A DNA stretch of 64,000 nt from Candidatus Kuenenia stuttgartensis (lineage in GTDB: Bacteria; Planctomycetota; Planctomycetia; Planctomycetales; Planctomycetaceae): positions 1 to 64,000 of the forward strand of contig CAMDPK010000012.1 of assembly GCA_945904015.1 (NCBI GenBank), written 5' to 3'. Position numbers and translations under genes: made by a program. A model generated the notes under the pieces. It was given only the letters and a program-made list of their open reading frames with translations. It was not told the DNA's origin and did no database searches. Shown piece after piece: positions 1 to 64,000 of the stretch; the stretch's first letter is position 1; each line of letters starts with the position of its first letter.

Positions 1-37
1 CGACGCAAGCTGCGTCGGCCACGTTGGGAGATCCACA

Positions 38-2056
38 ATGCTTCGCTTCTTCATCGTCCTGTTGGTCGCCGCCATGTTCGAGCAAACACAGACCGCCCAA
101 GCTGAGACACCCGCTGCGGGTTGGACTCCCGAACTGATGCTCAAGGTACGGCGAGTCGCACACGTCCGGCCGTCGCCGGATGCGAAGCGCGTCGTGTACT
201 CCGTGGCTGAGGCGGTCATGACCGAGGACCGCAGCGAGTTCGTGTCGCAGATTTGGGTCGCGAATGCGGACGGCAGCGAGGCGACTCAACTGACGTTCGC
301 GGCGAAGTCATCGACGAATCCGATGTGGTCACTGGACAGCCAGTGGATCGCGTTCACCTCTGAGCGAACGGGAAAATCGAACCTGTTTCGAATGCGCGTC
401 ACGGGGGGCGAGGCGGAACAACTGACCGATGTGAAATCGGGAGTCGGGTTGTTCGCCTGGAGTCCCGACGGCCAGCAGCTTGCGTTCGTGATGCCCGATC
501 CGCCAACTGACGCCGACGACAAGGCCGCGAAGGCGAGGGACGATTTCCGCTGGATCGATCGCGATTTCAAAATGGACCGGCTGCATCTCGTGTCGGTCGA
601 GAAGGACAAAAACGGCCAGCGTTTGCCGCGATTGCTGACCGCCGGAAACCTCTCGATCAGCGCGGCGGCGCGTCCGGGAGGCGGCAGCTTCGACTGGTCC
701 CCCGACGGGAAGTCGATCGTGTTCGCACATCGAAAGTCACCGAAAGCGGATGACTGGACGTCCTCGGATGTTTCGATGGTCGATGTCGCATACGGCAAAA
801 TCACGCCACTGGCATCAACCGGTCGTTCCGAATTCGCTCCGCTGTACTCACCCGACGGAAAATCGGTGGCGCTGATCGCCAGCGATGACCCGCCGCGCTG
901 GGCCGGCGACTATTCGTTGCAAGTCATCTCGGTCGTGGATCGAAAAGTGAGACCGCTGCCGGAGACTCCGGATCATCAGCCGACGCTGATCGGCTGGTCG
1001 AGCGACGGAACAAGTCTGTACTTCGTCGAAACTCGCGGCACGTTGAATCGCTTGTCGTCGATCAACGTCGAGACCGGAATGATCGGCGAACTCGTTTCCG
1101 GTGGCGAGTTGTTGCGGGCGTTTGAAGTGAACGCGAAAGGCTCGGCGTTCGGGTTCGTGCGCGAGACTCCGCAAAAAGCTCCCGAAGCGTGCGTCTCACC
1201 GAGTGGCACATTCGCTCCAGTGCAGGTCAGCCATGCGAACACGCACCTGCCAACATTTCCGCTCGGCAAAGTCGAACTGCTGCGGTGGAAAAGCACCGAC
1301 GGTCAAGAGATCGAAGGACTGCTGACCTACCCCGTCGGTTATCAGGCCGGCACACGAGTGCCGCTGCTGTTGCAAGTGCATGGCGGTCCGATGGGCGTGT
1401 TCGTGCAATCGTTCGCCGGAACTGCCGGCGTCTATCCGAACGCCGCGTTCGCCTCGCGCGGCTTCGCGCTGTTGCAGCCAAACCCGCGCGGGTCGGCGGG
1501 ATACGGCAAAGAGTTTCGCTACGCAAACTATCAAGATTGGGGCGGCGGTGACTTCCGCGACATCATGGCCGGAGTCGATCGAGTCATCGAAATGGGCGTG
1601 GCTGATCCCGAACGCATGGGCGTGATGGGCTGGAGCTACGGTGGCTACATGACTTCATGGACGATCACGCAGACGAATCGCTTCAAAGCCGCGTCCGTCG
1701 GAGCCGCCGTGACGAACCTCGTCAGCTTCACCGGCACGGCGGATATTCCTGGTTTTCTGCCGGACTACTTTGGCGGTCAGCCGTGGGAGGACGCGACGCT
1801 GTATCGTGCCCGGTCTCCGGTGTTCCAAGCGAAGGGAGTCACGACCCCGACACTGGTTCAGCACGGCGAGGCGGATGTGCGCGTCCCCGTCTCGCAGGGC
1901 TACGAATTTTACAACGCGGTGAAGCAACAAGGGACACCGGCCGAGATGCTCGTCTTGCCGCGTCAACCGCACGGCCCGACCGAACCGCGCATGATTCTCA
2001 AGATCATGCAGACGAACCTCGATTGGTTCGAGAAGCATTTGAAATCCGGTCACTGA
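38..2056 (+). CDS. S9 family peptidase (acylaminoacyl/dipeptidyl peptidase type), exported
   Basis: A 672-residue secreted serine peptidase of the prolyl oligopeptidase clan. An N-terminal signal peptide (hydrophobic stretch about residues 4-20, ending near AQA) is followed by a WD40/TolB-like propeller (about 40-390; repeated SPDG motifs) and a C-terminal alpha/beta hydrolase domain (about 415-670). The nucleophile elbow GWSYGG places the catalytic Ser at residue 533; the acid is probably Asp613 (GEADVRVP) and the base His645 (QPHGP). The family removes dipeptides or acylated residues from peptide N-termini; substrate here is unknown. It lies in tail-to-tail orientation with mnmA, 17 bp apart. 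The ATG follows a GGGAG-type Shine-Dalgarno sequence. Family assignment is secure, substrate is not. Confidence 0.93.
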   Translation: MLRFFIVLLVAAMFEQTQTAQAETPAAGWTPELMLKVRRVAHVRPSPDAKRVVYSVAEAVMTEDRSEFVSQIWVANADGSEATQLTFAAKSSTNPMWSLDSQWIAFTSERTGKSNLFRMRVTGGEAEQLTDVKSGVGLFAWSPDGQQLAFVMPDPPTDADDKAAKARDDFRWIDRDFKMDRLHLVSVEKDKNGQRLPRLLTAGNLSISAAARPGGGSFDWSPDGKSIVFAHRKSPKADDWTSSDVSMVDVAYGKITPLASTGRSEFAPLYSPDGKSVALIASDDPPRWAGDYSLQVISVVDRKVRPLPETPDHQPTLIGWSSDGTSLYFVETRGTLNRLSSINVETGMIGELVSGGELLRAFEVNAKGSAFGFVRETPQKAPEACVSPSGTFAPVQVSHANTHLPTFPLGKVELLRWKSTDGQEIEGLLTYPVGYQAGTRVPLLLQVHGGPMGVFVQSFAGTAGVYPNAAFASRGFALLQPNPRGSAGYGKEFRYANYQDWGGGDFRDIMAGVDRVIEMGVADPERMGVMGWSYGGYMTSWTITQTNRFKAASVGAAVTNLVSFTGTADIPGFLPDYFGGQPWEDATLYRARSPVFQAKGVTTPTLVQHGEADVRVPVSQGYEFYNAVKQQGTPAEMLVLPRQPHGPTEPRMILKIMQTNLDWFEKHLKSGH

Positions 2057-2073
2057 TTCGCGAGTCCGTCTGC

Positions 2074-3237
2074 CTAACAAATCCAACCGCCGCCCATCAC
2101 TCGGTCGCCGTCATAAAAGACGACGGCTTGTCCCGGAGCGACGCCGAACTGCGGCTCGGCAAAGTAAACGCGCACGCGGTCTTCGTCGAGCACCTGCACT
2201 TCAGCCTCAGCACATTGATGTTGCGAACGAATCTGGGCCTGGCAAGTGAACCTGTCGGGCACATCGTCGATCAGCCAGTTGAGGCGATTGGCTTCCAGCG
2301 TCGGTTCCATGAGATCCTCACGTGTGCCGATGACGACTCGCCGAGTTGTCGGCTGCACGGCGACAACGTACCGCGGACTGCCGAATGTGATTCCGAGTCT
2401 TTTTCGTTGACCGATCGTGTATTGCTGGTAGCCCTCGTGACGGCCGAGCACGTTGCCTTCAGTGTCCACAATTTCTCCGGCCGTGTCGTGGTGACCTCGA
2501 TAGCGTTCCAAGAAACCGACGTAGTCATTGTCCGGGATGAAGCAGATCTCTTGGCTGTCTGGCTTGTCGGCCACTCGCAGCCCGGTCTGCCGAGCGAGTT
2601 CGCGAATCTCGGACTTCGCGAAGTTGCCGACGGGGAAGATGACTCGGTCGAGGATTTCCTTGCGGATGCCAAACAGGACGTACGACTGATCCTTCGAGCG
2701 ATCGAGGCCACGCATGAGTGCTGGAGTTGGTCCGTTGTCCGTTGTCCGTTGTCTGTCGTCCGCTGTCGCACTACTGACCACTGACCACTGACCACTGACC
2801 ACTCTCGCATAATGTCCCGACGCGATGTGATCCGCTCCGACCGACTGCGCGAACTCCCAGAGCTTGCCGAACTTCAGCCAGTTGTTGCACATCACGCACG
2901 GGTTCGGCGTGCGGCCAGCGAGGTACTCGTCAGCGAAGTAGTCCTTGATCCGCGTGAAAGCGTCTTGAAAATTCAGCGCGTGAAATGGGATGTCCAACGA
3001 ATCGGCAACTCGTCGAGCATCCGCCGCGTCCGTCGCGCTGCAGCAGCCCTGCTTGTGAGCCTTCGGATTGAGAATCGGCAGATCGGCAGCGAGCGATGTC
3101 TTGCAGACCTGGGGCTCCTCGGTCGCGCCGGAGCGCATGAAAAGCCCGATCACTTCGTAGCCCTGCTGTTGCAGCAGGACCGCTGCGGCGGAGCTATCCA
3201 CTCCACCACTCATCGCTAGGACGACACGCTTCGACAT
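2074..3237 (-). CDS. mnmA: tRNA-specific 2-thiouridylase MnmA, with an in-frame repeat insertion
   Basis: MnmA installs the 2-thio group on U34 of tRNA-Lys, -Glu and -Gln, using sulfur delivered as a persulfide. The protein (387 aa from ATG at 3237) has the PP-loop SGGVDSS at residues 10-16, the catalytic cysteine in NPCVMCN (Cys114), the second active-site cysteine in SQEICFI (about Cys232) and the KDQSY signature. A TTG 15 bases upstream could extend it by five residues, but the ATG aligns better with the family start. Between the conserved GHYARV and LMRGLD segments is an insert of roughly 26 residues (about 147-172) encoded by tandem copies of a 7-mer; other MnmA proteins have only a short loop here. 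It starts one base after the stop of the GH15-like gene, so translation is probably coupled. Confidence 0.93.
   Translation of the reverse strand: MSKRVVLAMSGGVDSSAAAVLLQQQGYEVIGLFMRSGATEEPQVCKTSLAADLPILNPKAHKQGCCSATDAADARRVADSLDIPFHALNFQDAFTRIKDYFADEYLAGRTPNPCVMCNNWLKFGKLWEFAQSVGADHIASGHYARVVSGQWSVVSSATADDRQRTTDNGPTPALMRGLDRSKDQSYVLFGIRKEILDRVIFPVGNFAKSEIRELARQTGLRVADKPDSQEICFIPDNDYVGFLERYRGHHDTAGEIVDTEGNVLGRHEGYQQYTIGQRKRLGITFGSPRYVVAVQPTTRRVVIGTREDLMEPTLEANRLNWLIDDVPDRFTCQAQIRSQHQCAEAEVQVLDEDRVRVYFAEPQFGVAPGQAVVFYDGDRVMGGGWIC
2730..2803. repeat. Short tandem repeats inside mnmA
   Basis: On the plus strand a GTTGTCC-type 7-mer array (about 2732-2750) is followed by four copies of CTGACCA (about 2774-2801). 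Read in the mnmA frame they give the SGQWSVVSS and RQRTTDNG segments. The array is low-complexity and keeps the reading frame open. Confidence 0.85.
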
Positions 3238-3238
3238 T

Positions 3239-4567
3239 TCAGGGGACCGCAACCTTTCCTGGACCGAGCAAACTTTGCTCCATGAAGTGTAACGCCAGCC
3301 GGAGGTTTGCCTGAGTCCACAGTAGCGGCGTGATGTCGTTCGGACCCCAAATGCCGTTCTCGCGGTAGTAGGACTCCGGGCAACGCAGAGACGGGAACGA
3401 CGTGTCTTCGCCGGTCAGTTGCCTCAAGCTGCGGTTGAGATGTTGCGTTTGAAGTTCGAGTTGTCCGGTGTCGCCGGTCTGTTGGTAACGCAGGCCGTGA
3501 ATGACCGACAGGATCGGGTCGAAGATGCACCACTGAGCTTCGCCCCCCGGTTGCAGCAGGCGGTCGCGAGCGGACATGTCTTCGCTGACGTCGACCGTGC
3601 GGTTGGCCGGATCGAGCAGTTTTTTGTAGTCGGCACACCAGTACGAATCGCCGAGATATCGCCGCACACCGAACGGCCCGAGCAACTGCGTGGCGACGTC
3701 AGTGACGATCGTCTCGGCCATCTCGCCATCGACGATTTGCAGCGGGTAAATCAAAAACAGCAACGCCGAGTCGTATCGCCGCCGCTTGGCCGGATCGTCC
3801 TGAACGCATTCGCTCGGCAGGATTGCTTTGAGAGCTGCGTGCCCGTGCTCGATCAGCCCTTCCGCGCGGCGACAGGTTTGATCGATGAACGACTTCGTCG
3901 CTCCCAGCGGCATCTGGGCGGAGGCCATCGTGAGAAAGTAATCTCGCAGCGCGGTCAACCCGGCGGTCGCCGCGCCGATGCTGGAGGCTTCGATTTTGCG
4001 AGCCTCTTCCCAATGGCCGCTGTCTTCGTCCTCCCAGAAACGGACGGCTTCCAAATACTGGACGAAGTTGGAGAGCAACTTGATGTCGTCACCGGTCGGC
4101 TGCCAGTGACCTTCGCGAGCGAGTTTGCTCGCAAGCCACAGCCAGCAGCCAATCGCGTCGTTCTGCGCGTGTGCCCATTGCTCCGACACTTCGCTGAGCT
4201 TGTCGCCGTCAAAACGAATGTGCGGCCGGAGCATCACGTTCTGCGGGTTCGCCTTGCCGACGATGATGTCTCGCAGCTTGCCGCGCTGCGTGTGCTGAAA
4301 CTGCGTGATCGCCGAGACCGCACGCACCGCGCGATCGTGCTCGCCCAGAACATGAAAGTGATGAGCGATGTGAATGTTGTCGCGGACCCAGACGTTTTGA
4401 TAGCCGGTGTATTCGAGGTCTTGGCTCTGCGCGAGCGCGGCCGAGAACAACCCGCTGGACAACGTCGGGAATTGAAACGTGCCGTGCTCGATCAAGTGCC
4501 GAGTGATCGCTTGAACGCCGTCGACGTTGTAATCGTCGCGGATCAAACCCTCCATGGGATGCGTCAT
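3239..4567 (-). CDS. Glycoside hydrolase family 15-like (alpha/alpha-barrel) protein
   Basis: A 442-residue soluble protein without a signal peptide. The segments NVWVRDNIHIAHHF (about residues 58-71), QNDAIGCWLWLASKL (about 135) and DEDSGHWEEARKIEASSIG (about 181-199) are typical of the (alpha/alpha)6 barrel shared by glucoamylase-like GH15 enzymes and the phosphorylase-kinase alpha/beta regulatory subunits. The likely activity is hydrolysis or sensing of an alpha-glucan, but catalytic glutamates were not assigned. Its start codon overlaps the stop of the upstream hypothetical gene (ATGA at 4564-4567) and its stop sits one base before mnmA, so the three genes form a tightly coupled unit. Fold class is fairly confident; enzymatic activity is not. 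Confidence 0.75.
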   Translation of the reverse strand: MTHPMEGLIRDDYNVDGVQAITRHLIEHGTFQFPTLSSGLFSAALAQSQDLEYTGYQNVWVRDNIHIAHHFHVLGEHDRAVRAVSAITQFQHTQRGKLRDIIVGKANPQNVMLRPHIRFDGDKLSEVSEQWAHAQNDAIGCWLWLASKLAREGHWQPTGDDIKLLSNFVQYLEAVRFWEDEDSGHWEEARKIEASSIGAATAGLTALRDYFLTMASAQMPLGATKSFIDQTCRRAEGLIEHGHAALKAILPSECVQDDPAKRRRYDSALLFLIYPLQIVDGEMAETIVTDVATQLLGPFGVRRYLGDSYWCADYKKLLDPANRTVDVSEDMSARDRLLQPGGEAQWCIFDPILSVIHGLRYQQTGDTGQLELQTQHLNRSLRQLTGEDTSFPSLRCPESYYRENGIWGPNDITPLLWTQANLRLALHFMEQSLLGPGKVAVP

Positions 4568-5112
4568 GTCTGCCTCGCGGTTGGATTCTCAAAGTCGTCA
4601 TCAGTGGCTAGCGGTTGATCGGGGACATCGATGGGCGTTTCGTTCGCGTCGTCGAAGACAGGATCCGTTTTCGACACCGGGAAGATTCGTGGACGCCGAT
4701 GCCCCTTCTGCCAAAACAAGCGGTCGTCTGTCACGAGTCCGTTTCGGAACGCGCAGTTGAGGCAAACTTTCTCCTCGCCAAATTGCAGAAAGAGTTCTCC
4801 ATCTAGCAACAGATGAAACCATTCCTCGCCCGGGTTGCGGTGCGCGCAGTATTCACGCGGGCCCGACTTCACGCCGAGTTCCCAGCCTTCGGAGTCCGGG
4901 AAATAGAGCCGCCGATCGATCACTTCCCCGGACGCGGCAACCGATGAATCCCGTTCACCTGCTTCGGATGCAGCAGACTCGTCCGCGTCCTGTTTCGCGA
5001 CGAGCACCTCGTCGATCGCGGCCTGCAAACGCTGAGCGACCCCCGACAACTCGTCCGGAACATCGTTCGGAAGGTCGTCATCGAGCGGCAGCGGATTCGC
5101 GGGGGTGGTCAC
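4564..5112 (-). CDS. Conserved-looking hypothetical protein, translationally coupled to the GH15-like gene
   Basis: I do not recognise this family. The open frame extends much further upstream, but a GTG at 5112 preceded by GGAGA at good spacing gives a 182-residue acidic protein beginning VTTPANPL. The first 80 residues are low-complexity and rich in Asp, Glu and Ala. The second half (about 85-150) is better ordered, with aromatic-rich segments such as LYFPDSEGWEL and EEWFHLLLDGELFLQFGEE and two cysteines in VCLNCAF. No signal peptide or membrane segment is visible. Its TGA overlaps the ATG of the GH15-like gene, implying co-expression. The region upstream of 5112 is probably non-coding and shared with the divergent DUF1501 gene. 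Confidence 0.65.
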   Translation of the reverse strand: MTTPANPLPLDDDLPNDVPDELSGVAQRLQAAIDEVLVAKQDADESAASEAGERDSSVAASGEVIDRRLYFPDSEGWELGVKSGPREYCAHRNPGEEWFHLLLDGELFLQFGEEKVCLNCAFRNGLVTDDRLFWQKGHRRPRIFPVSKTDPVFDDANETPIDVPDQPLATDDDFENPTARQT

Positions 5113-5371
5113 AGCAATCTCCAAACACCATTGAGCGGCGGGGCAATCATAGGGACTTCGCGGCTGCTGTTGAGCCGCGAGCCAATTTGCGCGAGACGCG
5201 GCAAAGCTCGGACTTCGGTGACAACCGGACTTGGCTCGGCGATGTTTGGCGTGGCTTTCCTGAATCGACAAGATTTGATCCGTCTTCTTACGATACATTG
5301 ACGAGACGGCTGAATTGCTCAGCCTCAACGGTTTTCCGAATGTTTTGTGGTGACTGCTCGCGGAGGCCACG
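5113..5371. promoter_or_regulatory. Divergent intergenic region between the hypothetical gene and DUF1501 gene 1
   Basis: About 260 bp between two divergently transcribed genes, so it must carry at least one promoter for each. On the plus strand TCGACA (5266) with TACGAT 18 bases later is a plausible sigma-70 pair. The assignment is weak. A GGAGG (5363-5366) lies five bases before the DUF1501 start. Confidence 0.35.
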
Positions 5372-6778
5372 ATGCTCAGCTTGCAAACTCAGGGGGTCCG
5401 ACTTTGCGACCGAGTGCCGCGTCGTGAAGTGCTGCGCATCGGCGGGTTGGCAGCGTGCGGTCTGTCGCTGCCACAGTTGTTGGCTCCGCAGTCAGCGTCG
5501 GCGGAGAACGTTCAGCCCAAGAACAACCGTCCTGCGAAATCGTGCATCGTGCTGTTCCTGATGGGCGGACCCCCGCAGCAATCGACGTGGGATCCGAAGC
5601 CGGATGCTCCGAAAGAGGTCCGGGGAGAAATCGAGCCGATCGCGACCAAGATTCCGGGTGTCCAATTCGGCGAGCTGATGCCTCGGCTGGCAGGACACGC
5701 CGACAAGCTCGCGGTGCTCCGAGCGGTCTCGACGAACGACAACGCGCACTCGTCGAGCGGCTACTACATGCTGACCGGCCGGCCGCATGTGCCGATGAAT
5801 GCCGAGAACGCGAACCCCGGCCCACCGAATGATTGGCCGAATTGGGGCTCGGTCGTGCAAAGCTTGGCGGGACCGCGCGGGCATTTGCCAGCATCGGTGC
5901 GGCTGCCCAATCACATCTTCAACACCGACGGCTCAACCTGGCCCGGGCAAGATGGCGGACTGTTGGGACGTGGACAAGACCCGTGGCTGTTTCGGTGTCA
6001 GCCGCACGCGGCCGATTATCGCATCAGCGAGTTTCAGTTGCCGGAGAGCATGTCGCTGGATCGCCTCTCTGCGCGGCGCGATCTCGTGCGACTGTTTGAT
6101 CAGCAATCCGAAGCCGCCGAGCGATTGGCGCGGTCGCGTGTGTTCGGCGAACAGCAGCAGCGAGCCTACGGGCTGTTGGCATCGGCCGCGTCGCGCGGAG
6201 CGTTCGATCTTTCGGCGGAAGAGGAGAAGACTCGGCAACGATACGGTTCATCGCCGTTCGGACAGAGCTGCTTGTTGGCTCGGCGATTGATCGAGGCGGA
6301 CGTGCGGCTTGTCCAAGTCAATTGGTTCCGTGGCCCGGACGAGCCGGCGTCGAACCCGTGCTGGGATTCGCACACGAATGAGACGAAACGACTGCGCGAA
6401 GTGCTCGTCCCGCCGGCCGACAATGGATTTGCCTCGCTGTTGGAGGACTTGTCGGAGCGCGGGATGCTCGACGACACATTGATCGTCTGCATGGCCGAAT
6501 TCGGCCGCACGCCGAAGATCAACGGCGCAGCGGGCCGCGATCACTGGGGACCAGTTTTCTCGGTCGCGATGGCCGGCGGCGGAATTCGTGGCGGCGTCGT
6601 TCACGGAGCGTCCGATGCGTTGGGAGGGTATCCGCGCAGCGGACTCGTCCGCCCGGAAGACATCACCGCGACGATGTTCCATTGCCTGGGCTACTCGCCC
6701 GACACCGAGTTCTTCGACAACCAAAACCGCCCGTACGCCATCAGTCGCGGGCAGGTGATTCAGCCGATTCTCTCGTAG
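5372..6778 (+). CDS. DUF1501 domain-containing protein (Tat-exported), copy 1
   Basis: A 468-residue member of the planctomycete DUF1501 family, related to the sulfatase/alkaline phosphatase fold. It carries a twin-arginine leader (PRREVLRIGGLAACG, about residues 17-31) with cleavage likely after SASA. Family landmarks are LMGGPPQQSTWDPKPDAP, the WDSHTNE segment, MAEFGRTPKING and GRDHWGPVFS. Biochemical function is unknown for the family; it usually accompanies DUF1549/DUF1553 cytochrome-like proteins, but no such partner adjoins this copy. A GGAGG Shine-Dalgarno sequence lies five bases before the ATG. The TAG stop is the tip of the inverted repeat at 6775-6855. Confidence 0.92.
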   Translation: MLSLQTQGVRLCDRVPRREVLRIGGLAACGLSLPQLLAPQSASAENVQPKNNRPAKSCIVLFLMGGPPQQSTWDPKPDAPKEVRGEIEPIATKIPGVQFGELMPRLAGHADKLAVLRAVSTNDNAHSSSGYYMLTGRPHVPMNAENANPGPPNDWPNWGSVVQSLAGPRGHLPASVRLPNHIFNTDGSTWPGQDGGLLGRGQDPWLFRCQPHAADYRISEFQLPESMSLDRLSARRDLVRLFDQQSEAAERLARSRVFGEQQQRAYGLLASAASRGAFDLSAEEEKTRQRYGSSPFGQSCLLARRLIEADVRLVQVNWFRGPDEPASNPCWDSHTNETKRLREVLVPPADNGFASLLEDLSERGMLDDTLIVCMAEFGRTPKINGAAGRDHWGPVFSVAMAGGGIRGGVVHGASDALGGYPRSGLVRPEDITATMFHCLGYSPDTEFFDNQNRPYAISRGQVIQPILS

Positions 6779-6855
6779 ATCAGGCTTCCCAGCCTGATCC
6801 GAACGTGAACACGACCTCGATGCGCAATCGAGTCAGCCTGGGAAGGCTGACCTAC
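6775..6855. repeat. Inverted repeat whose two tips are the stop codons of both flanking genes
   Basis: Arms 6775-6798 and 6832-6855 (GTAGATCAGGCTTCCCAG and its near complement) enclose a 33-base loop. The TAG in the left tip ends DUF1501 copy 1 (6776-6778) and the TAG read on the minus strand in the right tip ends scpB (6852-6854). No U-tract follows either arm, so it is not a canonical intrinsic terminator, though it could act as a bidirectional one. Confidence 0.8.
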
Positions 6856-7652
6856 TTGAACGCGAAGTCTTCGGCGACCGGCAGATCATGCAGGCTGCCG
6901 AGTCCGAACAGCGACAAAAATCGCGGCGTGGTCGAATACGGCGGATCGTTCTTGTTCTTCGAGTTCTGTGGCGCGTGCGCGCGGTCGATCCGAATTAACT
7001 CGCGCTGCACCAGTTGTCGCAGGACCGAGCCCGCATTTGATTTGCCCAGCGCCTCCATCTGCGACTTCGTGATCGGCTGCTTGTAGGCCACGAGCGACAG
7101 CACTTCGAGCGCGTCTTGCGTCATCTTCACGTCTTTGGGGCCGTAGCCGAAGACCTTGTTGCGCACCGACTCGAACTCCGGCAGCAACAACAGGCGATAG
7201 CCTCCTTCGCCAAGCGTGATCGAATACGGACGCCCTTCGTCGGCGTATTGCCGATTGAGCTCGTCGAGCAAGCACTCGACGAATCCGAAGCCATGATCGG
7301 TGTGAAACAAAGAACTGAGCTTCTTGGCGGTCAGCGGCATGCCGCCCACGAACAGCGCCGCTTCGACGACTTGTTTCTCGGAGACGCGCGGCGGCGTCGG
7401 TTCTGTCGCTGTGTGTTTCACCGGTTGGGAAGTCAGCGGTGAAGAGCTGATCGGCTCGATGTTCGGCAGGACGTCGGAAGTCAACAACTCAGTCGGCTCC
7501 GCGTCGATCTCACGTTCGATCGCCTCCGTCGCTTCGAGCGCTCGCAGATAGGCCGCCTCGAGATCATCGGCGAGCAACGGTTGATCCCACGCGGCTGTGT
7601 CATCAGCAGTCGGCTCGTCGAGGTCATCGTTGTCCGGAAACGGCTCATCCAT
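6852..7652 (-). CDS. scpB: Segregation and condensation protein B
   Basis: ScpB is the kite-type winged-helix dimer that binds ScpA and regulates the SMC condensin during chromosome segregation. The family region runs from about residue 100 (VVEAALFVGGMPLTAKKLS) through TQDALEVLSLVAYKQPITKSQ and SVLRQLVQRELI to TPRFLSLFGL near the C-terminus, covering both winged helices. ATG at 7652, with GGGAGA eight bases upstream, gives 266 aa; a longer frame adds 23 unsupported residues. The first 90 residues are an acidic, low-complexity extension not typical of short ScpB proteins. No scpA is in the window. It converges with DUF1501 copy 1. Confidence 0.93.
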   Translation of the reverse strand: MDEPFPDNDDLDEPTADDTAAWDQPLLADDLEAAYLRALEATEAIEREIDAEPTELLTSDVLPNIEPISSSPLTSQPVKHTATEPTPPRVSEKQVVEAALFVGGMPLTAKKLSSLFHTDHGFGFVECLLDELNRQYADEGRPYSITLGEGGYRLLLLPEFESVRNKVFGYGPKDVKMTQDALEVLSLVAYKQPITKSQMEALGKSNAGSVLRQLVQRELIRIDRAHAPQNSKNKNDPPYSTTPRFLSLFGLGSLHDLPVAEDFAFK

Positions 7653-7735
7653 GAGCGTTCTCTCCCACCGTAGGCGTCCCAAGCGGGCAGGTTTATAGTC
7701 CCGCTCGCCGCGAAGCGACAAGAGGCCGTTTCACA

Positions 7736-7818
7736 GGCGAGCGGAGGGTGTCAACCCTCCGAGTGAACTCTAGGTCGTTGACAGTTCGGACTCGGAGGAC
7801 TGACGTCCTCCCCTCGCC
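7736..7818. repeat. Inverted repeat upstream of the small membrane protein gene
   Basis: Arms 7736-7764 and 7790-7818 are 29 nt long with few mismatches (CTCCGAGT inner ends). Each arm has its own internal hairpin (GGAGGGTGTCAACCCTCC on the left, GGAGGACTGACGTCCTCC on the right). It lies between two divergent genes (scpB start at 7652 and the membrane gene at 7849), so here it cannot be a terminator for either. Confidence 0.75.
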
Positions 7819-7848
7819 CACGCAACTGCTTTACGAAGGATCGAATCT

Positions 7849-8202
7849 GTGGATCAAAAGGTGACGATCAACCGCAGTCTCGTCGGCTGGCTGGCGCTGG
7901 CGTTTCTGACCGGGTTCGTGATCGCGCTGGTGACGGGTCCGAAGGACTCGGCCGATGTCTGGCAGGGCATCTGCTCACGAGTCGGCGTGGTCCTGGGAGC
8001 GTTGTGGCTGGCGTTGCCGAAGGACGGGACGTTGGGCAAGTGGGCCGAGGTTTCGGTGCTCAAACTGGTGGTGATCGTCTTGGTGATCGTGGCCGTCGTT
8101 CGAGCACCTCGAAAATATCTGCCAATCCTGTTGGCCATCGCCGCCGCCGGCCGCTTTCTGCGGCCCCCCGACAAACTTCGCCCGCCGCGTGATTTTGCGT
8201 AG
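7849..8202 (+). CDS. Small hypothetical membrane protein
   Basis: A 117-residue protein starting with GTG, with an AAGGA Shine-Dalgarno sequence eight bases upstream. It has a hydrophobic segment at about residues 12-29, a second at about 45-57, and a third at about 70-85 followed by a possible fourth around 90-100, and ends in a basic tail. No recognisable domain. The stop TAG is followed at once by a small hairpin (CTCGCCTTGGCGAG, about 8208-8221). Composition and open frame support a real gene; function is unknown. Confidence 0.6.
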   Translation: MDQKVTINRSLVGWLALAFLTGFVIALVTGPKDSADVWQGICSRVGVVLGALWLALPKDGTLGKWAEVSVLKLVVIVLVIVAVVRAPRKYLPILLAIAAAGRFLRPPDKLRPPRDFA

Positions 8203-8367
8203 ACGACTCGCCTTGGCGAGCGGGATCGCAGACGTCTATCTGGACGGTCAACTCGGCCGAGCGAGCCGCCTGGCATCAGGCCGAAGGCATTCATCGCGAC
8301 CGATGTGCCAGGAAAAATGATCGCCGAGATCGCCGGCAATCCTTCTGTTCGGGCGATGCTTCCTGCG

Positions 8368-8757
8368 CTACTTCTTGTTGCGCAGAAGCAGAAAACTGAG
8401 TGTTGCAAGCACGACTAAGAACAATTGAATGACGAAATAGACCATGACGGCCATCCCGGCCTGAGCGTCGACCTTGTCAGCCGCCATGAAGGATCCGCCG
8501 AGAATTATCCACAGTCCAGTGGACATGATGGAACCGACCAGCAGAATGATCGGGAGCGCTTTTGAATTGGTCCTTCGAAACCCAAGGTAGGCCAGGACAA
8601 TTGACGGCGATAAGAAGAACAACGCACCGAATAGTGCTGTAACGACTATTTGCCCGACGGTTCCGACGCAACCAACAGATAGAGTATGGGCAGTATGCTC
8701 GCCAAGCTGATCGCCGCAGTTGTCATTCTGATCGGTGGCGATTTCATCCAAGATCAC
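8368..8757 (-). CDS. Hypothetical four-helix membrane protein
   Basis: A 129-residue protein starting at GTG. After a polar 30-residue N-terminus it has hydrophobic segments at about 34-58, 66-84 and 100-124, consistent with three or four membrane helices, and ends LLLRNKK. GC content is visibly lower than in the neighbours (many ATT and AAT codons), which hints at recent acquisition or a different expression class. Nothing recognisable; it lies 109 bp upstream of the rho stop on the same strand. Confidence 0.6.
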   Translation of the reverse strand: MILDEIATDQNDNCGDQLGEHTAHTLSVGCVGTVGQIVVTALFGALFFLSPSIVLAYLGFRRTNSKALPIILLVGSIMSTGLWIILGGSFMAADKVDAQAGMAVMVYFVIQLFLVVLATLSFLLLRNKK

Positions 8758-8866
8758 TCTTGAGAAGACAAGCGGTCGCGGACGACGGAATCAATTGCGA
8801 CAGCGTGTTGAACTCAAGTTGGACTTGAGGGCAATTGCGATTTGCCGCGCAACAACAGCTTGAACC

Positions 8867-10765
8867 TCACAGCACCGACTTCACCTTCTCCAGGAACTCG
8901 GTGTTGGACGGGAAGCGGTCGAGTGTCTTGCTCAGCATTTCCATCGCTTCGACAGGACTGAGCGAGATCAGGCTGCGGCGGAGCATCACGATGCTGTCGA
9001 ATTGCAGTGGGTCGTACAGCTTTTCCTCGTGCCGCGTGCCGGATTTGGTGATGTCGATGGCCGGCCAGATGCGGCGGTCGGCCAGGTCGCGGCTGAGGAC
9101 CAGTTCCATGTTGCCGGTCCCTTTGAACTCCTGAAAGATCGCGTCGTCGGCGCGGCTGCCGGTTTCGATCAGGGCGGTCGCCACGATCGTCAGCGAGCCA
9201 CCTTCCTCGAACTGCCGCGCGGAGCCAAACATCTTTTTCGGGATGTCGAGAGCACGCACGTCGAGACCGCCGGTCGCGGTGCGGCCGGTGTTCGTCCATT
9301 TGTTGAACGCACGGGCCGTGCGGGTGATCGAGTCCAACAGGATGAACACGTTCTTGCCCTCTTCGGCCAGCCGCTTCGCTCGTTCCATGACGAGCTGGCT
9401 GATGCGGACGTGACTTTCGGTCTCGCTGTCGAGCGATGACGCGACGACTTCGCCGCGCACATGCCGGCGCATCTCGGTGACCTCTTCGGGCCGCTCGTCG
9501 ATGAGCAGCACGATCAGGTGCATGTCAGGATGATTGCGGCTGACCGACTCGGCGATCTCTTGCAGCAGCATCGTCTTGCCGGTTCGCGGCGGAGCAACGA
9601 TGAGCGCGCGTTGGCCTCGGCCGACCGGCGTCAGCAGGTCCATCACACGCATCGTTATCGGCTTGGGGCCGATCTCCATCTTGATGCGCGAATTGGGCGA
9701 GATCGCCGTAAGGTCGTCGAACTTTTTGACGTTCGCGTAGTCTTCAACCGACATGCCGTCGATGTTCTCGACCGCCTTCAGTCGCGGACCTTGCCCACGA
9801 GCGCCAGTGCCGACCTTGCCAAGGATTCGCACACCTTCGCGCAGCAAACACTTCTCGATGAGCGAACTGGAGACGAACGGATCGCTCTCTTGCGAGCCGT
9901 AATTCTTCTTCGCATCGCGGAGGAAACCGTATCCCTTGGGATGCAGTTCGAGGATGCCATCGTAATCGACCACTTGTTCGTCGGGAGAAATCTCGTCGCC
10001 GCGCGAGCGGAAGCCACCGGGATCGCGCTGACCGAACTCGCCGCGCGGTTGATAACCACGCTGTTGGCCGCCGCCGTATCCGCGCTGTGGTTGTTGTCCG
10101 TAACCGCCGCGCTGCTGGCCTCCACCGTATCCGCGTTGTGGACCACCTTGGCCGCCACGTTGACCGTATCCGCGTGGTGGGCCGCTTTGGCCTTGGCCGT
10201 TGCCGCGTGGCGGCGGTGCATTGCCGTAGTCGCGTTGACCACCTTGAGGCATGTTGTTGTTCACTTCACCATTGCCACGTCCGCGACGACGACGGCGGCG
10301 GCGACGAAACTGGCTGTCGTCTTGCTGGCCCGGTTGGCCTCCACCTTCGGAAGGCGCACCGCCCCCGTCTTGGTTCTGATTGGGATAGCCACCACCCTCT
10401 TGCGGGTAGTAGCCCTGCTGGCGGTCGTCGTAGCGCACCGGGCCGGCGTCATTCTGTTGAGCTTGCGGCGGACGAGGTGCGGGAGCGTTGTTGTCTTCGG
10501 GAAAAACGATGTCGTCGTCCACGTTGGCTCCAGAGCGGCCGTCGTCGTGACGCGAGCGTCCACGGCGTTCCGGCGGCGGATCGAGAAAAGCGGGAGGCGA
10601 AATCACTTCGATAGAATCGACTTTTGAGTCGTCGGAGCGATTTTCCAAAGCGGTGCCTTCAGCGGCGTCCGCGTCTTTGGGCTTGCGAGTGGTGCGTCGT
10701 CGCACGGTGGGTTTTGCGGTGGAGCGACTCGCGGTGCGAGTCGGCCTTTTCTTCGGTGCCGGCAT
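8867..10765 (-). CDS. rho: Transcription termination factor Rho with a long disordered N-terminus
   Basis: Rho is the hexameric RNA helicase that ends transcription of untranslated RNA. The 632-aa protein has a conserved core: cold-shock-like RNA-binding domain (about 264-352), Walker A PPRTGKT (392-398), Walker B LIVLLIDERPEE (about 417-428), Q-loop SLDSETESHVR and R-loop DSITRTARAFN (about 478-488). Residues 1-263 are an extension of low complexity: a basic Lys/Arg/Thr segment, an acidic linker, a run of eight or more arginines (about 153-161), then repeated GGQQRGY and QRGGYG motifs (about 180-245). Its promoter is probably the strong one at 11456-11483, giving a leader of nearly 700 nt. 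Identity is certain. Confidence 0.97.
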   Translation of the reverse strand: MPAPKKRPTRTASRSTAKPTVRRRTTRKPKDADAAEGTALENRSDDSKVDSIEVISPPAFLDPPPERRGRSRHDDGRSGANVDDDIVFPEDNNAPAPRPPQAQQNDAGPVRYDDRQQGYYPQEGGGYPNQNQDGGGAPSEGGGQPGQQDDSQFRRRRRRRRGRGNGEVNNNMPQGGQRDYGNAPPPRGNGQGQSGPPRGYGQRGGQGGPQRGYGGGQQRGGYGQQPQRGYGGGQQRGYQPRGEFGQRDPGGFRSRGDEISPDEQVVDYDGILELHPKGYGFLRDAKKNYGSQESDPFVSSSLIEKCLLREGVRILGKVGTGARGQGPRLKAVENIDGMSVEDYANVKKFDDLTAISPNSRIKMEIGPKPITMRVMDLLTPVGRGQRALIVAPPRTGKTMLLQEIAESVSRNHPDMHLIVLLIDERPEEVTEMRRHVRGEVVASSLDSETESHVRISQLVMERAKRLAEEGKNVFILLDSITRTARAFNKWTNTGRTATGGLDVRALDIPKKMFGSARQFEEGGSLTIVATALIETGSRADDAIFQEFKGTGNMELVLSRDLADRRIWPAIDITKSGTRHEEKLYDPLQFDSIVMLRRSLISLSPVEAMEMLSKTLDRFPSNTEFLEKVKSVL

Positions 10766-11597
10766 ACATGAAACCTATCAAGAAAAACGAATTTCACCGG
10801 CCGAGACTCTTCTCGCACCGGCGTCGCATCGGACAAGCTTGCGATCCGCTTCGCGCAACATCCTCTTCCGCCGAAGGGGAGTTGCCCGAACCGGGCCAAA
10901 CTTCCGACGCGACCTATCGCCCAGCCGAACACGCTCGGCGAGCCTTTCGCGTTGAACTGCGGATGCGGTGAAGCATCCCAGACGCTGAAAACGCACAGAA
11001 ACCCTCATTGACGGTTTGAGGAACCGCGGTCGGAGGCCACATGACCTCGCGGAACCGATCTTGGGTCGGCGCTGTGCTGATTAGCACTGCGGCCGAGAGC
11101 CAGGAAATCACCTGAGAACTGCGGGGAGATTCCGCTCACAATCGAAACGAAACAACCGACCTCACGAACTGACGGCTAGCGGATGTTTCAGTGCTCGTCG
11201 CGGGCAAAAGAATCACCAAACGAATGCACCCAGGACTCAGACTTCACTCACTCCCGTTCCATTGGGGGGAGTAGCGGCACCGAGTCATCTCTTCCCGGAC
11301 AGCCAGCAATTTATTGGCTCGCAGCCACCGAAGTGGCATGATCGTCCGCCCCAATTCGCGAGGCCAAACGCAGCGGAAACCACGAGCAATTTCAGAGAGC
11401 TAGCTGGTCGAGACCCCAGGAAGAAGCGGGCGTCTCATGCTCAAGCAACGGGGGTAATATAGTCCGGGCCATCAGTGTGTCAATTGTTCTCCCAGAGTTT
11501 CCCGGAACTTGTCAGAACCGCTTCCGGGTCAGAGCAGGTTGTTCCGAGGGTCGTGGATTTCGCCCAATGACCCGAAGCGAGTCGCTGATCGGTCGGG
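10766..11597 (-). other. Long intergenic region and probable rho leader
   Basis: 832 bp with no convincing coding sequence on either strand; the short open frames present lack ribosome-binding sites and plausible protein composition. On the minus strand it starts from the promoter at 11456-11483 and contains possible hairpins: CCAC-TTCG-GTGG (about 11325-11336) and ACTCCC...GGGAGT (about 11245-11270). I found no tRNA, RNase P, tmRNA or SRP RNA signature. It may be an autoregulatory rho leader or hold a small RNA. Confidence 0.5.
11456..11483 (-). promoter_or_regulatory. Sigma-70-like promoter upstream of rho
   Basis: On the minus strand a perfect -35 TTGACA (11483-11478) is separated by 16 bases from a -10 TATATT (11461-11456). 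Transcription would start near 11448 and run about 680 nt before the rho start codon. This is the best consensus promoter I saw in the window. Confidence 0.65.
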
Positions 11598-12647
11598 CTA
11601 TGCCCCGCCAATCAGTGGCAGCGAAACCGCCTCTCCTGTGCGAGCCGAGATCAAACAGGCTTCACAGATTTCGACAGCCGCACGACCTTCGGTTCCGCCG
11701 ACTTTTGGAGCACGTTGTTCGCGAATGCTGTCCACGAATTCTTGGATCACGCCGATGTGTGGAAACAGACGAATCGGCGACTTCGGCTCCTTGAGATAAT
11801 CGAACCGCTCCGGCGAGTAGATCCGCTCCCACTTGTCCCCTTTGCCGAGATCGAGGAACTCAAAGTTTTCCAAGTCGAACATCGCGTCGCGTCCGAAGAC
11901 TTGGAAACGAACTTCGCTGCTGGGCAGGCTCGGCGATGGCAGTTCCGTCGTGATCCACATGTGAGCCATGATCCCGCCTTCAAATTCGATCTGAGCCATC
12001 ACCGACTGCGCCGGAGCGGGAACGTCGCTGAAAGTCGTTACTTGCGCAAACACTTTCACGGCGTTGCGTCCCGTCAGCCAGCGCAGGAAGTCGGCGTTGT
12101 GCGACGCCATCCCCATGAACAAGCCGCCGCTGCGCGGGTCGGCCATCCACGGCCGCTCCTCGAACAACTGCTTCGTCAGCGGCAGTGGAAACGCCGAGAC
12201 CGTTCGCATCATGTGGATCGGCCCGATCGTTCCGTCGTCGATCAGTTGCTTCGCTCGCTGAGTGATCTTGCGAAATCGTTCGGTCTTCACGACGGCCAGA
12301 TTCACTCCGGCTGCCGAACAATCGGCGATCATTTGATCGCACTCAGCGACCGTCGGAGCCATCGGCTTCTCCGCGAGCACATGCTTCCCCGCCGCTGCCG
12401 CCAACCGAGTCAGTCGCGGCCGATCTTGATCGGGAGTCGCCAACACCACGGCCGCGACATCCGCGCGAGCCAGCAGTGACTCGACCGTCGGCTCACACGG
12501 CGCGCCGTAGTCGGCCGCCAACTTCTCGGCCCGTTTGCCTCCTGTGATCGCAATCAACTTGCAACCAGTAGCGTGATGACTGACGACCTCGCTGTAGGTC
12601 AGCCCCATGAACCCGCTGCCAATCATCCCGATGCCGACGGTTTCCAT
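11598..12647 (-). CDS. Gfo/Idh/MocA family oxidoreductase (cytoplasmic)
   Basis: A 349-residue NAD(P)-dependent oxidoreductase. The N-terminal Rossmann fold carries IGMIGSGFMGLTYSEVV (about residues 6-22); the EKPMAPT motif (about 94-100) includes the conserved lysine, and the C-terminal domain follows from about residue 120. There is no signal peptide, unlike the second family member at 25120. Such enzymes oxidise or reduce sugars and inositols; substrate cannot be inferred. Its ATG is 17 bp downstream of the stop of the PQQ/NHL gene on the same strand, so the two are probably co-transcribed. Confidence 0.9.
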   Translation of the reverse strand: METVGIGMIGSGFMGLTYSEVVSHHATGCKLIAITGGKRAEKLAADYGAPCEPTVESLLARADVAAVVLATPDQDRPRLTRLAAAAGKHVLAEKPMAPTVAECDQMIADCSAAGVNLAVVKTERFRKITQRAKQLIDDGTIGPIHMMRTVSAFPLPLTKQLFEERPWMADPRSGGLFMGMASHNADFLRWLTGRNAVKVFAQVTTFSDVPAPAQSVMAQIEFEGGIMAHMWITTELPSPSLPSSEVRFQVFGRDAMFDLENFEFLDLGKGDKWERIYSPERFDYLKEPKSPIRLFPHIGVIQEFVDSIREQRAPKVGGTEGRAAVEICEACLISARTGEAVSLPLIGGA

Positions 12648-12664
12648 GCGTGTCTCCTTGGAGG

Positions 12665-14755
12665 TTACTTCTTCTTGAACTTTTGGAATCGTTTGCCATC
12701 GACCTCGGCCACGAGCAGGTTGCCGGCCGAGTCGAACGTCAGCATGTGCGGCACCTCAAATTCTCCCGGAGCCTGACCCTTCTGGCCCAAGCGTTGAACG
12801 ACTTGGCCTTCGGCATCGAGCCGCAACACTTGATGCGCAGCAGCATCGGCCACAAAAACGTGGCCGTCGCCGTTGATCGCCAAGCCATACGGCGCGAAGC
12901 CGGTCCACTGACCCAACGCCTTCCCCTCCGCATCGAACAGTTGAATCCGCTCGTTCTCCCGATCGCCGACGAGCAAGCGGCCTTTCGAGTCCATGATGAT
13001 CGCATGCGGCAGATTGAACTCGCCGAGTTCCTTCCCGCGCGTTCCCCAGGTTTTCAGCAAGCGTCCCGCCGCCGAGAACTTGACCACTCGGCTGTTGCCG
13101 TAGCCGTCGCTCACGAACACATCGCCGTTGGCTCCGAAGGCGATGTCCGTCGGCCGATCGAATTCGTCCGTTCCCGTTCCCGCCTTTCCGATTCCCAGCG
13201 ACAGCAGCAGTTTTCCGGAAGGGTCGAACTTCATCACTCGGTGATTTCCGATGTCGGTGATCCACACGTTGTCCTGACGATCGACTCGCAGCCCATGCGC
13301 CTTCCCAATGAGATCATCGCCCCACGACCGGAGCAGTTTTCCGTTGGCATCCACGCAGAGAATCGGATGTTTGCCACGGTGAAACAGAAAGACCTCCCCG
13401 ATGCTGTTCGTCGCCACGGCCGAGCACGGTCCCAGCGAATAATCCGCCGGCAACTTGGGGAAGTCCTTGACCGGCTCGAAGGCAACGGTGCTATCCGCGA
13501 TGCAGTACAGATGCCCGTGAGTGCGCAGAAAAAGTTCGCCGTGAGCCGGTGCGAGCGCGGCGTAGGTCGCCTCCCCCACGCTGTTCGTGGCGAGGAGTTC
13601 AAACTTCGGTGCCGCTCGCACGACGTAGGTGTCCCCCTCCAGATTGCTGACGTACAGCTTTCCGTCAGCCAGCAGAATCGAGCCCCACAAGTTGCCGCCG
13701 AGCCGCTCTTGGAAGACCGGTTCGCCGGTCTCGGCTTTGAGGCACTGGAGAATCCCGGTTGCGTCGGCCAGATACAAAAAACCGTCGTGAATGATGCCGC
13801 TGCTGACTCGTTGCGGGTTCTTCGTTTCGGTGCGCCATAGTCGGTGCGAGTCGGTGACGTTCCCCGAGCCACCCGCTCGAATGGCAACGGTGGGACCGTT
13901 GTGGCCGGAGACTCCGACGATTACTCGACCGCCGGCTCCAAGGATCGGCATCGCGTAGACCTCGTTGCCGAGGCCATCAATCTGCCAGAGCGTTTTCCCA
14001 CTTGCCGGGTCGTAGCCTTTGAAGAAGCCGACGCCGCCGATTTTCTCACCCGGTAACGGCATGACCAGTTCGTCGTGATCGCCGGCTCGCACGACAACCG
14101 GAGTGCTCCACGAGCCAAAGACCGGACTGTTGATCGGCGTTTCTTCCGAGGTCCACACCGTCTTTCCGGTTTCGCGATCAAGACCGTAAAGAATGGACGG
14201 CGTCCCCGGCCCGTGAAACACGATCACCAGATTGCCGTGCAGAACCGGACTGCCACCATTGCCCCAGCGGCTAAGGACCGGGCCGAGATCGCGATGCCAC
14301 AGCCGCTTGCCATCCAGCGAACAGGCGAGGATTCCGCCCGACGCGAAGTTTGCAAACACTGCTTTGCCGTCGGTCACGGCTGAAGCACTGCACGGCGGGT
14401 TCTGTCCGTGCGAAGTCTCTTCCACATCGCAGGTGACTTCCTGCTGCCACAGCGTCTTGCCGGTCTTTCGATCCAGAGCAATCAGCGCCCGCCGCTTACC
14501 TTTGTCCAACCCTTGAGTCAGAAAGATTCGATCGTCCCAAACGATCGGCGTCGAATTGCACGGCTCCGCGAGCGGCACCTTCCAGCGGATGTTCTCCCTC
14601 GCACTCCATTTCACGGGCAGCGCCGTCTCGCGGCTGATTCCCGTCCCATCTGCGCCGCGCCATGCCGGCCAGTTTTCGGCGGTTGCCGAGTCAGCGATCA
14701 GGTGGGCCACACCACAGAATCCAACGAGTACCAGCAGTTGCCGCGCGAGGTTCAT
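12665..14755 (-). CDS. Secreted PQQ-type beta-propeller fused to an NHL-repeat propeller
   Basis: A 696-residue exported protein with an N-terminal signal peptide (about 1-26). Residues about 28-410 form a PQQ-like propeller (WPAWRGADGTG near the start, repeated GKTLWQ and GKTVWT strands) of the kind seen in planctomycete quinoprotein-like proteins. Residues about 440-690 contain NHL-type repeats (FDRPTDIAFGANGDVFVSDG, FNLPHAIIMDSKGRLLVGDR, APYGLAINGDGHVFVADA). Two propellers in one chain suggest a periplasmic scaffold or binding protein rather than a dehydrogenase; PQQ ligands were not verified. It is followed 17 bp later by the Gfo/Idh/MocA gene. Confidence 0.85.
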   Translation of the reverse strand: MNLARQLLVLVGFCGVAHLIADSATAENWPAWRGADGTGISRETALPVKWSARENIRWKVPLAEPCNSTPIVWDDRIFLTQGLDKGKRRALIALDRKTGKTLWQQEVTCDVEETSHGQNPPCSASAVTDGKAVFANFASGGILACSLDGKRLWHRDLGPVLSRWGNGGSPVLHGNLVIVFHGPGTPSILYGLDRETGKTVWTSEETPINSPVFGSWSTPVVVRAGDHDELVMPLPGEKIGGVGFFKGYDPASGKTLWQIDGLGNEVYAMPILGAGGRVIVGVSGHNGPTVAIRAGGSGNVTDSHRLWRTETKNPQRVSSGIIHDGFLYLADATGILQCLKAETGEPVFQERLGGNLWGSILLADGKLYVSNLEGDTYVVRAAPKFELLATNSVGEATYAALAPAHGELFLRTHGHLYCIADSTVAFEPVKDFPKLPADYSLGPCSAVATNSIGEVFLFHRGKHPILCVDANGKLLRSWGDDLIGKAHGLRVDRQDNVWITDIGNHRVMKFDPSGKLLLSLGIGKAGTGTDEFDRPTDIAFGANGDVFVSDGYGNSRVVKFSAAGRLLKTWGTRGKELGEFNLPHAIIMDSKGRLLVGDRENERIQLFDAEGKALGQWTGFAPYGLAINGDGHVFVADAAAHQVLRLDAEGQVVQRLGQKGQAPGEFEVPHMLTFDSAGNLLVAEVDGKRFQKFKKK

Positions 14756-14829
14756 CGTGTCCGTCCTCTCGAAAGAGAAATGGGTGTTGTGATCCGATCA
14801 TCGCGATGCAAGAAGTCGCTTGCCAGCAA

Positions 14830-14907
14830 GTAGGGTGGGTCGAGTCATCGAGACCCACCAAATTGTTCGCCGTATGCGGTGGGTCTCGATGGCTCGACCC
14901 ACCCTAC
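14830..14907. repeat. Inverted repeat, GTAGGGTGGG theme, containing the M81 stop codon
   Basis: Arms 14830-14859 and 14878-14907 are about 30 nt and nearly perfect complements, with an 18-base loop. The minus-strand TAG at the right tip (14906-14904) is the stop codon of the M81 peptidase gene. The 3' side faces the start of the PQQ/NHL gene, 75 bp away. Confidence 0.85.
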
Positions 14908-16379
14908 GAAGGGAATGTCGTGTGCATGTCGAGCGGATAGGTCGGTCGCGGAATGCGTTTCCAGTCAAACGCTGTCAGGTCCGACTGCGTTGTGCCGGGC
15001 GAGTCCACTCGGATCAAGCCACTGCGCCAGCGGCTGAAGAATTGGAAGTTGCTGGCGGTCTTGAGGACGACCATTTTGGCGTCGGCGATGTCCAGACCCA
15101 GATGCGTGTAAAGCACCGGATGATTGACCGCGAAGCTCCGGTGATCGAGCAACGCGATGCGAATCGAGCCGACCGCCAGCAGCGCTGTCCGTTTCAAATC
15201 GCAAATTCCGCGATCCAGCAGATCGACCGTGAATCCCAGCGACACCGCCGCAACGCGGCCGGTGACTCGCACCGGCTGACTGAAAATGTGGTCGAGCTTT
15301 CCACCGAGATCGACTGTGATTTCCGCTCCAACGCCGGCCGTGATTGCGGCATCGAGAGCTTCGGTATCAATCATCGGCACAAACGCGAGCGACGAGATTT
15401 GTTGTTCAAGCATCGCCTTCAAGATGCAGGTGCTGTCGCCGGGTGCTCCGCCGTAAACCGAGTCGCCGGTGTCCGACAGAATGACCAAGCCGCGATCAGC
15501 CGAGTCCGCTTGGCGAACTGCCTCGGCCGGTGCGACACGCTCGGATCGCCAGAACTGATCGCGCAAATTCCACGCCTTGTCGGCGATCTCGGCCGCGAGT
15601 GAATCGGCCAACGCGGCATCGTTGTTCGTGTGAACGATGACCGACCAGCCCCCTTCGGCAACGTCCAGCCACGGCTGCATCGGATACGGCGAGACATCGA
15701 GCACTCCACGACGGCTTTCCATCTGCCGAGCCAAATCGAACCACTCTTGCATCGGCCCGGACGACGTCAGGAACTGATCCTGCGGCGTGATCATCGGGAT
15801 CTTTCGCCAGCGCACGGTCGGACGAATCTCGCCGCGCAACATCCGAAACAGTAGTCGAGCCACCTTGCGTCCCGTCGCCGGTGGATCGTGCGGCTGAGTT
15901 TCATGGCCGACCAGCAAGTCGGCGCACTCGACCATGCGGCGTGTGATGTTGGCGTGATGATCGAACGCGACGACGACCGGAACGTCGCGACCGACGACTT
16001 CACGCACCGCCTGCAAGACATGCCCCTCGACGTCGTCCTCGTTCGCGGACGCAGCCGCGCCGTGTAGCGACAGGAACACGGCATCGAGCGGCAACGACTG
16101 TTTCAGCCCCGTGACCAATCGCTCGGTGAGAAAGTCGAGTGTCTCCGTCGTGATCGTTCCGCCGGCACTCCCCCACGCTCGAATGATCGGCAGCAGTTCG
16201 ATCGGCTCAGTCTGCTCGGCCGCGACTTCGAGGAAGCCCCCGATCGGTCCGACTCCGCGCATTCGCTCCAGAATCTCATCGCCGAAGTACAAGCCGTAGG
16301 CTTCAAAGTCGGAGCGATCCGCCACCAGCGGACTGAATGAGTCGGTTTCCTGAGCCACCTCGGCAATCGCGATCCGCAT
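14904..16379 (-). CDS. M81 family metallopeptidase (MlrC-like)
   Basis: A 491-residue protein of the MlrC/DUF1485 family, first known from microcystin degradation. It begins MRIAIAEVAQETDSFSP, has the expected SLHGAAASANEDDVEGH (about 133-149), FDHHANITRRMVECADLLVG (about 168-187) and HETQPHDPP segments with candidate metal ligands, and the family C-terminal domain with SDTGDSVYGGAPGDST (about 303-318). Most planctomycete members probably act on short or modified peptides; substrate is unknown. No signal peptide. The stop TAG is embedded in the adjacent inverted repeat. Confidence 0.9.
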   Translation of the reverse strand: MRIAIAEVAQETDSFSPLVADRSDFEAYGLYFGDEILERMRGVGPIGGFLEVAAEQTEPIELLPIIRAWGSAGGTITTETLDFLTERLVTGLKQSLPLDAVFLSLHGAAASANEDDVEGHVLQAVREVVGRDVPVVVAFDHHANITRRMVECADLLVGHETQPHDPPATGRKVARLLFRMLRGEIRPTVRWRKIPMITPQDQFLTSSGPMQEWFDLARQMESRRGVLDVSPYPMQPWLDVAEGGWSVIVHTNNDAALADSLAAEIADKAWNLRDQFWRSERVAPAEAVRQADSADRGLVILSDTGDSVYGGAPGDSTCILKAMLEQQISSLAFVPMIDTEALDAAITAGVGAEITVDLGGKLDHIFSQPVRVTGRVAAVSLGFTVDLLDRGICDLKRTALLAVGSIRIALLDHRSFAVNHPVLYTHLGLDIADAKMVVLKTASNFQFFSRWRSGLIRVDSPGTTQSDLTAFDWKRIPRPTYPLDMHTTFPS

Positions 16380-16398
16380 GTCGTCTCCTCAGCGTCTT

Positions 16399-16463
16399 CG
16401 TAGTTTGGACGCCTACGTCCGAATCCGCCTTTGGCGGAACCGGACGTAGGCGTCCGGTCTACG
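16399..16463. repeat. Inverted repeat between the M81 and ceramidase-like genes
   Basis: Arms 16399-16421 and 16441-16463 (GGACGCCTACGTCCG and complement), with an inner hairpin CCGCCTTTGGCGG. It lies between divergent genes, so it is not a terminator for either. Confidence 0.8.
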
Positions 16464-16545
16464 ATTCGATTTGAATGTCGCGCCTCCAGGCTACAATCCG
16501 CGACGTCGTAGCCCAAGCATCAGCACCTCGCAGGAGTTTTTCAAA

Positions 16546-17943
16546 ATGACTCGGCCCACCACTCGTCGCCAGTTTCTTCAAACCACCACGTCGGCGCTCG
16601 CCCTCGAGGTGGCCTTCGGCAACGTGCCAGCGTTCTCGCAAGAGAATCCAGCCTGGAAAGCCGGAGTCGCCAAGGCGGTCATCACGCCGGAGAAATCGGT
16701 GTGGCTGGCCGGCTACGGATCGAAGCGAGCACCAGACGGCAAACTGCACGATCTGTGGATGAAAGCGCTGGCCCTCGAAGACAACGCCGGCCATCGCGCG
16801 GTGTTGATCACCAGCGATTTTCAAGGCGTGCCGAAGGTGATGAGCGATCGTGTCTTCGAGCAGCTTCAAAAACAGTTCAAGTTGGAACGCACGCAGGTCA
16901 TGTTTACGTTCTCGCACAACCATTGCGGCCCGCGGCTCGGCGATGACCTGATCGACTACTACCCCGTCGAAACCGAGCAAGAAGCGCTCGTCGAGGAATA
17001 CACTGCGCAGATGGTGACGAAGACCGTCGCGATGGTCGGCGAGTCGCTCTCAAAGCTGACTCCCGCGAAACTGCAAATCGGCGAGGGCAAAGCGACCTTC
17101 GCGGTCAATCGCCGCAACAACCGTGAGGCGGACGTGCCCGATCTGATCGCGAAGGGGACGCCGCTCGTCGGGCCGGTCGATCATTCGGTGCCGGTGCTGA
17201 CGGTGACTCGGCCGGATGGAAAGCTCGAAGCAGTGCTCTTCGGCTACGCCTGTCATCCGACGACGCTCAGCTTTCTGACGTGGTGCGGCGACTATCCCGG
17301 CTTCGCGCAGCTTGAGATCGAGAAGGCTCATCCCGGCACGACGGCGATGTTCGTCAACACCTGCGGCGGCGACCAAAACCCGCTGCCGCGTCGCAAGGTG
17401 GAGCTCTGCGAAAAGTACGGACACATGCTGGCCGTCGGAGTCGAGGAAGCGTTGAAGCAGCCGCTCAAGCCGGTCTCGTCGGGTCTGCGCACCGCATTCG
17501 AGATCATCGACCTGCCGTATCTGAAGAACGTCACGCGCGATGAGCTGACCGAGCTTTCAAAAGATCTGACCGGCATCAAAGGTCGCTGGTCTCGGCGATT
17601 GCTGAAGAAGCTGGATGCCGGCGAAAAATTCGAGTCGGGGTATCCGTATCCGGTTCACGCCTGGCGGCTTGGCAAGGAAATGCTGGTTGTCGGCATGGGT
17701 GCCGAGACCGTCGTTGACTACGCCCTCCGCTTCAAACGCGAGTTCGGCGAGGGCACGTGGGTCATGGGTTACGCCGACGACATGATCTCGTACATCCCCT
17801 CGCGCCGCGTCTGGCAAGAGGAGGGCTACGAAGGGGGCTACAACCTCTTCGAGTACGGTCGCCCCGCCTACCGTTGGGAGGGAGGCATCGAAGACCGCAT
17901 CTCCGCGTCGGTTCACAAACTTGTGAAGCAAGTCCGCGAGTGA
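16546..17943 (+). CDS. Neutral/alkaline ceramidase-like protein, Tat-exported
   Basis: A 465-residue protein from ATG at 16546 (AGGAG at 16532-16536), beginning with a twin-arginine leader (TTRRQFLQTTTSALA). The mature part matches the N-terminal domain of neutral ceramidases: FTFSHNHCGPRLGDDL (about 121-136) and CHPTTLS (about 235) provide histidines expected for the metal site, and NTCGGDQNPLPR follows at about 270. Planctomycetes encode many such proteins lacking the C-terminal domain of true ceramidases; hydrolysis of an N-acyl or amide bond is likely but the substrate is unknown. Confidence 0.85.
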   Translation: MTRPTTRRQFLQTTTSALALEVAFGNVPAFSQENPAWKAGVAKAVITPEKSVWLAGYGSKRAPDGKLHDLWMKALALEDNAGHRAVLITSDFQGVPKVMSDRVFEQLQKQFKLERTQVMFTFSHNHCGPRLGDDLIDYYPVETEQEALVEEYTAQMVTKTVAMVGESLSKLTPAKLQIGEGKATFAVNRRNNREADVPDLIAKGTPLVGPVDHSVPVLTVTRPDGKLEAVLFGYACHPTTLSFLTWCGDYPGFAQLEIEKAHPGTTAMFVNTCGGDQNPLPRRKVELCEKYGHMLAVGVEEALKQPLKPVSSGLRTAFEIIDLPYLKNVTRDELTELSKDLTGIKGRWSRRLLKKLDAGEKFESGYPYPVHAWRLGKEMLVVGMGAETVVDYALRFKREFGEGTWVMGYADDMISYIPSRRVWQEEGYEGGYNLFEYGRPAYRWEGGIEDRISASVHKLVKQVRE

Positions 17944-17950
17944 TTCGATT

Positions 17951-18058
17951 GAGTGCAAAGTGCAGAGTGAAAACTGCAAAGTGAAAAATGACGAACAGGA
18001 GAATCTCGTTTCATTCAGATTTTGCACTTTTCAGTCTTCACTCTGCACTTTGCACTGC
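17951..18058. repeat. Inverted repeat, AT-richer GAGTGCAAAGTGCAG theme
   Basis: Left arm about 17951-17992 and right arm about 18024-18058, imperfect, built from repeats of GCAAAGTG/CACTTTGC. It lies between the convergent ceramidase-like and rlmN genes and could act as a bidirectional terminator. Composition differs from other repeats in the window. Confidence 0.7.
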
Positions 18059-18075
18059 GTTTCGCCTGATCTGCA

Positions 18076-19116
18076 CTACGACTGCACCGCCGCAAGCATC
18101 CCGCAGGCTCCGTGGATGTCCTGCCCTCCGCTGTAGCGGCGCTGCACCGGCATGTTCAACTCTTCGCGGAGAACGTCGCGAAAGGCGTTGGCCTCCTCGG
18201 TCGAGGGGCGACGGAACTGACCCGTCGGATCGTTCACGTCGATCAGGTCCAGCAAGATCGGCAAGCCTTCGGTCAGCTTGGCCAGCGCCCGCGCGTCTTC
18301 GCGGCTGGTGTTGATGCCGGCCAGCACCGTCCAGGCAAACGTCACGCGCTTGCGAGTCACCGCGTGGTACTCGCGCACGGCAGCGAGCAACTCCGGCAAC
18401 GGATAGACACGTTCGATGGGTAGCAAGCTCTGTCGTTGAATCGATCGAGCCGACGTCAGCGAGACAATCAAACGATATGGATGCCGCTCGGCCGTGAAGC
18501 GGCGGATGCCCGGCACGACTCCGACCGTCGAGATCGTGATCGCCTTGGCGTTGATCGCCATGCCACACGGTTCCGAAAAGATCCGCGCCGCCTGAATCAC
18601 GCGATCGTAGTTGAGCATCGGCTCGCCCATGCCCATGAAGACAACGCCGCGTACCGGGTGTTCGGAATCCATTTGAATCTGCGTGACTTGATCGACGATC
18701 TCCCAAGTCGCGAGGTTTCGTTGAAACCCCATGCGGCCGGTCGCACAGAAAACACACCCCAGCGCACAGCCCACCTGAGAACTCACGCAGACGATGTACT
18801 TCAAATCGTCAGGCCGGTGCAGCAACGGAATGCGAACTGCCTCGAAGCGCCCCTCGCCGTCCCCCTCGAACAAGTACTTCGCGAAACCGTCCTGCGGCGA
18901 GACGATCTTGTCGATCATTTTCAATCGCGGAATCGTTACATGCTCGCGGACCTTCTGAAGCACTCGCGGTGAGACAGTCGGCAGTTCATAAGGAATCTCG
19001 GTCGCACCGCGCCGCACGGCCGCCGCATGCAACTGTCGGACGAGCCGATCCGGCAGCGCGAGGTCGGACAACGCCAGTGCGAGTTCCGTCGAGGTCTGGT
19101 CTTTGAGCAGGATCAT
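18076..19116 (-). CDS. rlmN: 23S rRNA (adenine-C2)-methyltransferase RlmN
   Basis: A radical SAM enzyme that methylates A2503 of 23S rRNA and A37 of some tRNAs. The radical SAM triad is CALGCVFC (about residues 112-119), preceded by VCVSSQVG; GVVFMGMGEPMLNYD is the family motif following it. The methyl-carrying cysteine is in GACGM near the C-terminus. ATG at 19116 gives 346 aa starting MILLKDQ; the longer frame runs into the adjacent inverted repeat and is not coding. No good Shine-Dalgarno sequence is seen at the chosen start. The next gene upstream on this strand is the aldo/keto reductase. Confidence 0.95.
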   Translation of the reverse strand: MILLKDQTSTELALALSDLALPDRLVRQLHAAAVRRGATEIPYELPTVSPRVLQKVREHVTIPRLKMIDKIVSPQDGFAKYLFEGDGEGRFEAVRIPLLHRPDDLKYIVCVSSQVGCALGCVFCATGRMGFQRNLATWEIVDQVTQIQMDSEHPVRGVVFMGMGEPMLNYDRVIQAARIFSEPCGMAINAKAITISTVGVVPGIRRFTAERHPYRLIVSLTSARSIQRQSLLPIERVYPLPELLAAVREYHAVTRKRVTFAWTVLAGINTSREDARALAKLTEGLPILLDLIDVNDPTGQFRRPSTEEANAFRDVLREELNMPVQRRYSGGQDIHGACGMLAAVQS

Positions 19117-19125
19117 GGGAAGACT

Positions 19126-19200
19126 CGTAGGATGGGCACGCTTGCCCGTCCGCGTTGATTGAACCTCGCTAAGGGGACGGGCAAGAGTGCCCATCCTACG
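19126..19200. repeat. Inverted repeat, CGTAGGATGGGCAC theme, containing the aldo/keto reductase stop
   Basis: 26-nt arms at 19126-19151 and 19175-19200 with one mismatch. The minus-strand TAG at the right tip (19198-19196) is the aldo/keto reductase stop codon; the other end is 10 bp from the rlmN start. Confidence 0.85.
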
Positions 19201-20134
19201 ATCCGTTCAACGAAACCAACTTCGCTAACTCGCCAACGTGGCTTGGCGAGCCGAAGCCGATGATGGCGGAACTCACGGCCGAATGCGACAGCACGAAACG
19301 GACAGCGAATTCCGTCAGGCTCTCGCCGTCGCGGAGTTCCGCTCGAAGCTGCTCGGCTTGCGCGGCGTCTCGCTGATACAGATCCAGCGGGAAGTACGGT
19401 GTCTTGAGCGTGTGAGCGCTCGGCACTTGGCCGAGCAACGCGCCGGCGGCGAAGACCCGAATCGCGAACACGCCCATTCGCATCTCGGCGCAATCGGCCA
19501 GGATGTTGCCGTAGTCGGTATCGCCGTGTTGGGTCGGTGACGTCGCCCCCGCACTCGGATTGAGAGCGTTGTACGGCGTCTGCACGGTGTCGAATCGTCC
19601 GGAGTGAATCACGGTTTTCATCGCGGTCGGCTGGCCGGTGCCGGTCAGTCCTGTGTGCAGGATGAGTCTCTCGTCGCTCAGTCGATCGAATGCGTCGGCC
19701 ACGCCATCGCGAGAGAGGATGTCGTCGGGAGTGATCGAGTCCGGTTCGTCGCCGCGCCACGCCGTGATCCCGTTGTGCAATTGCAGCAACGTGACTGAAC
19801 TGACTCGCAATCGCTGCAAGCTCTCGTCGACGGATCGGCGAATGATGTCGCCGATCGGCTCGGTCGAGTCCAACGGGATGCGCACTTTGGTCGCGATGTG
19901 GATCGGCTCGGCCGGCTTGATCTCGGACAACGCTCGACCCAGGTTGGCTTCTGAACTGCCCGCTCCGTAACCCGGCGCGGTGTCGAACCAATTGATTCCC
20001 GCCTCAATCGCCGCCGCGACGACATCGCGCTGTGCGTTCGCATCGCTGCCGGTCATCAACCCTGAGACGGGCCCCGCTCCAAACGAGATCGCAGAAACTT
20101 TGATCCCGGTTCGGCCGAGTGTCCTGTACTGCAT
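19196..20134 (-). CDS. Aldo/keto reductase
   Basis: A 312-residue NADPH-dependent TIM-barrel oxidoreductase. It starts MQYRTLGRTGIKVSAISFG, has NWFDTAPGYGAGSSE (about 49-63, with the catalytic Asp and Tyr), IATKVRIP (Lys) and an LLQLHNG segment (His), followed by the nucleotide-binding C-terminus SSAIIGFGSPSHV. Substrate is unknown. Separated from rlmN downstream by a single inverted repeat. Confidence 0.92.
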   Translation of the reverse strand: MQYRTLGRTGIKVSAISFGAGPVSGLMTGSDANAQRDVVAAAIEAGINWFDTAPGYGAGSSEANLGRALSEIKPAEPIHIATKVRIPLDSTEPIGDIIRRSVDESLQRLRVSSVTLLQLHNGITAWRGDEPDSITPDDILSRDGVADAFDRLSDERLILHTGLTGTGQPTAMKTVIHSGRFDTVQTPYNALNPSAGATSPTQHGDTDYGNILADCAEMRMGVFAIRVFAAGALLGQVPSAHTLKTPYFPLDLYQRDAAQAEQLRAELRDGESLTEFAVRFVLSHSAVSSAIIGFGSPSHVGELAKLVSLNGS

Positions 20135-20180
20135 GATGACAACCGTCGTCGCTAAGACTTACTGCTCAAACTGAGGATTT

Positions 20181-20378
20181 TTCGAGTCCCGCCAGGGACG
20201 GTCGAGAATAGCCCAGCACGTCAGTGCTGGGAAATGGTTGAAAGAATCCCGCAGAGTCCCACTAGGGACGACAGACGGATCGAAGCGTTCTGTCGTCCCT
20301 AGCGGGACTTCAATGGCGAGACCATTCCGAATCCAAGCACTCACGTGCTGGGCTATTTTCGGATGTCCCTATCGGGAC
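20181..20378. repeat. Nested inverted repeats upstream of the Kelch protein terminator side
   Basis: Three nested themes: an outer GTCCCGCCAGGGAC-like pair, a GAATAGCCCAGCACG...CGTGCTGGGCTATT pair (about 20204-20360) and an inner GTCCCACTAGGGACGACAGA...TCTGTCGTCCCTAGCGGGAC pair (about 20254-20308). Together they fill most of the gap between the Kelch stop (20404) and the aldo/keto reductase start. Confidence 0.75.
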
Positions 20379-20403
20379 AAAAACAAAACAACTCAGTTTT
20401 GAC

Positions 20404-22371
20404 TTACTGGTGCCAATCGCTGATGAACGGCAGGTAGAAATCGCGCCACTCGCGCTGAAACCAAACGGGCGACGACGGGAAACCTTCTTGGCCCAGAGCG
20501 TCCACCGCAACGACGTAGTACCGCCGAGCCTGCTTGCCGGCGGTTTCGTCTTGGAAGTTCGTGGCCGCGATTGGCTGAGGCGTCAGCCGCGAGACCGGGT
20601 CTTTGTCGTAACGGCCATCCATGCGATAGACGCGATAGCCAGCGATCTCTTTTTCGAGATTCGGCGACCATTTCAGTTGGCAGGTCGTTCTGTCTTCGCG
20701 ACTGAAAACGTTTTGCGGTGAAGATGGAATCGTAAATAGGGCAGGGGAGAGCCCGCTCTCTTTGCCCGCTTCATCAACCGAGCGAATCCGATAGGCGAAC
20801 ACAGCCTTGCGATACTCCCGCCCGGATTCGTCGAGATGTTCTTTGTGCAAAGGTCGGTCGTAGCTCGGCTCGCCTTCGATCATTTGCGGTTCGTTCAAAT
20901 TGATTTTTGTGTCGGAGAACGATGTCGTCTTGAGCGGCTCGGCCGTGAGCCGCTGAAATGGACCGATGCGTCGGATCGCTCCGACGATCGGTTCGGCCAG
21001 CGGCGGCGTGCGTGACTTGAGCCGCTTCAATTGATCGTCGCTGTAGACTTCGACGACGGCGCGTTCGACGTGGTATCCGCTGACGTGTTGGGAGGGCGAG
21101 GCTCCCGCCGAGCTGTTTTTCTTGTCCGCCGCGCGAGTTGGCGGCTCGGCGGGAGTCTCGCCCTCCCGCAACGTCCAGCGAATCTCGACTCGCTGCGGTT
21201 CGATCACTGAAACAACTCCGTCCTCAACCAGAGGCGGCACCGATCGTGACTTCGCAACTGGCACCGGTATTTGCCCCGCCGGAGCGTCCCCGAATCGATA
21301 CGTCCAAACTTGTTGCTCGCGCGGTTTGCTCGTGCAGTTTTCGAGGATCGCGAGGTTCAACTCCGGAGCGAAGTTCAAATTCCGCGCGCGATTGCTGGAC
21401 GATTCTGGTTCGGCGGTCGGGGTCATCCGCTGCCAGCGATTCGCTCCCGCGTCGTAGGCCCACGTTTGCAATTCGTGAGTCGCGGACTCGTCCTTGCCGG
21501 TCGTGATCTTGATGATCGCCAGCACGACGCGATGAATCGGATCGTAAGTCAGCACCGCGTCATTCTTGTCGGTTGGCGGTTGAACGTCCGGTTTCATGTC
21601 GCGCCACTCGTTGCGGCGCACGTCGTAGGCCCAGGTGTGAACGTCGTTGTCGAACTGCGAGCCGAACAGCACATGCAGCTTGCGAGCCTCGTCGTAGGCC
21701 ATGTTCCCACCGCTGCGAGCGGCCGGTTCGTTCGCCGGCTTGAGCCAACGCCACTCGTTCCGCGCGGGGTCGTAGAGCAACGTCCCTTCGTGACTCCCCT
21801 CGCCGCCGAAGACGACAACGACTTGTTCGTCGCTGTCCCACGAAGCACAGCGATACGGAGCCAATCGCGGCGTCGGCAACGGCCGCCGGTTTCGCCAGCG
21901 GTTTTCGCCGAGGTCGTAGGTCCACACGGACGAGTCATTCAAATACAGCTCGCGAGCCCACTGCCACCCGTGGCTGCCGCTGAAGAACGGAAACCGCACA
22001 TACCGCCCGCTCGTCGGGTCGTAAACATTTTGAGCGTTGCAGCAAACCCCCGGCGGCGACGTATTCGGCTCCTTGAGCGTCCACTTCGCCGTCGCCAAAT
22101 CGAACGTCCAAACCTCCGCCCCCTGCTCGCCGCCACCCCCTTGATTGTGCCCGCCATACCTCACGAGCAATTGCTGCCGCCGATCCCAAACACAACCCCC
22201 CTCATACCCCAACCGCGGCGAGACGGGTGCGTCGGGCAATGGGGTTCGCTTGATCCAGACGTTCGCATCCTGATCTGCAATCGACGGCGGTGCGGCAATC
22301 GCAAATGGTGTGAAGCTGACCACGAGAAGTGCCGCTAACGATGATCGCAAGAGACCTTGAGAATGAGGCAT
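20404..22371 (-). CDS. Secreted Kelch-repeat protein with a C-terminal FN3-like region
   Basis: A 655-residue protein from ATG at 22371 (GGAGGGG just upstream) with a clear signal peptide (about 7-27). Residues about 40-370 hold Kelch-type blades (VWTFDLATAKWTLKEP, SSVWTYDLGENRWRNRRP, HTWAYDVRRNEWRDMKP). The C-terminal part (about 440-655) looks like fibronectin type III or similar beta domains (YRVYRMDGRYDKDPV). Between them, at roughly residues 410-445, lies a low-complexity segment (EGETPAEPPTRAA, SSAGASPSQH) encoded by an inverted repeat. Likely an extracytoplasmic binding protein. Its start is 10 bp after the membrane zinc-ribbon gene, so the two are co-transcribed. Confidence 0.8.
   Translation of the reverse strand: MPHSQGLLRSSLAALLVVSFTPFAIAAPPSIADQDANVWIKRTPLPDAPVSPRLGYEGGCVWDRRQQLLVRYGGHNQGGGGEQGAEVWTFDLATAKWTLKEPNTSPPGVCCNAQNVYDPTSGRYVRFPFFSGSHGWQWARELYLNDSSVWTYDLGENRWRNRRPLPTPRLAPYRCASWDSDEQVVVVFGGEGSHEGTLLYDPARNEWRWLKPANEPAARSGGNMAYDEARKLHVLFGSQFDNDVHTWAYDVRRNEWRDMKPDVQPPTDKNDAVLTYDPIHRVVLAIIKITTGKDESATHELQTWAYDAGANRWQRMTPTAEPESSSNRARNLNFAPELNLAILENCTSKPREQQVWTYRFGDAPAGQIPVPVAKSRSVPPLVEDGVVSVIEPQRVEIRWTLREGETPAEPPTRAADKKNSSAGASPSQHVSGYHVERAVVEVYSDDQLKRLKSRTPPLAEPIVGAIRRIGPFQRLTAEPLKTTSFSDTKINLNEPQMIEGEPSYDRPLHKEHLDESGREYRKAVFAYRIRSVDEAGKESGLSPALFTIPSSPQNVFSREDRTTCQLKWSPNLEKEIAGYRVYRMDGRYDKDPVSRLTPQPIAATNFQDETAGKQARRYYVVAVDALGQEGFPSSPVWFQREWRDFYLPFISDWHQ
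21087..21172. repeat. Inverted repeat inside the Kelch-protein coding sequence
   Basis: Arms 21087-21113 and 21144-21172 (GTTGGGAGGGCGAGGCTCCC and near complement). The element is read in frame, without stops, as the low-complexity linker between the propeller and the C-terminal domain. Confidence 0.85.
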
Positions 22372-22381
22372 ATCCCCTCCG

Positions 22382-23083
22382 TCATTTGAGTTTGGCGAGA
22401 TCTTCGTTTCGCTTTTGAGCACGCTCTGCTACGCCGATCGTGAGGACCCACATCATGCCAATTAACAGCGACACCATTGCAAGTGGAGACAATATCACGC
22501 CGAGCCAGCTTCGATTGCTCGAAGGCTCCGTGAGCTTCCGCCAGATGAGAATTCCATAGATCAATGGGAGAGCAAGACCCCAGGCGATGGCCGCAAAGCG
22601 AAGATGCCGATTTAACTCTGATTGGATTTGCTTGGAGCCCTTCGTGACGGCAATTGTTCGCGGCGGAGTCGCGTTGGAATCAGCCATCACCGGCACCTCG
22701 AAGTGCTCGACAATTTGCTGGCGGCAATGCGGACAATGCAAGGATTGGAGCACATGTCGCCGGGACAATTCGCTTGCGATTTCGTGGTCGCAAGAAGGAC
22801 AACGTAAAACCGGTTGTCGTCTCGCTCGGCGAATCACAAAGATCAGGAGAAGAAGTGACGGTGGAGAGGACAAAGCAAAGAAGGACAACGGCAAAACCAC
22901 TTCTTGCCATCCGGGACTTAGCCAACCATCGAAGTAATTGCGTACTGTGACAATCTGTGGCCCGACGAGTTGGAGAATCAGCCACATCACCGCATCGAAC
23001 AGTCCAAACGCGGCGACTCCTGTGAGTGCCACAACGCACGAATACCGCTTGACGGCTCGTTTGTAGTCAGGAAGGGAAAGCAT
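22382..23083 (-). CDS. Hypothetical membrane protein with a zinc-ribbon-like segment
   Basis: A 233-residue protein from ATG at 23083. Hydrophobic segments at about 15-40, 58-84, 158-178 and 190-215 predict four membrane helices. Between helices 2 and 3 is a CPSC...CPHC pair (about residues 94-120: RCPSCDHEI, HCPHCRQQI) that resembles a rubredoxin/zinc-ribbon knuckle. No family recognised. Codon use is slightly more AT-rich than neighbours. It is immediately upstream of the Kelch gene (10 bp) on the same strand. Confidence 0.7.
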   Translation of the reverse strand: MLSLPDYKRAVKRYSCVVALTGVAAFGLFDAVMWLILQLVGPQIVTVRNYFDGWLSPGWQEVVLPLSFFALSSPPSLLLLIFVIRRARRQPVLRCPSCDHEIASELSRRHVLQSLHCPHCRQQIVEHFEVPVMADSNATPPRTIAVTKGSKQIQSELNRHLRFAAIAWGLALPLIYGILIWRKLTEPSSNRSWLGVILSPLAMVSLLIGMMWVLTIGVAERAQKRNEDLAKLK

Positions 23084-23277
23084 TGACGGCCTCTCGGCGT
23101 GTTCGATACAGCCACGGCTCATTGCTCAGCGGTTTATTCGCGCTGTTCGCGGAAGTCAATCAGCGGCTTGTGGTCGTCCCGGAGCGGCTGAAGCCCTCTC
23201 CCGCTGTTGATGTCGGTGAGCCCACGGGAATGAGTCGCTTCGCGATCGACAGGCCGCATGGGCTGGCGATGTTCGTT

Positions 23278-23715
23278 TCAAGGGAGAGGCTGCGGTGCAA
23301 TGCTCCAGTCTTCGAGGACCAGACCTGGCACTTGCGTGAAGTCGCGAACATTCCGAGTGACGAGGGTGCCGCCAAACTCCAGCGCGGTCGCGGCGATGCG
23401 GAGATCCATCGACCGCACGGGGAGGCGAGCCTCACGCAGCGCGTCGAAACGGTCGATGCAGGCTTCGTTGAAGGGCAAGACTCGCAGGTCAGACAGCGAT
23501 TCCACACAAGCGGCCAGTTGCGCGTACGCTCGCGCTAGTTTGGATTTGGTCTTCGCCTGACGCAGCACGGTGTACCAGCCGGAGAGTTGCTCCTCGACGG
23601 TGATCACGCTGACGGCGAGGTCATCCGGGTCGTGCAACGCAATGTTGTCGCCAACCACCGGATGTCCCTTTTGATGCAGCGTCAGCGTGTCCGTGTCGAG
23701 GATGAAGAGCTTCAC
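23278..23715 (-). CDS. PIN-domain ribonuclease, VapC-like toxin
   Basis: A 145-residue PIN-domain protein beginning VKLFILDTDTLTLHQKG, with conserved acids in LDTDT, SVITVEEQLSGW, and SMDLRIAATALEFGGTLVTRNVRDF, the arrangement of VapC tRNA-cleaving toxins. GTG start at 23715 overlaps the stop of the upstream small gene (GTGA, 23712-23715). The longer frame upstream overlaps the partner and is unlikely. VapC toxins cleave specific RNAs when freed from the antitoxin. Confident on fold; target unknown. Confidence 0.88.
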   Translation of the reverse strand: MKLFILDTDTLTLHQKGHPVVGDNIALHDPDDLAVSVITVEEQLSGWYTVLRQAKTKSKLARAYAQLAACVESLSDLRVLPFNEACIDRFDALREARLPVRSMDLRIAATALEFGGTLVTRNVRDFTQVPGLVLEDWSIAPQPLP

Positions 23716-23918
23716 GGCCGCCGATCCTCTGCATCCTTTTGTTGGCGGTACGCTTCCATCGCTTGCTGCCATTCATCAACCAGCGGTTCGTTCGCGAGCA
23801 TCCCTTGCATGCGCTTCCACGGATTCCCTAGCCGCTGGCTCGGCGAACGCGCTTTCAGCTCGGCCAGTTCTCGCTCCACGGCGGCCAAGCGTTGTTCGAG
23901 TTGCGTTAGCTCGCTCAT
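23712..23918 (-). CDS. Small coiled-coil protein, putative antitoxin
   Basis: A 68-residue protein upstream of, and overlapping by four bases, the PIN-domain gene. ATG at 23918 has AGGAG seven bases upstream; a GTG one codon earlier is less likely. Residues 3-25 form a heptad-like coiled coil (LTQLEQRLAAVERELAELKA); the C-terminus is charged. It does not look like a standard AbrB, RHH or Phd DNA-binding antitoxin, so the antitoxin role is inferred from position only. Confidence 0.65.
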   Translation of the reverse strand: MSELTQLEQRLAAVERELAELKARSPSQRLGNPWKRMQGMLANEPLVDEWQQAMEAYRQQKDAEDRRP

Positions 23919-24123
23919 CACGGGACTCCTTGCGACTCATCCGAGATATCGGCGGCAACATATCCCATTCACCGGACTGCGCCAGCCCCATTTGTTCTGT
24001 TTATTCAGATTCGCCGCCCGGAGCCACACTGCGTAGAGCGATCCTGTCATGACACTCGAAAATCCGTCTCGGATCGAACACCATCACGAGGACTGACTCG
24101 GCTTGAACGAACTTGGAGCGATG

Positions 24124-25044
24124 ATGAGCGACACGGTGTTGGTGACTGGCGGTAGCGGCTTTATTGGCACCTGGGTGCTGCGGGAGTTGCTCTCGCGAAA
24201 TGCGAAGCCGGTAGTGGTCGATGTGCAGCCGGCTCCGCCGCGTTGGCAACGAGTGCTCGGCGGACGCGCGGCGGAGGTGGTCTCGATCGAAGCCTCGCTG
24301 CTGGATCGCGACCGCTTGCAGAGCATCATCGAACAACATGCCGTGACGCACGTCATTCATCTGGCGGCGTTGTTGACTCCGGAATGTCAGAATGATCCGT
24401 GGCTGGGCTGTCAGGTCAATGTGTTGGGGAGCACGGCGCTGTTCGAGGCGGCGCGGCGATCAGGTCGAATTCGCTCGCTTGCGTATGCCAGTTCGTATGC
24501 GGTGTATGGGCCAGAGACCGGCGATTCCGCGGATGAGTCGAATCGGCCGCCGACGTTTTACGGTGCGTTCAAGCAAGCGGTGGACTTGATCGCCGAGCAG
24601 TATTGGCGGCACTTCGGGATCGCGTCGGTCGCCGTGCGTCCGCATGTGGTCTACGGGCCAGAACGCGATCAAGGTTTGACGGCCGGCCCGTCGCTGGCGG
24701 CGCGAGCGGCTGCGCTCGGCGAGAGCTACACAATCGGTTACACCGGCCGAGTCGGCTACGACTACGCGGAGGATGTGGCCCGCGCATTTGTTCGTTCGGC
24801 GATCGAGTGTCCACCGGGACACACCGTGGTCGATCTTCCCAGCGAGCTGGCCACGACCGAAGAGTTTCGATCTGCCATCGTGGGCGTTGTTCCCGATGCG
24901 GCATCGCGGATCATGGTCAACGGAGCGGCGATCCCGTCCAATGTTCCGCCGAGTCCGAACTACATCTCGAATCTCTTTCCCGATTGGCTAGCGACATCGC
25001 TTCGCGACGGTGTCCGAAAGACGGTCGAGTTCTATCAACACTAG
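24124..25044 (+). CDS. NAD-dependent epimerase/dehydratase
   Basis: A 306-residue extended-SDR enzyme. The N-terminal VLVTGGSGFIGTWVLRELL gives the GxxGxxG nucleotide motif (about residues 5-23); the active-site YGAFKQAVD (YxxxK, about 143-147) and YASSYAVYG segments follow. ATG at 24124 has GGAG five bases upstream; a second ATG at 24121 is equally in frame but closer. Family members epimerise or reduce sugar nucleotides and related compounds; the substrate is unknown. 75 bp upstream of a second Gfo/Idh/MocA gene on the same strand. Confidence 0.88.
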   Translation: MSDTVLVTGGSGFIGTWVLRELLSRNAKPVVVDVQPAPPRWQRVLGGRAAEVVSIEASLLDRDRLQSIIEQHAVTHVIHLAALLTPECQNDPWLGCQVNVLGSTALFEAARRSGRIRSLAYASSYAVYGPETGDSADESNRPPTFYGAFKQAVDLIAEQYWRHFGIASVAVRPHVVYGPERDQGLTAGPSLAARAAALGESYTIGYTGRVGYDYAEDVARAFVRSAIECPPGHTVVDLPSELATTEEFRSAIVGVVPDAASRIMVNGAAIPSNVPPSPNYISNLFPDWLATSLRDGVRKTVEFYQH

Positions 25045-25119
25045 CCCGATGCGTGAGTGAGGGGTTTCGCAAAACAACCCCTCACCGGCGCGTCGGGCTA
25101 CTCAGAGAAGGAGCCATTC

Positions 25120-26262
25120 ATGCCCGTGAACGATTTCCTTGGCCGACGTCAAATGTTGTTGGCATCAGCGGCCGCTTTGGGGGGAACCGCTTTGACGGCC
25201 GTCAGCTCGGCAGCCGATGACGCGAAAACGTCGGACAAAGTACTGCGGATCGGCGTCATCTCGGCCACGATTCGCGGCAAGCCTCAACCGCGCAACGGGC
25301 ACACTTGGCACTTCGCTCAATACCTGCATCCGACGGCGGACATCGACACGTACTGCAAGCTGGTCGATCCGGGGTCGGCGAAGTTCTTTCGCGAGTACGT
25401 TCGGAATCCGAAATTCACGTTTGATCAATTGCCGTTTCCCGACACGAAGATCACACAGTACTACGACGCTGATCCGGCGATCGCGGCCAAGTTCACCGAG
25501 GCATTTCCCGGAGTGCAGGTCGCCAAGTCGGTCGAGGAGATGGTCGAGCAAGTCGATGCGGTGTGGCTCGGCGATGCGTCGGGATTTGGCGACGACCACT
25601 TTGATCTCGTGGCACCCGGACTCAAAAAAGGCCTGCCGACCTTCTGCGACAAGCCGATCGGCGAGACTCCGGCCGGCACGCGCAAAATTCTGGAATTCGC
25701 CAAGCAACACAACGCGCCGATCATGTCGTCGAGCCTGTTCCGTCACGAATGGGGTTGCGAAGCCGCGCTGCGCAAGCGGGACTCCGGCGAGTTCGGGCCG
25801 ATTCAATATGTCATCGCCAGCGTGCAAGGGGGATTCTCAGAAAGCGGCTGGATGGTCTACGGCCAGCATCCGGCCTGGACTGTGATGACGCTGATGGGAC
25901 CGGGGGTCGAAGCGGTCAGCATGTACGCTCGCGAGAACACCTGCCACGCGCTCGTGACGTACCCCGATCGGATGCCCGCTGAGATTTGGTTCGGCCGGCC
26001 GAACTCGAAGTGGGAATACTGTCACACCGAGGTCCACTTTCAGAAGCAGAAGTTCGAGTACACCGCTTCGATCGAAGACGACTTCTGGTACGGCCACCAC
26101 TACGAGATGTTCCGCATGGCCGCGACGTTTCGCGAGATGGTCAAGACTCGCCGCGAACCGATCCCGCATCAGGAGATTCTCGAAGTCACAGCCATCGTTC
26201 ACGCCGCCGCGAAGTCGCTGCGCGAACAAAGCCGGCTGGTGAAATTGTCCGAAGTGATGTGA
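25120..26262 (+). CDS. Tat-exported Gfo/Idh/MocA family oxidoreductase
   Basis: A 380-residue protein starting at ATG 25120 (AAGGAG at 25108-25113) with a twin-arginine-like leader FLGRRQMLLASAAALGG. The oxidoreductase fold carries CDKPIGETPAGTRKIL (about 172-187) with the conserved EKP-like lysine, and SSLFRHEWGCE. Planctomycetes export many such proteins, some glycan-active; substrate unknown. It follows the epimerase on the same strand and may be co-transcribed with it. Confidence 0.88.
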   Translation: MPVNDFLGRRQMLLASAAALGGTALTAVSSAADDAKTSDKVLRIGVISATIRGKPQPRNGHTWHFAQYLHPTADIDTYCKLVDPGSAKFFREYVRNPKFTFDQLPFPDTKITQYYDADPAIAAKFTEAFPGVQVAKSVEEMVEQVDAVWLGDASGFGDDHFDLVAPGLKKGLPTFCDKPIGETPAGTRKILEFAKQHNAPIMSSSLFRHEWGCEAALRKRDSGEFGPIQYVIASVQGGFSESGWMVYGQHPAWTVMTLMGPGVEAVSMYARENTCHALVTYPDRMPAEIWFGRPNSKWEYCHTEVHFQKQKFEYTASIEDDFWYGHHYEMFRMAATFREMVKTRREPIPHQEILEVTAIVHAAAKSLREQSRLVKLSEVM

Positions 26263-26282
26263 GGATTGTTGAAGTTTGATTC

Positions 26283-26380
26283 AGGTGAGCCGGAGGGCGT
26301 CAGCTCCCGGCCTTTTTGACATTTGAGATTTCAAATTTGAGATTTGAGACGTCCGGGGGCTGACGCCCTCCGGCTCGCCT
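26283..26380. repeat. Inverted repeat, AGCCGGAGGGCGTCAG theme
   Basis: Arms 26283-26312 and 26351-26380 are about 30 nt; the 38-base loop contains an AT-rich palindrome (GAGATTTCAAATTTGAGATTTGAG). The element lies between the Gfo/Idh/MocA stop and the SMP-30/LRR start. Confidence 0.85.
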
Positions 26381-26385
26381 GGACA

Positions 26386-28545
26386 ATGACCATGATGAAA
26401 GAGACTCGAATGACGAAGCTCGAATGGTGCCCGCCCGTAATCGTTGCCGTCATGCTGTTCCTCGCAACCTCGTCTCTGGCCGATGAGCCGACTGGCGAAC
26501 TGGCTCAGCGATTGGCGGGTGTGAAGTTCGATCATTACGCCGAAGCTCCGGGATACTCGGAAGGGCCGACGTGGCGGAATGGCGATGTCTTCTTTTGCAG
26601 CGGAGCGTTGCTGCGCGTGACCGCTCCAAAGAACGCCCACAAGTATTTGGAGATCGGCCCGGCCGGGACGGTCCTGCTCGGCAACGGGCACATGCTGATC
26701 TGCGACAACAAGCACAAGGCGCTGCTCGATCTGTCGCCCGACGGAAAACTCGGTGTCGTTGCCGAGCGGTTTGAAATGGAAACGCTGGCGAGCCTCAACG
26801 ATTTGACGGTCGATGCTCGCGGCAATGTTTATTGGACCGATCCGGAAGGCTCGTCGTTGGACAAGCCGGTCGGGCGGTTGTACCGAGTCCGCCCCGATGG
26901 CCGAGTCGATCGAATCGGGACGGGACTCGCGTTCCCGAACGGCATCGACGTCGATCCGGCCAGCAAACATCTGTTCGTGATCGAATCGCAGTCAAAGAAG
27001 GTGCTGAGATACGCGCTGCCGGCCGACAATGAATTGCTCGGAAAACCGGAACTCTTCTACGACCTCGGCGGATCGGGAGGCGATGGCTGCGCGTTCGATG
27101 CGACGGGTAACTTATGGGTCGCGGACTTTCATCGGCCCGACACAAAGACCGGCCGCATCACAGTGCTCAGCCCTGAAGCGAAGGTGCTCGCGTACTTGCC
27201 GCTGTCAAGCAAGGTCGTCAGCAACATCGCGTTCGGCGGACCCAACCACGACGAAATCTTCTGCACGACGGGAGAACCTCCCGGAGTGTTTCACGCGAAG
27301 GTCGGCGTGAAGGGCTTCGCGGGACATCCCGGCAAGCCGCTGCCGATCTCGCGATTCTTAAACGTCGTCCCGCTGAAACCGCACGCCGACGCGACCGCGC
27401 TGCGTCAGATCGCGAAGGTCGCCGCAGACGCGAACTTTGAGAACGGCAAATTCAGCGCGGCGATTCGGCAAGAGTTGCAATCACTGTCGGCTGGCCTGAC
27501 CGATCCGCAAGTGCGCGGCGACACCGAAAAGCTTTTTCCGGCGTTTGAGGCCGCGGCATTGCGGGTTCAACAGGACCGCACGCTGCTGGCCGAAGTCAAA
27601 CGGCTCGGCGGAAAGGCGACGCTCGAAGTCGTCGCGCCCGATTGGCTCCGTTCGATCGCCAGCGATGAAGGACTGCCGGTCTTCGGACGGATCGTCGAGA
27701 TTGAACTCAACGAACGAACCGACGGACACAAAGACCCCGAGCCGAAGAAACTTTCCGATCGAGTCACCGATGATTGGCTCAAGCAGCTTGCCGGACAGGA
27801 CCAACTGCGACGCCTGGAACTCTCCGGCACCGCGGTCACCAGCGCGGGGCTGATTCATCTCAAAGAGCTGACGAATCTCGAACGGCTCAACGTTTGTTTG
27901 ACCGCTTGCGACGATCGGGGCTTCGAGCATCTCGCCGGGATGACGAAGATGAAGCGGATGACGATCTGCGCGTCGAAGATCAACGGCTCCGGATTCTCGC
28001 ACCTGCAAGGAATGAAGCAGATCGAGTCGATCAATCTGCACTCGGCCCCCGCCAGCGACGCCGGACTCGAAGCGATCGGCAAGCTCACGAGCTTGAAGCG
28101 GCTGGAAGTCGTTCACACCAACGTGACCGACGCGGGACTGAAGCATCTCGCCGGACTGGTCAACCTCCAGCAACTGCACGTTCACGGCAAAGAGACGACC
28201 GCGACCGCGTTTCCGTTTCTTGCCAAGTTGCGCGAGCTGTATGAACTCGACATCTACGACCGCGCCGCCAGCAATCAAACGTGCGAGCAGATCGCTCAGC
28301 TTCCGAAGCTGCGCAAGCTGATGCTGGTGACCGGCGTCTTCGACGACGGTGGCGTGAAGCAGCTCGCGAAGGTGACGACGCTCGAAGAGGTGACGCTTGA
28401 TTCGAGCAAAGTGACCGACGCTTCGATTGAGCATCTCGCCAAGTTATCGAACCTCCGTAAGCTGCATCTCGGCTCAGCAAAGTTGACCGAGGAGGGTCGG
28501 CAACGGCTGAGGGAGCGGCTTCCGAAGGTGACGATCACGCCTTAA
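26386..28545 (+). CDS. SMP-30/gluconolactonase propeller fused to leucine-rich repeats, secreted
   Basis: A 719-residue exported protein. The start is ambiguous between ATGs at 26386, 26392, 26395 and 26410; the last has AAAGAG six bases upstream and gives the neatest signal peptide (VIVAVMLFLATSSLA). Residues about 45-330 form a gluconolactonase/SMP-30 propeller (YSEGPTWRNGDVFFC, SLNDLTVDARGNVYWTDP, FPNGIDVDP). A linker (about 335-440) leads to about ten LRR units (about 450-719; VTDAGLKHLAGLVNLQQLHV) similar in register to the LRRs of kinase genes immediately downstream. This fusion is unusual for SMP-30; sugar-lactone hydrolysis is possible but unproven. Confidence 0.85.
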   Translation: MTMMKETRMTKLEWCPPVIVAVMLFLATSSLADEPTGELAQRLAGVKFDHYAEAPGYSEGPTWRNGDVFFCSGALLRVTAPKNAHKYLEIGPAGTVLLGNGHMLICDNKHKALLDLSPDGKLGVVAERFEMETLASLNDLTVDARGNVYWTDPEGSSLDKPVGRLYRVRPDGRVDRIGTGLAFPNGIDVDPASKHLFVIESQSKKVLRYALPADNELLGKPELFYDLGGSGGDGCAFDATGNLWVADFHRPDTKTGRITVLSPEAKVLAYLPLSSKVVSNIAFGGPNHDEIFCTTGEPPGVFHAKVGVKGFAGHPGKPLPISRFLNVVPLKPHADATALRQIAKVAADANFENGKFSAAIRQELQSLSAGLTDPQVRGDTEKLFPAFEAAALRVQQDRTLLAEVKRLGGKATLEVVAPDWLRSIASDEGLPVFGRIVEIELNERTDGHKDPEPKKLSDRVTDDWLKQLAGQDQLRRLELSGTAVTSAGLIHLKELTNLERLNVCLTACDDRGFEHLAGMTKMKRMTICASKINGSGFSHLQGMKQIESINLHSAPASDAGLEAIGKLTSLKRLEVVHTNVTDAGLKHLAGLVNLQQLHVHGKETTATAFPFLAKLRELYELDIYDRAASNQTCEQIAQLPKLRKLMLVTGVFDDGGVKQLAKVTTLEEVTLDSSKVTDASIEHLAKLSNLRKLHLGSAKLTEEGRQRLRERLPKVTITP

Positions 28546-28593
28546 GTTTCGGAAAGCCGCGTACAAGTCGCAGGCGGTGTTGCGTCGTCGGCC

Positions 28594-28639
28594 TCCACGA
28601 TATCATCGCTCGCCGATCATTTCTGGGCGGGAGTCCTTC
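28594..28639 (+). promoter_or_regulatory. Conserved leader of kinase 1
   Basis: TCCACGATATCATCGCTCG (from 28594) matches the leader of kinase 2 in sequence and in its 33-base distance to the ATG. TATCAT (28601-28606) could be a -10 element; no convincing -35. GGGAG (28629-28633) is the Shine-Dalgarno sequence. Confidence 0.4.
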
Positions 28640-31600
28640 ATGCCGTTGACCGTCGAGCAATTCACTCAGCGATTGACTTCGTCCGGCGTGATGTCGGACG
28701 AGCAATTGCGAGAATCGCTCGCGTCACTGGCTCCTGACTCGGCGGCGCATGCGGACGGCGAGCAATTCGCTCGCGAGTTGGTCAAGCAGAAGCGACTGAC
28801 CAAGTTTCAGGCCGAGCAGCTTTGCGCCGGCAAAGGAAAATCGCTGACGCTCGGCAACTATGTCATCCTCGACAAGCTGGGCCAGGGCGGCATGGGGATG
28901 GTGCTCAAGGCCGAGCACAAGCGGATGAAACGAGTCGTCGCGCTGAAGGTGATCATGGGGTCCGCGATGAAATCGGCCGACGCGGTGAAGCGATTTCATC
29001 GCGAGGTCGAGGCGGTCGCGAAGTTGACTCACCCGAACATCGTCACGGCGTTCGATGCCGACGAGGCCAAGGGGACGCACTTCCTCGTCATGGAGTACGT
29101 CGAGGGGGACGACCTGTCGCAGTTGGTCAAGAAGCATGGACCGCTGTCGGTCGAGCAGGCGATCGAGTGCATCATTCAGGCGGCGCACGGGTTGGCTCAT
29201 GCGCACGCCGAACGTGTCATTCATCGCGACATCAAGCCGGCGAACTTGCTGCTCGACAAGCATGGGACGGTGAAGATTCTGGACATGGGGCTGGCTCGGC
29301 TGGAGAGCGGCTTGGCGGACGAGGCCGGGGTCGCGGGTGCGGGGCTGACGCAGACCGGCACGATCATGGGGACCGTCGATTACATGTCCCCGGAGCAGGC
29401 GGAGGACACTCGGCACGCCGATGCGCGAGCGGATATCTACAGCCTTGGTTGCTCGCTGTATTACTTGCTGACCGGGCACGTCGTGTACGCCGGCGAGACG
29501 ATGATGAAAAAGCTGCTGGCGCATCGCGAAGCAGCGCTGCCGTCGCTCGTGGCGGACGCTGCCAGCGTCCGAACCGACGCTAGCAGCGTCGGCCACGTTC
29601 TCGACTCGGTCTTCCACAAGATGATCGCCAAGCGGGCGGCGGATCGTTACCAGACGATGGGCGAGGTCATCGCGGACCTCGAACGCTGCCGCGCGGGCCA
29701 GTCGGTGACGGCGAATGTGGACGCGGCCAGCGGCGAATCGGGCAGCCTCAACGACCTGCAACGATTCCTGTTGCAGATCAGCGGTGGCGAGGGAAGTCAG
29801 GCGACGAGCGCGACCTCAGCGAGTCCGCGTGGGACTGCGGTGCTCCCGGAGAGCGGAACGGCCGAGACGATCCAGTTATCGGCGAACGGTGCCGCCACCG
29901 ATCCGCAGACGGAGCTGACGCTCGCGGGCCGCCAGCACGACGCGCGAGCGAGTGGTTTTTCGGCAATGACCACTCGCTGGCGCGTCGTGCTGGTGGCGAG
30001 CGTCGGCATCGTGCTGCTCGGAGCTTGGTGGATGTTTCGGACTCCGACCGGAACCGTGCGGATCGAGATCACCGACGATCAGATCGAAGTCACGCTGGGC
30101 AAGACCGGCCGGACGCTGCGCGGCAAGACGTCGGAAACGCTCAAGCTCCCGATCGGCGAGCATGTGTTGCACGTTCAGATCGGCGAGACGACGTTCGACA
30201 CGAACGAGCTTTCCGTCGCGAAAGGCGAATCGGTCCCAATCAAAGTCGAACGGGTCGGCCGCCGAGTTCGCGTGATGCAGGGAAACACATTGCTCGGCCA
30301 CAGAGAATTGCCCAAGTCCAAGACGGAGATCGCTGTGACGGAGCGCCATCCCTCGTCACAGAACCCCGACCGCCGCGCCGCCGAGTGGGTGCTGTCGATC
30401 GGCGGCACCATCAGCATCCAGGAATACGGTCAGGAACGGCCGATCGCGGCTGTCGGCGATCTGCCCCTTGGGGCGTTTGAACTCACGTTCGTGGCTGTGA
30501 ACGGTACCCCGCGGGTGACCGACGCCGGCATGGCGCACTTTAAGGATTGCAAAAACCTCACGGTCCTTCAATTGCTCGGTGATCAGGTGGGTGATGCGGG
30601 GTTAGCATACTTTAAGAATTGCAAGCACCTCACGGACCTTAATTTGTCCTGGACATCGGCAACCGATGCGGGGCTGGCCTACTTCCGGGATTGCAAGCAC
30701 CTCACGGCGCTAAAACTACAGAGCACGCCGGTGACCGATGCCGGCTTGGCCTACTTCAAGGATTGCAAGAACCTCACATCGCTGAACCTGTACGGCACGC
30801 AGGTGACCGATGCGGGACTGGCCCACTTCAAGGATTGCAAGAACCTCACACACCTTAATCTGATCAACACACAGGTGAGCGACATTGGGCTGGCCCACTT
30901 CAAGGATTGCAACAAGCTAACGAACCTTCATCTGCAAGCGACACCGATAGGCGATGCGGGGCTGGCCCACTTTCAGGGATGCAAGGATCTCACGGTCCTT
31001 GATCTGGGCGGAACAAAGGTGAGCGATGCAGGGCTGGCCCACTTCAAGGATTGCCAGAACCTCACGACACTGACCTTGGACACAACCCAAGTGAGCGATG
31101 CGGGGTTGGCCCACTTCAAGGATTGCAAGAACTTCACGAACCTGTATCTGGTCAACACGCAGACGACCGATGCCGGGCTGGCCCACTTCAAGGATTGCAA
31201 GAACCTCACGATTCTGTACCTGGACAACACACAGGTGACCGATGCCGGGCTGGCGCACTTGAAGGATTGCAAGAACCTCACGACCCTTCTATTAGTCGCG
31301 ACCCAGGTGAGTGATGTGAGTTTGGAACGTCTCGCCGACTTCTCGAAACTCAGTACGCTTCGGATCCCAAAGACGAAGGCCACCGAGGCTGGCGTGAAGA
31401 ACCTGTCGGTCGCGTTGCCGCGTTGCCAGATCGAATGGGACGGCGGCGTGATCGAGCCGCTCTCCGCCGATCCCGACCGCCGCGCCGCCGAGTGGGTGCT
31501 GTCGATCGGCGGCACCATCAGTATCCAGGAGAACGGTCAGGAACGCGCAGCCGGTGCTGTCAGCGACCTGCCCCAGGAGGCGTTTGAACTCACGCAGGTG

Positions 31601-32281
31601 CAATTGGGCTATATCCCAAAGGTGACTGACGCGGCGCTGGCCCACTTCAAGGATTGCAAGAACCTCACGACCCTTTATCTGACCGGAACAAAGGTGACCG
31701 ATGCGGGGCTGGCCCACTTCAAGGATTGCAAGAACCTCAACTTCCTTGACCTGTACGATACACAGGTGACCGACGCGGGGCTGGCCCACTTCCAGGACTG
31801 CAAGAACCTCACATACCTTAGTCTGAGCGGTCAAAAGATGAGTGATGCGGGGCTGACCCACTTCAAGGATTGCAAGAACTTCACGATACTTGGTCTGCAA
31901 CGTACCCAGGTGAGCGATGCGGGGCTGGCCCATTTCAAGGATTGCAAGAACCTCACGCTCCTCGACTTGAACGGTAGTGCCCAGGTCAGCGATGCGGGAC
32001 TGGTCCACTTCAAGCATTGCAATAATCTCGCGCGCCTTGAACTGCACAATACCCAGGTGGGCGATACGGGGCTGGCCCACTTCAAGGAGTGCAAGAACCT
32101 CGGGTTTCTTCGTCTGGATGCTACACAGGTGAGCGATGCGGGGCTGGTCGATCTCGCCGGCTGCCCGAAGCTCGTTTACTTGAACGTTAAGAACACCAAG
32201 GTGACCGAGGCTGGGGTGAAGAAGCTCAGAGCCGCGTTGCCGGAGTGCCAGATCGAATGGGACGGAATGCCGGGCAAGTGA
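28640..32281 (+). CDS. Ser/Thr protein kinase 1, membrane-anchored, with two LRR blocks
   Basis: 1213 aa. Residues 1-73 are the family N-terminal module (QFTQRLTSSGVMS, FARELVKQKRLTKFQAEQL). The kinase domain (about 74-340) has the GQGGMG loop, VALK Lys103, HRD Asp197 and DMG (not DFG) Asp215. A linker with an in-frame inverted repeat precedes one membrane helix (about 443-466), then a PEGA-like domain (about 468-560). Outside are two LRR blocks (about 617-934 and 987-1213), each led by an AAEWVLSIGG cap. The 24-residue units (LAHFKDCKNLTTL) are nearly identical at DNA level. Cytoplasmic kinase, outer LRR sensor; ligand unknown. Confidence 0.93.
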   Translation: MPLTVEQFTQRLTSSGVMSDEQLRESLASLAPDSAAHADGEQFARELVKQKRLTKFQAEQLCAGKGKSLTLGNYVILDKLGQGGMGMVLKAEHKRMKRVVALKVIMGSAMKSADAVKRFHREVEAVAKLTHPNIVTAFDADEAKGTHFLVMEYVEGDDLSQLVKKHGPLSVEQAIECIIQAAHGLAHAHAERVIHRDIKPANLLLDKHGTVKILDMGLARLESGLADEAGVAGAGLTQTGTIMGTVDYMSPEQAEDTRHADARADIYSLGCSLYYLLTGHVVYAGETMMKKLLAHREAALPSLVADAASVRTDASSVGHVLDSVFHKMIAKRAADRYQTMGEVIADLERCRAGQSVTANVDAASGESGSLNDLQRFLLQISGGEGSQATSATSASPRGTAVLPESGTAETIQLSANGAATDPQTELTLAGRQHDARASGFSAMTTRWRVVLVASVGIVLLGAWWMFRTPTGTVRIEITDDQIEVTLGKTGRTLRGKTSETLKLPIGEHVLHVQIGETTFDTNELSVAKGESVPIKVERVGRRVRVMQGNTLLGHRELPKSKTEIAVTERHPSSQNPDRRAAEWVLSIGGTISIQEYGQERPIAAVGDLPLGAFELTFVAVNGTPRVTDAGMAHFKDCKNLTVLQLLGDQVGDAGLAYFKNCKHLTDLNLSWTSATDAGLAYFRDCKHLTALKLQSTPVTDAGLAYFKDCKNLTSLNLYGTQVTDAGLAHFKDCKNLTHLNLINTQVSDIGLAHFKDCNKLTNLHLQATPIGDAGLAHFQGCKDLTVLDLGGTKVSDAGLAHFKDCQNLTTLTLDTTQVSDAGLAHFKDCKNFTNLYLVNTQTTDAGLAHFKDCKNLTILYLDNTQVTDAGLAHLKDCKNLTTLLLVATQVSDVSLERLADFSKLSTLRIPKTKATEAGVKNLSVALPRCQIEWDGGVIEPLSADPDRRAAEWVLSIGGTISIQENGQERAAGAVSDLPQEAFELTQVQLGYIPKVTDAALAHFKDCKNLTTLYLTGTKVTDAGLAHFKDCKNLNFLDLYDTQVTDAGLAHFQDCKNLTYLSLSGQKMSDAGLTHFKDCKNFTILGLQRTQVSDAGLAHFKDCKNLTLLDLNGSAQVSDAGLVHFKHCNNLARLELHNTQVGDTGLAHFKECKNLGFLRLDATQVSDAGLVDLAGCPKLVYLNVKNTKVTEAGVKKLRAALPECQIEWDGMPGK
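29549..29597. repeat. Inverted repeat inside the kinase 1 domain
   Basis: Arms 29549-29570 and 29576-29597 (GTGGCGGACGCTGCCAGCGTC theme). In frame it encodes VADAASVRTDASSVGHV, replacing the region that in kinases 3 and 4 reads as a short ordinary loop before the last kinase helices. Confidence 0.85.
29932..29993. repeat. Inverted repeat of the AGCACGACGCGCGAGCGAGT theme inside kinase 1
   Basis: 24-nt arms at 29932-29955 and 29970-29993 with 23 of 24 complementary. The same theme occurs in the intergenic repeats at 32307-32379 and 37245-37302. In frame it encodes RQHDARASGF and TTRWRVVLVA, the start of the membrane helix. Confidence 0.9.
30480..32240 (+). repeat. 72-bp tandem LRR-coding repeats in kinase 1
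   Basis: About 12 units (30520-31340) and about 8 units (31620-32200) of 72 bp, many sharing runs such as CACTTCAAGGATTGCAAGAA. The shared runs include synonymous positions, indicating recent unit duplication or gene conversion. Confidence 0.85.
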
Positions 32282-32306
32282 TCGCGGCCGCCATTCCCCC
32301 GCTTTT

Positions 32307-32379
32307 AGCACGACGCGCGAGCGAGTGGTTGCATTGGTCCGAACCCATTCGAGGCAACCACTCGCTCGCGCGTCGTGCT
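32307..32379. repeat. Perfect 24-nt inverted repeat, AGCACGACGCGCGAGCGAGT theme
   Basis: Arms 32307-32330 and 32356-32379 are fully complementary with a 25-base loop. Same theme as the copy inside kinase 1 and at 37245. It begins 25 bases after the kinase 1 stop. Confidence 0.9.
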
Positions 32380-32437
32380 CACTTTGGCGTGCTCGGCGCG
32401 GCTCTCCCGACCCCGCCGCTGGGCTGGACCGCAGGCC

Positions 32438-32572
32438 TGGCAGACGATGAAAAGAAAATGAGACGACATCGAAGCGAACACTCTCCACAAATCTGGCACA
32501 AGCCCTCACGGACAAACTCAAGGGCGAAGGCCGAGCGGTGTATCGCCGAGAACCGCCTGGAGAATGCACGAC
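32438..32572 (-). pseudogene. Truncated copy of the promoter and first codons of the RlmM-like gene
   Basis: This 135-bp segment aligns over its whole length with 50416-50551. On the minus strand its ATG at 32469 opens MSSHFLFIVCQA, against MSSHFLFVVCQV in the intact gene; codon differences are mostly synonymous or conservative (V to I, CTG to CTT, CAA to CAG). Beyond codon 11 the resemblance stops. It looks like the remnant of a paralogous gene start, not functional. Confidence 0.7.
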
Positions 32573-32616
32573 ACTGTGCTCGGTACGGCTGGTCAGTTTG
32601 TCAAATGAGGTGAGTC

Positions 32617-32695
32617 GTAGGGTGGGACCAGCACCGCGCCGGACCACCATTTCATGGCCATTTGGTGGGCCGGCGCGGCGCTGGTTCCACCCTAC
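32617..32695. repeat. Inverted repeat, GTAGGGTGGGACCAGC theme
   Basis: Arms 32617-32646 and about 32664-32695, imperfect (ACCAGCACCGCGCCGG and near complement). Tips again read GTAGGG and CCCTAC. Confidence 0.8.
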
Positions 32696-32854
32696 ATTTT
32701 TCGCAGACCGACGAATTCGCCAGCCGTGTGTGCTCGGTACGGCTGGTGAATCTGTGAAGTCTCGCGATTCTGCCGACCCTGAGATCTGATTCGCGATCCG
32801 CGAAGGTTTGCCAACTTCCGTGACGTGATTCCGCGTCGTGTTTTCTCGCGGCAG

Positions 32855-32900
32855 TCCACGATATTATCGCCTGCCAATCACTTCGGGGCTGGAGCTCTTC
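32855..32900 (+). promoter_or_regulatory. Conserved leader of kinase 2
   Basis: TCCACGATATTATCGCCTG (from 32855) matches the kinase 1 leader, again 33 bases from TATTAT (32862-32867) to the ATG. Confidence 0.4.
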
Positions 32901-35900
32901 ATGCCGTTGACGGTTGACCAATTCACTCAGCGATTGACCTCGTCGGGAGTGATGTCGGCGGATGATCTGCGGGATTGGATCGCGGCGGTGCCGATCGAGA
33001 AGCGGTCCAGTGACGGTGAGCAATTGGCTCGCGAGTTGGTCAAGCAAAGGCGGCTGACGGCGTGGCAGGCTCAGGCGATTTATCAGGGCAAGGGAGCGTC
33101 GCTGACGTTTGGCAACTATCTAATCCTCGACAAGCTGGGGCAGGGGGGCATGGGGATGGTGCTCAAGGCCGAGCATCAGCGGATGAAGCGCGTCGTCGCG
33201 CTCAAGGTGCTCTCGCCCGATGCGGTCAAGACGCCTGATGCCGTGAGGCGGTTCGAGCGGGAAGTGCAGGCGGCGGCGAAGCTCGAACATCCCAACATCG
33301 TTACCGCCTACGACGCTGACCGAGCGAACAACACGACGTTTCTCGTGATGCAGTTCGTCGATGGCGATGACTTGTCGGCGATCGTGAAGAAGTCGGGGCC
33401 GATGGCGGTGGATCGCGCGGTCGATTGTGTGCTGCAGGCGGCGCGCGGCTTGGAGTTCGCTCATCAGCAAGGGGTCATTCATCGAGACATCAAGCCGCAC
33501 AACTTGCTGCTGGGCAAAGACGGTGTGCTGAAGATTCTCGACATGGGGCTGGCTCGCATCGAAGACCCCACCGGCAGTTCGCACGAAGCGACGCTGACCG
33601 GGACCGGCGCGGTGATGGGGACCATCGACTACATGTCGCCGGAGCAGGCGCTCGACACGAAGACGGCGGATGCTCGCAGCGATATTTATTCGCTGGGCTG
33701 CACGCTGTTTTATCTGGTGACCGGAGGCGTGCCGTATCCGGCCGACACGGTGATGAAGCGGCTGCTGGCGCATCGCGAGACACCGATTCCGTCGTTGGTC
33801 GTGGCCGACGCTGCCAGCGTCGGAGCGGACGCTAGCAGCGTCCGCCACGCGGCGCTCGACGCTCTCTTCCGCAAGATGGTCGCGAAGAAGCCACAGGATC
33901 GGCAGCGGTCGATGACCGAGGTCATCGCAGAACTGCAACGCTGCCTGACCTCGCCTGTGACGGCTCCGATTCCGGTAGTCACACCGTCTGAGGACACGAA
34001 CTTCAGCGACTTCCTGGCGATGATTTCTCAGCCGGGCAACTCAGTCACGTCGGCGGCTTCGCAAGCGGTGACGAAGGTCACGAGCATGTTGCCACACTCG
34101 CGCGCGACATCGGCGGACGCGGCGACAGTGCAATATCGAGAGGGCGTGTCCGACACCGACCCACAGACTCTGTCGAGCGTGACCGAAGCCGAGGAACTGC
34201 GGCGAAGCGGCCGTCAGAAGTTGCGGGGCCGAAACGCGCTGTTGGTGAGTATCGGCGTCTTGCTGTTAGTGCTCGGAGTTTGGGGACTGTTTCGTACTCC
34301 GCAGGGAACCGTGCGTTTTGAGATCACTGACAAACTGATCGAAGTGACGGTCGGCGAAACCGGTCGCGTCGTGAAGGGCGTCACCGAAAAAGATGTCCGG
34401 CTGCCGCTGGGCCAGCATGTGTTGCGTATCCATCGAGACGACCTCGCGTTTGACACCGATCCGTTCGAGGTGACGAAGGGCGAGAACGTCCCGATCAAAG
34501 TCGAACGAGTCGGCCGCCGCGTGCGAGCCATGCAAGGCAACACGCTGCTCGGACACAAAGAATCGTCAAGGGCTGACGCCGTTGTGGGAAGCCCGCCGCC
34601 ACCCGCCAAGGCTCCGTTCAACACCAGGCAAGCTCGCGCGCATCAAGAGGCGTGGGCCAAGTCTCTCGGCGTGCCGGTCGAGCACACCAACAGCATCGGC
34701 ATGAAGTTCGTGCTCATCCCGCCGGGAGAGTTCCTGATGGGCAGTACGGCGGCCGAGATTGAAGCGGCACTCGCCGTCGCAGGCGGGGACGAGAACTGGA
34801 AGATCTACATCAACAGCGAAGCCCCGCAGCATAAAGTGATCCTCACGAAACCGGTCTACCTTGGCATCCATGAAGTCACTCAAGCCGAGTATGAAAAGGT
34901 GATGGGGCAGAATCCGTCCCACTTCGCTCCGCGGGGTGCTGGGAAAGAGGCCGTCGCCGGAATGGACACGACTCGACACCCGGTGGAGATGGTGACTTGG
35001 AACGATGTGGCGGAGTTCTGTACCAAGCTGAGCGAGCGAGAGAAGCTGAAGCCGTTCCAATTTGGACTTCGGGCTGGCGAAACCGTGCCGATCAAGGGGA
35101 TCGGCTACCGCTTGGCGACGGAGGCGGAATGGGAGTTTGCGTGTCGCGCAGGAACGACGGCGAAGTACTGGAGCGGCGACAAGGACGAAGACTTGGCGCG
35201 AGCCGGCTGGTTCGTTGGGAACTGGGGCGGTCGCACGCACGCGGTCGGAGAATTGATTGCGAATCCATTCGGGCTCTTCGACATTCACGGGAATGTCTAC
35301 GAGTGGGTGCAGGACGTGTGGGAGCCGATCCACTACGGACAGTTTCAAGGCAATCCCGCACTCGACCCAAGCGGCCCAATTAACGGACCATCTTCCGCTG
35401 GTTCCCTGCGCGTGGTCCGGGGCGGTCGGGGCTTCCCCGCGTACTACTGCCATGCGTCGAATCGCAACGCCGCTGACCCGGTGACCCGTTTCAACCTCCT
35501 CGGTTTTCGGGTGTCGCTGGTGGTAGATGCCGTGCGTCAGGCGGTGAAGTTGACCGGGACGGCGGTGCCCAAGCCGGGGGCGACCGACCCCGACCGCCGC
35601 GCGGCGACGTACATTCTTTCCGTCGGTGGGAGGGTGAAGATCAATGAGATCGAGCAGGACTACACCGACGTTCGTGAGCTGCCGAAATCACGCTTCCGGC
35701 TGACGTCCGTCTGGGTCAATGATTCCCAACAAATGACCGACGCGGGCTTGGCGGCGTGTGAAGGCTGCCAGCATTTGATCCAACTGTCATTGTTCCATGT
35801 CGCCGTGGGTGAAGCCGGACTCAAATCATTTCGTGAGTGTCGGAACCTCAAATTTCTGCAATTGATCGACACGCAAGTCACCGATGAGGCGTTGGCTCAC

Positions 35901-37208
35901 TTCAAGAATTGTCGGCAACTGACCACAGTGGAGTTGTCAAAATACGAACTGACCGATGCCGGCATTGCCACGTTCAAAGATTGCAAAAACTTGGAAACAC
36001 TCTCGGTCGTTGCGACACAATTCAGCGACAACGGCCTGAGCCATTTCAAAGAGTGCAAAGAACTCCAGAGATTCGTGATTCACATTGCTCCGATGGGCGA
36101 CGCCGGCCTCCTCCATTTGCAGAGCTTTCCGAAGCTCACTCAGATTTCCTTGTCAAAGGTTTCGGTGACCAACGCTGGCCTTGCGGCTCTACAAAAGATC
36201 CCTCAATTGACTTCGCTCAGTCTCTCTGAGCTACCCCTGGACGATGCCGCCGTCGAGCCTCTCAAAAAGCTGACCAAGCTCACCGATCTCAGGTTGATCC
36301 AAACCAAGCTGACCTCTGCTGGCATCGCCGAACTGAAGAAGGCATTGCCGAATTGCAAGATCGAATGGGACGACGCGAAGCCAGCGGACGGCGACCCCGT
36401 GACCAACGACGACCCCGACCGGCGCGCGGCGACATACATTCTGTCCGTCGGCGGGAAGGTGGGGATCAATGAGATTCCGCAGGAGTACACCGACGTTCGC
36501 GAGTTGCCGAAGTCACGCTTCCGGCTGACGTCGATCTCGGTGAGTGACTGTCCGAAAATCAGCGACGCGGGACTGGCCGCGTGTCGGGGCTGCCAGCATC
36601 TGACGCAGCTTACGATGGTCGCCCCCATCGGCAATGCGGGGTTGGAGCCATTTCGCGAATGTAAAAACCTGAAGGTTCTGGTGCTCTATTTCACGAAAGT
36701 GACGGACGCGGGACTGGCCTACTTCAGCGGCTGTCGTGATCTCACAAATCTGGTCATCCTGGAGGGAAGTCTGGTCACGGACCTCGGCCTGGCGAACTTC
36801 AAGGACTGCACGAAATTGGAATCCCTCGGACTGTCTCGTCTACAGATGACCGAGAAGGGGATCGGCCATTTCCGAGATTGCCAGAACCTGCGAACTTTCA
36901 GTGTTAGCAATTCCTCGTTGGGTGACGCAGCGTTCGCGCAACTGAAGAGCTTCCCGAAGTTAGATCAGATCAGTTTCGCCAGCGACCAAGTGACCAATGC
37001 TGGTCTCGCCACTCTTCCGATTCTGAAAGAGTTGACGTTGCTGAGCCTCTCCGGAACGCAATTCGATGACGCCGGTGTCGAGCATTTCAAAAAACTGACC
37101 AAGCTCACTAGCCTGCATTTGGTCCAAAACAAGCTGACATCGGCAGGCCTCGCCGAACTGAGGAAGGCGCTGCCGGACTGCAAGATCGAGACGGACGTGA
37201 AGCCATAA
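32901..37208 (+). CDS. Ser/Thr protein kinase 2 with FGE-sulfatase-like and two LRR domains
   Basis: 1435 aa, the largest gene here. N-terminal module 1-73, kinase about 74-340 (GQGGMG loop, HRD Asp196, DMG), one membrane helix (about 443-465), PEGA-like domain, then a formylglycine-generating-enzyme-like domain (about 597-873: GIGYRLATEAEWEFACRAG, NPFGLFDIHGNVYEWVQD, RVVRGGRGFPAYYC), and two LRR blocks (about 934-1163 and 1214-1433), each led by an AATYILSVGG cap. The FGE-like domain has a cysteine in YYCHAS but lacks the full pair of active FGE, so it is probably a binding module. Kinase 1 is its nearest relative by leader and N-terminal sequence. Confidence 0.92.
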   Translation: MPLTVDQFTQRLTSSGVMSADDLRDWIAAVPIEKRSSDGEQLARELVKQRRLTAWQAQAIYQGKGASLTFGNYLILDKLGQGGMGMVLKAEHQRMKRVVALKVLSPDAVKTPDAVRRFEREVQAAAKLEHPNIVTAYDADRANNTTFLVMQFVDGDDLSAIVKKSGPMAVDRAVDCVLQAARGLEFAHQQGVIHRDIKPHNLLLGKDGVLKILDMGLARIEDPTGSSHEATLTGTGAVMGTIDYMSPEQALDTKTADARSDIYSLGCTLFYLVTGGVPYPADTVMKRLLAHRETPIPSLVVADAASVGADASSVRHAALDALFRKMVAKKPQDRQRSMTEVIAELQRCLTSPVTAPIPVVTPSEDTNFSDFLAMISQPGNSVTSAASQAVTKVTSMLPHSRATSADAATVQYREGVSDTDPQTLSSVTEAEELRRSGRQKLRGRNALLVSIGVLLLVLGVWGLFRTPQGTVRFEITDKLIEVTVGETGRVVKGVTEKDVRLPLGQHVLRIHRDDLAFDTDPFEVTKGENVPIKVERVGRRVRAMQGNTLLGHKESSRADAVVGSPPPPAKAPFNTRQARAHQEAWAKSLGVPVEHTNSIGMKFVLIPPGEFLMGSTAAEIEAALAVAGGDENWKIYINSEAPQHKVILTKPVYLGIHEVTQAEYEKVMGQNPSHFAPRGAGKEAVAGMDTTRHPVEMVTWNDVAEFCTKLSEREKLKPFQFGLRAGETVPIKGIGYRLATEAEWEFACRAGTTAKYWSGDKDEDLARAGWFVGNWGGRTHAVGELIANPFGLFDIHGNVYEWVQDVWEPIHYGQFQGNPALDPSGPINGPSSAGSLRVVRGGRGFPAYYCHASNRNAADPVTRFNLLGFRVSLVVDAVRQAVKLTGTAVPKPGATDPDRRAATYILSVGGRVKINEIEQDYTDVRELPKSRFRLTSVWVNDSQQMTDAGLAACEGCQHLIQLSLFHVAVGEAGLKSFRECRNLKFLQLIDTQVTDEALAHFKNCRQLTTVELSKYELTDAGIATFKDCKNLETLSVVATQFSDNGLSHFKECKELQRFVIHIAPMGDAGLLHLQSFPKLTQISLSKVSVTNAGLAALQKIPQLTSLSLSELPLDDAAVEPLKKLTKLTDLRLIQTKLTSAGIAELKKALPNCKIEWDDAKPADGDPVTNDDPDRRAATYILSVGGKVGINEIPQEYTDVRELPKSRFRLTSISVSDCPKISDAGLAACRGCQHLTQLTMVAPIGNAGLEPFRECKNLKVLVLYFTKVTDAGLAYFSGCRDLTNLVILEGSLVTDLGLANFKDCTKLESLGLSRLQMTEKGIGHFRDCQNLRTFSVSNSSLGDAAFAQLKSFPKLDQISFASDQVTNAGLATLPILKELTLLSLSGTQFDDAGVEHFKKLTKLTSLHLVQNKLTSAGLAELRKALPDCKIETDVKP
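33800..33849. repeat. Inverted repeat inside the kinase 2 domain
   Basis: Arms 33800-33821 and 33828-33849, same theme as in kinase 1 at the homologous position, encoding VADAASVGADASSVRHA in frame. Confidence 0.85.
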
Positions 37209-37244
37209 AGCAAATGGTTCGCAACAATCTCTTGATGTCACACC

Positions 37245-37302
37245 AGCACGACGCGCCAGCGAGTGATTTTTCATGAACAACCACTCGCTGGCGCGTCGTG
37301 CT
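37245..37302. repeat. Inverted repeat, AGCACGACGCGCCAGCGAGTG theme
   Basis: 21-nt perfect arms (37245-37265 and 37282-37302) between kinases 2 and 3; same theme as 29932 and 32307. The remaining 160 bp before kinase 3 shows nothing else. Confidence 0.88.
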
Positions 37303-37463
37303 AGAGTCCCGTGAGTCAAGGAAGTGATCCTGGCCTTGTTCCTCGACGAATTCAGACTCTTGAAATGAGCGTCCCGAAGTGACTCTGAAATCGAAGGCGG
37401 CCTTTTGATAAGCTCGGCACCGTGGCTGAACCGTGGAATCCAACACGCCCGACAATTCACATC

Positions 37464-39704
37464 ATGCCTCTCTCACGTGACGAATTCACTCAGCAACTGA
37501 CGGCCAGCGGACTGCTGGACGCGGCTTCCGTCGCGGCAAGCTTTTCGTGCCTGCCGCCCGACAAACAGCCACAGGACGGCGAAGCGTTGGCTCGTGAACT
37601 GGTCATGCAAAAGAAGCTGACCAAGTTTCAGGCGGATCAGATCTTCGCTGGCAAAGGGCCGTCGCTGGTGCTGGGGAATTATGTGATTCTCGGCAAGCTT
37701 GGGCAGGGGGGCATGGGAGTCGTTTACAAGGCCAAGCATCGGCGGATGGATCGCATCGTGGCCTTGAAAGTCTTGTCGCCGAGGATCGCGGGGCGTCCGG
37801 AATTGACTCAGCGGTTCGAGCGTGAAGTGCAGGCGGCAGCGAAGTTGACGCATCCGAACATCGTCAAGGCGTTGGACGCGGAACTGGACGGCGCGCGGCG
37901 GTTCCTGGTGATGGAGTACGTTGAAGGAGCCGACTTGCTGGCGTTGGTGCGGCGCTGTGGCAAGCTGCCAGTTCGTTTGGTGATCGACTTCATGCGGCAG
38001 GCCGCGCTGGGACTGGACTACGCGCACCATCAGGGGATCGTGCATCGCGACATCAAGCCATCGAACTTGCTGCGCGATCGGACGGGGACGATCAAGATTC
38101 TGGATCTCGGCCTGGCGCGGATGGCGGTGGCGGACGGAGCGGCGGAACTCACTTCGACGGGAGCGGCGATCGGCACGGTCGATTACATGGCTCCCGAACA
38201 AGCGGCCGACTCACGGCATGCGGACGCTCGTGCCGACATCTACAGCTTGGGGATCACGCTCTGGTTTCTGCTGACCGCTCGATTGGCCTACGAGGGAGAC
38301 TCGGCGATGGCCAAGCTGCTGGCTCACAGCGAGTCGCCGATTCCGTCACTGCTCAACGCGCGGCCGGAGGTGCCTCCCGAACTGGAGCGCATCTTTCAGA
38401 AGATGGTGGCCAAGCAACCGGATCAGCGGTACTCGTCGATGGCCGAGGTCGCCGCTGACTTGGAGCGCTGCCTGCCCTTAGTTCTGGTGACGGCGGATGA
38501 GCCGGATGTTCTCTCGGCTGTCTTCGATGAGTCGCCGACGGAGACGGGTGATTCGACCGTGGCCTACCAATTTCCAGCCGCCGACAAAGAGACGATGTCG
38601 CACATCTCGACCAAGAGTTTGTGGGAACAAGTCGGTGGCGATGCGAACCGTCTTCAAGGCAACGGGCAACGGCGACTCAAGTGGGGAATAGCCGCCTTGG
38701 CGCTGACGGTCGGAGGAATCGCCATTGTTTGGCAGGCCGATCCGTTCGGGCGCAACCCCCGCGAAGAGAGCAACCCGCCAGCTAAACAAGCCGCGAACAA
38801 TCCAACAGTCGGAAACACAGAGGCCGGGACAAAGCCTGATGAGCCGGTCATGAAGAGCACGAAGGATGTCGCCGTCGCTTCACCGACACCCACCGAGCAG
38901 AAAACTGTGCCGACTCCGCCTGTTGTCAAAGTCGAACCTCCGCGCGACACGGCCGAGCATGCACGGCAGCGTGTGGCCGAACTCAACACGATCTTGGAAG
39001 CGCAGCCGCAAGACATTCGCGCCTTGCAAGAACGCAACAAGTGGAACCGACAGCTTGGTCAGTGGCGCGAGGCGGCGGCGGATTTGGAGTTGCTTGCCGA
39101 TCTCGCCGAGAAGCGGTCGATCTTGCGGATGCAGGTGGCGTACATCGCGGCGCTCGGCGGCGACCTCGAATGCTATCGCCGCTCCTGCCGCGCGATGCTC
39201 GACCAGTTCGGCGATTCGGACAACTTGGAAGACTTGGAACGAGTCTGCAAAGCTCCGCTACTCATTGAGGGCGAATTCAAAATCGCTGACCTGCCGTTGG
39301 AGCGGTTTGAGAAAATGATCAAGCCGGACGAACCGGACAAAGGCCCGACCTACTGGGCCTGCACCACGCGAGCGTACGTCGCCAGCCGCGCGCGGCAACC
39401 GGCCGAAGCGCTCGACTGGCTGGCGAAGCGACCAATCGGCGAATATGCGATGCATCTCTACGGCTACCAGCAGTTGGTCAAAGCGCAGGCGTTGCATCAA
39501 CTCGGACGCGGCGAAGAGGCTCGTGAGGCGTTCGACACGGCGGTCTCGATGATGCCGGCCGAGCTGTTGCAACTGCTCGATGGCCCGAACGACTCAGATC
39601 GGCTCATCCTCGAATCCTCGACGCACGGTGACTGGCTGATCCTCGCCCTCTTGAAGCGACAAACCGAAGCGGTGCTGAAAAGTCCGCCCGCCAAACCACA
39701 ATAG
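37464..39704 (+). CDS. Ser/Thr protein kinase 3 with a helical (TPR-like) outer domain
   Basis: 746 aa from ATG 37464 ([12 protein letters not shown]). N-terminal module about 1-70; kinase about 71-335 with GQGGMG loop, VALK lysine, HRDIKPSN and DLG in place of DFG; lacks the in-frame inverted repeat present in kinases 1 and 2. One membrane helix (about 406-425), a Pro/Thr-rich stalk (about 430-490), then an alpha-helical region (about 495-740) with TPR-like pairs ([41 protein letters not shown]). No PEGA-like domain. Probably anchors an outer protein-interaction domain. Confidence 0.92.
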
Positions 39705-39728
39705 TTCGGATTGTTCATCCCGCTGTTG

Positions 39729-39946
39729 ATCCCGGAGGGATGCCAGCCATTAGCCGGGGGTTGAGTCCGCTACGGCGGACGATACCCCCGGTTGAGTTCG
39801 CCAGTGTTTCGCATCCCGGAGGGATGCCAGCCACGTCAAGTTCTTGCGGGCAGATTCCGACGCTGGCATCCCTCCGGGATGCAAATTCAATCGTGTTCTC
39901 CGACCTGCGCTCAACCCCCGGCTAATGGCTACGATCCCTCCGGGAT
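39729..39946. repeat. Doubly nested inverted repeat between kinases 3 and 4
   Basis: Outer 37-nt arms (39729-39765 and 39910-39946, GATGCCAGCCATTAGCCGGG theme, imperfect) enclose inner 21-nt arms (39811-39831 and 39862-39882, GCATCCCGGAGGGATGCCAG theme). It fills most of the gap between the two genes. Confidence 0.85.
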
Positions 39947-39999
39947 AAACCACAACAGGCTCACCGCCGATGACGATGGTCCCTCAAGGAGAAATCTCA

Positions 40000-42084
40000 A
40001 TGGGCCTGTCGGTGGATCAGTTTCTTGAGCGGCTCAATTCGTCGGGGCTGCTTGTCGTGGACGAAGTGCGGAAGGTGCTCGCGTCGTTTCCGATTGAGAA
40101 CCGGCCAAACAGTGGCGAGGACTTGGCTCGCGTGTTGGTCGAACGGAAAGTGCTCACCGAATTTCAGGCACATGCTGTTCTCGATCCGCACGGACAGCGG
40201 TTGGGACTCGGTCAGTATGTGATTCTCGACAAGATCGGCCAGGGGGGCATGGGGTCGGTCTTCAAAGCGCTGCATCGGCACATGCGACGTGAGGTCGCGC
40301 TCAAGGTGCTGCACGCTGATCTCGCCGAGTCCCCTGATGCTCTGGAACGGTTTTGGCGCGAGATGCGAGCCGGTGGAAAGCTGAACCATCCGCACATTGT
40401 TCCGACTCTCGACGCCGATCAAGTCGGCGACACGATGTTCTTGGTGATGGAGTACGTTCCGGGAACGAACCTTGCGTTGCTGGTCGGACAGAATGGCCCG
40501 CTGCCAATCGAGCAGGCTCTGCGGTATGCGGCTCATGCGGCGGAGGGCTTGGCTCACGCGCACGATCAAGGAGTCATTCACCGCGACATCAAGCCCAGCA
40601 ACCTGCTGTGCGACGAACGCGGCAATGTGCGTGTGTTGGACTTGGGCTTGGCCCGCTTCGTCGCCGATGGGCACTCGCAGCAGACACAATTGACCGGAAC
40701 TGGTGAATTGCTGGGGACTGTGGACTACATGGCTCCCGAACAGGCGCTGAGCACTCGGAAGGCGGATGCTCGTTCCGACATCTACAGCCTCGGATGCACG
40801 TTGGCGTACTTGTTGACCGGCCAGCCACCTTTTTCCGGCGAATCTGTGTTGAAGCGTTTGATGGCTCATCGCGACACGCCGGTCCCATCGCTGTGCGACA
40901 TGCGTCATGACGTGCCCGATGCGGTCAATCAGATCTTCCAGAAGATGGTCGCCAAGCAGCCGGCCGATCGCTACCAGTCGATGCGCGAGTTGCTTGCCGA
41001 TCTCGAACCGCTGGTCGGTTCGAGCCACCCTCGTTCGAGATGGGTGAAGCGCGGCGTGTTGGCGGTTGTGGCGGCCAGCGTGTTGGTCGCCGGGGTGATG
41101 TTCGCTCGACATCGCGGCGTGGACGAACCGGAGAAACTGGACGAGCCGTTCAAGATCGTTCAGCCCGTTGTGCCGCCATCGGTGGCGATCGCTCCATTCG
41201 ATGGCCCGCAGGCAGAGACGCATCAAGCCGCATGGTCCAAGTCCCTCAACCAGCCGGTGGAAACCACGAACGGCATCGGCATGAAACTGCGACTGATCCC
41301 GCCGGGCGAATTTCAGCAAGGGGCGAGCGAGCAGGAGGTCGAAGAATTCTCAAACCTCGAGGGCCGCTCGCTCGCGACCGACGGTCCGCAACATCGAGTC
41401 AGACTGACTCAGCCGTTCTACATCGGCGTTTCGGAAGTGACGCAGGCTGAGTATCAAACCGTCATCGGCAGCAATCCGTCAATGTTCTCGCCGACCGGCG
41501 AGTTTGCGGCGCGCGTCGCCGACAGCGAGACAACACAACTTCCGGTCGAAAACGTGACATGGTTCGATGCGGTCGAGTTCTGCAACGCGCTGAGCCTGCG
41601 CGAGAAACTGACAACCTGCTACGAGCGACTCGACGATCAGGTGACGATCGTTGCCGGCACCGGCTATCGCTTGCCGACCGAAGCGGAATGGGAATTCGCG
41701 TGCCGCGCGGGGACGGAATCGCCGTGGTCGTTCGGCAAGCAGGACGCAGCGTTCGAGCAGTTTGCCTGGGCCGCGACCAACAGCGAATTCCACAGTCGTC
41801 CCGTGGGCCAACTCGCGCCGAATCCATTCCAGCTCCGCGACCTGCACGGCAACCTGTGGGAATGGTGCCAAGATGCTTTTGATCCGCGCTACTACGAATC
41901 GCTCACCGAGCCAATCACCGTCGATCCCACCGGCCCGGCACCGGCCAGCGTTCGCTGCATGCGCGGTGGCGTGTGGGACAACTCCATTCGACTCTGTCGT
42001 TCCGCCCACCGCGGCGCGAACCAGCCGACCGCTCGCAATGCCAGCATCGGATTCCGCGTCGTGCGGACGATCCCTCGGCCGTAG
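40000..42084 (+). CDS. Ser/Thr protein kinase 4 with an FGE-sulfatase-like outer domain
   Basis: 694 aa. The ATG at 40000 has AAGGAG eight bases upstream; an upstream ATG at 39970 is less likely. N-terminal module (VDQFLERLNSSGLLVVDEV), kinase with [18 protein letters not shown] and DLG, one membrane helix (about 348-368), then an FGE/SUMF1-like domain (about 415-692: GTGYRLPTEAEWEFACRAG, NPFQLRDLHGNLWEWCQDA, RCMRGGVWDNSIRLCRSAHRG). The first of the two copper-binding cysteines of true FGEs is replaced, the second (LCRSAHR) is present, so catalysis is doubtful. Confidence 0.92.
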   Translation: MGLSVDQFLERLNSSGLLVVDEVRKVLASFPIENRPNSGEDLARVLVERKVLTEFQAHAVLDPHGQRLGLGQYVILDKIGQGGMGSVFKALHRHMRREVALKVLHADLAESPDALERFWREMRAGGKLNHPHIVPTLDADQVGDTMFLVMEYVPGTNLALLVGQNGPLPIEQALRYAAHAAEGLAHAHDQGVIHRDIKPSNLLCDERGNVRVLDLGLARFVADGHSQQTQLTGTGELLGTVDYMAPEQALSTRKADARSDIYSLGCTLAYLLTGQPPFSGESVLKRLMAHRDTPVPSLCDMRHDVPDAVNQIFQKMVAKQPADRYQSMRELLADLEPLVGSSHPRSRWVKRGVLAVVAASVLVAGVMFARHRGVDEPEKLDEPFKIVQPVVPPSVAIAPFDGPQAETHQAAWSKSLNQPVETTNGIGMKLRLIPPGEFQQGASEQEVEEFSNLEGRSLATDGPQHRVRLTQPFYIGVSEVTQAEYQTVIGSNPSMFSPTGEFAARVADSETTQLPVENVTWFDAVEFCNALSLREKLTTCYERLDDQVTIVAGTGYRLPTEAEWEFACRAGTESPWSFGKQDAAFEQFAWAATNSEFHSRPVGQLAPNPFQLRDLHGNLWEWCQDAFDPRYYESLTEPITVDPTGPAPASVRCMRGGVWDNSIRLCRSAHRGANQPTARNASIGFRVVRTIPRP

Positions 42085-42088
42085 CCAT

Positions 42089-42142
42089 CCGCCTTCGGCG
42101 GACCAGAGCGTGGGTTCTCGCCACCTGCCGCCCACGCTCTGG
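42089..42142. repeat. Hairpins after kinase 4
   Basis: A perfect CCGCCTTCGGCGG hairpin (42089-42101) then CCAGAGCGTGGG/CCCACGCTCTGG arms (42103-42114, 42131-42142). The kinase 4 TAG lies immediately before, at 42082-42084. Confidence 0.75.
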
Positions 42143-42232
42143 CGAGGCGTGGTGACGTTGCCGCCCCGACAAACGAGATGACATTCATTGTCGATTCGAT
42201 ACGATCACGTCCCATCGCTTCTGGAACCTCGC

Positions 42233-44476
42233 ATGTCTTTGTCGTTCGACCAATTCACCAGCCATCTCACAGACAGTGGGTTAATCTCCGTTGACGAGGT
42301 GCGGGCCTTTGTCGAGGGACAGCCGGCCGACGCACGCCCCACCGATGGCGAGTCGTTGGCGAAGGCTCTGGTCAAAGCCAAAAAGCTGACCAAGTTTCAG
42401 GCGCAACAGCTTTACGACGGTGAAGGGAAGTCGCTGACGCTCGGCAACTATGTCATCCTCGACAAGCTGGGGCAGGGGGGCATGGGGGTGGTGCTGAAGG
42501 CTTGGCATCGTCGGATGGAACGCATCGTGGCGTTGAAAGTGATCGCGCCCTTGGTCGTCCAAAACCAAACAGCGCTCCAGCGGTTCCAGCGAGAAGTCGT
42601 GGCGGCGGCGAAGCTCAGCCATCCCAATGTGGTCGCGGCTTACGATGCCGACGAGTCCAATGGGACTCACTTTCTGGTGATGGAATATGTCGAAGGGACG
42701 GACCTGGCTCAGCACGTCAAAGAGAATGGCCCGCTGCCGGCGGAGCTGGCGATCGGTTGCATCGTGCAGGCGGCGCGAGGTCTGGCATTCGCTCACGAGC
42801 AGGGTGTGGTGCATCGCGATATCAAGCCGCACAACTTGCTGCTCGATCCGAAGGGGACCGTCAAGATTCTGGATATGGGTCTGGCTCGGCTGGAAGGGAC
42901 CGTTGGCGGAAGTGCGGAACATGCGGCCTTGACCAACTCCGGAGCCATGATGGGGACCGTGGATTACATGTCTCCCGAACAGGCGATGGACGCCAAGCAC
43001 GCGGACGCACGCAGTGACATCTACAGCTTGGGCTGCACGCTGTTCTTCTTGATGACTGGCCGAGCCACCTTTGTCGCCGACACGATGATGAAACGGCTGA
43101 CGGCTCATCAGAACACCCCGGCACCGTCGCTGGAACTAGAAGTCTCGACGGCCAAGCCAACGGGGACAGGTAGTCGAAGTTCGTCGCTGTCCTCGCTGCC
43201 TAGTCAACTCCCGGCGCTCAATGTGGCCTTTCAAAGAATGGTCGCCAAAAAACCGGAGGATCGGTTTCAGTCGATGGCCGAAGTAATCGTGGCTCTGGAG
43301 CAGTGCCGATCCGGCCTCGCCGCGACCATCGACTTCCCGGGCAAGTCCGATTCCAGTGGCCCCGCGTTGCAGAGTTTTCTGAAAGAGATCAAAGATAGCG
43401 GCTCGGTATCCGCTCGCACCGCAGAGGCCAACTCGCGGCCGACAGCCGTCCTGTCGAGCGCGAGCGTTGAACCTCAGGAAGCGACCATCCTCGATTCGCA
43501 GGCGTCGGGCCACGCCAGTGCGCAGGCACAACAGACAATCACAACGCCAGCCGGCAGTCCGTCCGGCCGCGACGGGAATCAGAACCGCAGCCGACGTCTT
43601 TGGGTGACGGCAACCATCGTCGGCGTGTTGTTGCTGTCGTCTCTCGCGGTCTTTATGAAGAACAACCAGGGCACGCCGAACGACCCCAAAACAGTGGCCG
43701 CGAACAAGGGCTCCGATCACGGTGTGAAAGACGAAGCCGAGAAGGATGTCGCCGTCAAAGCCGACGCTGCCGCAGCCGGTCGCTCGCCCCCAGCCGTAAC
43801 ACCTCCAGATGTGGACCGCGCCGTCGCCGAATGGGCGCGGACTTTGGGCTGTCGGATCGCGGTCGAGTTTTCTCCCGATGGGGGCGGGCATCCAATCGCG
43901 GCCGATGCCGAATTGCCGGCCGCTCCGTTTCGGCTGACCTCCATGACATTCTTTGGAGCCAAGGCAGAGCGACAGGGCGATCAACTGATCGATCGGCTGG
44001 ATGGCGTGCGGCTGAAGATTCTGCAATTTGTCGAAGTGCCGATCACGAACGCGGGCATCGAACGGTTGTCTTCGTTTGCCAATCTTTCGGAGTTGAAAGA
44101 GTTGTCTCTGCGCGGTGCTCGGATCGACGACGACTGCGTGAAACATTTCGCCAAGTTTCCGGAGCTGGACTGGGTGAGCCTTGAGGGCGCTCCCATCACG
44201 GATGCGTGCTTTCCCCAGTTCAAGAATCTCACGTTGCTCAACTTGGCGCGGACGCGCATCACCGACGACGGCTTGCGGCACTTCAAGGATTATCCGCGTC
44301 TGATCGTGCTCAATCTGTCACAGACTTCGATCTCGGACGCCGGCTTGAAACATCTGACGGGACTGTCGCGGCTTCAGGAACTCGTCATCGATCGCACAAA
44401 GGTCACAATCGAAGGGATTCGGGAACTGCGGATCGCTCTGCCGAAATGCAACGTCGCGACCGATCTCGACAAGTAG
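42233..44476 (+). CDS. Ser/Thr protein kinase 5 with LRR outer domain
   Basis: 747 aa from ATG 42233 (MSLSFDQFTSHLTDSGLIS). Kinase with GQGGMG, VALK, HRDIKPHN and DMG; one membrane helix (about 457-475); a cap (about 528-560, AVAEWARTLGCRIAVEF) and about seven LRR units (about 570-745; LNLSQTSISDAGLKHLTGL) ending in the LRIALPKCNVA terminus shared with kinases 1 and 2. No in-frame inverted repeat is seen. Probably a cell-envelope sensor; ligand unknown. Confidence 0.92.
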   Translation: MSLSFDQFTSHLTDSGLISVDEVRAFVEGQPADARPTDGESLAKALVKAKKLTKFQAQQLYDGEGKSLTLGNYVILDKLGQGGMGVVLKAWHRRMERIVALKVIAPLVVQNQTALQRFQREVVAAAKLSHPNVVAAYDADESNGTHFLVMEYVEGTDLAQHVKENGPLPAELAIGCIVQAARGLAFAHEQGVVHRDIKPHNLLLDPKGTVKILDMGLARLEGTVGGSAEHAALTNSGAMMGTVDYMSPEQAMDAKHADARSDIYSLGCTLFFLMTGRATFVADTMMKRLTAHQNTPAPSLELEVSTAKPTGTGSRSSSLSSLPSQLPALNVAFQRMVAKKPEDRFQSMAEVIVALEQCRSGLAATIDFPGKSDSSGPALQSFLKEIKDSGSVSARTAEANSRPTAVLSSASVEPQEATILDSQASGHASAQAQQTITTPAGSPSGRDGNQNRSRRLWVTATIVGVLLLSSLAVFMKNNQGTPNDPKTVAANKGSDHGVKDEAEKDVAVKADAAAAGRSPPAVTPPDVDRAVAEWARTLGCRIAVEFSPDGGGHPIAADAELPAAPFRLTSMTFFGAKAERQGDQLIDRLDGVRLKILQFVEVPITNAGIERLSSFANLSELKELSLRGARIDDDCVKHFAKFPELDWVSLEGAPITDACFPQFKNLTLLNLARTRITDDGLRHFKDYPRLIVLNLSQTSISDAGLKHLTGLSRLQELVIDRTKVTIEGIRELRIALPKCNVATDLDK

Positions 44477-44560
44477 ACCAGTCACTCCGTGACTGGAGAT
44501 TCGAGTCACAGACACGGCTGGCTAATTGGTTAAGACCGCCGATTGCCGTGACATCGGAAT

Positions 44561-44610
44561 CTGAGTCGCGGAGCGACTCAGCTACGTAGCCGAGTCGCTC
44601 CGCGACTCGG
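44561..44610. repeat. Long perfect-type hairpin after kinase 5
   Basis: Arms 44561-44586 and 44585-44610 meet at CTACGTAG; theme GAGTCGCGGAGCGACTC. It could be a bidirectional terminator between kinase 5 and the WD40 gene. Confidence 0.75.
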
Positions 44611-44698
44611 ATTGAGGCCGGACGGGCTTCCTTATCGGACAAATTCGCCAGCCTTCGAGCCACGGAGTGACTCGCCTACATTCTTCTGCGAATCCATT

Positions 44699-44753
44699 TA
44701 GCGTCCGGTTTGCGAACATCAACGAGAACCGGACGCTAGCGCGTTCCGGCTGA
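44699..44753. repeat. Half-truncated inverted repeat, CCGGACGCTAGCGCGTTCCG theme
   Basis: Bases 44728-44753 are identical to 60262-60287, but the left arm is shortened to about 13 bases, so this looks like a decayed copy of that element. Confidence 0.75.
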
Positions 44754-44803
44754 TTTTGGATCGACGCCGAACGTCAGTGCCATTGATTTCCGCCACCTAT
44801 GAT

Positions 44804-45895
44804 TCACGCCAACTTTGCGGTCAGACGGCAGATTCGCACTTGGTTCTCGGCCATCGCCACGGCGGCCTGCAGGCCGTCGGAGTGGAGAGCGAAATCGCGA
44901 CCGATTTCGGGCATCGCGAATTTGGCAAACTCTTCCGCTTGATCGGGCTTCCAGAACACGAGCAGGGCGTTGCGGCCGCCGGACATGCCAATCCAATAGC
45001 CGTCTGGGTGCCAGGCCAAGCCCCAGATCGTGCCGCGATTTTTCTCTTTCGTGAGGTGCAGCACTTTGAGCTTGCCAGATTCCCAATCGATCGACGCCGC
45101 GGCGCATTCGAGAATGCCGCCGAGTGCATTCGTCACGTTCGTCGTGCCGCCAGCGGCCAGGAGTTTGCCGTCACCGCTGAACGCCAGACTACGCGCGCCA
45201 CCGATATTTGCTCGAAATTTGTCGTCGTACTTGTGCAGGGCCGGGGCGCTGAATGTTCGCACTTCTTTGCCGTCGGCCAGATTCCAGTGCCTGAATATCG
45301 CCCGGTGATCGCATGAGACCAAACTCTTGTTGTCGGGATGGAAGAAGACGTTGTAGACGTGTGACTCATGACCGGTCAGCGTGTGGATGGCACTGCCGTC
45401 CGCCGTGTTCCAAACCTTGACGAGATGGTCGTTGCTGCAAGTGGCGATCTGTTGGCCGTCGGGCGAAACGGCCAAGGCGCGGATCCAACCGGTGTGTGCG
45501 GCGATGGCTCGCAGAGGCGTCGGTGGGTCGGCATCGGTTTGCCACCACAGCAGCCGGCCATCGTAGCCGCCGGTGAACGTCGTTTTGCCGTCGGGAGAAA
45601 AACCGATCGCACGGCACCAACTCTCGTGACCCAACAGCGGCGTCAGCTTGCCGTCCTTCAGGTCGAAACGCTGGACCGTGTAGTCCTCGGCACCGACAAA
45701 GACATATCGCCCCAGCGGATCGAAGCGACATGCGGTGAGGGGTCGCTGGTACTTCCAGGTGGCGACAACATGAGTCTTGCCCGGATCGACTTTGACCTCG
45801 GCCGATTCGCCGCCCTCAGGCGAAACAGAGACGGGCTTTTTCTTGTCGTCGTCTGGCGGTTCCGTGGCGGCAGCTTTTTTCGGTTCGTCGTTCAT
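44804..45895 (-). CDS. Cytoplasmic WD40-repeat protein
   Basis: A 363-residue protein with no signal peptide; residues 1-45 are charged and disordered. Then six to seven WD40 blades (ACRFDPLGRYVFVGAEDYTV; AIGFSPDGKTTFTGGYDGRLL; ALAVSPDGQQIATCSNDHLVKVW; NVFFHPDNKSLVSCDHRAIFRHW; GLAWHPDGYWIGMSGG). Its ATG overlaps the TGA of the DUF1501 gene upstream (45892-45895, ATGA), so it is the last gene of the DUF1549/1553-DUF1501 unit. A scaffold or regulatory role is likely; the partner is unknown. Confidence 0.88.
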   Translation of the reverse strand: MNDEPKKAAATEPPDDDKKKPVSVSPEGGESAEVKVDPGKTHVVATWKYQRPLTACRFDPLGRYVFVGAEDYTVQRFDLKDGKLTPLLGHESWCRAIGFSPDGKTTFTGGYDGRLLWWQTDADPPTPLRAIAAHTGWIRALAVSPDGQQIATCSNDHLVKVWNTADGSAIHTLTGHESHVYNVFFHPDNKSLVSCDHRAIFRHWNLADGKEVRTFSAPALHKYDDKFRANIGGARSLAFSGDGKLLAAGGTTNVTNALGGILECAAASIDWESGKLKVLHLTKEKNRGTIWGLAWHPDGYWIGMSGGRNALLVFWKPDQAEEFAKFAMPEIGRDFALHSDGLQAAVAMAENQVRICRLTAKLA

Positions 45896-47175
45896 GTCAG
45901 CAACTCTGCGATCGGGCCTTTGGCCGGGTCAGCGATGGGGAACTTGCGCCCGCCGATGACGAACTCTTGCTTGGTGTCGACGCCAACGGCTTGCAGATAC
46001 GTGTGGAACAAATGGCCGTGATCGACTTCCCGATCGACGACCGCCATGCCGTCGGAGCTCGTCTTGCCGACGACCGCACCACGGACCACCCCCGCGCCGC
46101 CGAGACAGACGCTCCAGGCCGTGCCCCAATGATCGCGGCCGTAGCGCGGATTGATGCGCGGCGTGCGGCCCATCTCCGACATCACGACGATCAGCGTGTC
46201 GGCGAGCAAGCCTCGTTCGTGCATGTCACTGACCAGCGTGGCAAAGGGCCGATCGAACTCGCCAAGCTGTTCGAGGTGATAATCGAAGTTTTCGTAGTGC
46301 GTGTCGTAGTTCGAGTGGTTCACTTGGACGAACGGCACGCCTTCCTCCAGCAGTCGGCGAGCCAGCAGGCAATGTTGTCCGAACTCGCTCTGGCCATACC
46401 GCTCTTGGTCGCGGGCCGGTTCTTTCGTGGCGTCAAACACGTCGCGGCGAGCCATCAGGTCGCGTGCCTGATCGTAGCTCAAGGTGTAGGCGTCCGTGTC
46501 GGCCGTGCGACGTCGTCCGGCGAAACGATCGTTGGCCGAACGACGAAACTCTTGCCGCCGCGTTTCGGCTTCGCCGCTCACAGTCTCAGGCAATTGCGAG
46601 TGTTGCGGAGCCTTGCCGTCTTCCAACGTCACGGCCGCAAAGCGCGGGCCGAGGTACGCGGCTGAGCCGCCGCCGTTGCCTCCCCCTTTAATCAGGATGT
46701 GACCGGGGAGCGAGAAGGAGGGTGGCGTCAGCGCTTTGGCCGCGACGGCTCCGAGATGCGGAAGCTCGGTTCCAACCGGGTTATGTCCGGTCGTCATTTG
46801 AATCGTGCCGGGACCGTGGCCGCTGTTCTTGGTGTTGATGCCGCGGACGAGCGCCAAGTGGTGCATCTGCTGAGCGGTGAATGGCAGCAGTTCGGAGATG
46901 CGGATGTCCGGCACGCTGGTCGCGATGGAACGAAACGGTCCGCCCCAGACAGTGTTCGGCTTCGGATCCCAGCTTTCCAATTGGCTGACACCTCCGTGGA
47001 GAAAGAAGGTCAGGATTCGCTTCTGCGTGTGCTTGAGTTGCTCGGCCGCCGCGACGGGAATCCACGAGGCTGATCCGCCGAGTGTGAGCGCCCCGACACC
47101 GGTCGCCAAGCCACCGAGAAACTGTCGCCGCGATGTCCCATGTTCCGCGGTTCCACAAGCGTAATCGCATTTCAT
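45892..47175 (-). CDS. DUF1501 domain-containing protein (Tat-exported), copy 2
   Basis: 427 aa with a Tat leader (TSRRQFLGGLATGVG, about residues 14-28). Landmarks are FFLHGGVSQLESWDPKPN, HNPVGTELPHLGAV, NYDTHYENFDYHLEQL and MSEMGRTPRINPRYGRDHWGTAWS. This is the only DUF1501 copy here directly partnered with a DUF1549/DUF1553 gene, 112 bp upstream, the arrangement usual in planctomycetes. An inverted repeat sits in the junction and the downstream WD40 start overlaps its stop. Function of the pair is not established. Confidence 0.93.
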   Translation of the reverse strand: MKCDYACGTAEHGTSRRQFLGGLATGVGALTLGGSASWIPVAAAEQLKHTQKRILTFFLHGGVSQLESWDPKPNTVWGGPFRSIATSVPDIRISELLPFTAQQMHHLALVRGINTKNSGHGPGTIQMTTGHNPVGTELPHLGAVAAKALTPPSFSLPGHILIKGGGNGGGSAAYLGPRFAAVTLEDGKAPQHSQLPETVSGEAETRRQEFRRSANDRFAGRRRTADTDAYTLSYDQARDLMARRDVFDATKEPARDQERYGQSEFGQHCLLARRLLEEGVPFVQVNHSNYDTHYENFDYHLEQLGEFDRPFATLVSDMHERGLLADTLIVVMSEMGRTPRINPRYGRDHWGTAWSVCLGGAGVVRGAVVGKTSSDGMAVVDREVDHGHLFHTYLQAVGVDTKQEFVIGGRKFPIADPAKGPIAELLT

Positions 47176-47228
47176 AATGATCCCCGGTATTTCGCACTTT
47201 GGAACAAAGTCGCCATCACTGTCCTATC

Positions 47229-47288
47229 AGCCGCAGGGCGCTAGCCCCGGTTTGTGTTCATCCGAACCGGGGCTAGCGCCCTGCGGCT
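47229..47288. repeat. Perfect 24-nt inverted repeat inside the DUF1549-DUF1501 unit
   Basis: Arms 47229-47252 and 47265-47288 (AGCCGCAGGGCGCTAGCCCC and exact complement), loop 12 bases. The right end abuts the DUF1549/DUF1553 stop codon at 47288-47290. It lies inside an operon, so it is more likely an attenuator, processing site or inserted element than an end-of-operon terminator. Confidence 0.9.
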
Positions 47289-49201
47289 CAATGATTGAAT
47301 CGGAACTCATTGCTCGACATCAGACTCCAAGTCAGTTCTTGAATCGCAGCGGCGCGATCTTCGCGATCTTTGAGAAATTCGGCGACAGCGGATTCGTCTT
47401 TCTTGGTCGGACGGCGGGCGAACACGGACAGATACAACTCATCGGCCACGGCCTGCGGATCGCTCAACTTTGTCAGGCGATCGGTGAGGTTGCCCGGCAC
47501 CGGCTTCAGCAAGCCTTCGACGACGCCGGCGTTGCCAAAGAACAGAGCTTGATTCAGATTCGCCCCGAAGTCAGCACCGGGAGCCTCGCCGTACATGCTG
47601 ACGAACTGCTGCATGTTGCTGTTGAACTGGTTGTACGTCAGCTTCTCGACCAGCATCGCTTCGACGCGCGGTCGTTCGGCCGGGTCGGCTTCGGTCCACT
47701 CTTTCGGTTTCTTGCTTTGAAACGAGACGCGAATTTTGTCTTGTGCCGAATCCACGGCCCCAGTCGCTTGCAGCACGCTCAGGGCGAACGATTCGGGCGA
47801 GAGTGGTTTCAAGATCACGACGTCGGCACGATCCTCCCAGAACTTGACCAACAGTTCCCACTGGATCGCGGCCTGCTTCGCGTCCGTCTTCTCGACACGC
47901 AGATACTCAGCGGCGAGTCGGGCTTCTTCGAGGCTCTTGCGCTTCGCATTGGCGAGCATTTTCCGACGTCGCACCTCGTGTTCGTCCTTCGCGTCCGTCG
48001 TTGGCTCGGTGAGTGCGGCCAGTTCGCGTTCGCAGTCATCGATCCGCTTCGCGATGGCGGCGGCGTTCAAACCTTGCGGGCTTGGCAATTCACACGCACG
48101 GGCGTAGGTCCGAGTGAGCGCGATCTCGCGCAGGATGTATCGCACATCGCAACCGTGTTCGCGGAACTCCTGCGTCAGCAGATCGAGCACCGCCGGATGC
48201 GACGGTGGATTGTCGGGATGATGGAACTCGAGCGGATGGACAAGCCCATGTCCCATCAGGTGCGCCCACAGCCGATTGACCGCGTTGCGATCGAACATCT
48301 CGGTCGAGCCATCGACACCGCGTTCGGCCAGAGCGGCGCGGCGGCTGAACTTCGGGATCGGTTTGACATCCTTGGCCGGTTTGACCGCGTACTCTTCTCC
48401 CTTTTGCAAGACCGGCTCGACCAACGCGGGACCGCGCGGTAGCCGAGGCACCACCTTGTCGGCACTCTCGCCCGTGAAGACCGATTTGAAGTTCGCTTCT
48501 CCGTTCGGTTTCTCACCGAGCGACGGCACCTTTTTCTTGTCTTGGTACAGGAACGTGCGGCTGACGAACGCATACAGACCGTAGTAATCACCGATCTTGT
48601 AGTCATCCACGATCGGGCTGTCATGACATTGGTTGCATTGCATGTCCATGCCGAAGAAGAGCCGCCCGATATCGCGAGTCAAAGCATTCGGCTCGACCGT
48701 GCGAGCGAAATAGAACCTGAGTGTCGGGCGCATCGCCGTCTGCGTGTCGTCGCCGGCCAGGATCTCGCGCACGAGTTGATCGTACGGTTTGCCATCGTGG
48801 AACGAGTGGTACAGATAGTCGTACCAGTCTTGCGACCTGATGTTCTTCTCCACCTTGCGTTCCAGCCACAGCACGTCGAACGTCGTCGCGAAGTGACGGG
48901 CATAGCGCGGACTCGCCAGCAGACGATCAATCAACTCCGTGCGTTTGGTCGGCGAAGGGTCGCTGAGAAACGCGCGGGCGTCGTCGGCCGTGGGAATGAT
49001 GCCATGCAAGTCGAGCATCGCCCGGCGAAGAAAATCGGAGTCGTCAGCCGGCGCGATCGGCGGCACGAGCGTATCGGCCTCGAAGAGTTGGTCGATCTGC
49101 TGATGCAGGGACACGGTTTCAATCGGCTCATCCGCAAGGACGCAAGTATTGCCGAGGAAGCAAGACCACAGAATCGCGAGAAATACCGAGACACGAGTCA
49201 T
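47288..49201 (-). CDS. DUF1549 and DUF1553 domain-containing exported protein
   Basis: 637 aa from ATG 49201 with a signal peptide (VSVFLAILWSCFLGNTCVLA); the longer frame upstream is an artefact. DUF1549 region (about 25-250: DFLRRAMLDLHGIIPT, LLASPRYARHFATTFDVLWLER, MQCNQCHDSPIVDDY) and DUF1553 region (about 330-630: NRLWAHLMGHGLVHPLEFHHPDNPPSHP, EFREHGCDVRYILREIALTRTYA). CNQCH is a c-type-like heme-binding motif. Members are the partners of DUF1501 proteins and probably act in the periplasm. An insertion rich in Lys/Glu (about 400-440) separates the halves of DUF1553. Confidence 0.9.
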   Translation of the reverse strand: MTRVSVFLAILWSCFLGNTCVLADEPIETVSLHQQIDQLFEADTLVPPIAPADDSDFLRRAMLDLHGIIPTADDARAFLSDPSPTKRTELIDRLLASPRYARHFATTFDVLWLERKVEKNIRSQDWYDYLYHSFHDGKPYDQLVREILAGDDTQTAMRPTLRFYFARTVEPNALTRDIGRLFFGMDMQCNQCHDSPIVDDYKIGDYYGLYAFVSRTFLYQDKKKVPSLGEKPNGEANFKSVFTGESADKVVPRLPRGPALVEPVLQKGEEYAVKPAKDVKPIPKFSRRAALAERGVDGSTEMFDRNAVNRLWAHLMGHGLVHPLEFHHPDNPPSHPAVLDLLTQEFREHGCDVRYILREIALTRTYARACELPSPQGLNAAAIAKRIDDCERELAALTEPTTDAKDEHEVRRRKMLANAKRKSLEEARLAAEYLRVEKTDAKQAAIQWELLVKFWEDRADVVILKPLSPESFALSVLQATGAVDSAQDKIRVSFQSKKPKEWTEADPAERPRVEAMLVEKLTYNQFNSNMQQFVSMYGEAPGADFGANLNQALFFGNAGVVEGLLKPVPGNLTDRLTKLSDPQAVADELYLSVFARRPTKKDESAVAEFLKDREDRAAAIQELTWSLMSSNEFRFNH

Positions 49202-49346
49202 CGGGTCGTCCACCAATGCAAAAAGGCGGGGCGGAATGACAGAAATCAATCGAGGGCAACAACCACCGGTGAACCGACGGCAGTGGGATCCACTTATAAA
49301 AGGAAAGTCGGCCGTGGCCAAGTCAATTGTGATCTTCCTGTGGACA

Positions 49347-50447
49347 TCAATCCGCCGTGTCGCTCCGCGGTTTGACGAGATCGGTTGCGACAACGCACAC
49401 CTCCTGGCGGTTGAACGCCAGTTGCCGAGCACGCACGCGGCGATAGCCCCACGATCGGATTCGTTTGTGAAACAACGGCAGCTCGGCGGCCAAGGCCAGG
49501 TCGGTCAGCTTGAGCGTCAGCAACAAACCTTCGATCCGTACTTCTGGTTGAGTCACGATCGCCTCGACCGTGTCGAGCGTGTATTTCGGAGCGACGTTCG
49601 CATCCATCGCCAGCCAGCGAAAAGTTTGAAAGTCGTTCCGTTCGACTTTCTTCGCTCGTGATCGGAGGTGCGTGAAGTTTGGATTGGCCAGCAGCAACGG
49701 GTCCATTTCGGCAGGGTCGATGCCGGTCACGAAGCAACCGCGGTCTAACAACGCTTGGCACGAGCCGCCCGGAGAACTCCCGATCTCGACAAACCGATCA
49801 CCCGGCTGAATCGGCAATTCGGACCACAGCAATGACTCGACAATCTTCAAGTACGCTCGCGAGATCATGTTCTCTGGCGACTCCACATCCGGGACACCTC
49901 CTGGCCAGCGAGTCTCGACGGTGTTGGCTCGATGCCAACCGAACCACCATTCGTCCGGTTCGACGATGATGCAATCCAAAACTCGGTCGTCCACCTGCGC
50001 GTCTTCATTCAGCGGCAGTGACCACGGGGTTCCCACAGTCGGCTGATGTTCCAGGATCAGCTCGCCAATCCCCTCGGCCAGAGGTGTGATTCCCGGTTCG
50101 AAGTCAGATTCTCCCGGCACGAAGCGGTCGCGCTGCCAGACATGCAGATGTTTGAACTGAGCCAGCACGTCGGCCGGATAACGCTCGGCGAACGGCTTCC
50201 AGAATTCGCGAGCCAACTGCTGTCCATCGGTCCCGACCGCTTTTCCCAGCGAGAACCCCCATGTCCGAGCGAACGCGCAGTTCAACTCAAACTTGCGATC
50301 GCGAGCGACCTCATCAGGAATTCGAAATGTGACAAACCCCGGCCGCGAAAACGAAAACCGAAAGCTCGGATGCTTTCGGGAGACCTCGTTTTTTACCGTT
50401 GCTTCGGAACCAACTTGGCAGACAACGAACAGAAAATGAGACGACAT
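49347..50447 (-). CDS. RlmM-like (FtsJ-fold) rRNA 2'-O-methyltransferase
   Basis: 366 aa from ATG 50447. The N-terminal THUMP-like part opens MSSHFLFVVCQVGSEATVK, typical of RlmM-type enzymes. The C-terminal methyltransferase domain has FVEIGSSPGGSCQALLDRG (about 216-234, SAM-binding) and GIDPAEMDP, then LAMDANVAP (about 275) and LLLTLKLTD (Lys, about 308). RlmM methylates C2498 of 23S rRNA; target identity is inferred. Its promoter and first codons exist as a fragment at 32438-32572. No nearby operon partner. Confidence 0.82.
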   Translation of the reverse strand: MSSHFLFVVCQVGSEATVKNEVSRKHPSFRFSFSRPGFVTFRIPDEVARDRKFELNCAFARTWGFSLGKAVGTDGQQLAREFWKPFAERYPADVLAQFKHLHVWQRDRFVPGESDFEPGITPLAEGIGELILEHQPTVGTPWSLPLNEDAQVDDRVLDCIIVEPDEWWFGWHRANTVETRWPGGVPDVESPENMISRAYLKIVESLLWSELPIQPGDRFVEIGSSPGGSCQALLDRGCFVTGIDPAEMDPLLLANPNFTHLRSRAKKVERNDFQTFRWLAMDANVAPKYTLDTVEAIVTQPEVRIEGLLLTLKLTDLALAAELPLFHKRIRSWGYRRVRARQLAFNRQEVCVVATDLVKPRSDTAD

Positions 50448-50551
50448 CGAAGCGAATACTCTCCGCGTGAAATCCAAAAACCCTCAACGACCAAACCCAA
50501 GGGCGAAGGCCGGACAGTGTATCGCCGAGAATCCGGTGGAGAATGCACGAC
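50416..50551 (-). repeat. Promoter and 5'-end segment shared with the kinase 1-2 intergenic region
   Basis: Partner copy of 32438-32572; carries the start codon (50447) and about 100 bp upstream. The 250 bp between this gene and the SGNH hydrolase gene shows nothing else. Confidence 0.7.
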
Positions 50552-50697
50552 GCGGCGGCAGGAAGTTGTCAGACACCGATGATCCTGGCGGTCTCACGCT
50601 GTTCCGCAAGATCGCGACTCTCGGCGAGGTGCATCACAGGGCCGATCCGCTCCGCGTTGTGTGACGACGGACCTCACCGCGATCGCTTGTCGCACGG

Positions 50698-53025
50698 TTA
50701 TCGAGCACGGCCGGCATTCCGCCACCAGCGGAGTTCGTTGGCTCCTCGTTCGGCGCAGGCGACGATGTCCAGACGCCCGTCTTTGTCGAGGTCGGCGAGG
50801 ATCACGGTCACGGCGTTCGACCAGTTCTGTTTGATCGAGTGCCGCTTCCAGCCGGTCTTCGGATCGCCGGTGTTCTCGAACCACACAAGCTGTCCCGCCG
50901 AACTCCAGCCGGTCGCGACGACGTCTTGATCGCCGTCACCGTCGAGATCTCCGGCCACCGCCTCGAAGCCATGATTTAAGCCGCCGGCGATGAGGTGTTT
51001 TTTCCATTCGGTGCCAAGGCCCGGCTTCCCGACATTCTCGTACCACGCAACTTGATGCGAATCGGGGGAGCTGGCCGCGAGTCCAAACGCCATCAGCACG
51101 TCGAGATCACCATCCCCGTCGATGTCGGTCGGGTGTCCGTGCATCGGCCCGATCGTCTTGTCGTCAATGATTGTTTTCGTCCACGCTTCGGTCGCGGGCT
51201 TTCCGGAGTTCGCAAACCAGACGATTTGATTCGTGGTTCGCGCGGTGCCCAGCAGATCCGGCTTGCCGTCGCGATTGAAGTCGGCGACGGCGATCGTGCG
51301 TGTCTCGCCGAACTTCTCGGCGATTTCGTGTCGCACCCATTTGTCGCCGTTGCCGGGAGTGCCAACGTTCTCGAACCAATCGAACCGTTGGCCATTCCAA
51401 CTCGACGAGGCGACATCGAGATCGCCGTCGGCATCGAGGTCCGCCAACGCGACGTCATACGAGCCGGGGACTTCCCTCGGCTGAGCGACGCGGTGAAGCT
51501 TCCACGGCTGGGTAATCGCATCTTTGCCGGGATTTTCGAACCAGCGGATGTCCGACAGAAGATTGTCCACGATCACGATGTCGGGCCGGCCGTCCCGGTT
51601 GATGTCGCCGATCGCGTGCCGCTCCATGCGAATCGGCTGATCGCTCAGCCCCGCGTACTTTTGAACGAACGAGTGCTGGAATCCCCCCTTGCCGTCGTTG
51701 AGCAACAAATACAGATTGCTGTTCGGCTCGGCGTCAGAACTAGTCAAGTCGAGATCGCCGTCGCCATCCAGATCGAACGCCGCACAGGCATACGAGTAGG
51801 TGTAATTGCCGAGCAACCGCTGCTCGATCAGCTTGAGCGGCCCCGCCTCGATCGTCTTCGGCGGTTCAACGACGGCGGACGGCTCGCCGCGCGGATCGAT
51901 CAGCGTTGTGATGGCCTGAGCATAAACGCGATGGCCGAAGTCATTCGGATGGTTGACGCCGTTGCCGGACTGATCCCAGTCTTTCTTCAGTTCGAGGATG
52001 CCAGTCCAAATCGAAGTCAGGTCGGCGAGCGCGACTCCCGGCTCAACGAGTTCCTTCAGTGCGTCGCGGTACTGCGGAAACGCTTCGTGCTTGAGCCGAA
52101 TCCAATCGCGATTGCCGAGCATCGTCGCCACGAGAATGAACTCGCACTCCGGCAGCTTCTCGCGAATCTTCGCGATCATGCTCTTTGTGTTCTCCTTGAA
52201 CGATTCCGGCGAGCGTCCCGCTGAGTCATTCATGCCGAACGCCAGGATCACGAGATGCGGCTGAGCCTCGACCACCTTGTCGATCTGCGTCAGCCCCCAG
52301 CCAGTGTCGGTCCCGCCGACAGCAAGATTCTTCATCTCGACGGGATTGCGGAACCGCTCGGCCAGTTGCCGCCGCACCAATTCGGGATACGCCGGCTGAT
52401 GCGGAGCCGCGTCGTATTCGGCCGACGCATTCGCTCCGGCCGAGATGCTGTCGCCGAGCGTCACAATCGTCAGCGGTTGCCGACTGACCAACTTGGCCAC
52501 CGCGCGCGGCAGCATCTGCGGATCGACCTTTGGTACCGGAGCCTTCCACAAATCCGGCGCGTGCCGGTACGAGATGCAGGTCTGCATCTCGGCATATTCG
52601 AGCCGCCCGCCGAAAAAGATTTCGCCGTTGCCGTCGCGATGCGTCAGTTCGTATTTCTGAGTCTTCGCTGGCCGCCGCAACTCTTGCGGTGTGCGCGAAG
52701 GAATCCGCGAACCAGCCGGCAACACGATCTCGCGCGAGTCCGGCTTCCAAACAAAATCCTTGCCATTCTCAAAGGTCACGTCGCCGACGGAATTCCGAAC
52801 CGCCAGCACTTCGCGAATCGGAAACAGCACCGACGCTCGCGCCTCGCCGGTCTTCTCGTCTTTGATGAACAGTACCGACTCCCCTTCGCTGGTCTCGCCT
52901 TGCCAGAAGGGCCGCAGGAGTTCGGCCGCGTATTTCCACGTCGGCTTGGGAGACTCCTGAGCAAAGGCCGCAGCCAAAAGTCCGAGCATGACAAAAACAA
53001 AACAGCGTGATCTGATCTGCAACAT
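50698..53025 (-). CDS. Secreted SGNH/GDSL hydrolase with FG-GAP repeats
   Basis: 775 aa with a signal peptide (about 1-22). Residues about 180-385 form an SGNH hydrolase: block I GDSISAG, block II AVGGTDT, block III GMNDS and block V NHPNDFGH with the catalytic Asp/His pair. From about 400 to the C-terminus are FG-GAP/VCBS calcium-binding-type repeats (AAFDLDGDGDLDLTSSD; GDINRDGRPDIVIVD; DLDADGDLDVASSSWNG; DIDGDGDLDVLMAFG; DLDKDGRLDIVACA) forming a propeller. Likely an extracellular esterase on a glycan; substrate unknown. It lies 36 bp downstream of DUF1501 copy 3, likely co-transcribed. Confidence 0.92.
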   Translation of the reverse strand: MLQIRSRCFVFVMLGLLAAAFAQESPKPTWKYAAELLRPFWQGETSEGESVLFIKDEKTGEARASVLFPIREVLAVRNSVGDVTFENGKDFVWKPDSREIVLPAGSRIPSRTPQELRRPAKTQKYELTHRDGNGEIFFGGRLEYAEMQTCISYRHAPDLWKAPVPKVDPQMLPRAVAKLVSRQPLTIVTLGDSISAGANASAEYDAAPHQPAYPELVRRQLAERFRNPVEMKNLAVGGTDTGWGLTQIDKVVEAQPHLVILAFGMNDSAGRSPESFKENTKSMIAKIREKLPECEFILVATMLGNRDWIRLKHEAFPQYRDALKELVEPGVALADLTSIWTGILELKKDWDQSGNGVNHPNDFGHRVYAQAITTLIDPRGEPSAVVEPPKTIEAGPLKLIEQRLLGNYTYSYACAAFDLDGDGDLDLTSSDAEPNSNLYLLLNDGKGGFQHSFVQKYAGLSDQPIRMERHAIGDINRDGRPDIVIVDNLLSDIRWFENPGKDAITQPWKLHRVAQPREVPGSYDVALADLDADGDLDVASSSWNGQRFDWFENVGTPGNGDKWVRHEIAEKFGETRTIAVADFNRDGKPDLLGTARTTNQIVWFANSGKPATEAWTKTIIDDKTIGPMHGHPTDIDGDGDLDVLMAFGLAASSPDSHQVAWYENVGKPGLGTEWKKHLIAGGLNHGFEAVAGDLDGDGDQDVVATGWSSAGQLVWFENTGDPKTGWKRHSIKQNWSNAVTVILADLDKDGRLDIVACAERGANELRWWRNAGRAR

Positions 53026-53061
53026 GGGTGCTCCAACGTGAGGTCGTATTCGCGGTGCGTC

Positions 53062-54507
53062 TCAGCCGAACAATTCTGTCAGCGGTTGGCCACCTTCCAT
53101 GACCGGCACCGGCTGGCCGAGTGCGTTGTGAATCCGCGTGTCGGGCGAGATGCCCAGCGCGTGAAAAATCGTCGCGCCGAGATTCTGTGGGCTGACCGGC
53201 TTGTCTTGCGGATACGCCGCGTCCTTGTCGGATCGGCCGTAGATCGCGCCGCCACGAATGCCGGCTCCGGCCAGCACGGCGGGAAAGCAATAGCCCCAGT
53301 GATCGCGGCCCCAATTCGCGTTGCCGCGCGGCGTGCGGCCCATCTCGCCGAGGCACACGACCAGCGTCTCGTCGAGCAACCCGCGCTGCTGCATGTCGTC
53401 CAGCAGCGCCGACAGGCTTTGGTCGAGTCCTGGCAGCAGGTGCTTGCCGACGTCGTTGGAGTGCTGGTGGCTGTCCCAACTGTAGCCGTCCGGGCAGTCC
53501 CACAAGACGGTGACGAATCGCGCGCCGGCTTCGATCATGCGTCGGCCCATCAGCATCGACTGGCCGAACAGGTGCCGGCCGTAGCGGTCTCGCAACTGCG
53601 GAGATTCGCGGCGGATATCGAATGCGGCGCGCATCTTTTCCGAAGTGACGAGGTCCATTGCACGTCCGTGCAGCCGGCCGAAGTCGCGCACGCCGCGCGA
53701 TTGATCGAGCTCGCGCTTTGCGGAGTCGAATTGAGTCAGCAGGCTCTCGCGCTGCGACAACCGATCGAGTGTCATGTCGGCGTGTGACTCAACCCCTTCG
53801 ACGCGAAACGTCAGCTCTTCGTCGGTGCAGTCGCGGAAGTACGGGTTGTCCTTCGCGTCTCGTTTGGCGACTTTCGTGGCGAGCGGGTTGCAACCCAGGC
53901 CGAGCCAACCGGCGTACTGCCCCGAACGGTCATAGCCTTGAATGTGTCCGAGCCGGTTCGGCAAGTAAACAAAACTCGGAAAGTCGCGGCGCTGATCGGC
54001 GGGTCGCTGTGCGTCGGCTCGCTGATCGAGGTACTCGACGACCGACCCGAACGCCGGCCAATCTTTTTCCGTCGCGTTGACGCGAGCTGGACCACGTTCA
54101 GCCGGAGGCATTTCGTGGCCGGTCTGAATGATGTGGCAGGCGTTGTGGTCGTTCTGCCCGTGAGTCATCGTGCGAATGACCGCGAACTTGTCCGACATCG
54201 CTGCCAGCTTTGGCAGATGATCGCTGACGAGCAGCCCCGGCGAGCGCGACGCGATCGGCTGGTACGGCCCCCGAATTTCCTTCGGAGCCTCCGGCTTCAT
54301 GTCGAACGTTTCGAGCTGGCTCGGCCCGCCGAACAGATACACGAACATCACCGATTTGGCTCGCGGTGCCACGACCGCTCCGCCTTCTTCCGCCGCCAGT
54401 AACTTCGGCAAGCTGGTTCCCAGCAGTCCCGTTCCCGCGGCGCGAATCACATCGCGGCGAGTCAGGCCGTTGCAAACTCGTTGGCTCGTGCCCTGAATCG
54501 TGAGCAT
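53062..54507 (-). CDS. DUF1501 domain-containing protein (Tat-exported), copy 3
   Basis: 481 aa; Tat leader LTRRDVIRAAGTGLLG (about 15-30). Family landmarks are VYLFGGPSQLETFDMKPEAP, DSHQHSNDVGKHLLPG and CLGEMGRTPRGNANWGRDHWGYCF. It is the upstream member of a likely two-gene unit with the SGNH hydrolase. No DUF1549/DUF1553 gene adjoins. An inverted repeat lies 19 bp upstream of its start. Confidence 0.92.
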   Translation of the reverse strand: MLTIQGTSQRVCNGLTRRDVIRAAGTGLLGTSLPKLLAAEEGGAVVAPRAKSVMFVYLFGGPSQLETFDMKPEAPKEIRGPYQPIASRSPGLLVSDHLPKLAAMSDKFAVIRTMTHGQNDHNACHIIQTGHEMPPAERGPARVNATEKDWPAFGSVVEYLDQRADAQRPADQRRDFPSFVYLPNRLGHIQGYDRSGQYAGWLGLGCNPLATKVAKRDAKDNPYFRDCTDEELTFRVEGVESHADMTLDRLSQRESLLTQFDSAKRELDQSRGVRDFGRLHGRAMDLVTSEKMRAAFDIRRESPQLRDRYGRHLFGQSMLMGRRMIEAGARFVTVLWDCPDGYSWDSHQHSNDVGKHLLPGLDQSLSALLDDMQQRGLLDETLVVCLGEMGRTPRGNANWGRDHWGYCFPAVLAGAGIRGGAIYGRSDKDAAYPQDKPVSPQNLGATIFHALGISPDTRIHNALGQPVPVMEGGQPLTELFG

Positions 54508-54526
54508 CGGAAAGTCCTCGCTTTTG

Positions 54527-54616
54527 TGGGTTAGGCTTCCAGCCTGACACCTTCGGAAAGAAAGTCAGGCTGGAAGCCTAACCCACGTTGAGGGTCAGCC
54601 TAGAAAGGCTGACCTA
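54527..54616. repeat. Inverted repeats between DUF1501 copy 3 and the TolB/LamG gene
   Basis: Perfect 22-nt arms (54527-54548, 54564-54585; GGGTTAGGCTTCCAGCCTGA theme), then a smaller hairpin GGTCAGCCTAGAAAGGCTGACC (54592-54613). Its right tip supplies the TolB/LamG stop TAG on the minus strand (54616-54614). Confidence 0.85.
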
Positions 54617-56260
54617 CTCCGTCAAAACCAGTTTGCGTTGCCGGTCGAATTCCTGGCGGACTTGATCGGCGGACAAGGCTCGTTGCTCCAACCGAATTTC
54701 GTCCATTTGGCCGTGAAACCACTGCGTCTTGCTGGCGACGTAGTGGCCGAACTCCAGCGGATGGCCAGCGGCGGCTCCGATCGCTCCGTCGTTGCGCAAG
54801 CTTTCGGCGGAGAGCTTGCCATCGACGTAGATCCGCTTGTGCTTCGCCTGCGTGTCGAACACGACGGCCACGAACGACCACACCTTCGGAGGCAGCGGTT
54901 GCTTCGCGGCGAGCGTGTCCCAGGCTTTGTCTTCGGCCGTGCGTGTCTCGAATCTCGGAATCGAATCGGTGCCGAGGTAGATGTTCCAGCCATGCTTCGA
55001 AACCAGATAGCCGTTACCGGTGATCGACTCCGGACGGACCCACAGCGAGATCGTCAGCGGGCCGGTCAGCCGCAAGTCGGTCGCGTTGCCGGCCGAAGCG
55101 GACGAGGTCTTGCCGTCGAACGCCAGCACTCCCGATTTCTTGTTCGGGTGCGTCATGAGTTTTGATCCCACCAGATCCAGCGGGTGCCGTCCCGCCCGAT
55201 CGCGCACCGTCCGAGCGTCCGCCGGCTCGTCATCGAACGAGTAGTGCAGCACGAGATCATTCGGCGCGGCGGCCGGCACAGTCGATTTCGGAGCAGGCTT
55301 GTCGGCGACGGCCAGCTCAGCCGGAATCGGAGTTCGATAGATGTCGAAGCCACCGTCGCGCATCGACACGAACGCGATCGACTTCCCGTCGGGAGACCAC
55401 GCCGCGTGATCGTCGGTCGCCGAGTGCCGTGTGAGATTCCGCTCGTCCGAGCCGTCCGCGCGCATCAGCCAGATGTCGTAGTTGCCTTCGCGGTTCGACG
55501 TGAAGCTCAACCAGCGTCCGTCCGGCGACCAGCGCGGGTGAGCGTCCACGCCCGGCGCGCGAGTCAGTCGCGTCAGGTCCGTTCCGTCGGGCCGCACTTT
55601 GTAGATCTCGACATTGCCATCGCGGTCGGTCGCAAACGCGATCCAATCACCGTCGGGAGACCAATCGGGCTGATGGCAGTACGAACCATCGACCTGCAAA
55701 ATCTGAGCGAGGTTCTTGCCATCGGCATCGACGACGAACAGCCGCTCGGTCGTGCTGACCGCACACAGTCGCTTGCCGTCGGGCGAGAAGCACGGTTCCT
55801 CGCCGATGCTCACCCCTTGGCTGGGAATGAGCTTTCGTAGGCCGGTCGCTTTGAAATCGGAATCGACGTCGCAGACGAGCGTGTCCTTCGATGAGTTACC
55901 CGTGTCGTTGCCGCCGCCGGAAAGCACGAGCCGCTTGCCGTCCGGCGACCATGACGGATGCTCTTGCATCTGCACCTCGCGATCGAACTCCGCCAGCAAG
56001 CGGCGATCATCCGTGCCGTCGGCTTTGACGAGGTGCAGGCCCACCAGAATCTGATTGGCCGCTCGCCGGTTGGCGTAATGCCGCGAGTAGACAATGTGCG
56101 ATCCGCTCGGCGAATACCGCAGGAAGAATTTCGAGAAGTGCGTTTTGGTCAGGCGGGCGACCGGAAACGGCTCATCTCTTTGAGCATTCGTCGGTAAGCC
56201 TAGTAAAAACACGAACAGCCAAGCGGAAGCAACGGTCTTGAGTCTTCGAATTCTTGTCAT
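54614..56260 (-). CDS. TolB/PD40-like propeller fused to a LamG/concanavalin-like domain
   Basis: 548 aa from ATG 56260 with a signal peptide (VASAWLFVFLLGLPTNA). Residues about 30-320 hold six PD40 blades (HPSWSPDGKRLVLSGGG; PCFSPDGKRLCAVS; QPDWSPDGDWIAFATD; HPRWSPDGRWLSFTSN; HAAWSPDGKSIAFVS). From about 340 a LamG-type jelly roll follows (LVLHYSFDDEPADARTVRD; LTISLWVRPESI; HGQMDEIRLEQRALSADQV), typical of planctomycete carbohydrate-associated proteins. Probably a periplasmic binding protein. It follows DUF1501 copy 4 on the same strand, 97 bp apart, with an inverted repeat in the gap. Confidence 0.88.
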   Translation of the reverse strand: MTRIRRLKTVASAWLFVFLLGLPTNAQRDEPFPVARLTKTHFSKFFLRYSPSGSHIVYSRHYANRRAANQILVGLHLVKADGTDDRRLLAEFDREVQMQEHPSWSPDGKRLVLSGGGNDTGNSSKDTLVCDVDSDFKATGLRKLIPSQGVSIGEEPCFSPDGKRLCAVSTTERLFVVDADGKNLAQILQVDGSYCHQPDWSPDGDWIAFATDRDGNVEIYKVRPDGTDLTRLTRAPGVDAHPRWSPDGRWLSFTSNREGNYDIWLMRADGSDERNLTRHSATDDHAAWSPDGKSIAFVSMRDGGFDIYRTPIPAELAVADKPAPKSTVPAAAPNDLVLHYSFDDEPADARTVRDRAGRHPLDLVGSKLMTHPNKKSGVLAFDGKTSSASAGNATDLRLTGPLTISLWVRPESITGNGYLVSKHGWNIYLGTDSIPRFETRTAEDKAWDTLAAKQPLPPKVWSFVAVVFDTQAKHKRIYVDGKLSAESLRNDGAIGAAAGHPLEFGHYVASKTQWFHGQMDEIRLEQRALSADQVRQEFDRQRKLVLTE

Positions 56261-56289
56261 CGCAATTGCTCCAAACGCGGCGCTGGCAC

Positions 56290-56361
56290 GTAGGTTGGGA
56301 CTCCTTCCCGACCTGATCGCTGTCGGCCGCCGTGTCGGGTCGGGACGGAGTCCCAACCTAC
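56290..56361. repeat. Inverted repeat, GTAGGTTGGGACTCC theme, containing the DUF1501 copy 4 stop
   Basis: Arms 56290-56313 and about 56339-56361. The minus-strand TAG at the right tip (56360-56358) is the DUF1501 copy 4 stop codon; the other end lies 29 bp from the TolB/LamG start. Confidence 0.85.
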
Positions 56362-57728
56362 AACTCGCTAATTGGCGTGCCGAGCACCTCCGAGCCTTTG
56401 ACGAACAGTTCCAGTTTGTCGAGGCCCATCTTCTCCAAAACCGTGAGGTGCAGATCGACCGGGTGGATCGGTCGCGAGGCGGGATAGCCGCCGTCGGCCG
56501 TGCTCGAACCGATGACCGTGCCGCCCGGAGTGCCGCCGCCGGCGACGACCAGCGAGTAACCGAACGGCCAATGTTCTCGGCCGCCGATGCTGCTGATTTC
56601 CGGGCTGCGTCCGAACTCGCCCATCGCGATCACCAGCGTCGATGCCAACAGGCCGCGCGATTCGAGATCGTTCAGCAGCGCGGTGAAGGTTCGGTCGAAG
56701 ATCGGGCAGAAGCGGTCCTGCATCCGCTCGAACAAGCGGTAGTGCAAGTCCCAGCCGCCATCGCCCCCTTGTTGTTCGTCCTCAGCGTCGCCGCTCCAGT
56801 TGACTTGCACGAACGGCACACCCGATTCGATCAGCCGGCGGCCGAGAATGCAGTTCTGGCCGAAGACCGTGTGCCCGTATCGCTCGCGCAGTTCGACCGA
56901 TTCTTCGTCGATGTTGAGCGCTCGCTTGGCGTGCGTCGACGTCAGCAAGCCGAACGCCTTGCGTTGCAGATCGTCGAACCGAGAAGCATCTGCCGCTTCG
57001 GCTCGCCGCTGAATCTCGTCCAATCCGGCGAGCAGCGATTTGCGATCGGTCAGCCGCGAACCGCCGACACCGGCGATCGGCTCAATCGACGGCGGAATCT
57101 TGAAGCCCTCTTCGTGCGTGAAGCTTTCGATGCGGAACGGATCGTGAGCGGCTCCCATTGCTCCGGCGAGCTGTCCGCGCAGGTCGGCTCCGCTGACTTT
57201 GCAGTTCGGCCCGATGGCCGTGAACGCCGGCCACTCGCCCGAACGGCGTCGAGTCAAATACGACACCAGCGATCCCATGCTCGGCCGCACGCGACCGGGG
57301 AATGGCACACCGCCCGATGCCATCGAGCCATTCGTGCTCCCCGTCAGCGCGACCGTTCCACCCTGATTGTGGTCCTTCATGTCGTGAGCCATGCTGCGGA
57401 TGATCGTGAACCGCTTCGAGTTCGCCGCGCACATCGGCAACAGTTCGCTGATTTGCATTCCTGTCGACGCCGTCGCGATCGGCGAGTAACAGCCGCGAAT
57501 CTTCGCCGGAGCATTCGGCTTGGGATCCCACATCTCGTGATGGCTCGGCCCGCCCCACATCCACAACAACATCACCGACTTCACCGGCGAGTTCGATTCC
57601 GCCCGCGCGGCTCCGGCCAGCCACTGCGGCAGCGACAGCCCCAGCGCCGAGCACGCTCCCATCTGCAACAGCTCGCGCCGCCGGATGTGCTGGCAGTCCT
57701 GAGTCCGCAGGTTTCCGAGGCCGATCAT
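56358..57728 (-). CDS. DUF1501 domain-containing protein (Tat-exported), copy 4
   Basis: 456 aa with Tat leader IRRRELLQMGACSALG (about 15-30). Landmarks are LWMWGGPSHHEMWDPKPNAP, RSMAHDMKDHNQGG, VNWSGDAEDE and MGEFGRSPEISSIGGREHWPFGYS. It heads the unit with the TolB/LamG gene. Most divergent of the four copies. Stop codon embedded in an inverted repeat. Confidence 0.92.
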   Translation of the reverse strand: MIGLGNLRTQDCQHIRRRELLQMGACSALGLSLPQWLAGAARAESNSPVKSVMLLWMWGGPSHHEMWDPKPNAPAKIRGCYSPIATASTGMQISELLPMCAANSKRFTIIRSMAHDMKDHNQGGTVALTGSTNGSMASGGVPFPGRVRPSMGSLVSYLTRRRSGEWPAFTAIGPNCKVSGADLRGQLAGAMGAAHDPFRIESFTHEEGFKIPPSIEPIAGVGGSRLTDRKSLLAGLDEIQRRAEAADASRFDDLQRKAFGLLTSTHAKRALNIDEESVELRERYGHTVFGQNCILGRRLIESGVPFVQVNWSGDAEDEQQGGDGGWDLHYRLFERMQDRFCPIFDRTFTALLNDLESRGLLASTLVIAMGEFGRSPEISSIGGREHWPFGYSLVVAGGGTPGGTVIGSSTADGGYPASRPIHPVDLHLTVLEKMGLDKLELFVKGSEVLGTPISEL

Positions 57729-57861
57729 CTCGCAATCTCACGTCACGGGGTGAGGAAACTGATCCGAGGCCGAACAATTACGGCAACACAGTGCCAGAAT
57801 CGGCCGCTTCTCGCAAGAGTCTTCTGGATTCAGAACGTCGTGACCCATCAGTTGGCGCGAC

Positions 57862-59385
57862 TCATCGGGCGCTGCTGCGGGATTCGAGCGAATCCCAGTC
57901 GAGGATCAATTCGCCGCCCAGCGACAGGTGCTGATGTTTCCAATTTGTGAGCAAGTCCAGGCAAGCGTGATCGATGTACGAAACCTCTTCGACGTGCATG
58001 TGGACGATGGAGTTACCGGGGAGCGATTCGAGGGCTTTCGCGATTTGAGGGACTCGGAAAAAGGTCGCGGCTCCGCGGAGACGCAGGTTGATCGTGCGGT
58101 TGTCGGCGGTCTCTTCGCGTTGAATCTCCAGGTGCGACAGCGTGTAAAGCAGGTGGCCGCTCGCCAGCAGCAGGCCGCCGATCACACCGGTCAACAAGTC
58201 CGTGACCACAATCAGGACCACGGTGGTGAAGTAGATCACGATCTTGAAGCGGCCATACTCGCCCAGCTTTTTCGCGATGCCGAAATTCATCAGCTTGACG
58301 CCGGTGTAAACCAGAATCGCCGCCAGCGACGAGGTCGGGACTTGCCGCAGGACTCCAGTGAACATCGTCACCGCCAGCAACAGCCAAATGCCGTGCAGGA
58401 TCGCGGAGAGCTTCGTCTTGGCACCCGCTTCGACATTCGCCGAACTGCGGACGATCACGCCCGTGATCGGCAAGGCTCCGACCAAACCGCAGAGCATGTT
58501 GCCGACACCTTGAGCGGTCAGTTCGCGGTCGTAGTTGGTGCGGAGCGTCGGCGTCATGCGATCGACGGCCGAGGCGGAGAGCAGCGTCTCGGCGCTGGCG
58601 ATGATCGCCATACCGACGGCGGCGGCGAGCAGCGAACGCCAGTCTTGCCACGTTGTCAGGCCGGAGACGGCGGGCCATGCGACCGCATCGAGCAGTCGTT
58701 CGGGCAGATCGACTCGCTTGAGTTCGAGCCCAAAAGCAACGCACACAACGGTGGCGACGACCACCGCCACGAGCGGCGCGGGGACAATCTTCAGGCGTTT
58801 CGGAACGAGTGACTTCCAGAACACGAGGATCGCAATCGTCACCACTGCAACGATCGCCGGGCCGCTCAAACCGCCGGCCGCCACGATGCCGTTCCACGCG
58901 GCCTGCGGGATGCCGGCCAAGTTCGCCACGCCGCCGCCGATAGGTTTGCCGTCGAGCATGATGTGAAACTGACTGCCAAAGATCAGCAGACCGATCCCGG
59001 ACAACATCCCTTCGATGACAGCGGGCGAGACCGCTCGAAACCACTGGCCCAGCTTGCAGACGCCCGCGAGAAATTGCAGTGCGCCGGCAAGCAGCACGAT
59101 CAAGCCGATCTTTTCGTAGCCGTGCGTCCGAGCCAGTTCATAAACGACGACGCTCAGCCCCGCCGCCGGGCCGCTGACTTGAAGAGGGCTGCCCCCGATC
59201 AATCCGACCACAAGACCGCCGATGATCCCGGTGATGATGCCGACGCTGGCGGCTTTTTCCGGCGGAACTCCCGACGCGAGGGCGACTCCCATGCACAACG
59301 GCAAGGCCACGAGAAACACCACAATCGACGCCAGCAAGTCGGCGGCGAATGTCGAACTCGAACGATTGGACTGAGGCTCTGACAT
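57862..59385 (-). CDS. SulP family inorganic anion transporter with STAS domain
   Basis: 507 aa from ATG 59385. A multi-helix SLC26/SulP core (about 20-410; ASGVPPEKAASVGIITGIIGG, GSPLQVSGPAAGLSVVVYE, ALPITGVIVRSSANVEAGAKTKLS) is followed by a C-terminal STAS domain (about 425-500; VHMHVEEVSYIDHACLDLL). Family substrates include sulfate, bicarbonate and dicarboxylates. It lies 51 bp downstream of the hydrogenase-like small subunit gene, and probably belongs to that operon; bicarbonate uptake driven by a Na+ or H+ gradient from the complex is an inference. Confidence 0.92.
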   Translation of the reverse strand: MSEPQSNRSSSTFAADLLASIVVFLVALPLCMGVALASGVPPEKAASVGIITGIIGGLVVGLIGGSPLQVSGPAAGLSVVVYELARTHGYEKIGLIVLLAGALQFLAGVCKLGQWFRAVSPAVIEGMLSGIGLLIFGSQFHIMLDGKPIGGGVANLAGIPQAAWNGIVAAGGLSGPAIVAVVTIAILVFWKSLVPKRLKIVPAPLVAVVVATVVCVAFGLELKRVDLPERLLDAVAWPAVSGLTTWQDWRSLLAAAVGMAIIASAETLLSASAVDRMTPTLRTNYDRELTAQGVGNMLCGLVGALPITGVIVRSSANVEAGAKTKLSAILHGIWLLLAVTMFTGVLRQVPTSSLAAILVYTGVKLMNFGIAKKLGEYGRFKIVIYFTTVVLIVVTDLLTGVIGGLLLASGHLLYTLSHLEIQREETADNRTINLRLRGAATFFRVPQIAKALESLPGNSIVHMHVEEVSYIDHACLDLLTNWKHQHLSLGGELILDWDSLESRSSAR

Positions 59386-59436
59386 GAAACTCACTTTACT
59401 TAAATAAAAGGAATGCACACTCGACCTCTCACCTCG

Positions 59437-60198
59437 TCACCAGCGTCCATCCGTGTGACCCATCAGGTCAAGGATGCCGTTGACGATCGACAGCGGGTGC
59501 GGAGGACAGCCGGCGACATAAAGGTCGGGGGCGAAGCGGCCGAGGAACGAACGGTCAAGTGCCGGGGACGGCTCGAAGATGCCGCCGGAGATCGCGCACG
59601 CGCCGACGGCGATCACGACTTTTGGGTCCGGCATGCCTTCGTAGCACAGTTCCAAAGCCTCGGCCATGTTCGCGGAGATCGGGCCGCTGAGGATCAAACC
59701 GTCGGCGTGACGCGGTGACGCCACGATGTCGATGCCGTAGCGTCCGCAGTCGAAGTTCACGTTGGCCATCGCGTTGATTTCCAGTTCGCAGCCGTTGCAG
59801 CCGCCGGCCGAAACCGAACGCAGTTTGAGCGACCGGCCAAAGATTTTGCGGATCGCCTCGGACGCTTCGACGGGTCCGAGTCCGCGACCTTCATGAACGA
59901 GCAAGCCGTCGCGCGTGCGAGAGGCGGTGCGATATCCGGCGGTGAACGCGATCTTGTCTTTCGGACAGACGCGCACGCATTCGTCGCACCACACGCAGCG
60001 GCCCAGGTCCAGGCTGAACTTCTGCAATTGAATGGCCGTGGTCGGGCAGCAGTCGGAGCACTCGGTGCAACCCTGCTGGCACGGAGTGTCAGTGATGACC
60101 GGCAGGCCGCGAAACCCGACGGGATTCGCGGCTCGCACGTCGGGCACGAACTGTTTGCCTTGCGAGTCGCGGACCTTCAGGGCGTCCAATAGATTCAT
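59437..60198 (-). CDS. Group-4-hydrogenase-like small subunit with two [4Fe-4S] ferredoxin motifs
   Basis: 253 aa. The N-terminal half carries two ferredoxin-like motifs (CTECSDCCP about 45-53, CVWCDECVRVCP about 68-79). The C-terminal half is a NuoB/HycG-type small subunit with GGCNGCELEI (about 132-141), GACAISGG and CPPHP, i.e. the full cysteine set for the proximal cluster. It is therefore a ferredoxin-fused electron-transfer subunit like HyfI/EhrS. Downstream of the large-subunit gene on the same strand, with a long inverted repeat between. Confidence 0.88.
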   Translation of the reverse strand: MNLLDALKVRDSQGKQFVPDVRAANPVGFRGLPVITDTPCQQGCTECSDCCPTTAIQLQKFSLDLGRCVWCDECVRVCPKDKIAFTAGYRTASRTRDGLLVHEGRGLGPVEASEAIRKIFGRSLKLRSVSAGGCNGCELEINAMANVNFDCGRYGIDIVASPRHADGLILSGPISANMAEALELCYEGMPDPKVVIAVGACAISGGIFEPSPALDRSFLGRFAPDLYVAGCPPHPLSIVNGILDLMGHTDGRW

Positions 60199-60219
60199 GT
60201 TGTCACCTTGGAACTAATT

Positions 60220-60285
60220 AGCCGGAACGCGCTAGCGTCCGGTTCTCGTCATGGTCGGGAAACCGGACGCTAGCGCGTTCCGGCT
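60220..60285. repeat. Inverted repeat, AGCCGGAACGCGCTAGCGTC theme
   Basis: 25-nt arms 60220-60244 and 60261-60285 between the hydrogenase-like large- and small-subunit genes. A decayed copy of the same sequence is at 44699-44753. Confidence 0.88.
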
Positions 60286-60314
60286 GATGGGCCAAAGATC
60301 GCCTTGAAGTTGTT

Positions 60315-61796
60315 TCACAAATCGTTGCCGCAGTACGAAAGATCGAAGCTCTTGTTGCAGATCGGGAAGTCGTAGATCGCGTTGTTCTTCACGGCCTGAG
60401 CCAAACCGAACCAGTTGCGAAGCGACGGGTCTTGCACCTTGTAGTGCGCGACCTTTCCGTCAGCGTCGGTCTGAATGCAGTGCATCACCTCGCCACGCCA
60501 GCCCTCTTCGCACGAGACGACGATGCAATTCGGACGCGGCTCGGCTTTCGGCGGTGGTTCGGCTTCGACCTCGGGGAGCGTGTCGAGCAGTTGCATGATC
60601 CAGTTCAACGACGTGTCGATCTCGTGAATGCGGATCAAGCCGCGTGCCCAGCAATCGCCGGTCGATTCGACAACCAGTGGGATCGGGTGCTGGGCGTACG
60701 CTCCGCCGCGCAATTCGTTTCGCAGATCGCACGACAAGCCCGACGCGCGGCCCGCCATGCCGACCAAACCAATCTCCTGCGCGAGCGGCGTTGGGACCGT
60801 GCCCGTCGTGCAGAGACGATGCTGGACGGTCTTCGATTTCTGAAAGAGGTTGTTGATGATCGCGATGTCGGTCTGCACTTGCTGCACGGTCTTGCGGACG
60901 TCGTCTTTGTGTGACTGATTGAATGGGAAACGCAGTTCACCAGGCCGAAACCAACTGCGGCCGAAGCGGCTGCCGCAGAGCCGCATCGAAAGATTGATGA
61001 CCGAGGTTCGCAGTCGCCCGTAAGTCGAACTGCCGGGCAAGAACGCGACGTCGGTCGCTAAACCACTCAGGCCGACGAGGTGCATCGCCACTCGTTCCAG
61101 TTCCAAGCCGAGACTGCGGATCGCTTCCACTTCGAGCCGCACAGTCAATCCGCACAAGGCTTCCCATGCTCGGCAGAAGCCGAGCGTGTAACCCACCGCC
61201 GTGTCGCCGGCGATGCTCTCGATGAGGGGCGGAATCTTTCGGGGCGATGCTTGTCGCAGCAGCGCTTCCGCTCCGCGATGCTGATAGCCGAGATGAATTT
61301 CGAGGTGATGCACCGTCTCGCCGTAGCACATGAAGCGAAAATGCCCCGGCTCGATCACGCCGGCATGAATCGGTCCGACGCCGACTTCGTGAACCTCTTT
61401 GCCCTTCAACTTGTAGAACGGGTAGTCGTTCATCCGTTTGAGGTTTGTTCCCTCGAAACGGATCGGCTTGAGCCACGGATGGCCGGGCATCGCCAAGCCG
61501 TATTGCTCGTGGATTTCGCGCTCAAAACAGTGCAGCGAGGGGAACTCGCTGGTCAGCGACAGATAGTGCTGAGTCCCTTGGCGACGGCCTCGAAAATGAA
61601 TCAGACCTTGCTCACGATCGACGAACACGGCGTGTAGCTCAGGCGTGCTATCCGCAGGATCGGCCGACGGACTGCCGAACAAACTGAGCAACCGTTGGCC
61701 GCGCGCGAAATGATCTTCGAGCCGCTGAGCAAAGCCGCCGAAGTCGAGCGTTTCTAGTTCGCTCAGCGGTTGCAGCAGTACGTTTGGATGAGACAT
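60315..61796 (-). CDS. Group-4-hydrogenase-like large subunit lacking Ni ligands (EhrL-type)
   Basis: 493 aa. Residues about 1-135 match the 30-kDa (NuoC) domain, with LHCFEREIHEQYGL (about 92-105); about 150-490 match the 49-kDa/HycE domain. In [NiFe] hydrogenases the N-terminal ligands form a CxxC in an RVCGICG-like segment; here the position reads ESIAGDTAVGY with no cysteine. The C-terminal DPCxxC is replaced by DLSYCGNDL, which keeps only one cysteine. So no NiFe site can form, as in Ehr complexes of Geobacter. ATG at 61796 overlaps the stop of the upstream gene (TGATG), with GGAGG upstream; a GTG one codon earlier is alternative. Confidence 0.88.
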   Translation of the reverse strand: MSHPNVLLQPLSELETLDFGGFAQRLEDHFARGQRLLSLFGSPSADPADSTPELHAVFVDREQGLIHFRGRRQGTQHYLSLTSEFPSLHCFEREIHEQYGLAMPGHPWLKPIRFEGTNLKRMNDYPFYKLKGKEVHEVGVGPIHAGVIEPGHFRFMCYGETVHHLEIHLGYQHRGAEALLRQASPRKIPPLIESIAGDTAVGYTLGFCRAWEALCGLTVRLEVEAIRSLGLELERVAMHLVGLSGLATDVAFLPGSSTYGRLRTSVINLSMRLCGSRFGRSWFRPGELRFPFNQSHKDDVRKTVQQVQTDIAIINNLFQKSKTVQHRLCTTGTVPTPLAQEIGLVGMAGRASGLSCDLRNELRGGAYAQHPIPLVVESTGDCWARGLIRIHEIDTSLNWIMQLLDTLPEVEAEPPPKAEPRPNCIVVSCEEGWRGEVMHCIQTDADGKVAHYKVQDPSLRNWFGLAQAVKNNAIYDFPICNKSFDLSYCGNDL

Positions 61797-63244
61797 CACC
61801 GTCCTCCCAGCGTCGCGGCGACTTCACTGACCAGCGAACTGACCGCTGCTGGCGAGTAAATGCCGAGGGACACCAGAATCAACATGAACAACACACTTCC
61901 CGCGTTCGACAGCATCGGTTCGGAGATGCGCGGCCCCTCGTCCGGCGAGTCGCCCCAGATCATCGGAAACAACGCTCGGCCGCTGGCGATCAACACGATG
62001 GTCAGCACGATGCAAATGAAGAAGAACACCAGCAGATAGCCCCCCTCGACCATGTTGCTGAGCATGATGACTTCGCCGAGAAAACTGCCGAACGGAGCGA
62101 ATCCCAGCAGTGCGAAGACTCCCAGCATGAAGGCCCAGCCGCTGAACGGCATCACGCGGATCAGGCCCCGCAAGGCCGAAATCTGTTTCGTGCCGAATTG
62201 AGCTTTGATGTTCCCGCAGGCCATGAACAGCACCGCTTTCACGAAGGCGTTGCTGATGACGTAGAGCACGACTCCGTAGCCGGCGTTCTTGCCGACCCCC
62301 AAGCCGAGCGCGATCGTTCCGGCGTGATTGATCGAGGCATACGCGATCAGCCGCTTGTAATTGTCCGTCGTGATGATGTGCATCGCGGCGACGGAGATCG
62401 ACAACAAGCCCATGACGATCAGCTCTTCACTGATCAAGTCGGGGTCGAAGGACCGCAGCAGGCTGACCTCACGAAACAGGGCCAGCATCACGCAGTTGAA
62501 TTGCACGGCGGACAACATCGAAGTGATTGCCGGCGGGGCGTGGTCGTAAGCGTCCGGCAGCCAGGAATACATCGGAGCCAGCCCCAGTTTCGTCCCCAGG
62601 CCGAACACCATCAGAGCCAATCCGATCTCCCACCACAGCGTCTCGCCGAGTGACGGAATGTTTTGTAGTCCGTCGATGAAGAAGGTCAGCTCGTGTTCGC
62701 CGTGTGCTCCGCCCATCGCGCGAGCCAGGCACAGCAAGCCGATCAGATTGAAGCCCAGGCCGATCACGGAAAACATCAAGTACTTCCACGACGCCATCAA
62801 GGCGGCCGGGCTGCGGCCGTAATGAATCAGCGGAGCAATCGCCAACGTCCCCAGCTCCAGAAAGACCCACATGGCGATCAAGTGATTGCTGAGCACCGCG
62901 AGCACACAGGTCGCAAAAAAGAGCAGTGCCCGCGCGATGAAGCCTTCAAACGCCACTGGCATCAGCCCGGCGGTGATGCGATGCCGGACGTAAATCGTGA
63001 TGCCGAAGAACACGAGCGAAATCGTCAGCAGAAACAACAGCGAAGTCGCATCCACCACAAAATACCGGCCAAGCCAATACGTTTCCGAACCTGGGCTACG
63101 GTTCGCGGCGACCACGCCCGACAGCAACAGCTCCACCAACGCCGTTCCGACCAGCACGCTACTGGCGGCTCGCCCGCGACAGGCGGGAACTCGCATCAAG
63201 CAGGCTCCGGCCAGCGGAACCACTGCGCACAAAAGGGCGATCAT
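61796..63244 (-). CDS. Proton-translocating antiporter-like subunit (HyfF/MrpD/NuoN-like, EhrD-type)
   Basis: 482 aa from ATG 63244 with about 14 hydrophobic segments. Contains the ND2/ND4/ND5 family signature LGLAPMYSWLPDAYDHAPPA (about residues 221-240) and LIAYASINHAGTIALG (about 290-306), where lysine and histidine residues of the ion channel sit. It is the membrane ion-pump component. Overlaps both neighbours by four bases (start ATGA with the upstream hyfE-like stop; stop TGATG with the large subunit), so the cluster is tightly coupled. Confidence 0.9.
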   Translation of the reverse strand: MIALLCAVVPLAGACLMRVPACRGRAASSVLVGTALVELLLSGVVAANRSPGSETYWLGRYFVVDATSLLFLLTISLVFFGITIYVRHRITAGLMPVAFEGFIARALLFFATCVLAVLSNHLIAMWVFLELGTLAIAPLIHYGRSPAALMASWKYLMFSVIGLGFNLIGLLCLARAMGGAHGEHELTFFIDGLQNIPSLGETLWWEIGLALMVFGLGTKLGLAPMYSWLPDAYDHAPPAITSMLSAVQFNCVMLALFREVSLLRSFDPDLISEELIVMGLLSISVAAMHIITTDNYKRLIAYASINHAGTIALGLGVGKNAGYGVVLYVISNAFVKAVLFMACGNIKAQFGTKQISALRGLIRVMPFSGWAFMLGVFALLGFAPFGSFLGEVIMLSNMVEGGYLLVFFFICIVLTIVLIASGRALFPMIWGDSPDEGPRISEPMLSNAGSVLFMLILVSLGIYSPAAVSSLVSEVAATLGGR

Positions 63245-63864
63245 AGAGTGGCCTTCTCCTCTGCTTCTTCGCCGTTGGCCGGCATCGACAAGAGCTGGCC
63301 GAGGTATTGGCCGCACGTTAGCACGAGAATCACAAACACCAGCGAAATCCCCAAGAACACCGGCAGCGGCATCGCGTGTGGCGAGAGCAACTCGACGAGC
63401 GTCACGCCTCCCTCAAAAGTCAGCAGGCCGACGATCTGTCCCAGTGAGTGCGTCTGATTGGACAGCACCAGCAACCCGATCAAGATGGCCGCCGCCGCCG
63501 TGCCGACTTGCAGCGACTCCAGTGAGTCTTCGGGCGACACCTTGCTTCCGAAGATGAACGCCAATGCGACCAGCAGAAACGCGCCGACCCACTGCACCAG
63601 GTTTTTGGCGATCAGCGAAAAATCACTGGCCGTCTCGTGCCCGCGCATCGAGCGAAAGAGATACCACGGCACAAACAGCGCATGAACCACGAACAGGTTC
63701 GCGTACTCGCAGAACAATGACAGAGACCAAGGGTTGTGATGAGCCGCCAGGATCAGGCCCAGCAAGGCTCCTTGCACGCCCAACCCAATCACGGCCACGC
63801 GCCACGAGTGAAACATCAGCGGCAACAGAAACGCCGCCACATAAGCGATGAAGAGATTCGTCAA
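63241..63864 (-). CDS. Hydrogenase-4 component E-like membrane protein (HyfE/EhrC-type)
   Basis: 207 aa beginning with TTG (AAGGAG seven bases upstream). Five to six hydrophobic segments; opens LFIAYVAAFLLPLMF, with GLLVLSNQTHSLGQIVGLLTFEGGV in the middle (about 131-155), typical of the NuoK-related HyfE family. It overlaps the stop of the upstream partial gene and the start of the antiporter-like gene, confirming one operon. Probably a proton-channel subunit of the membrane arm. Confidence 0.85.
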   Translation of the reverse strand: MTNLFIAYVAAFLLPLMFHSWRVAVIGLGVQGALLGLILAAHHNPWSLSLFCEYANLFVVHALFVPWYLFRSMRGHETASDFSLIAKNLVQWVGAFLLVALAFIFGSKVSPEDSLESLQVGTAAAAILIGLLVLSNQTHSLGQIVGLLTFEGGVTLVELLSPHAMPLPVFLGISLVFVILVLTCGQYLGQLLSMPANGEEAEEKATL

Positions 63865-64000
63865 TGGAACTCTCCTTGGTTGGCGGTCACCAGCACCAGC
63901 GACGTCAGCACCGCCAGAAAGGCCGCGAAGGTGAACAACGGCAAGGCTCGGAACCGCAAGCGGGCGATCAGCGATTCAATCAAGCCGACACACACGGCAA
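63861..64000 (-). CDS. NuoH/HyfC-like membrane subunit, C-terminal fragment cut by the window edge
   Basis: The last 46 codons of a gene entering from the right end: AVCVGLIESLIARLRFRALP, then a final hydrophobic helix and an ANQGEFH tail. RLRFRALPLF is characteristic of the C-terminus of HycD/HyfC (NuoH-like) subunits, which link the peripheral and membrane arms. Its TGA overlaps the hyfE-like TTG start (TTGA). Position fits the ehrB/hyfC slot. The rest lies outside the window. Confidence 0.75.
   Translation of the reverse strand, partial: AVCVGLIESLIARLRFRALPLFTFAAFLAVLTSLVLVTANQGEFH

Follow-up and report, generated by a model that had tools for sequence, protein, structure and literature searches.

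The window analysed here, a 64,000-nucleotide stretch of DNA, contains an array of five consecutive open reading frames on the + strand (positions 28640 to 44476), each of which encodes a Ser/Thr kinase with a single predicted membrane helix. An earlier note had described five adjacent same-strand transmembrane kinases at this place, and Pfam PF00069 is indeed matched in all five + strand frames (E 9.1e-49 or better). Each protein carries an N-terminal module (NTM), a PknB-like kinase core and a membrane helix, which lead into an outer part. From likely ATG start to stop, K1 (28640-32281) has a juxtamembrane segment and an LRR outer part made of two cassettes; K2 (32901-37208) has a juxtamembrane segment of the K1 type, an FGE-like domain and two LRR cassettes; K3 (37464-39704) has a weakly TPR-like outer part; K4 (40000-42084, with an upstream ATG at 39970 as an alternative start) has an FGE-like outer domain; and K5 (42233-44476) has a single LRR cassette. 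The leader and first codons of K1 (28594-28650, +, 57 nt) are 84% identical to the K2 stretch 32855-32911. Within K2, the LRRa cassette (35604-36371, +) is 59% identical to the LRRb cassette and is read as the older internal copy. Promoter-like and terminator-like sites are not in excess, their counts being at or below the shuffled expectation.

The motifs GQGGMG, VALK, HRDIKP and D[ML]G are found in all five kinases, and the catalytic K, HRD and DxG residues are kept in each PF00069 core. The cores had been described earlier as near-identical, which is an overstatement: pairwise identity among K1-K5 is 56-68%. The closest solved structures are PknB/Stk1, and the activation segment LTx[ST]GxxxGTxDYMxPEQ of the five cores aligns with that of PknB. 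The common N-terminal module is likewise present in all five, although it spans 66 residues rather than the 70 first given. AlphaFold predicts a module of four to five helices, whose best match in the PDB has an E value of 0.86; a death-domain reading (matches with E ~5) was set aside. As judged by hydropathy only, each protein has one strong membrane-helix peak between the core and the accessory domain, with weaker peaks falling inside domains, and this topology would place the accessory domain on the periplasmic side.

The five are not unrelated imports: they belong to one NTM subfamily, with core scores of 434-506 bits, compared with at most 340 for the remaining kinase frames recovered in the genome. 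This comparison covered 77 kinase frames of the same genome, set against 93 kinase match places, among which certain genes appear as two pieces; outside the set lie the matches on C100, C116, C14:10756-11670, C261, C76, C28 and C45:45797, all of them scoring 71.9 bits or less. Five of the eight closest-subfamily kinases found in the genome sit side by side in the array. Under random gene order such adjacency has a chance of ~5e-12, and the chance that any five of 80 kinases are adjacent is ~2.5e-6, both figures for an assumed total of 6000 genes.

Pfam assigns LRR to K1, FGE and two LRR to K2, FGE to K4 and LRR to K5, which confirms the differing outer domains listed before. Two labels of that list did not survive: the segment called PEGA is shared by K1 and K2, and in neither does it match Pfam PEGA at E<=0.001, and the TPR matches of K3 score below the Pfam cut-offs. 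The best PDB match of the K4 FGE-like domain is Treponema denticola variable protein 1 (2y3c). When K4 is aligned to 6muj (K2 lies outside this alignment), neither of the cysteines that we take to form the FGE active-site pair is present, and a catalytic FGE role for K4 was rejected on this ground. Target proteins of diversity-generating retroelements have an FGE/lectin-type fold, and K4 resembles them through 2y3c. However, stretches of 2.8 and 3.5 kb that surround the two reverse-transcriptase matches of the genome hold no template-like match to the K2 or K4 FGE ends, and retroelement-driven diversification of these domains was rejected for want of a template. Kinases of relatives carry LamG, lectin and WD40 outer domains as well.

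The array is flanked upstream by a non-kinase gene for an SGL (SMP-30/gluconolactonase-like) and LRR protein (26344-28545, +), which is matched in 10 of 11 relatives from the same genus, and downstream by an FtsJ-like methyltransferase gene (49347-50477, -), whose orthologues adjoin NTM-kinase arrays in three relatives (G002:C109, G010:C31 and G006:C309). FHA and PP2C_2 have zero matches on the contig (C12, 80,205 bases), as expected from the earlier claim that FHA and phosphatase partners are missing nearby; other contigs of the genome hold 19 FHA and five PP2C_2 matches. A sigma factor as ECF partner was rejected, since none of 20 neighbouring frames scanned has a sigma-factor match.

In relatives, array orthologues reappear beside other partners. 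The K3 and K4 orthologues of G010 are adjacent inside a different five-gene array, and the K5 orthologue of G002 heads a three-gene array. A K3 orthologue in G006 (C344) has no second strong NTM kinase within ~21 kb (scope C344:22000-56000). The earlier note had named singly scattered orthologues as refuting its reading, and this is partly the case: the orthologue stands singly in G006, whereas those of G010 and G002 lie in arrays. The block that holds the array is missing from G003, a near-complete relative; remnants of a K2-like NTM and of K5 are found in G005 and G004, respectively, and several genes in relatives are interrupted. These are fragmented draft genomes, and assembly may account for where arrays end and for the gene interruptions.

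A tree of the cores (limited to those scoring above 340 bits and covering over 200 profile positions, with partial cores excluded, as was L232, a duplicate of L008's contig) rejects a single clade of the five (AU p=2.9e-10), and for each of K1-K5 some sister genome holds a closer core. The five are thus not fresh tandem copies, and the earlier picture of a tandem family of local duplicates is not sustained.

Core and outer part can disagree in ancestry, most clearly in the LRRb cassette of K2 (36406-37208, +). This cassette is read as exchanged: an 804-nt tract, 88.7% identical to G004:C36, has its DNA edges at 36406 and 37208, the latter at the stop codon. K2 and the G004 kinase, which belongs to a different core clade, are 83% identical in the cassette versus 69% in the core; K2 and its nearest core, in G007, are 91% identical in the core versus 70% in the cassette. 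The core data reject a {K2,G004} grouping (AU p=1.7e-6), and the tail data reject {K2,G007} weakly (p=0.04) and {G004,G001} (p=0.0075), with groups chosen after the trees had been seen, the K2-G004 tail match having been noticed before any tree. The four LRRb cassettes branch as an unresolved fork in the tail tree. The dS of the K2-G004 cassette is 0.199, compared with 0.352-0.942 in six reciprocal-best gene pairs of the same two genomes, a control of only six pairs in which codon bias can also lower dS. The sole kinase pair in the G004 comparison has the highest dS, and in G002 and G010 the kinases K5, K3 and that of C175 lie at the low end (0.40-0.46), none as low as the cassette. On the tail side, an exchange is argued from sequence identity, from dS and from an AU test of weak outcome. 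LRRb is joined to a K2-type core in G007 and to the other core type in G001, both genes being interrupted.

This is the single case in which a putative exchange is resolved to its edges. More broadly, outer identity exceeds core identity in 34 of 338 kinase pairs, and by at least 10 points in 12; two of the 110 rows compared are second halves of interrupted genes, each given the core of its first half. The K2 FGE and K1 LRR parts are closer to their counterparts on kinases outside the subfamily than the corresponding cores are, and these mismatches with distant subfamilies are older. One NTM, too, is joined to differing cores in sister genomes. Tails are kept across genomes in the K3, K4, K5 and WD40-kinase orthologue groups. 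The core/tail incongruence indicates that outer parts have been swapped between kinase genes, probably even across species, and upholds the earlier description of a shared core with swapped outer domains.

We consider it likely that the five belong to a planctomycetal NTM subfamily of receptor-type Ser/Thr kinases and reside in a variable block that gains, loses and recombines its members. The ligands of the outer cassettes (LRR, FGE-like and TPR-like here; LamG, lectin and WD40 in relatives) would be proteins or glycans located outside the membrane. Ligand-driven clustering would then allow activation loops to be trans-phosphorylated between cores, in the manner proposed for PknB, with the NTM tuning or docking the core. 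Signals may hypothetically converge on common substrates, or the kinases phosphorylate one another, as the earlier note proposed. Recombination between genes of similar DNA could then fit new outer parts onto an existing signalling core.

Several other accounts were weighed. A recent, simple tandem duplication within the lineage, after which the outer parts diverged by point changes, would fit five adjacent same-strand genes, the leader DNA common to K1 and K2 and the LRR duplication inside K2. However, the rejected five-gene clade and the closer cores in other genomes oppose it, and the outer parts differ in fold rather than by point changes. This very improbable account is refuted for the five as a whole, although the leader DNA of K1 and K2 would be compatible with local events. 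Somewhat less improbable is neutral birth and death, in which recombination within a variable block produces arrays incidentally, with no selection for receptor diversity; the block missing from G003, the remnants and the interrupted genes all agree with this. Against it stand dN/dS values well below 1 for K3 and K4 compared with their G010 orthologues (core ~0.14 and outer part ~0.27; ~0.09 and ~0.11) and for K5 compared with G002 (~0.29 and ~0.38), which show purifying selection on core and outer part alike where orthologues exist. The LRRb cassette, with dN/dS ~0.48, is weakly constrained.

Nearly as plausible as the neutral account, and still unlikely, is that the outer domains are adhesion or scaffold parts of membrane-anchored enzymes rather than sensors, given that LRR, LamG, lectin, WD40 and FGE-like domains are general binding folds. 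Every outer part is nevertheless linked by a single helix to a core whose regulation motifs are intact, which fits receptors better. An anti-phage function of the PD-T4-6 or MADS type is very improbable. PADLOC PD-T4-6 models match all five kinases, and two of the models seem to reach over the NTM, but such models presumably match PknB-like kinases generally; NCBIfam MAD6 scores 146-176 against a cut-off of 460, and among four neighbour proteins tested the methyltransferase alone has a mad2 match, a weak one (E 1e-5). This role was set aside because the profile matches look generic.

More tentatively, the arrays could be a recombination platform, in which similar NTM, core and cassette-cap DNA lets outer cassettes move between kinase genes and species by homologous recombination. 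The genus would in this way renew its set of surface receptors, in a manner similar to eukaryotic receptor clusters, with no change on the signalling side. At one junction, sister genomes show both arrangements and the synonymous distance lies below that of six control genes; the route by which planctomycete kinases gain outer domains thereby becomes testable. Plant LRR receptor-like kinases also pair a shared inner kinase with diverse outer parts in tandem clusters with turnover. This likeness is functional and implies no homology, and the outer part is C-terminal in K1-K5. PknB/Stk1 PASTA receptor kinases are alike in core fold, motifs and the helix that follows the core. Unlike them, K1-K5 have no PASTA repeats among their Pfam matches, score 277-314 bits with NCBIfam NF033483 (PknB PASTA; cut-off 450) and possess the additional NTM.

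Transmembrane Ser/Thr kinases with such accessory domains are already known from Planctomycetota; cassette exchange at this resolution was not found described in the literature. Odelgard et al. 2024 (PMC11032199) report mostly single-helix kinases with a cytoplasmic core and accessory domains (TPR, WD40, FGE, the third commonest, and DUF1080) mostly on the periplasmic side, a lineage-specific expansion, and like architectures without supported clades. By its own account its phylum-wide tree is poorly resolved, and it only suggests that similar architectures arose independently several times. Those kinases share the single helix and accessory domains seen here; the passages drawn on here show neither mixed-tail arrays nor cassette edges, and the main text lacks the words 'leucine', 'LRR', 'synteny', 'adjacent' and 'operon'. 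FGE-like (NirV/DUF323) or LRR domains also occur on single Ser/Thr kinases of Chlamydiae and Pseudomonas (BMC Genomics 2005, PMC1262709), again with accessory domains as here, and the sections of that article drawn on here describe neither arrays nor exchange. Neighbouring duplicate Ser/Thr kinase genes have been read as tandem duplication (Perez et al. 2008, as cited in PMC11032199). The proximity is alike, but in the present array the adjacent kinases are not each other's nearest relatives.

Five consecutive Ser/Thr kinase genes on the + strand (K1 to K5; 28640-44476) of this draft genome (7.43 Mb, 286 contigs; the window is C12:1-64000) each encode a Pkinase domain (Pfam) and a single strong membrane-helix peak (hydropathy), which bears out the arrangement described in the earlier note. 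In all five proteins, the kinase core is preceded by an N-terminal module (NTM) of 66 residues that has no match in Pfam. Beyond the helix, Pfam identifies LRR in K1, FGE plus LRR in K2, TPR in K3 (a weak match), FGE in K4 and LRR in K5. A PEGA segment had also been proposed to follow the helix; Pfam makes no PEGA call, but the segment itself exists in K1 and K2, and is also present in kinases of relatives.

The array belongs to a distinct set among the 77 ORFs with a kinase recovered from the source-genome loci fetched. Against a profile made from K1-K5, eight of these (K1-K5 and one each on contigs C104, C175 and C25) have cores at 434-506 bits, and their NTMs score at least 75 bits; no other core exceeds 340 bits. 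Within the array, the cores are 56-68% identical, and 57 nt of K1 and K2 leader DNA are alike at 84%. A tree of 48 cores, drawn from the source genome and seven same-genus relatives, places the K3 and K4 cores each with orthologues of genomes G010 and G006, K5 and K1 each with one G002 orthologue, and K2 with one G007 core. Constraining K1-K5 to one clade is 878 log-likelihood units worse (AU p 2.9e-10). The suggested comparison of core and outer phylogenies does reveal incongruence. The five kinases are not one clade; the core tree indicates that the array is a collection of old paralogues. A tail-less NTM kinase of 475-544 aa (L019, L167, L215, L217, L224, L225) was seen once per genome in six genus genomes, the source genome among them. 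Its neighbours are kept in G002, G004 and G010, its clade is sister of K2/G007, and it may be a stable, ancestor-like subfamily member.

The one mismatch between core and outer part that is resolved to its edges concerns the last LRR cassette of K2 (LRRb). Compared in 50-residue steps with a gene on G004 contig C36, K2 agrees at 50-80% through the NTM and kinase, at 24-60% in the helix/juxtamembrane segment and at only 10-28% from residues 601 to 1200, versus 68-90% in the last cassette (56% over the final 9 residues). The corresponding DNA tract of 804 nt (88.7%) begins at 36406 and ends with the stop codon (37208), and the intergenic DNA past it falls to 40-49% in 90-column blocks, except for one island of 42 nt. 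This island (37274-37315, between K2 and K3) is 90% alike amid diverged DNA and is a possible candidate regulatory element. The nearest core to that of K2, in G007, matches it at 91% with a cassette match of 70%, whereas G004 gives 69% for the core and 83% for the cassette. Core data reject a K2-G004 pair (p 1.7e-6) and a single group of the four LRRb bearers (p 4e-7). In the tail tree the four cassettes form a fork with an unresolved branching order; tail data weakly reject K2 with G007 (p 0.04) and reject G004 with G001 (p 0.0075).

The cassette dS between K2 and G004 (0.199) lies below that of all six reciprocal-best control gene pairs from the two genomes (0.352 to 0.942, median 0.724), and therefore the exchange probably took place after the two species had diverged. 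Codon bias may instead account for the low value. G007 carries the K2-type core with LRRb as two same-frame ORFs split by a stop, and lacks K2's FGE and first LRR cassette (LRRa, 35604-36371) at the DNA level; G001 carries the other core type with LRRb as two overlapping ORFs in different frames. With these second witnesses, both interrupted, neither core/LRRb pairing depends on one assembly.

In the 338 kinase pairs whose outer parts align over at least 100 residues, outer identity exceeds core identity 34 times, and by at least 10 points 12 times. For example, the K2 FGE matches that of a distant same-genome kinase (C113) at 62% with cores at 41%, and that of a G007 kinase at 73% with cores at 46%; the K1 LRR matches a C180 kinase at 58% over 655 residues with cores at 43%. 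However, the K3, K4, K5 and WD40 groups retain their tails across genomes, which argues against constant exchange. NTMs also separate from their cores. The closest relatives of K3's NTM belong to the genes of G004 (79%) and G001 (82%) that come after the LRRb cassette and have cores from a clade other than K3's; the K3 orthologue of G006 reaches 76%, and that of G010 has a different NTM, with its best-scoring match (65%) to a K1-like gene. The NTM is predicted to fold into 4-5 helices (mean pLDDT 82.5), with no confident structural relative found in the PDB. In a phylum-wide sample of 149 genomes, its profile matches at least 13, the source genome counted, a lower bound because the profile is biased toward the source genus. 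The NTM of K1-K5 is apparently included in two PADLOC PD-T4-6 models.

G003 (99% complete) is collinear with the window at 4.3-20.9 kb, matches again briefly near 21.9 and near 23.1 kb, and resumes at an FtsJ-like methyltransferase at 49.4 kb; the array-bearing block is therefore absent there. Window positions 23230-49381 (~26 kb) face ~1.7 kb at the same place in G003 (C84, L168), and by this alignment the variable block extends beyond the kinase array. All same-genus relatives but G007 (10 of 11) have a match to the methyltransferase. It adjoins NTM-kinase genes in G002 (C109), G010 (C31) and G006 (C309), a second G006 copy (C344) lies ~3.5 kb from the K3 orthologue, and in G004 (C145) a single tail-less NTM kinase stands ~13 kb away from it. 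No NTM kinases occur in the stretches seen around it in G003, G005, G009, G011, G001 and G008, some of which stop at contig edges. Directly upstream of the array, an SGL (gluconolactonase-like) plus LRR gene (26344-28545) also has matches in 10 of 11 relatives (none in G003). It is followed in G005 by a K2-like NTM (84%, 88 residues) without a kinase core, and in G006 (C344), ~2.4 kb on and past one ORF, by an NTM kinase. In G002, G010 and G011, no kinase of the array profile follows within the 10-17 kb seen, so the flanks do not bracket arrays in all genomes.

Array composition also varies. G010 has an interrupted kinase, an FGE/lectin/LRR kinase, the K3 and K4 orthologues and a K1-like kinase with WD40, in that order; G002 has the K5 orthologue, then a pair of K1-like genes whose tails are LRR in one case and LamG plus WD40 in the other. 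The single-contig genome G015, from another family, has four tandem kinases (L179, C1), three with an NTM and the same kind of WD40 tail and a fourth with no NTM match and no tail match at E<=1e-10; the three alike tails mean that arrays exist also without outer diversity. Array kinases L008, L009, L010 and L213 of relatives are interrupted by in-frame stops or frame changes, reflecting decay or assembly error. The C104 kinase (L017) and the gene downstream of it each have a reciprocal-best partner on the G004 array contig C36 (L004), where the two partners are adjacent and adjoin a K5 remnant; this synteny indicates that a second locus has housed K5-like genes.

Published work already describes planctomycetal transmembrane kinases with TPR, WD40, FGE and DUF1080 tails and their lineage-specific expansion (PMC11032199), single bacterial kinases that carry FGE-like or LRR domains, known since 2005 (PMC1262709), and, in general terms for the T. 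immobilis proteome, paralogization and domain shuffling (PMC8567305). Kinase arrays with exchanged outer cassettes were not found in the accessible literature on kinases, tandem or duplicate genes, domain shuffling and Planctomycetes, a coverage that excludes most subscription journals.

The catalytic residues are intact in all five cores, as is an activation segment of the PknB type. dN/dS is well under 1 in core and outer part for orthologues of K3, K4 and K5, and is ~0.48 for the K2-G004 cassette. K4's FGE-like domain does not have the cysteine pair of FGE, at what we take to be its positions, and the closest match of the domain is Treponema denticola variable protein 1, presumably of lectin-type fold; the domain therefore likely binds rather than catalyses. 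K1-K5 would be surface receptors. PknB is thought to signal by clustering and trans-phosphorylation, and, with this mode taken as a model, the signal of K1-K5 would pass in the same way.
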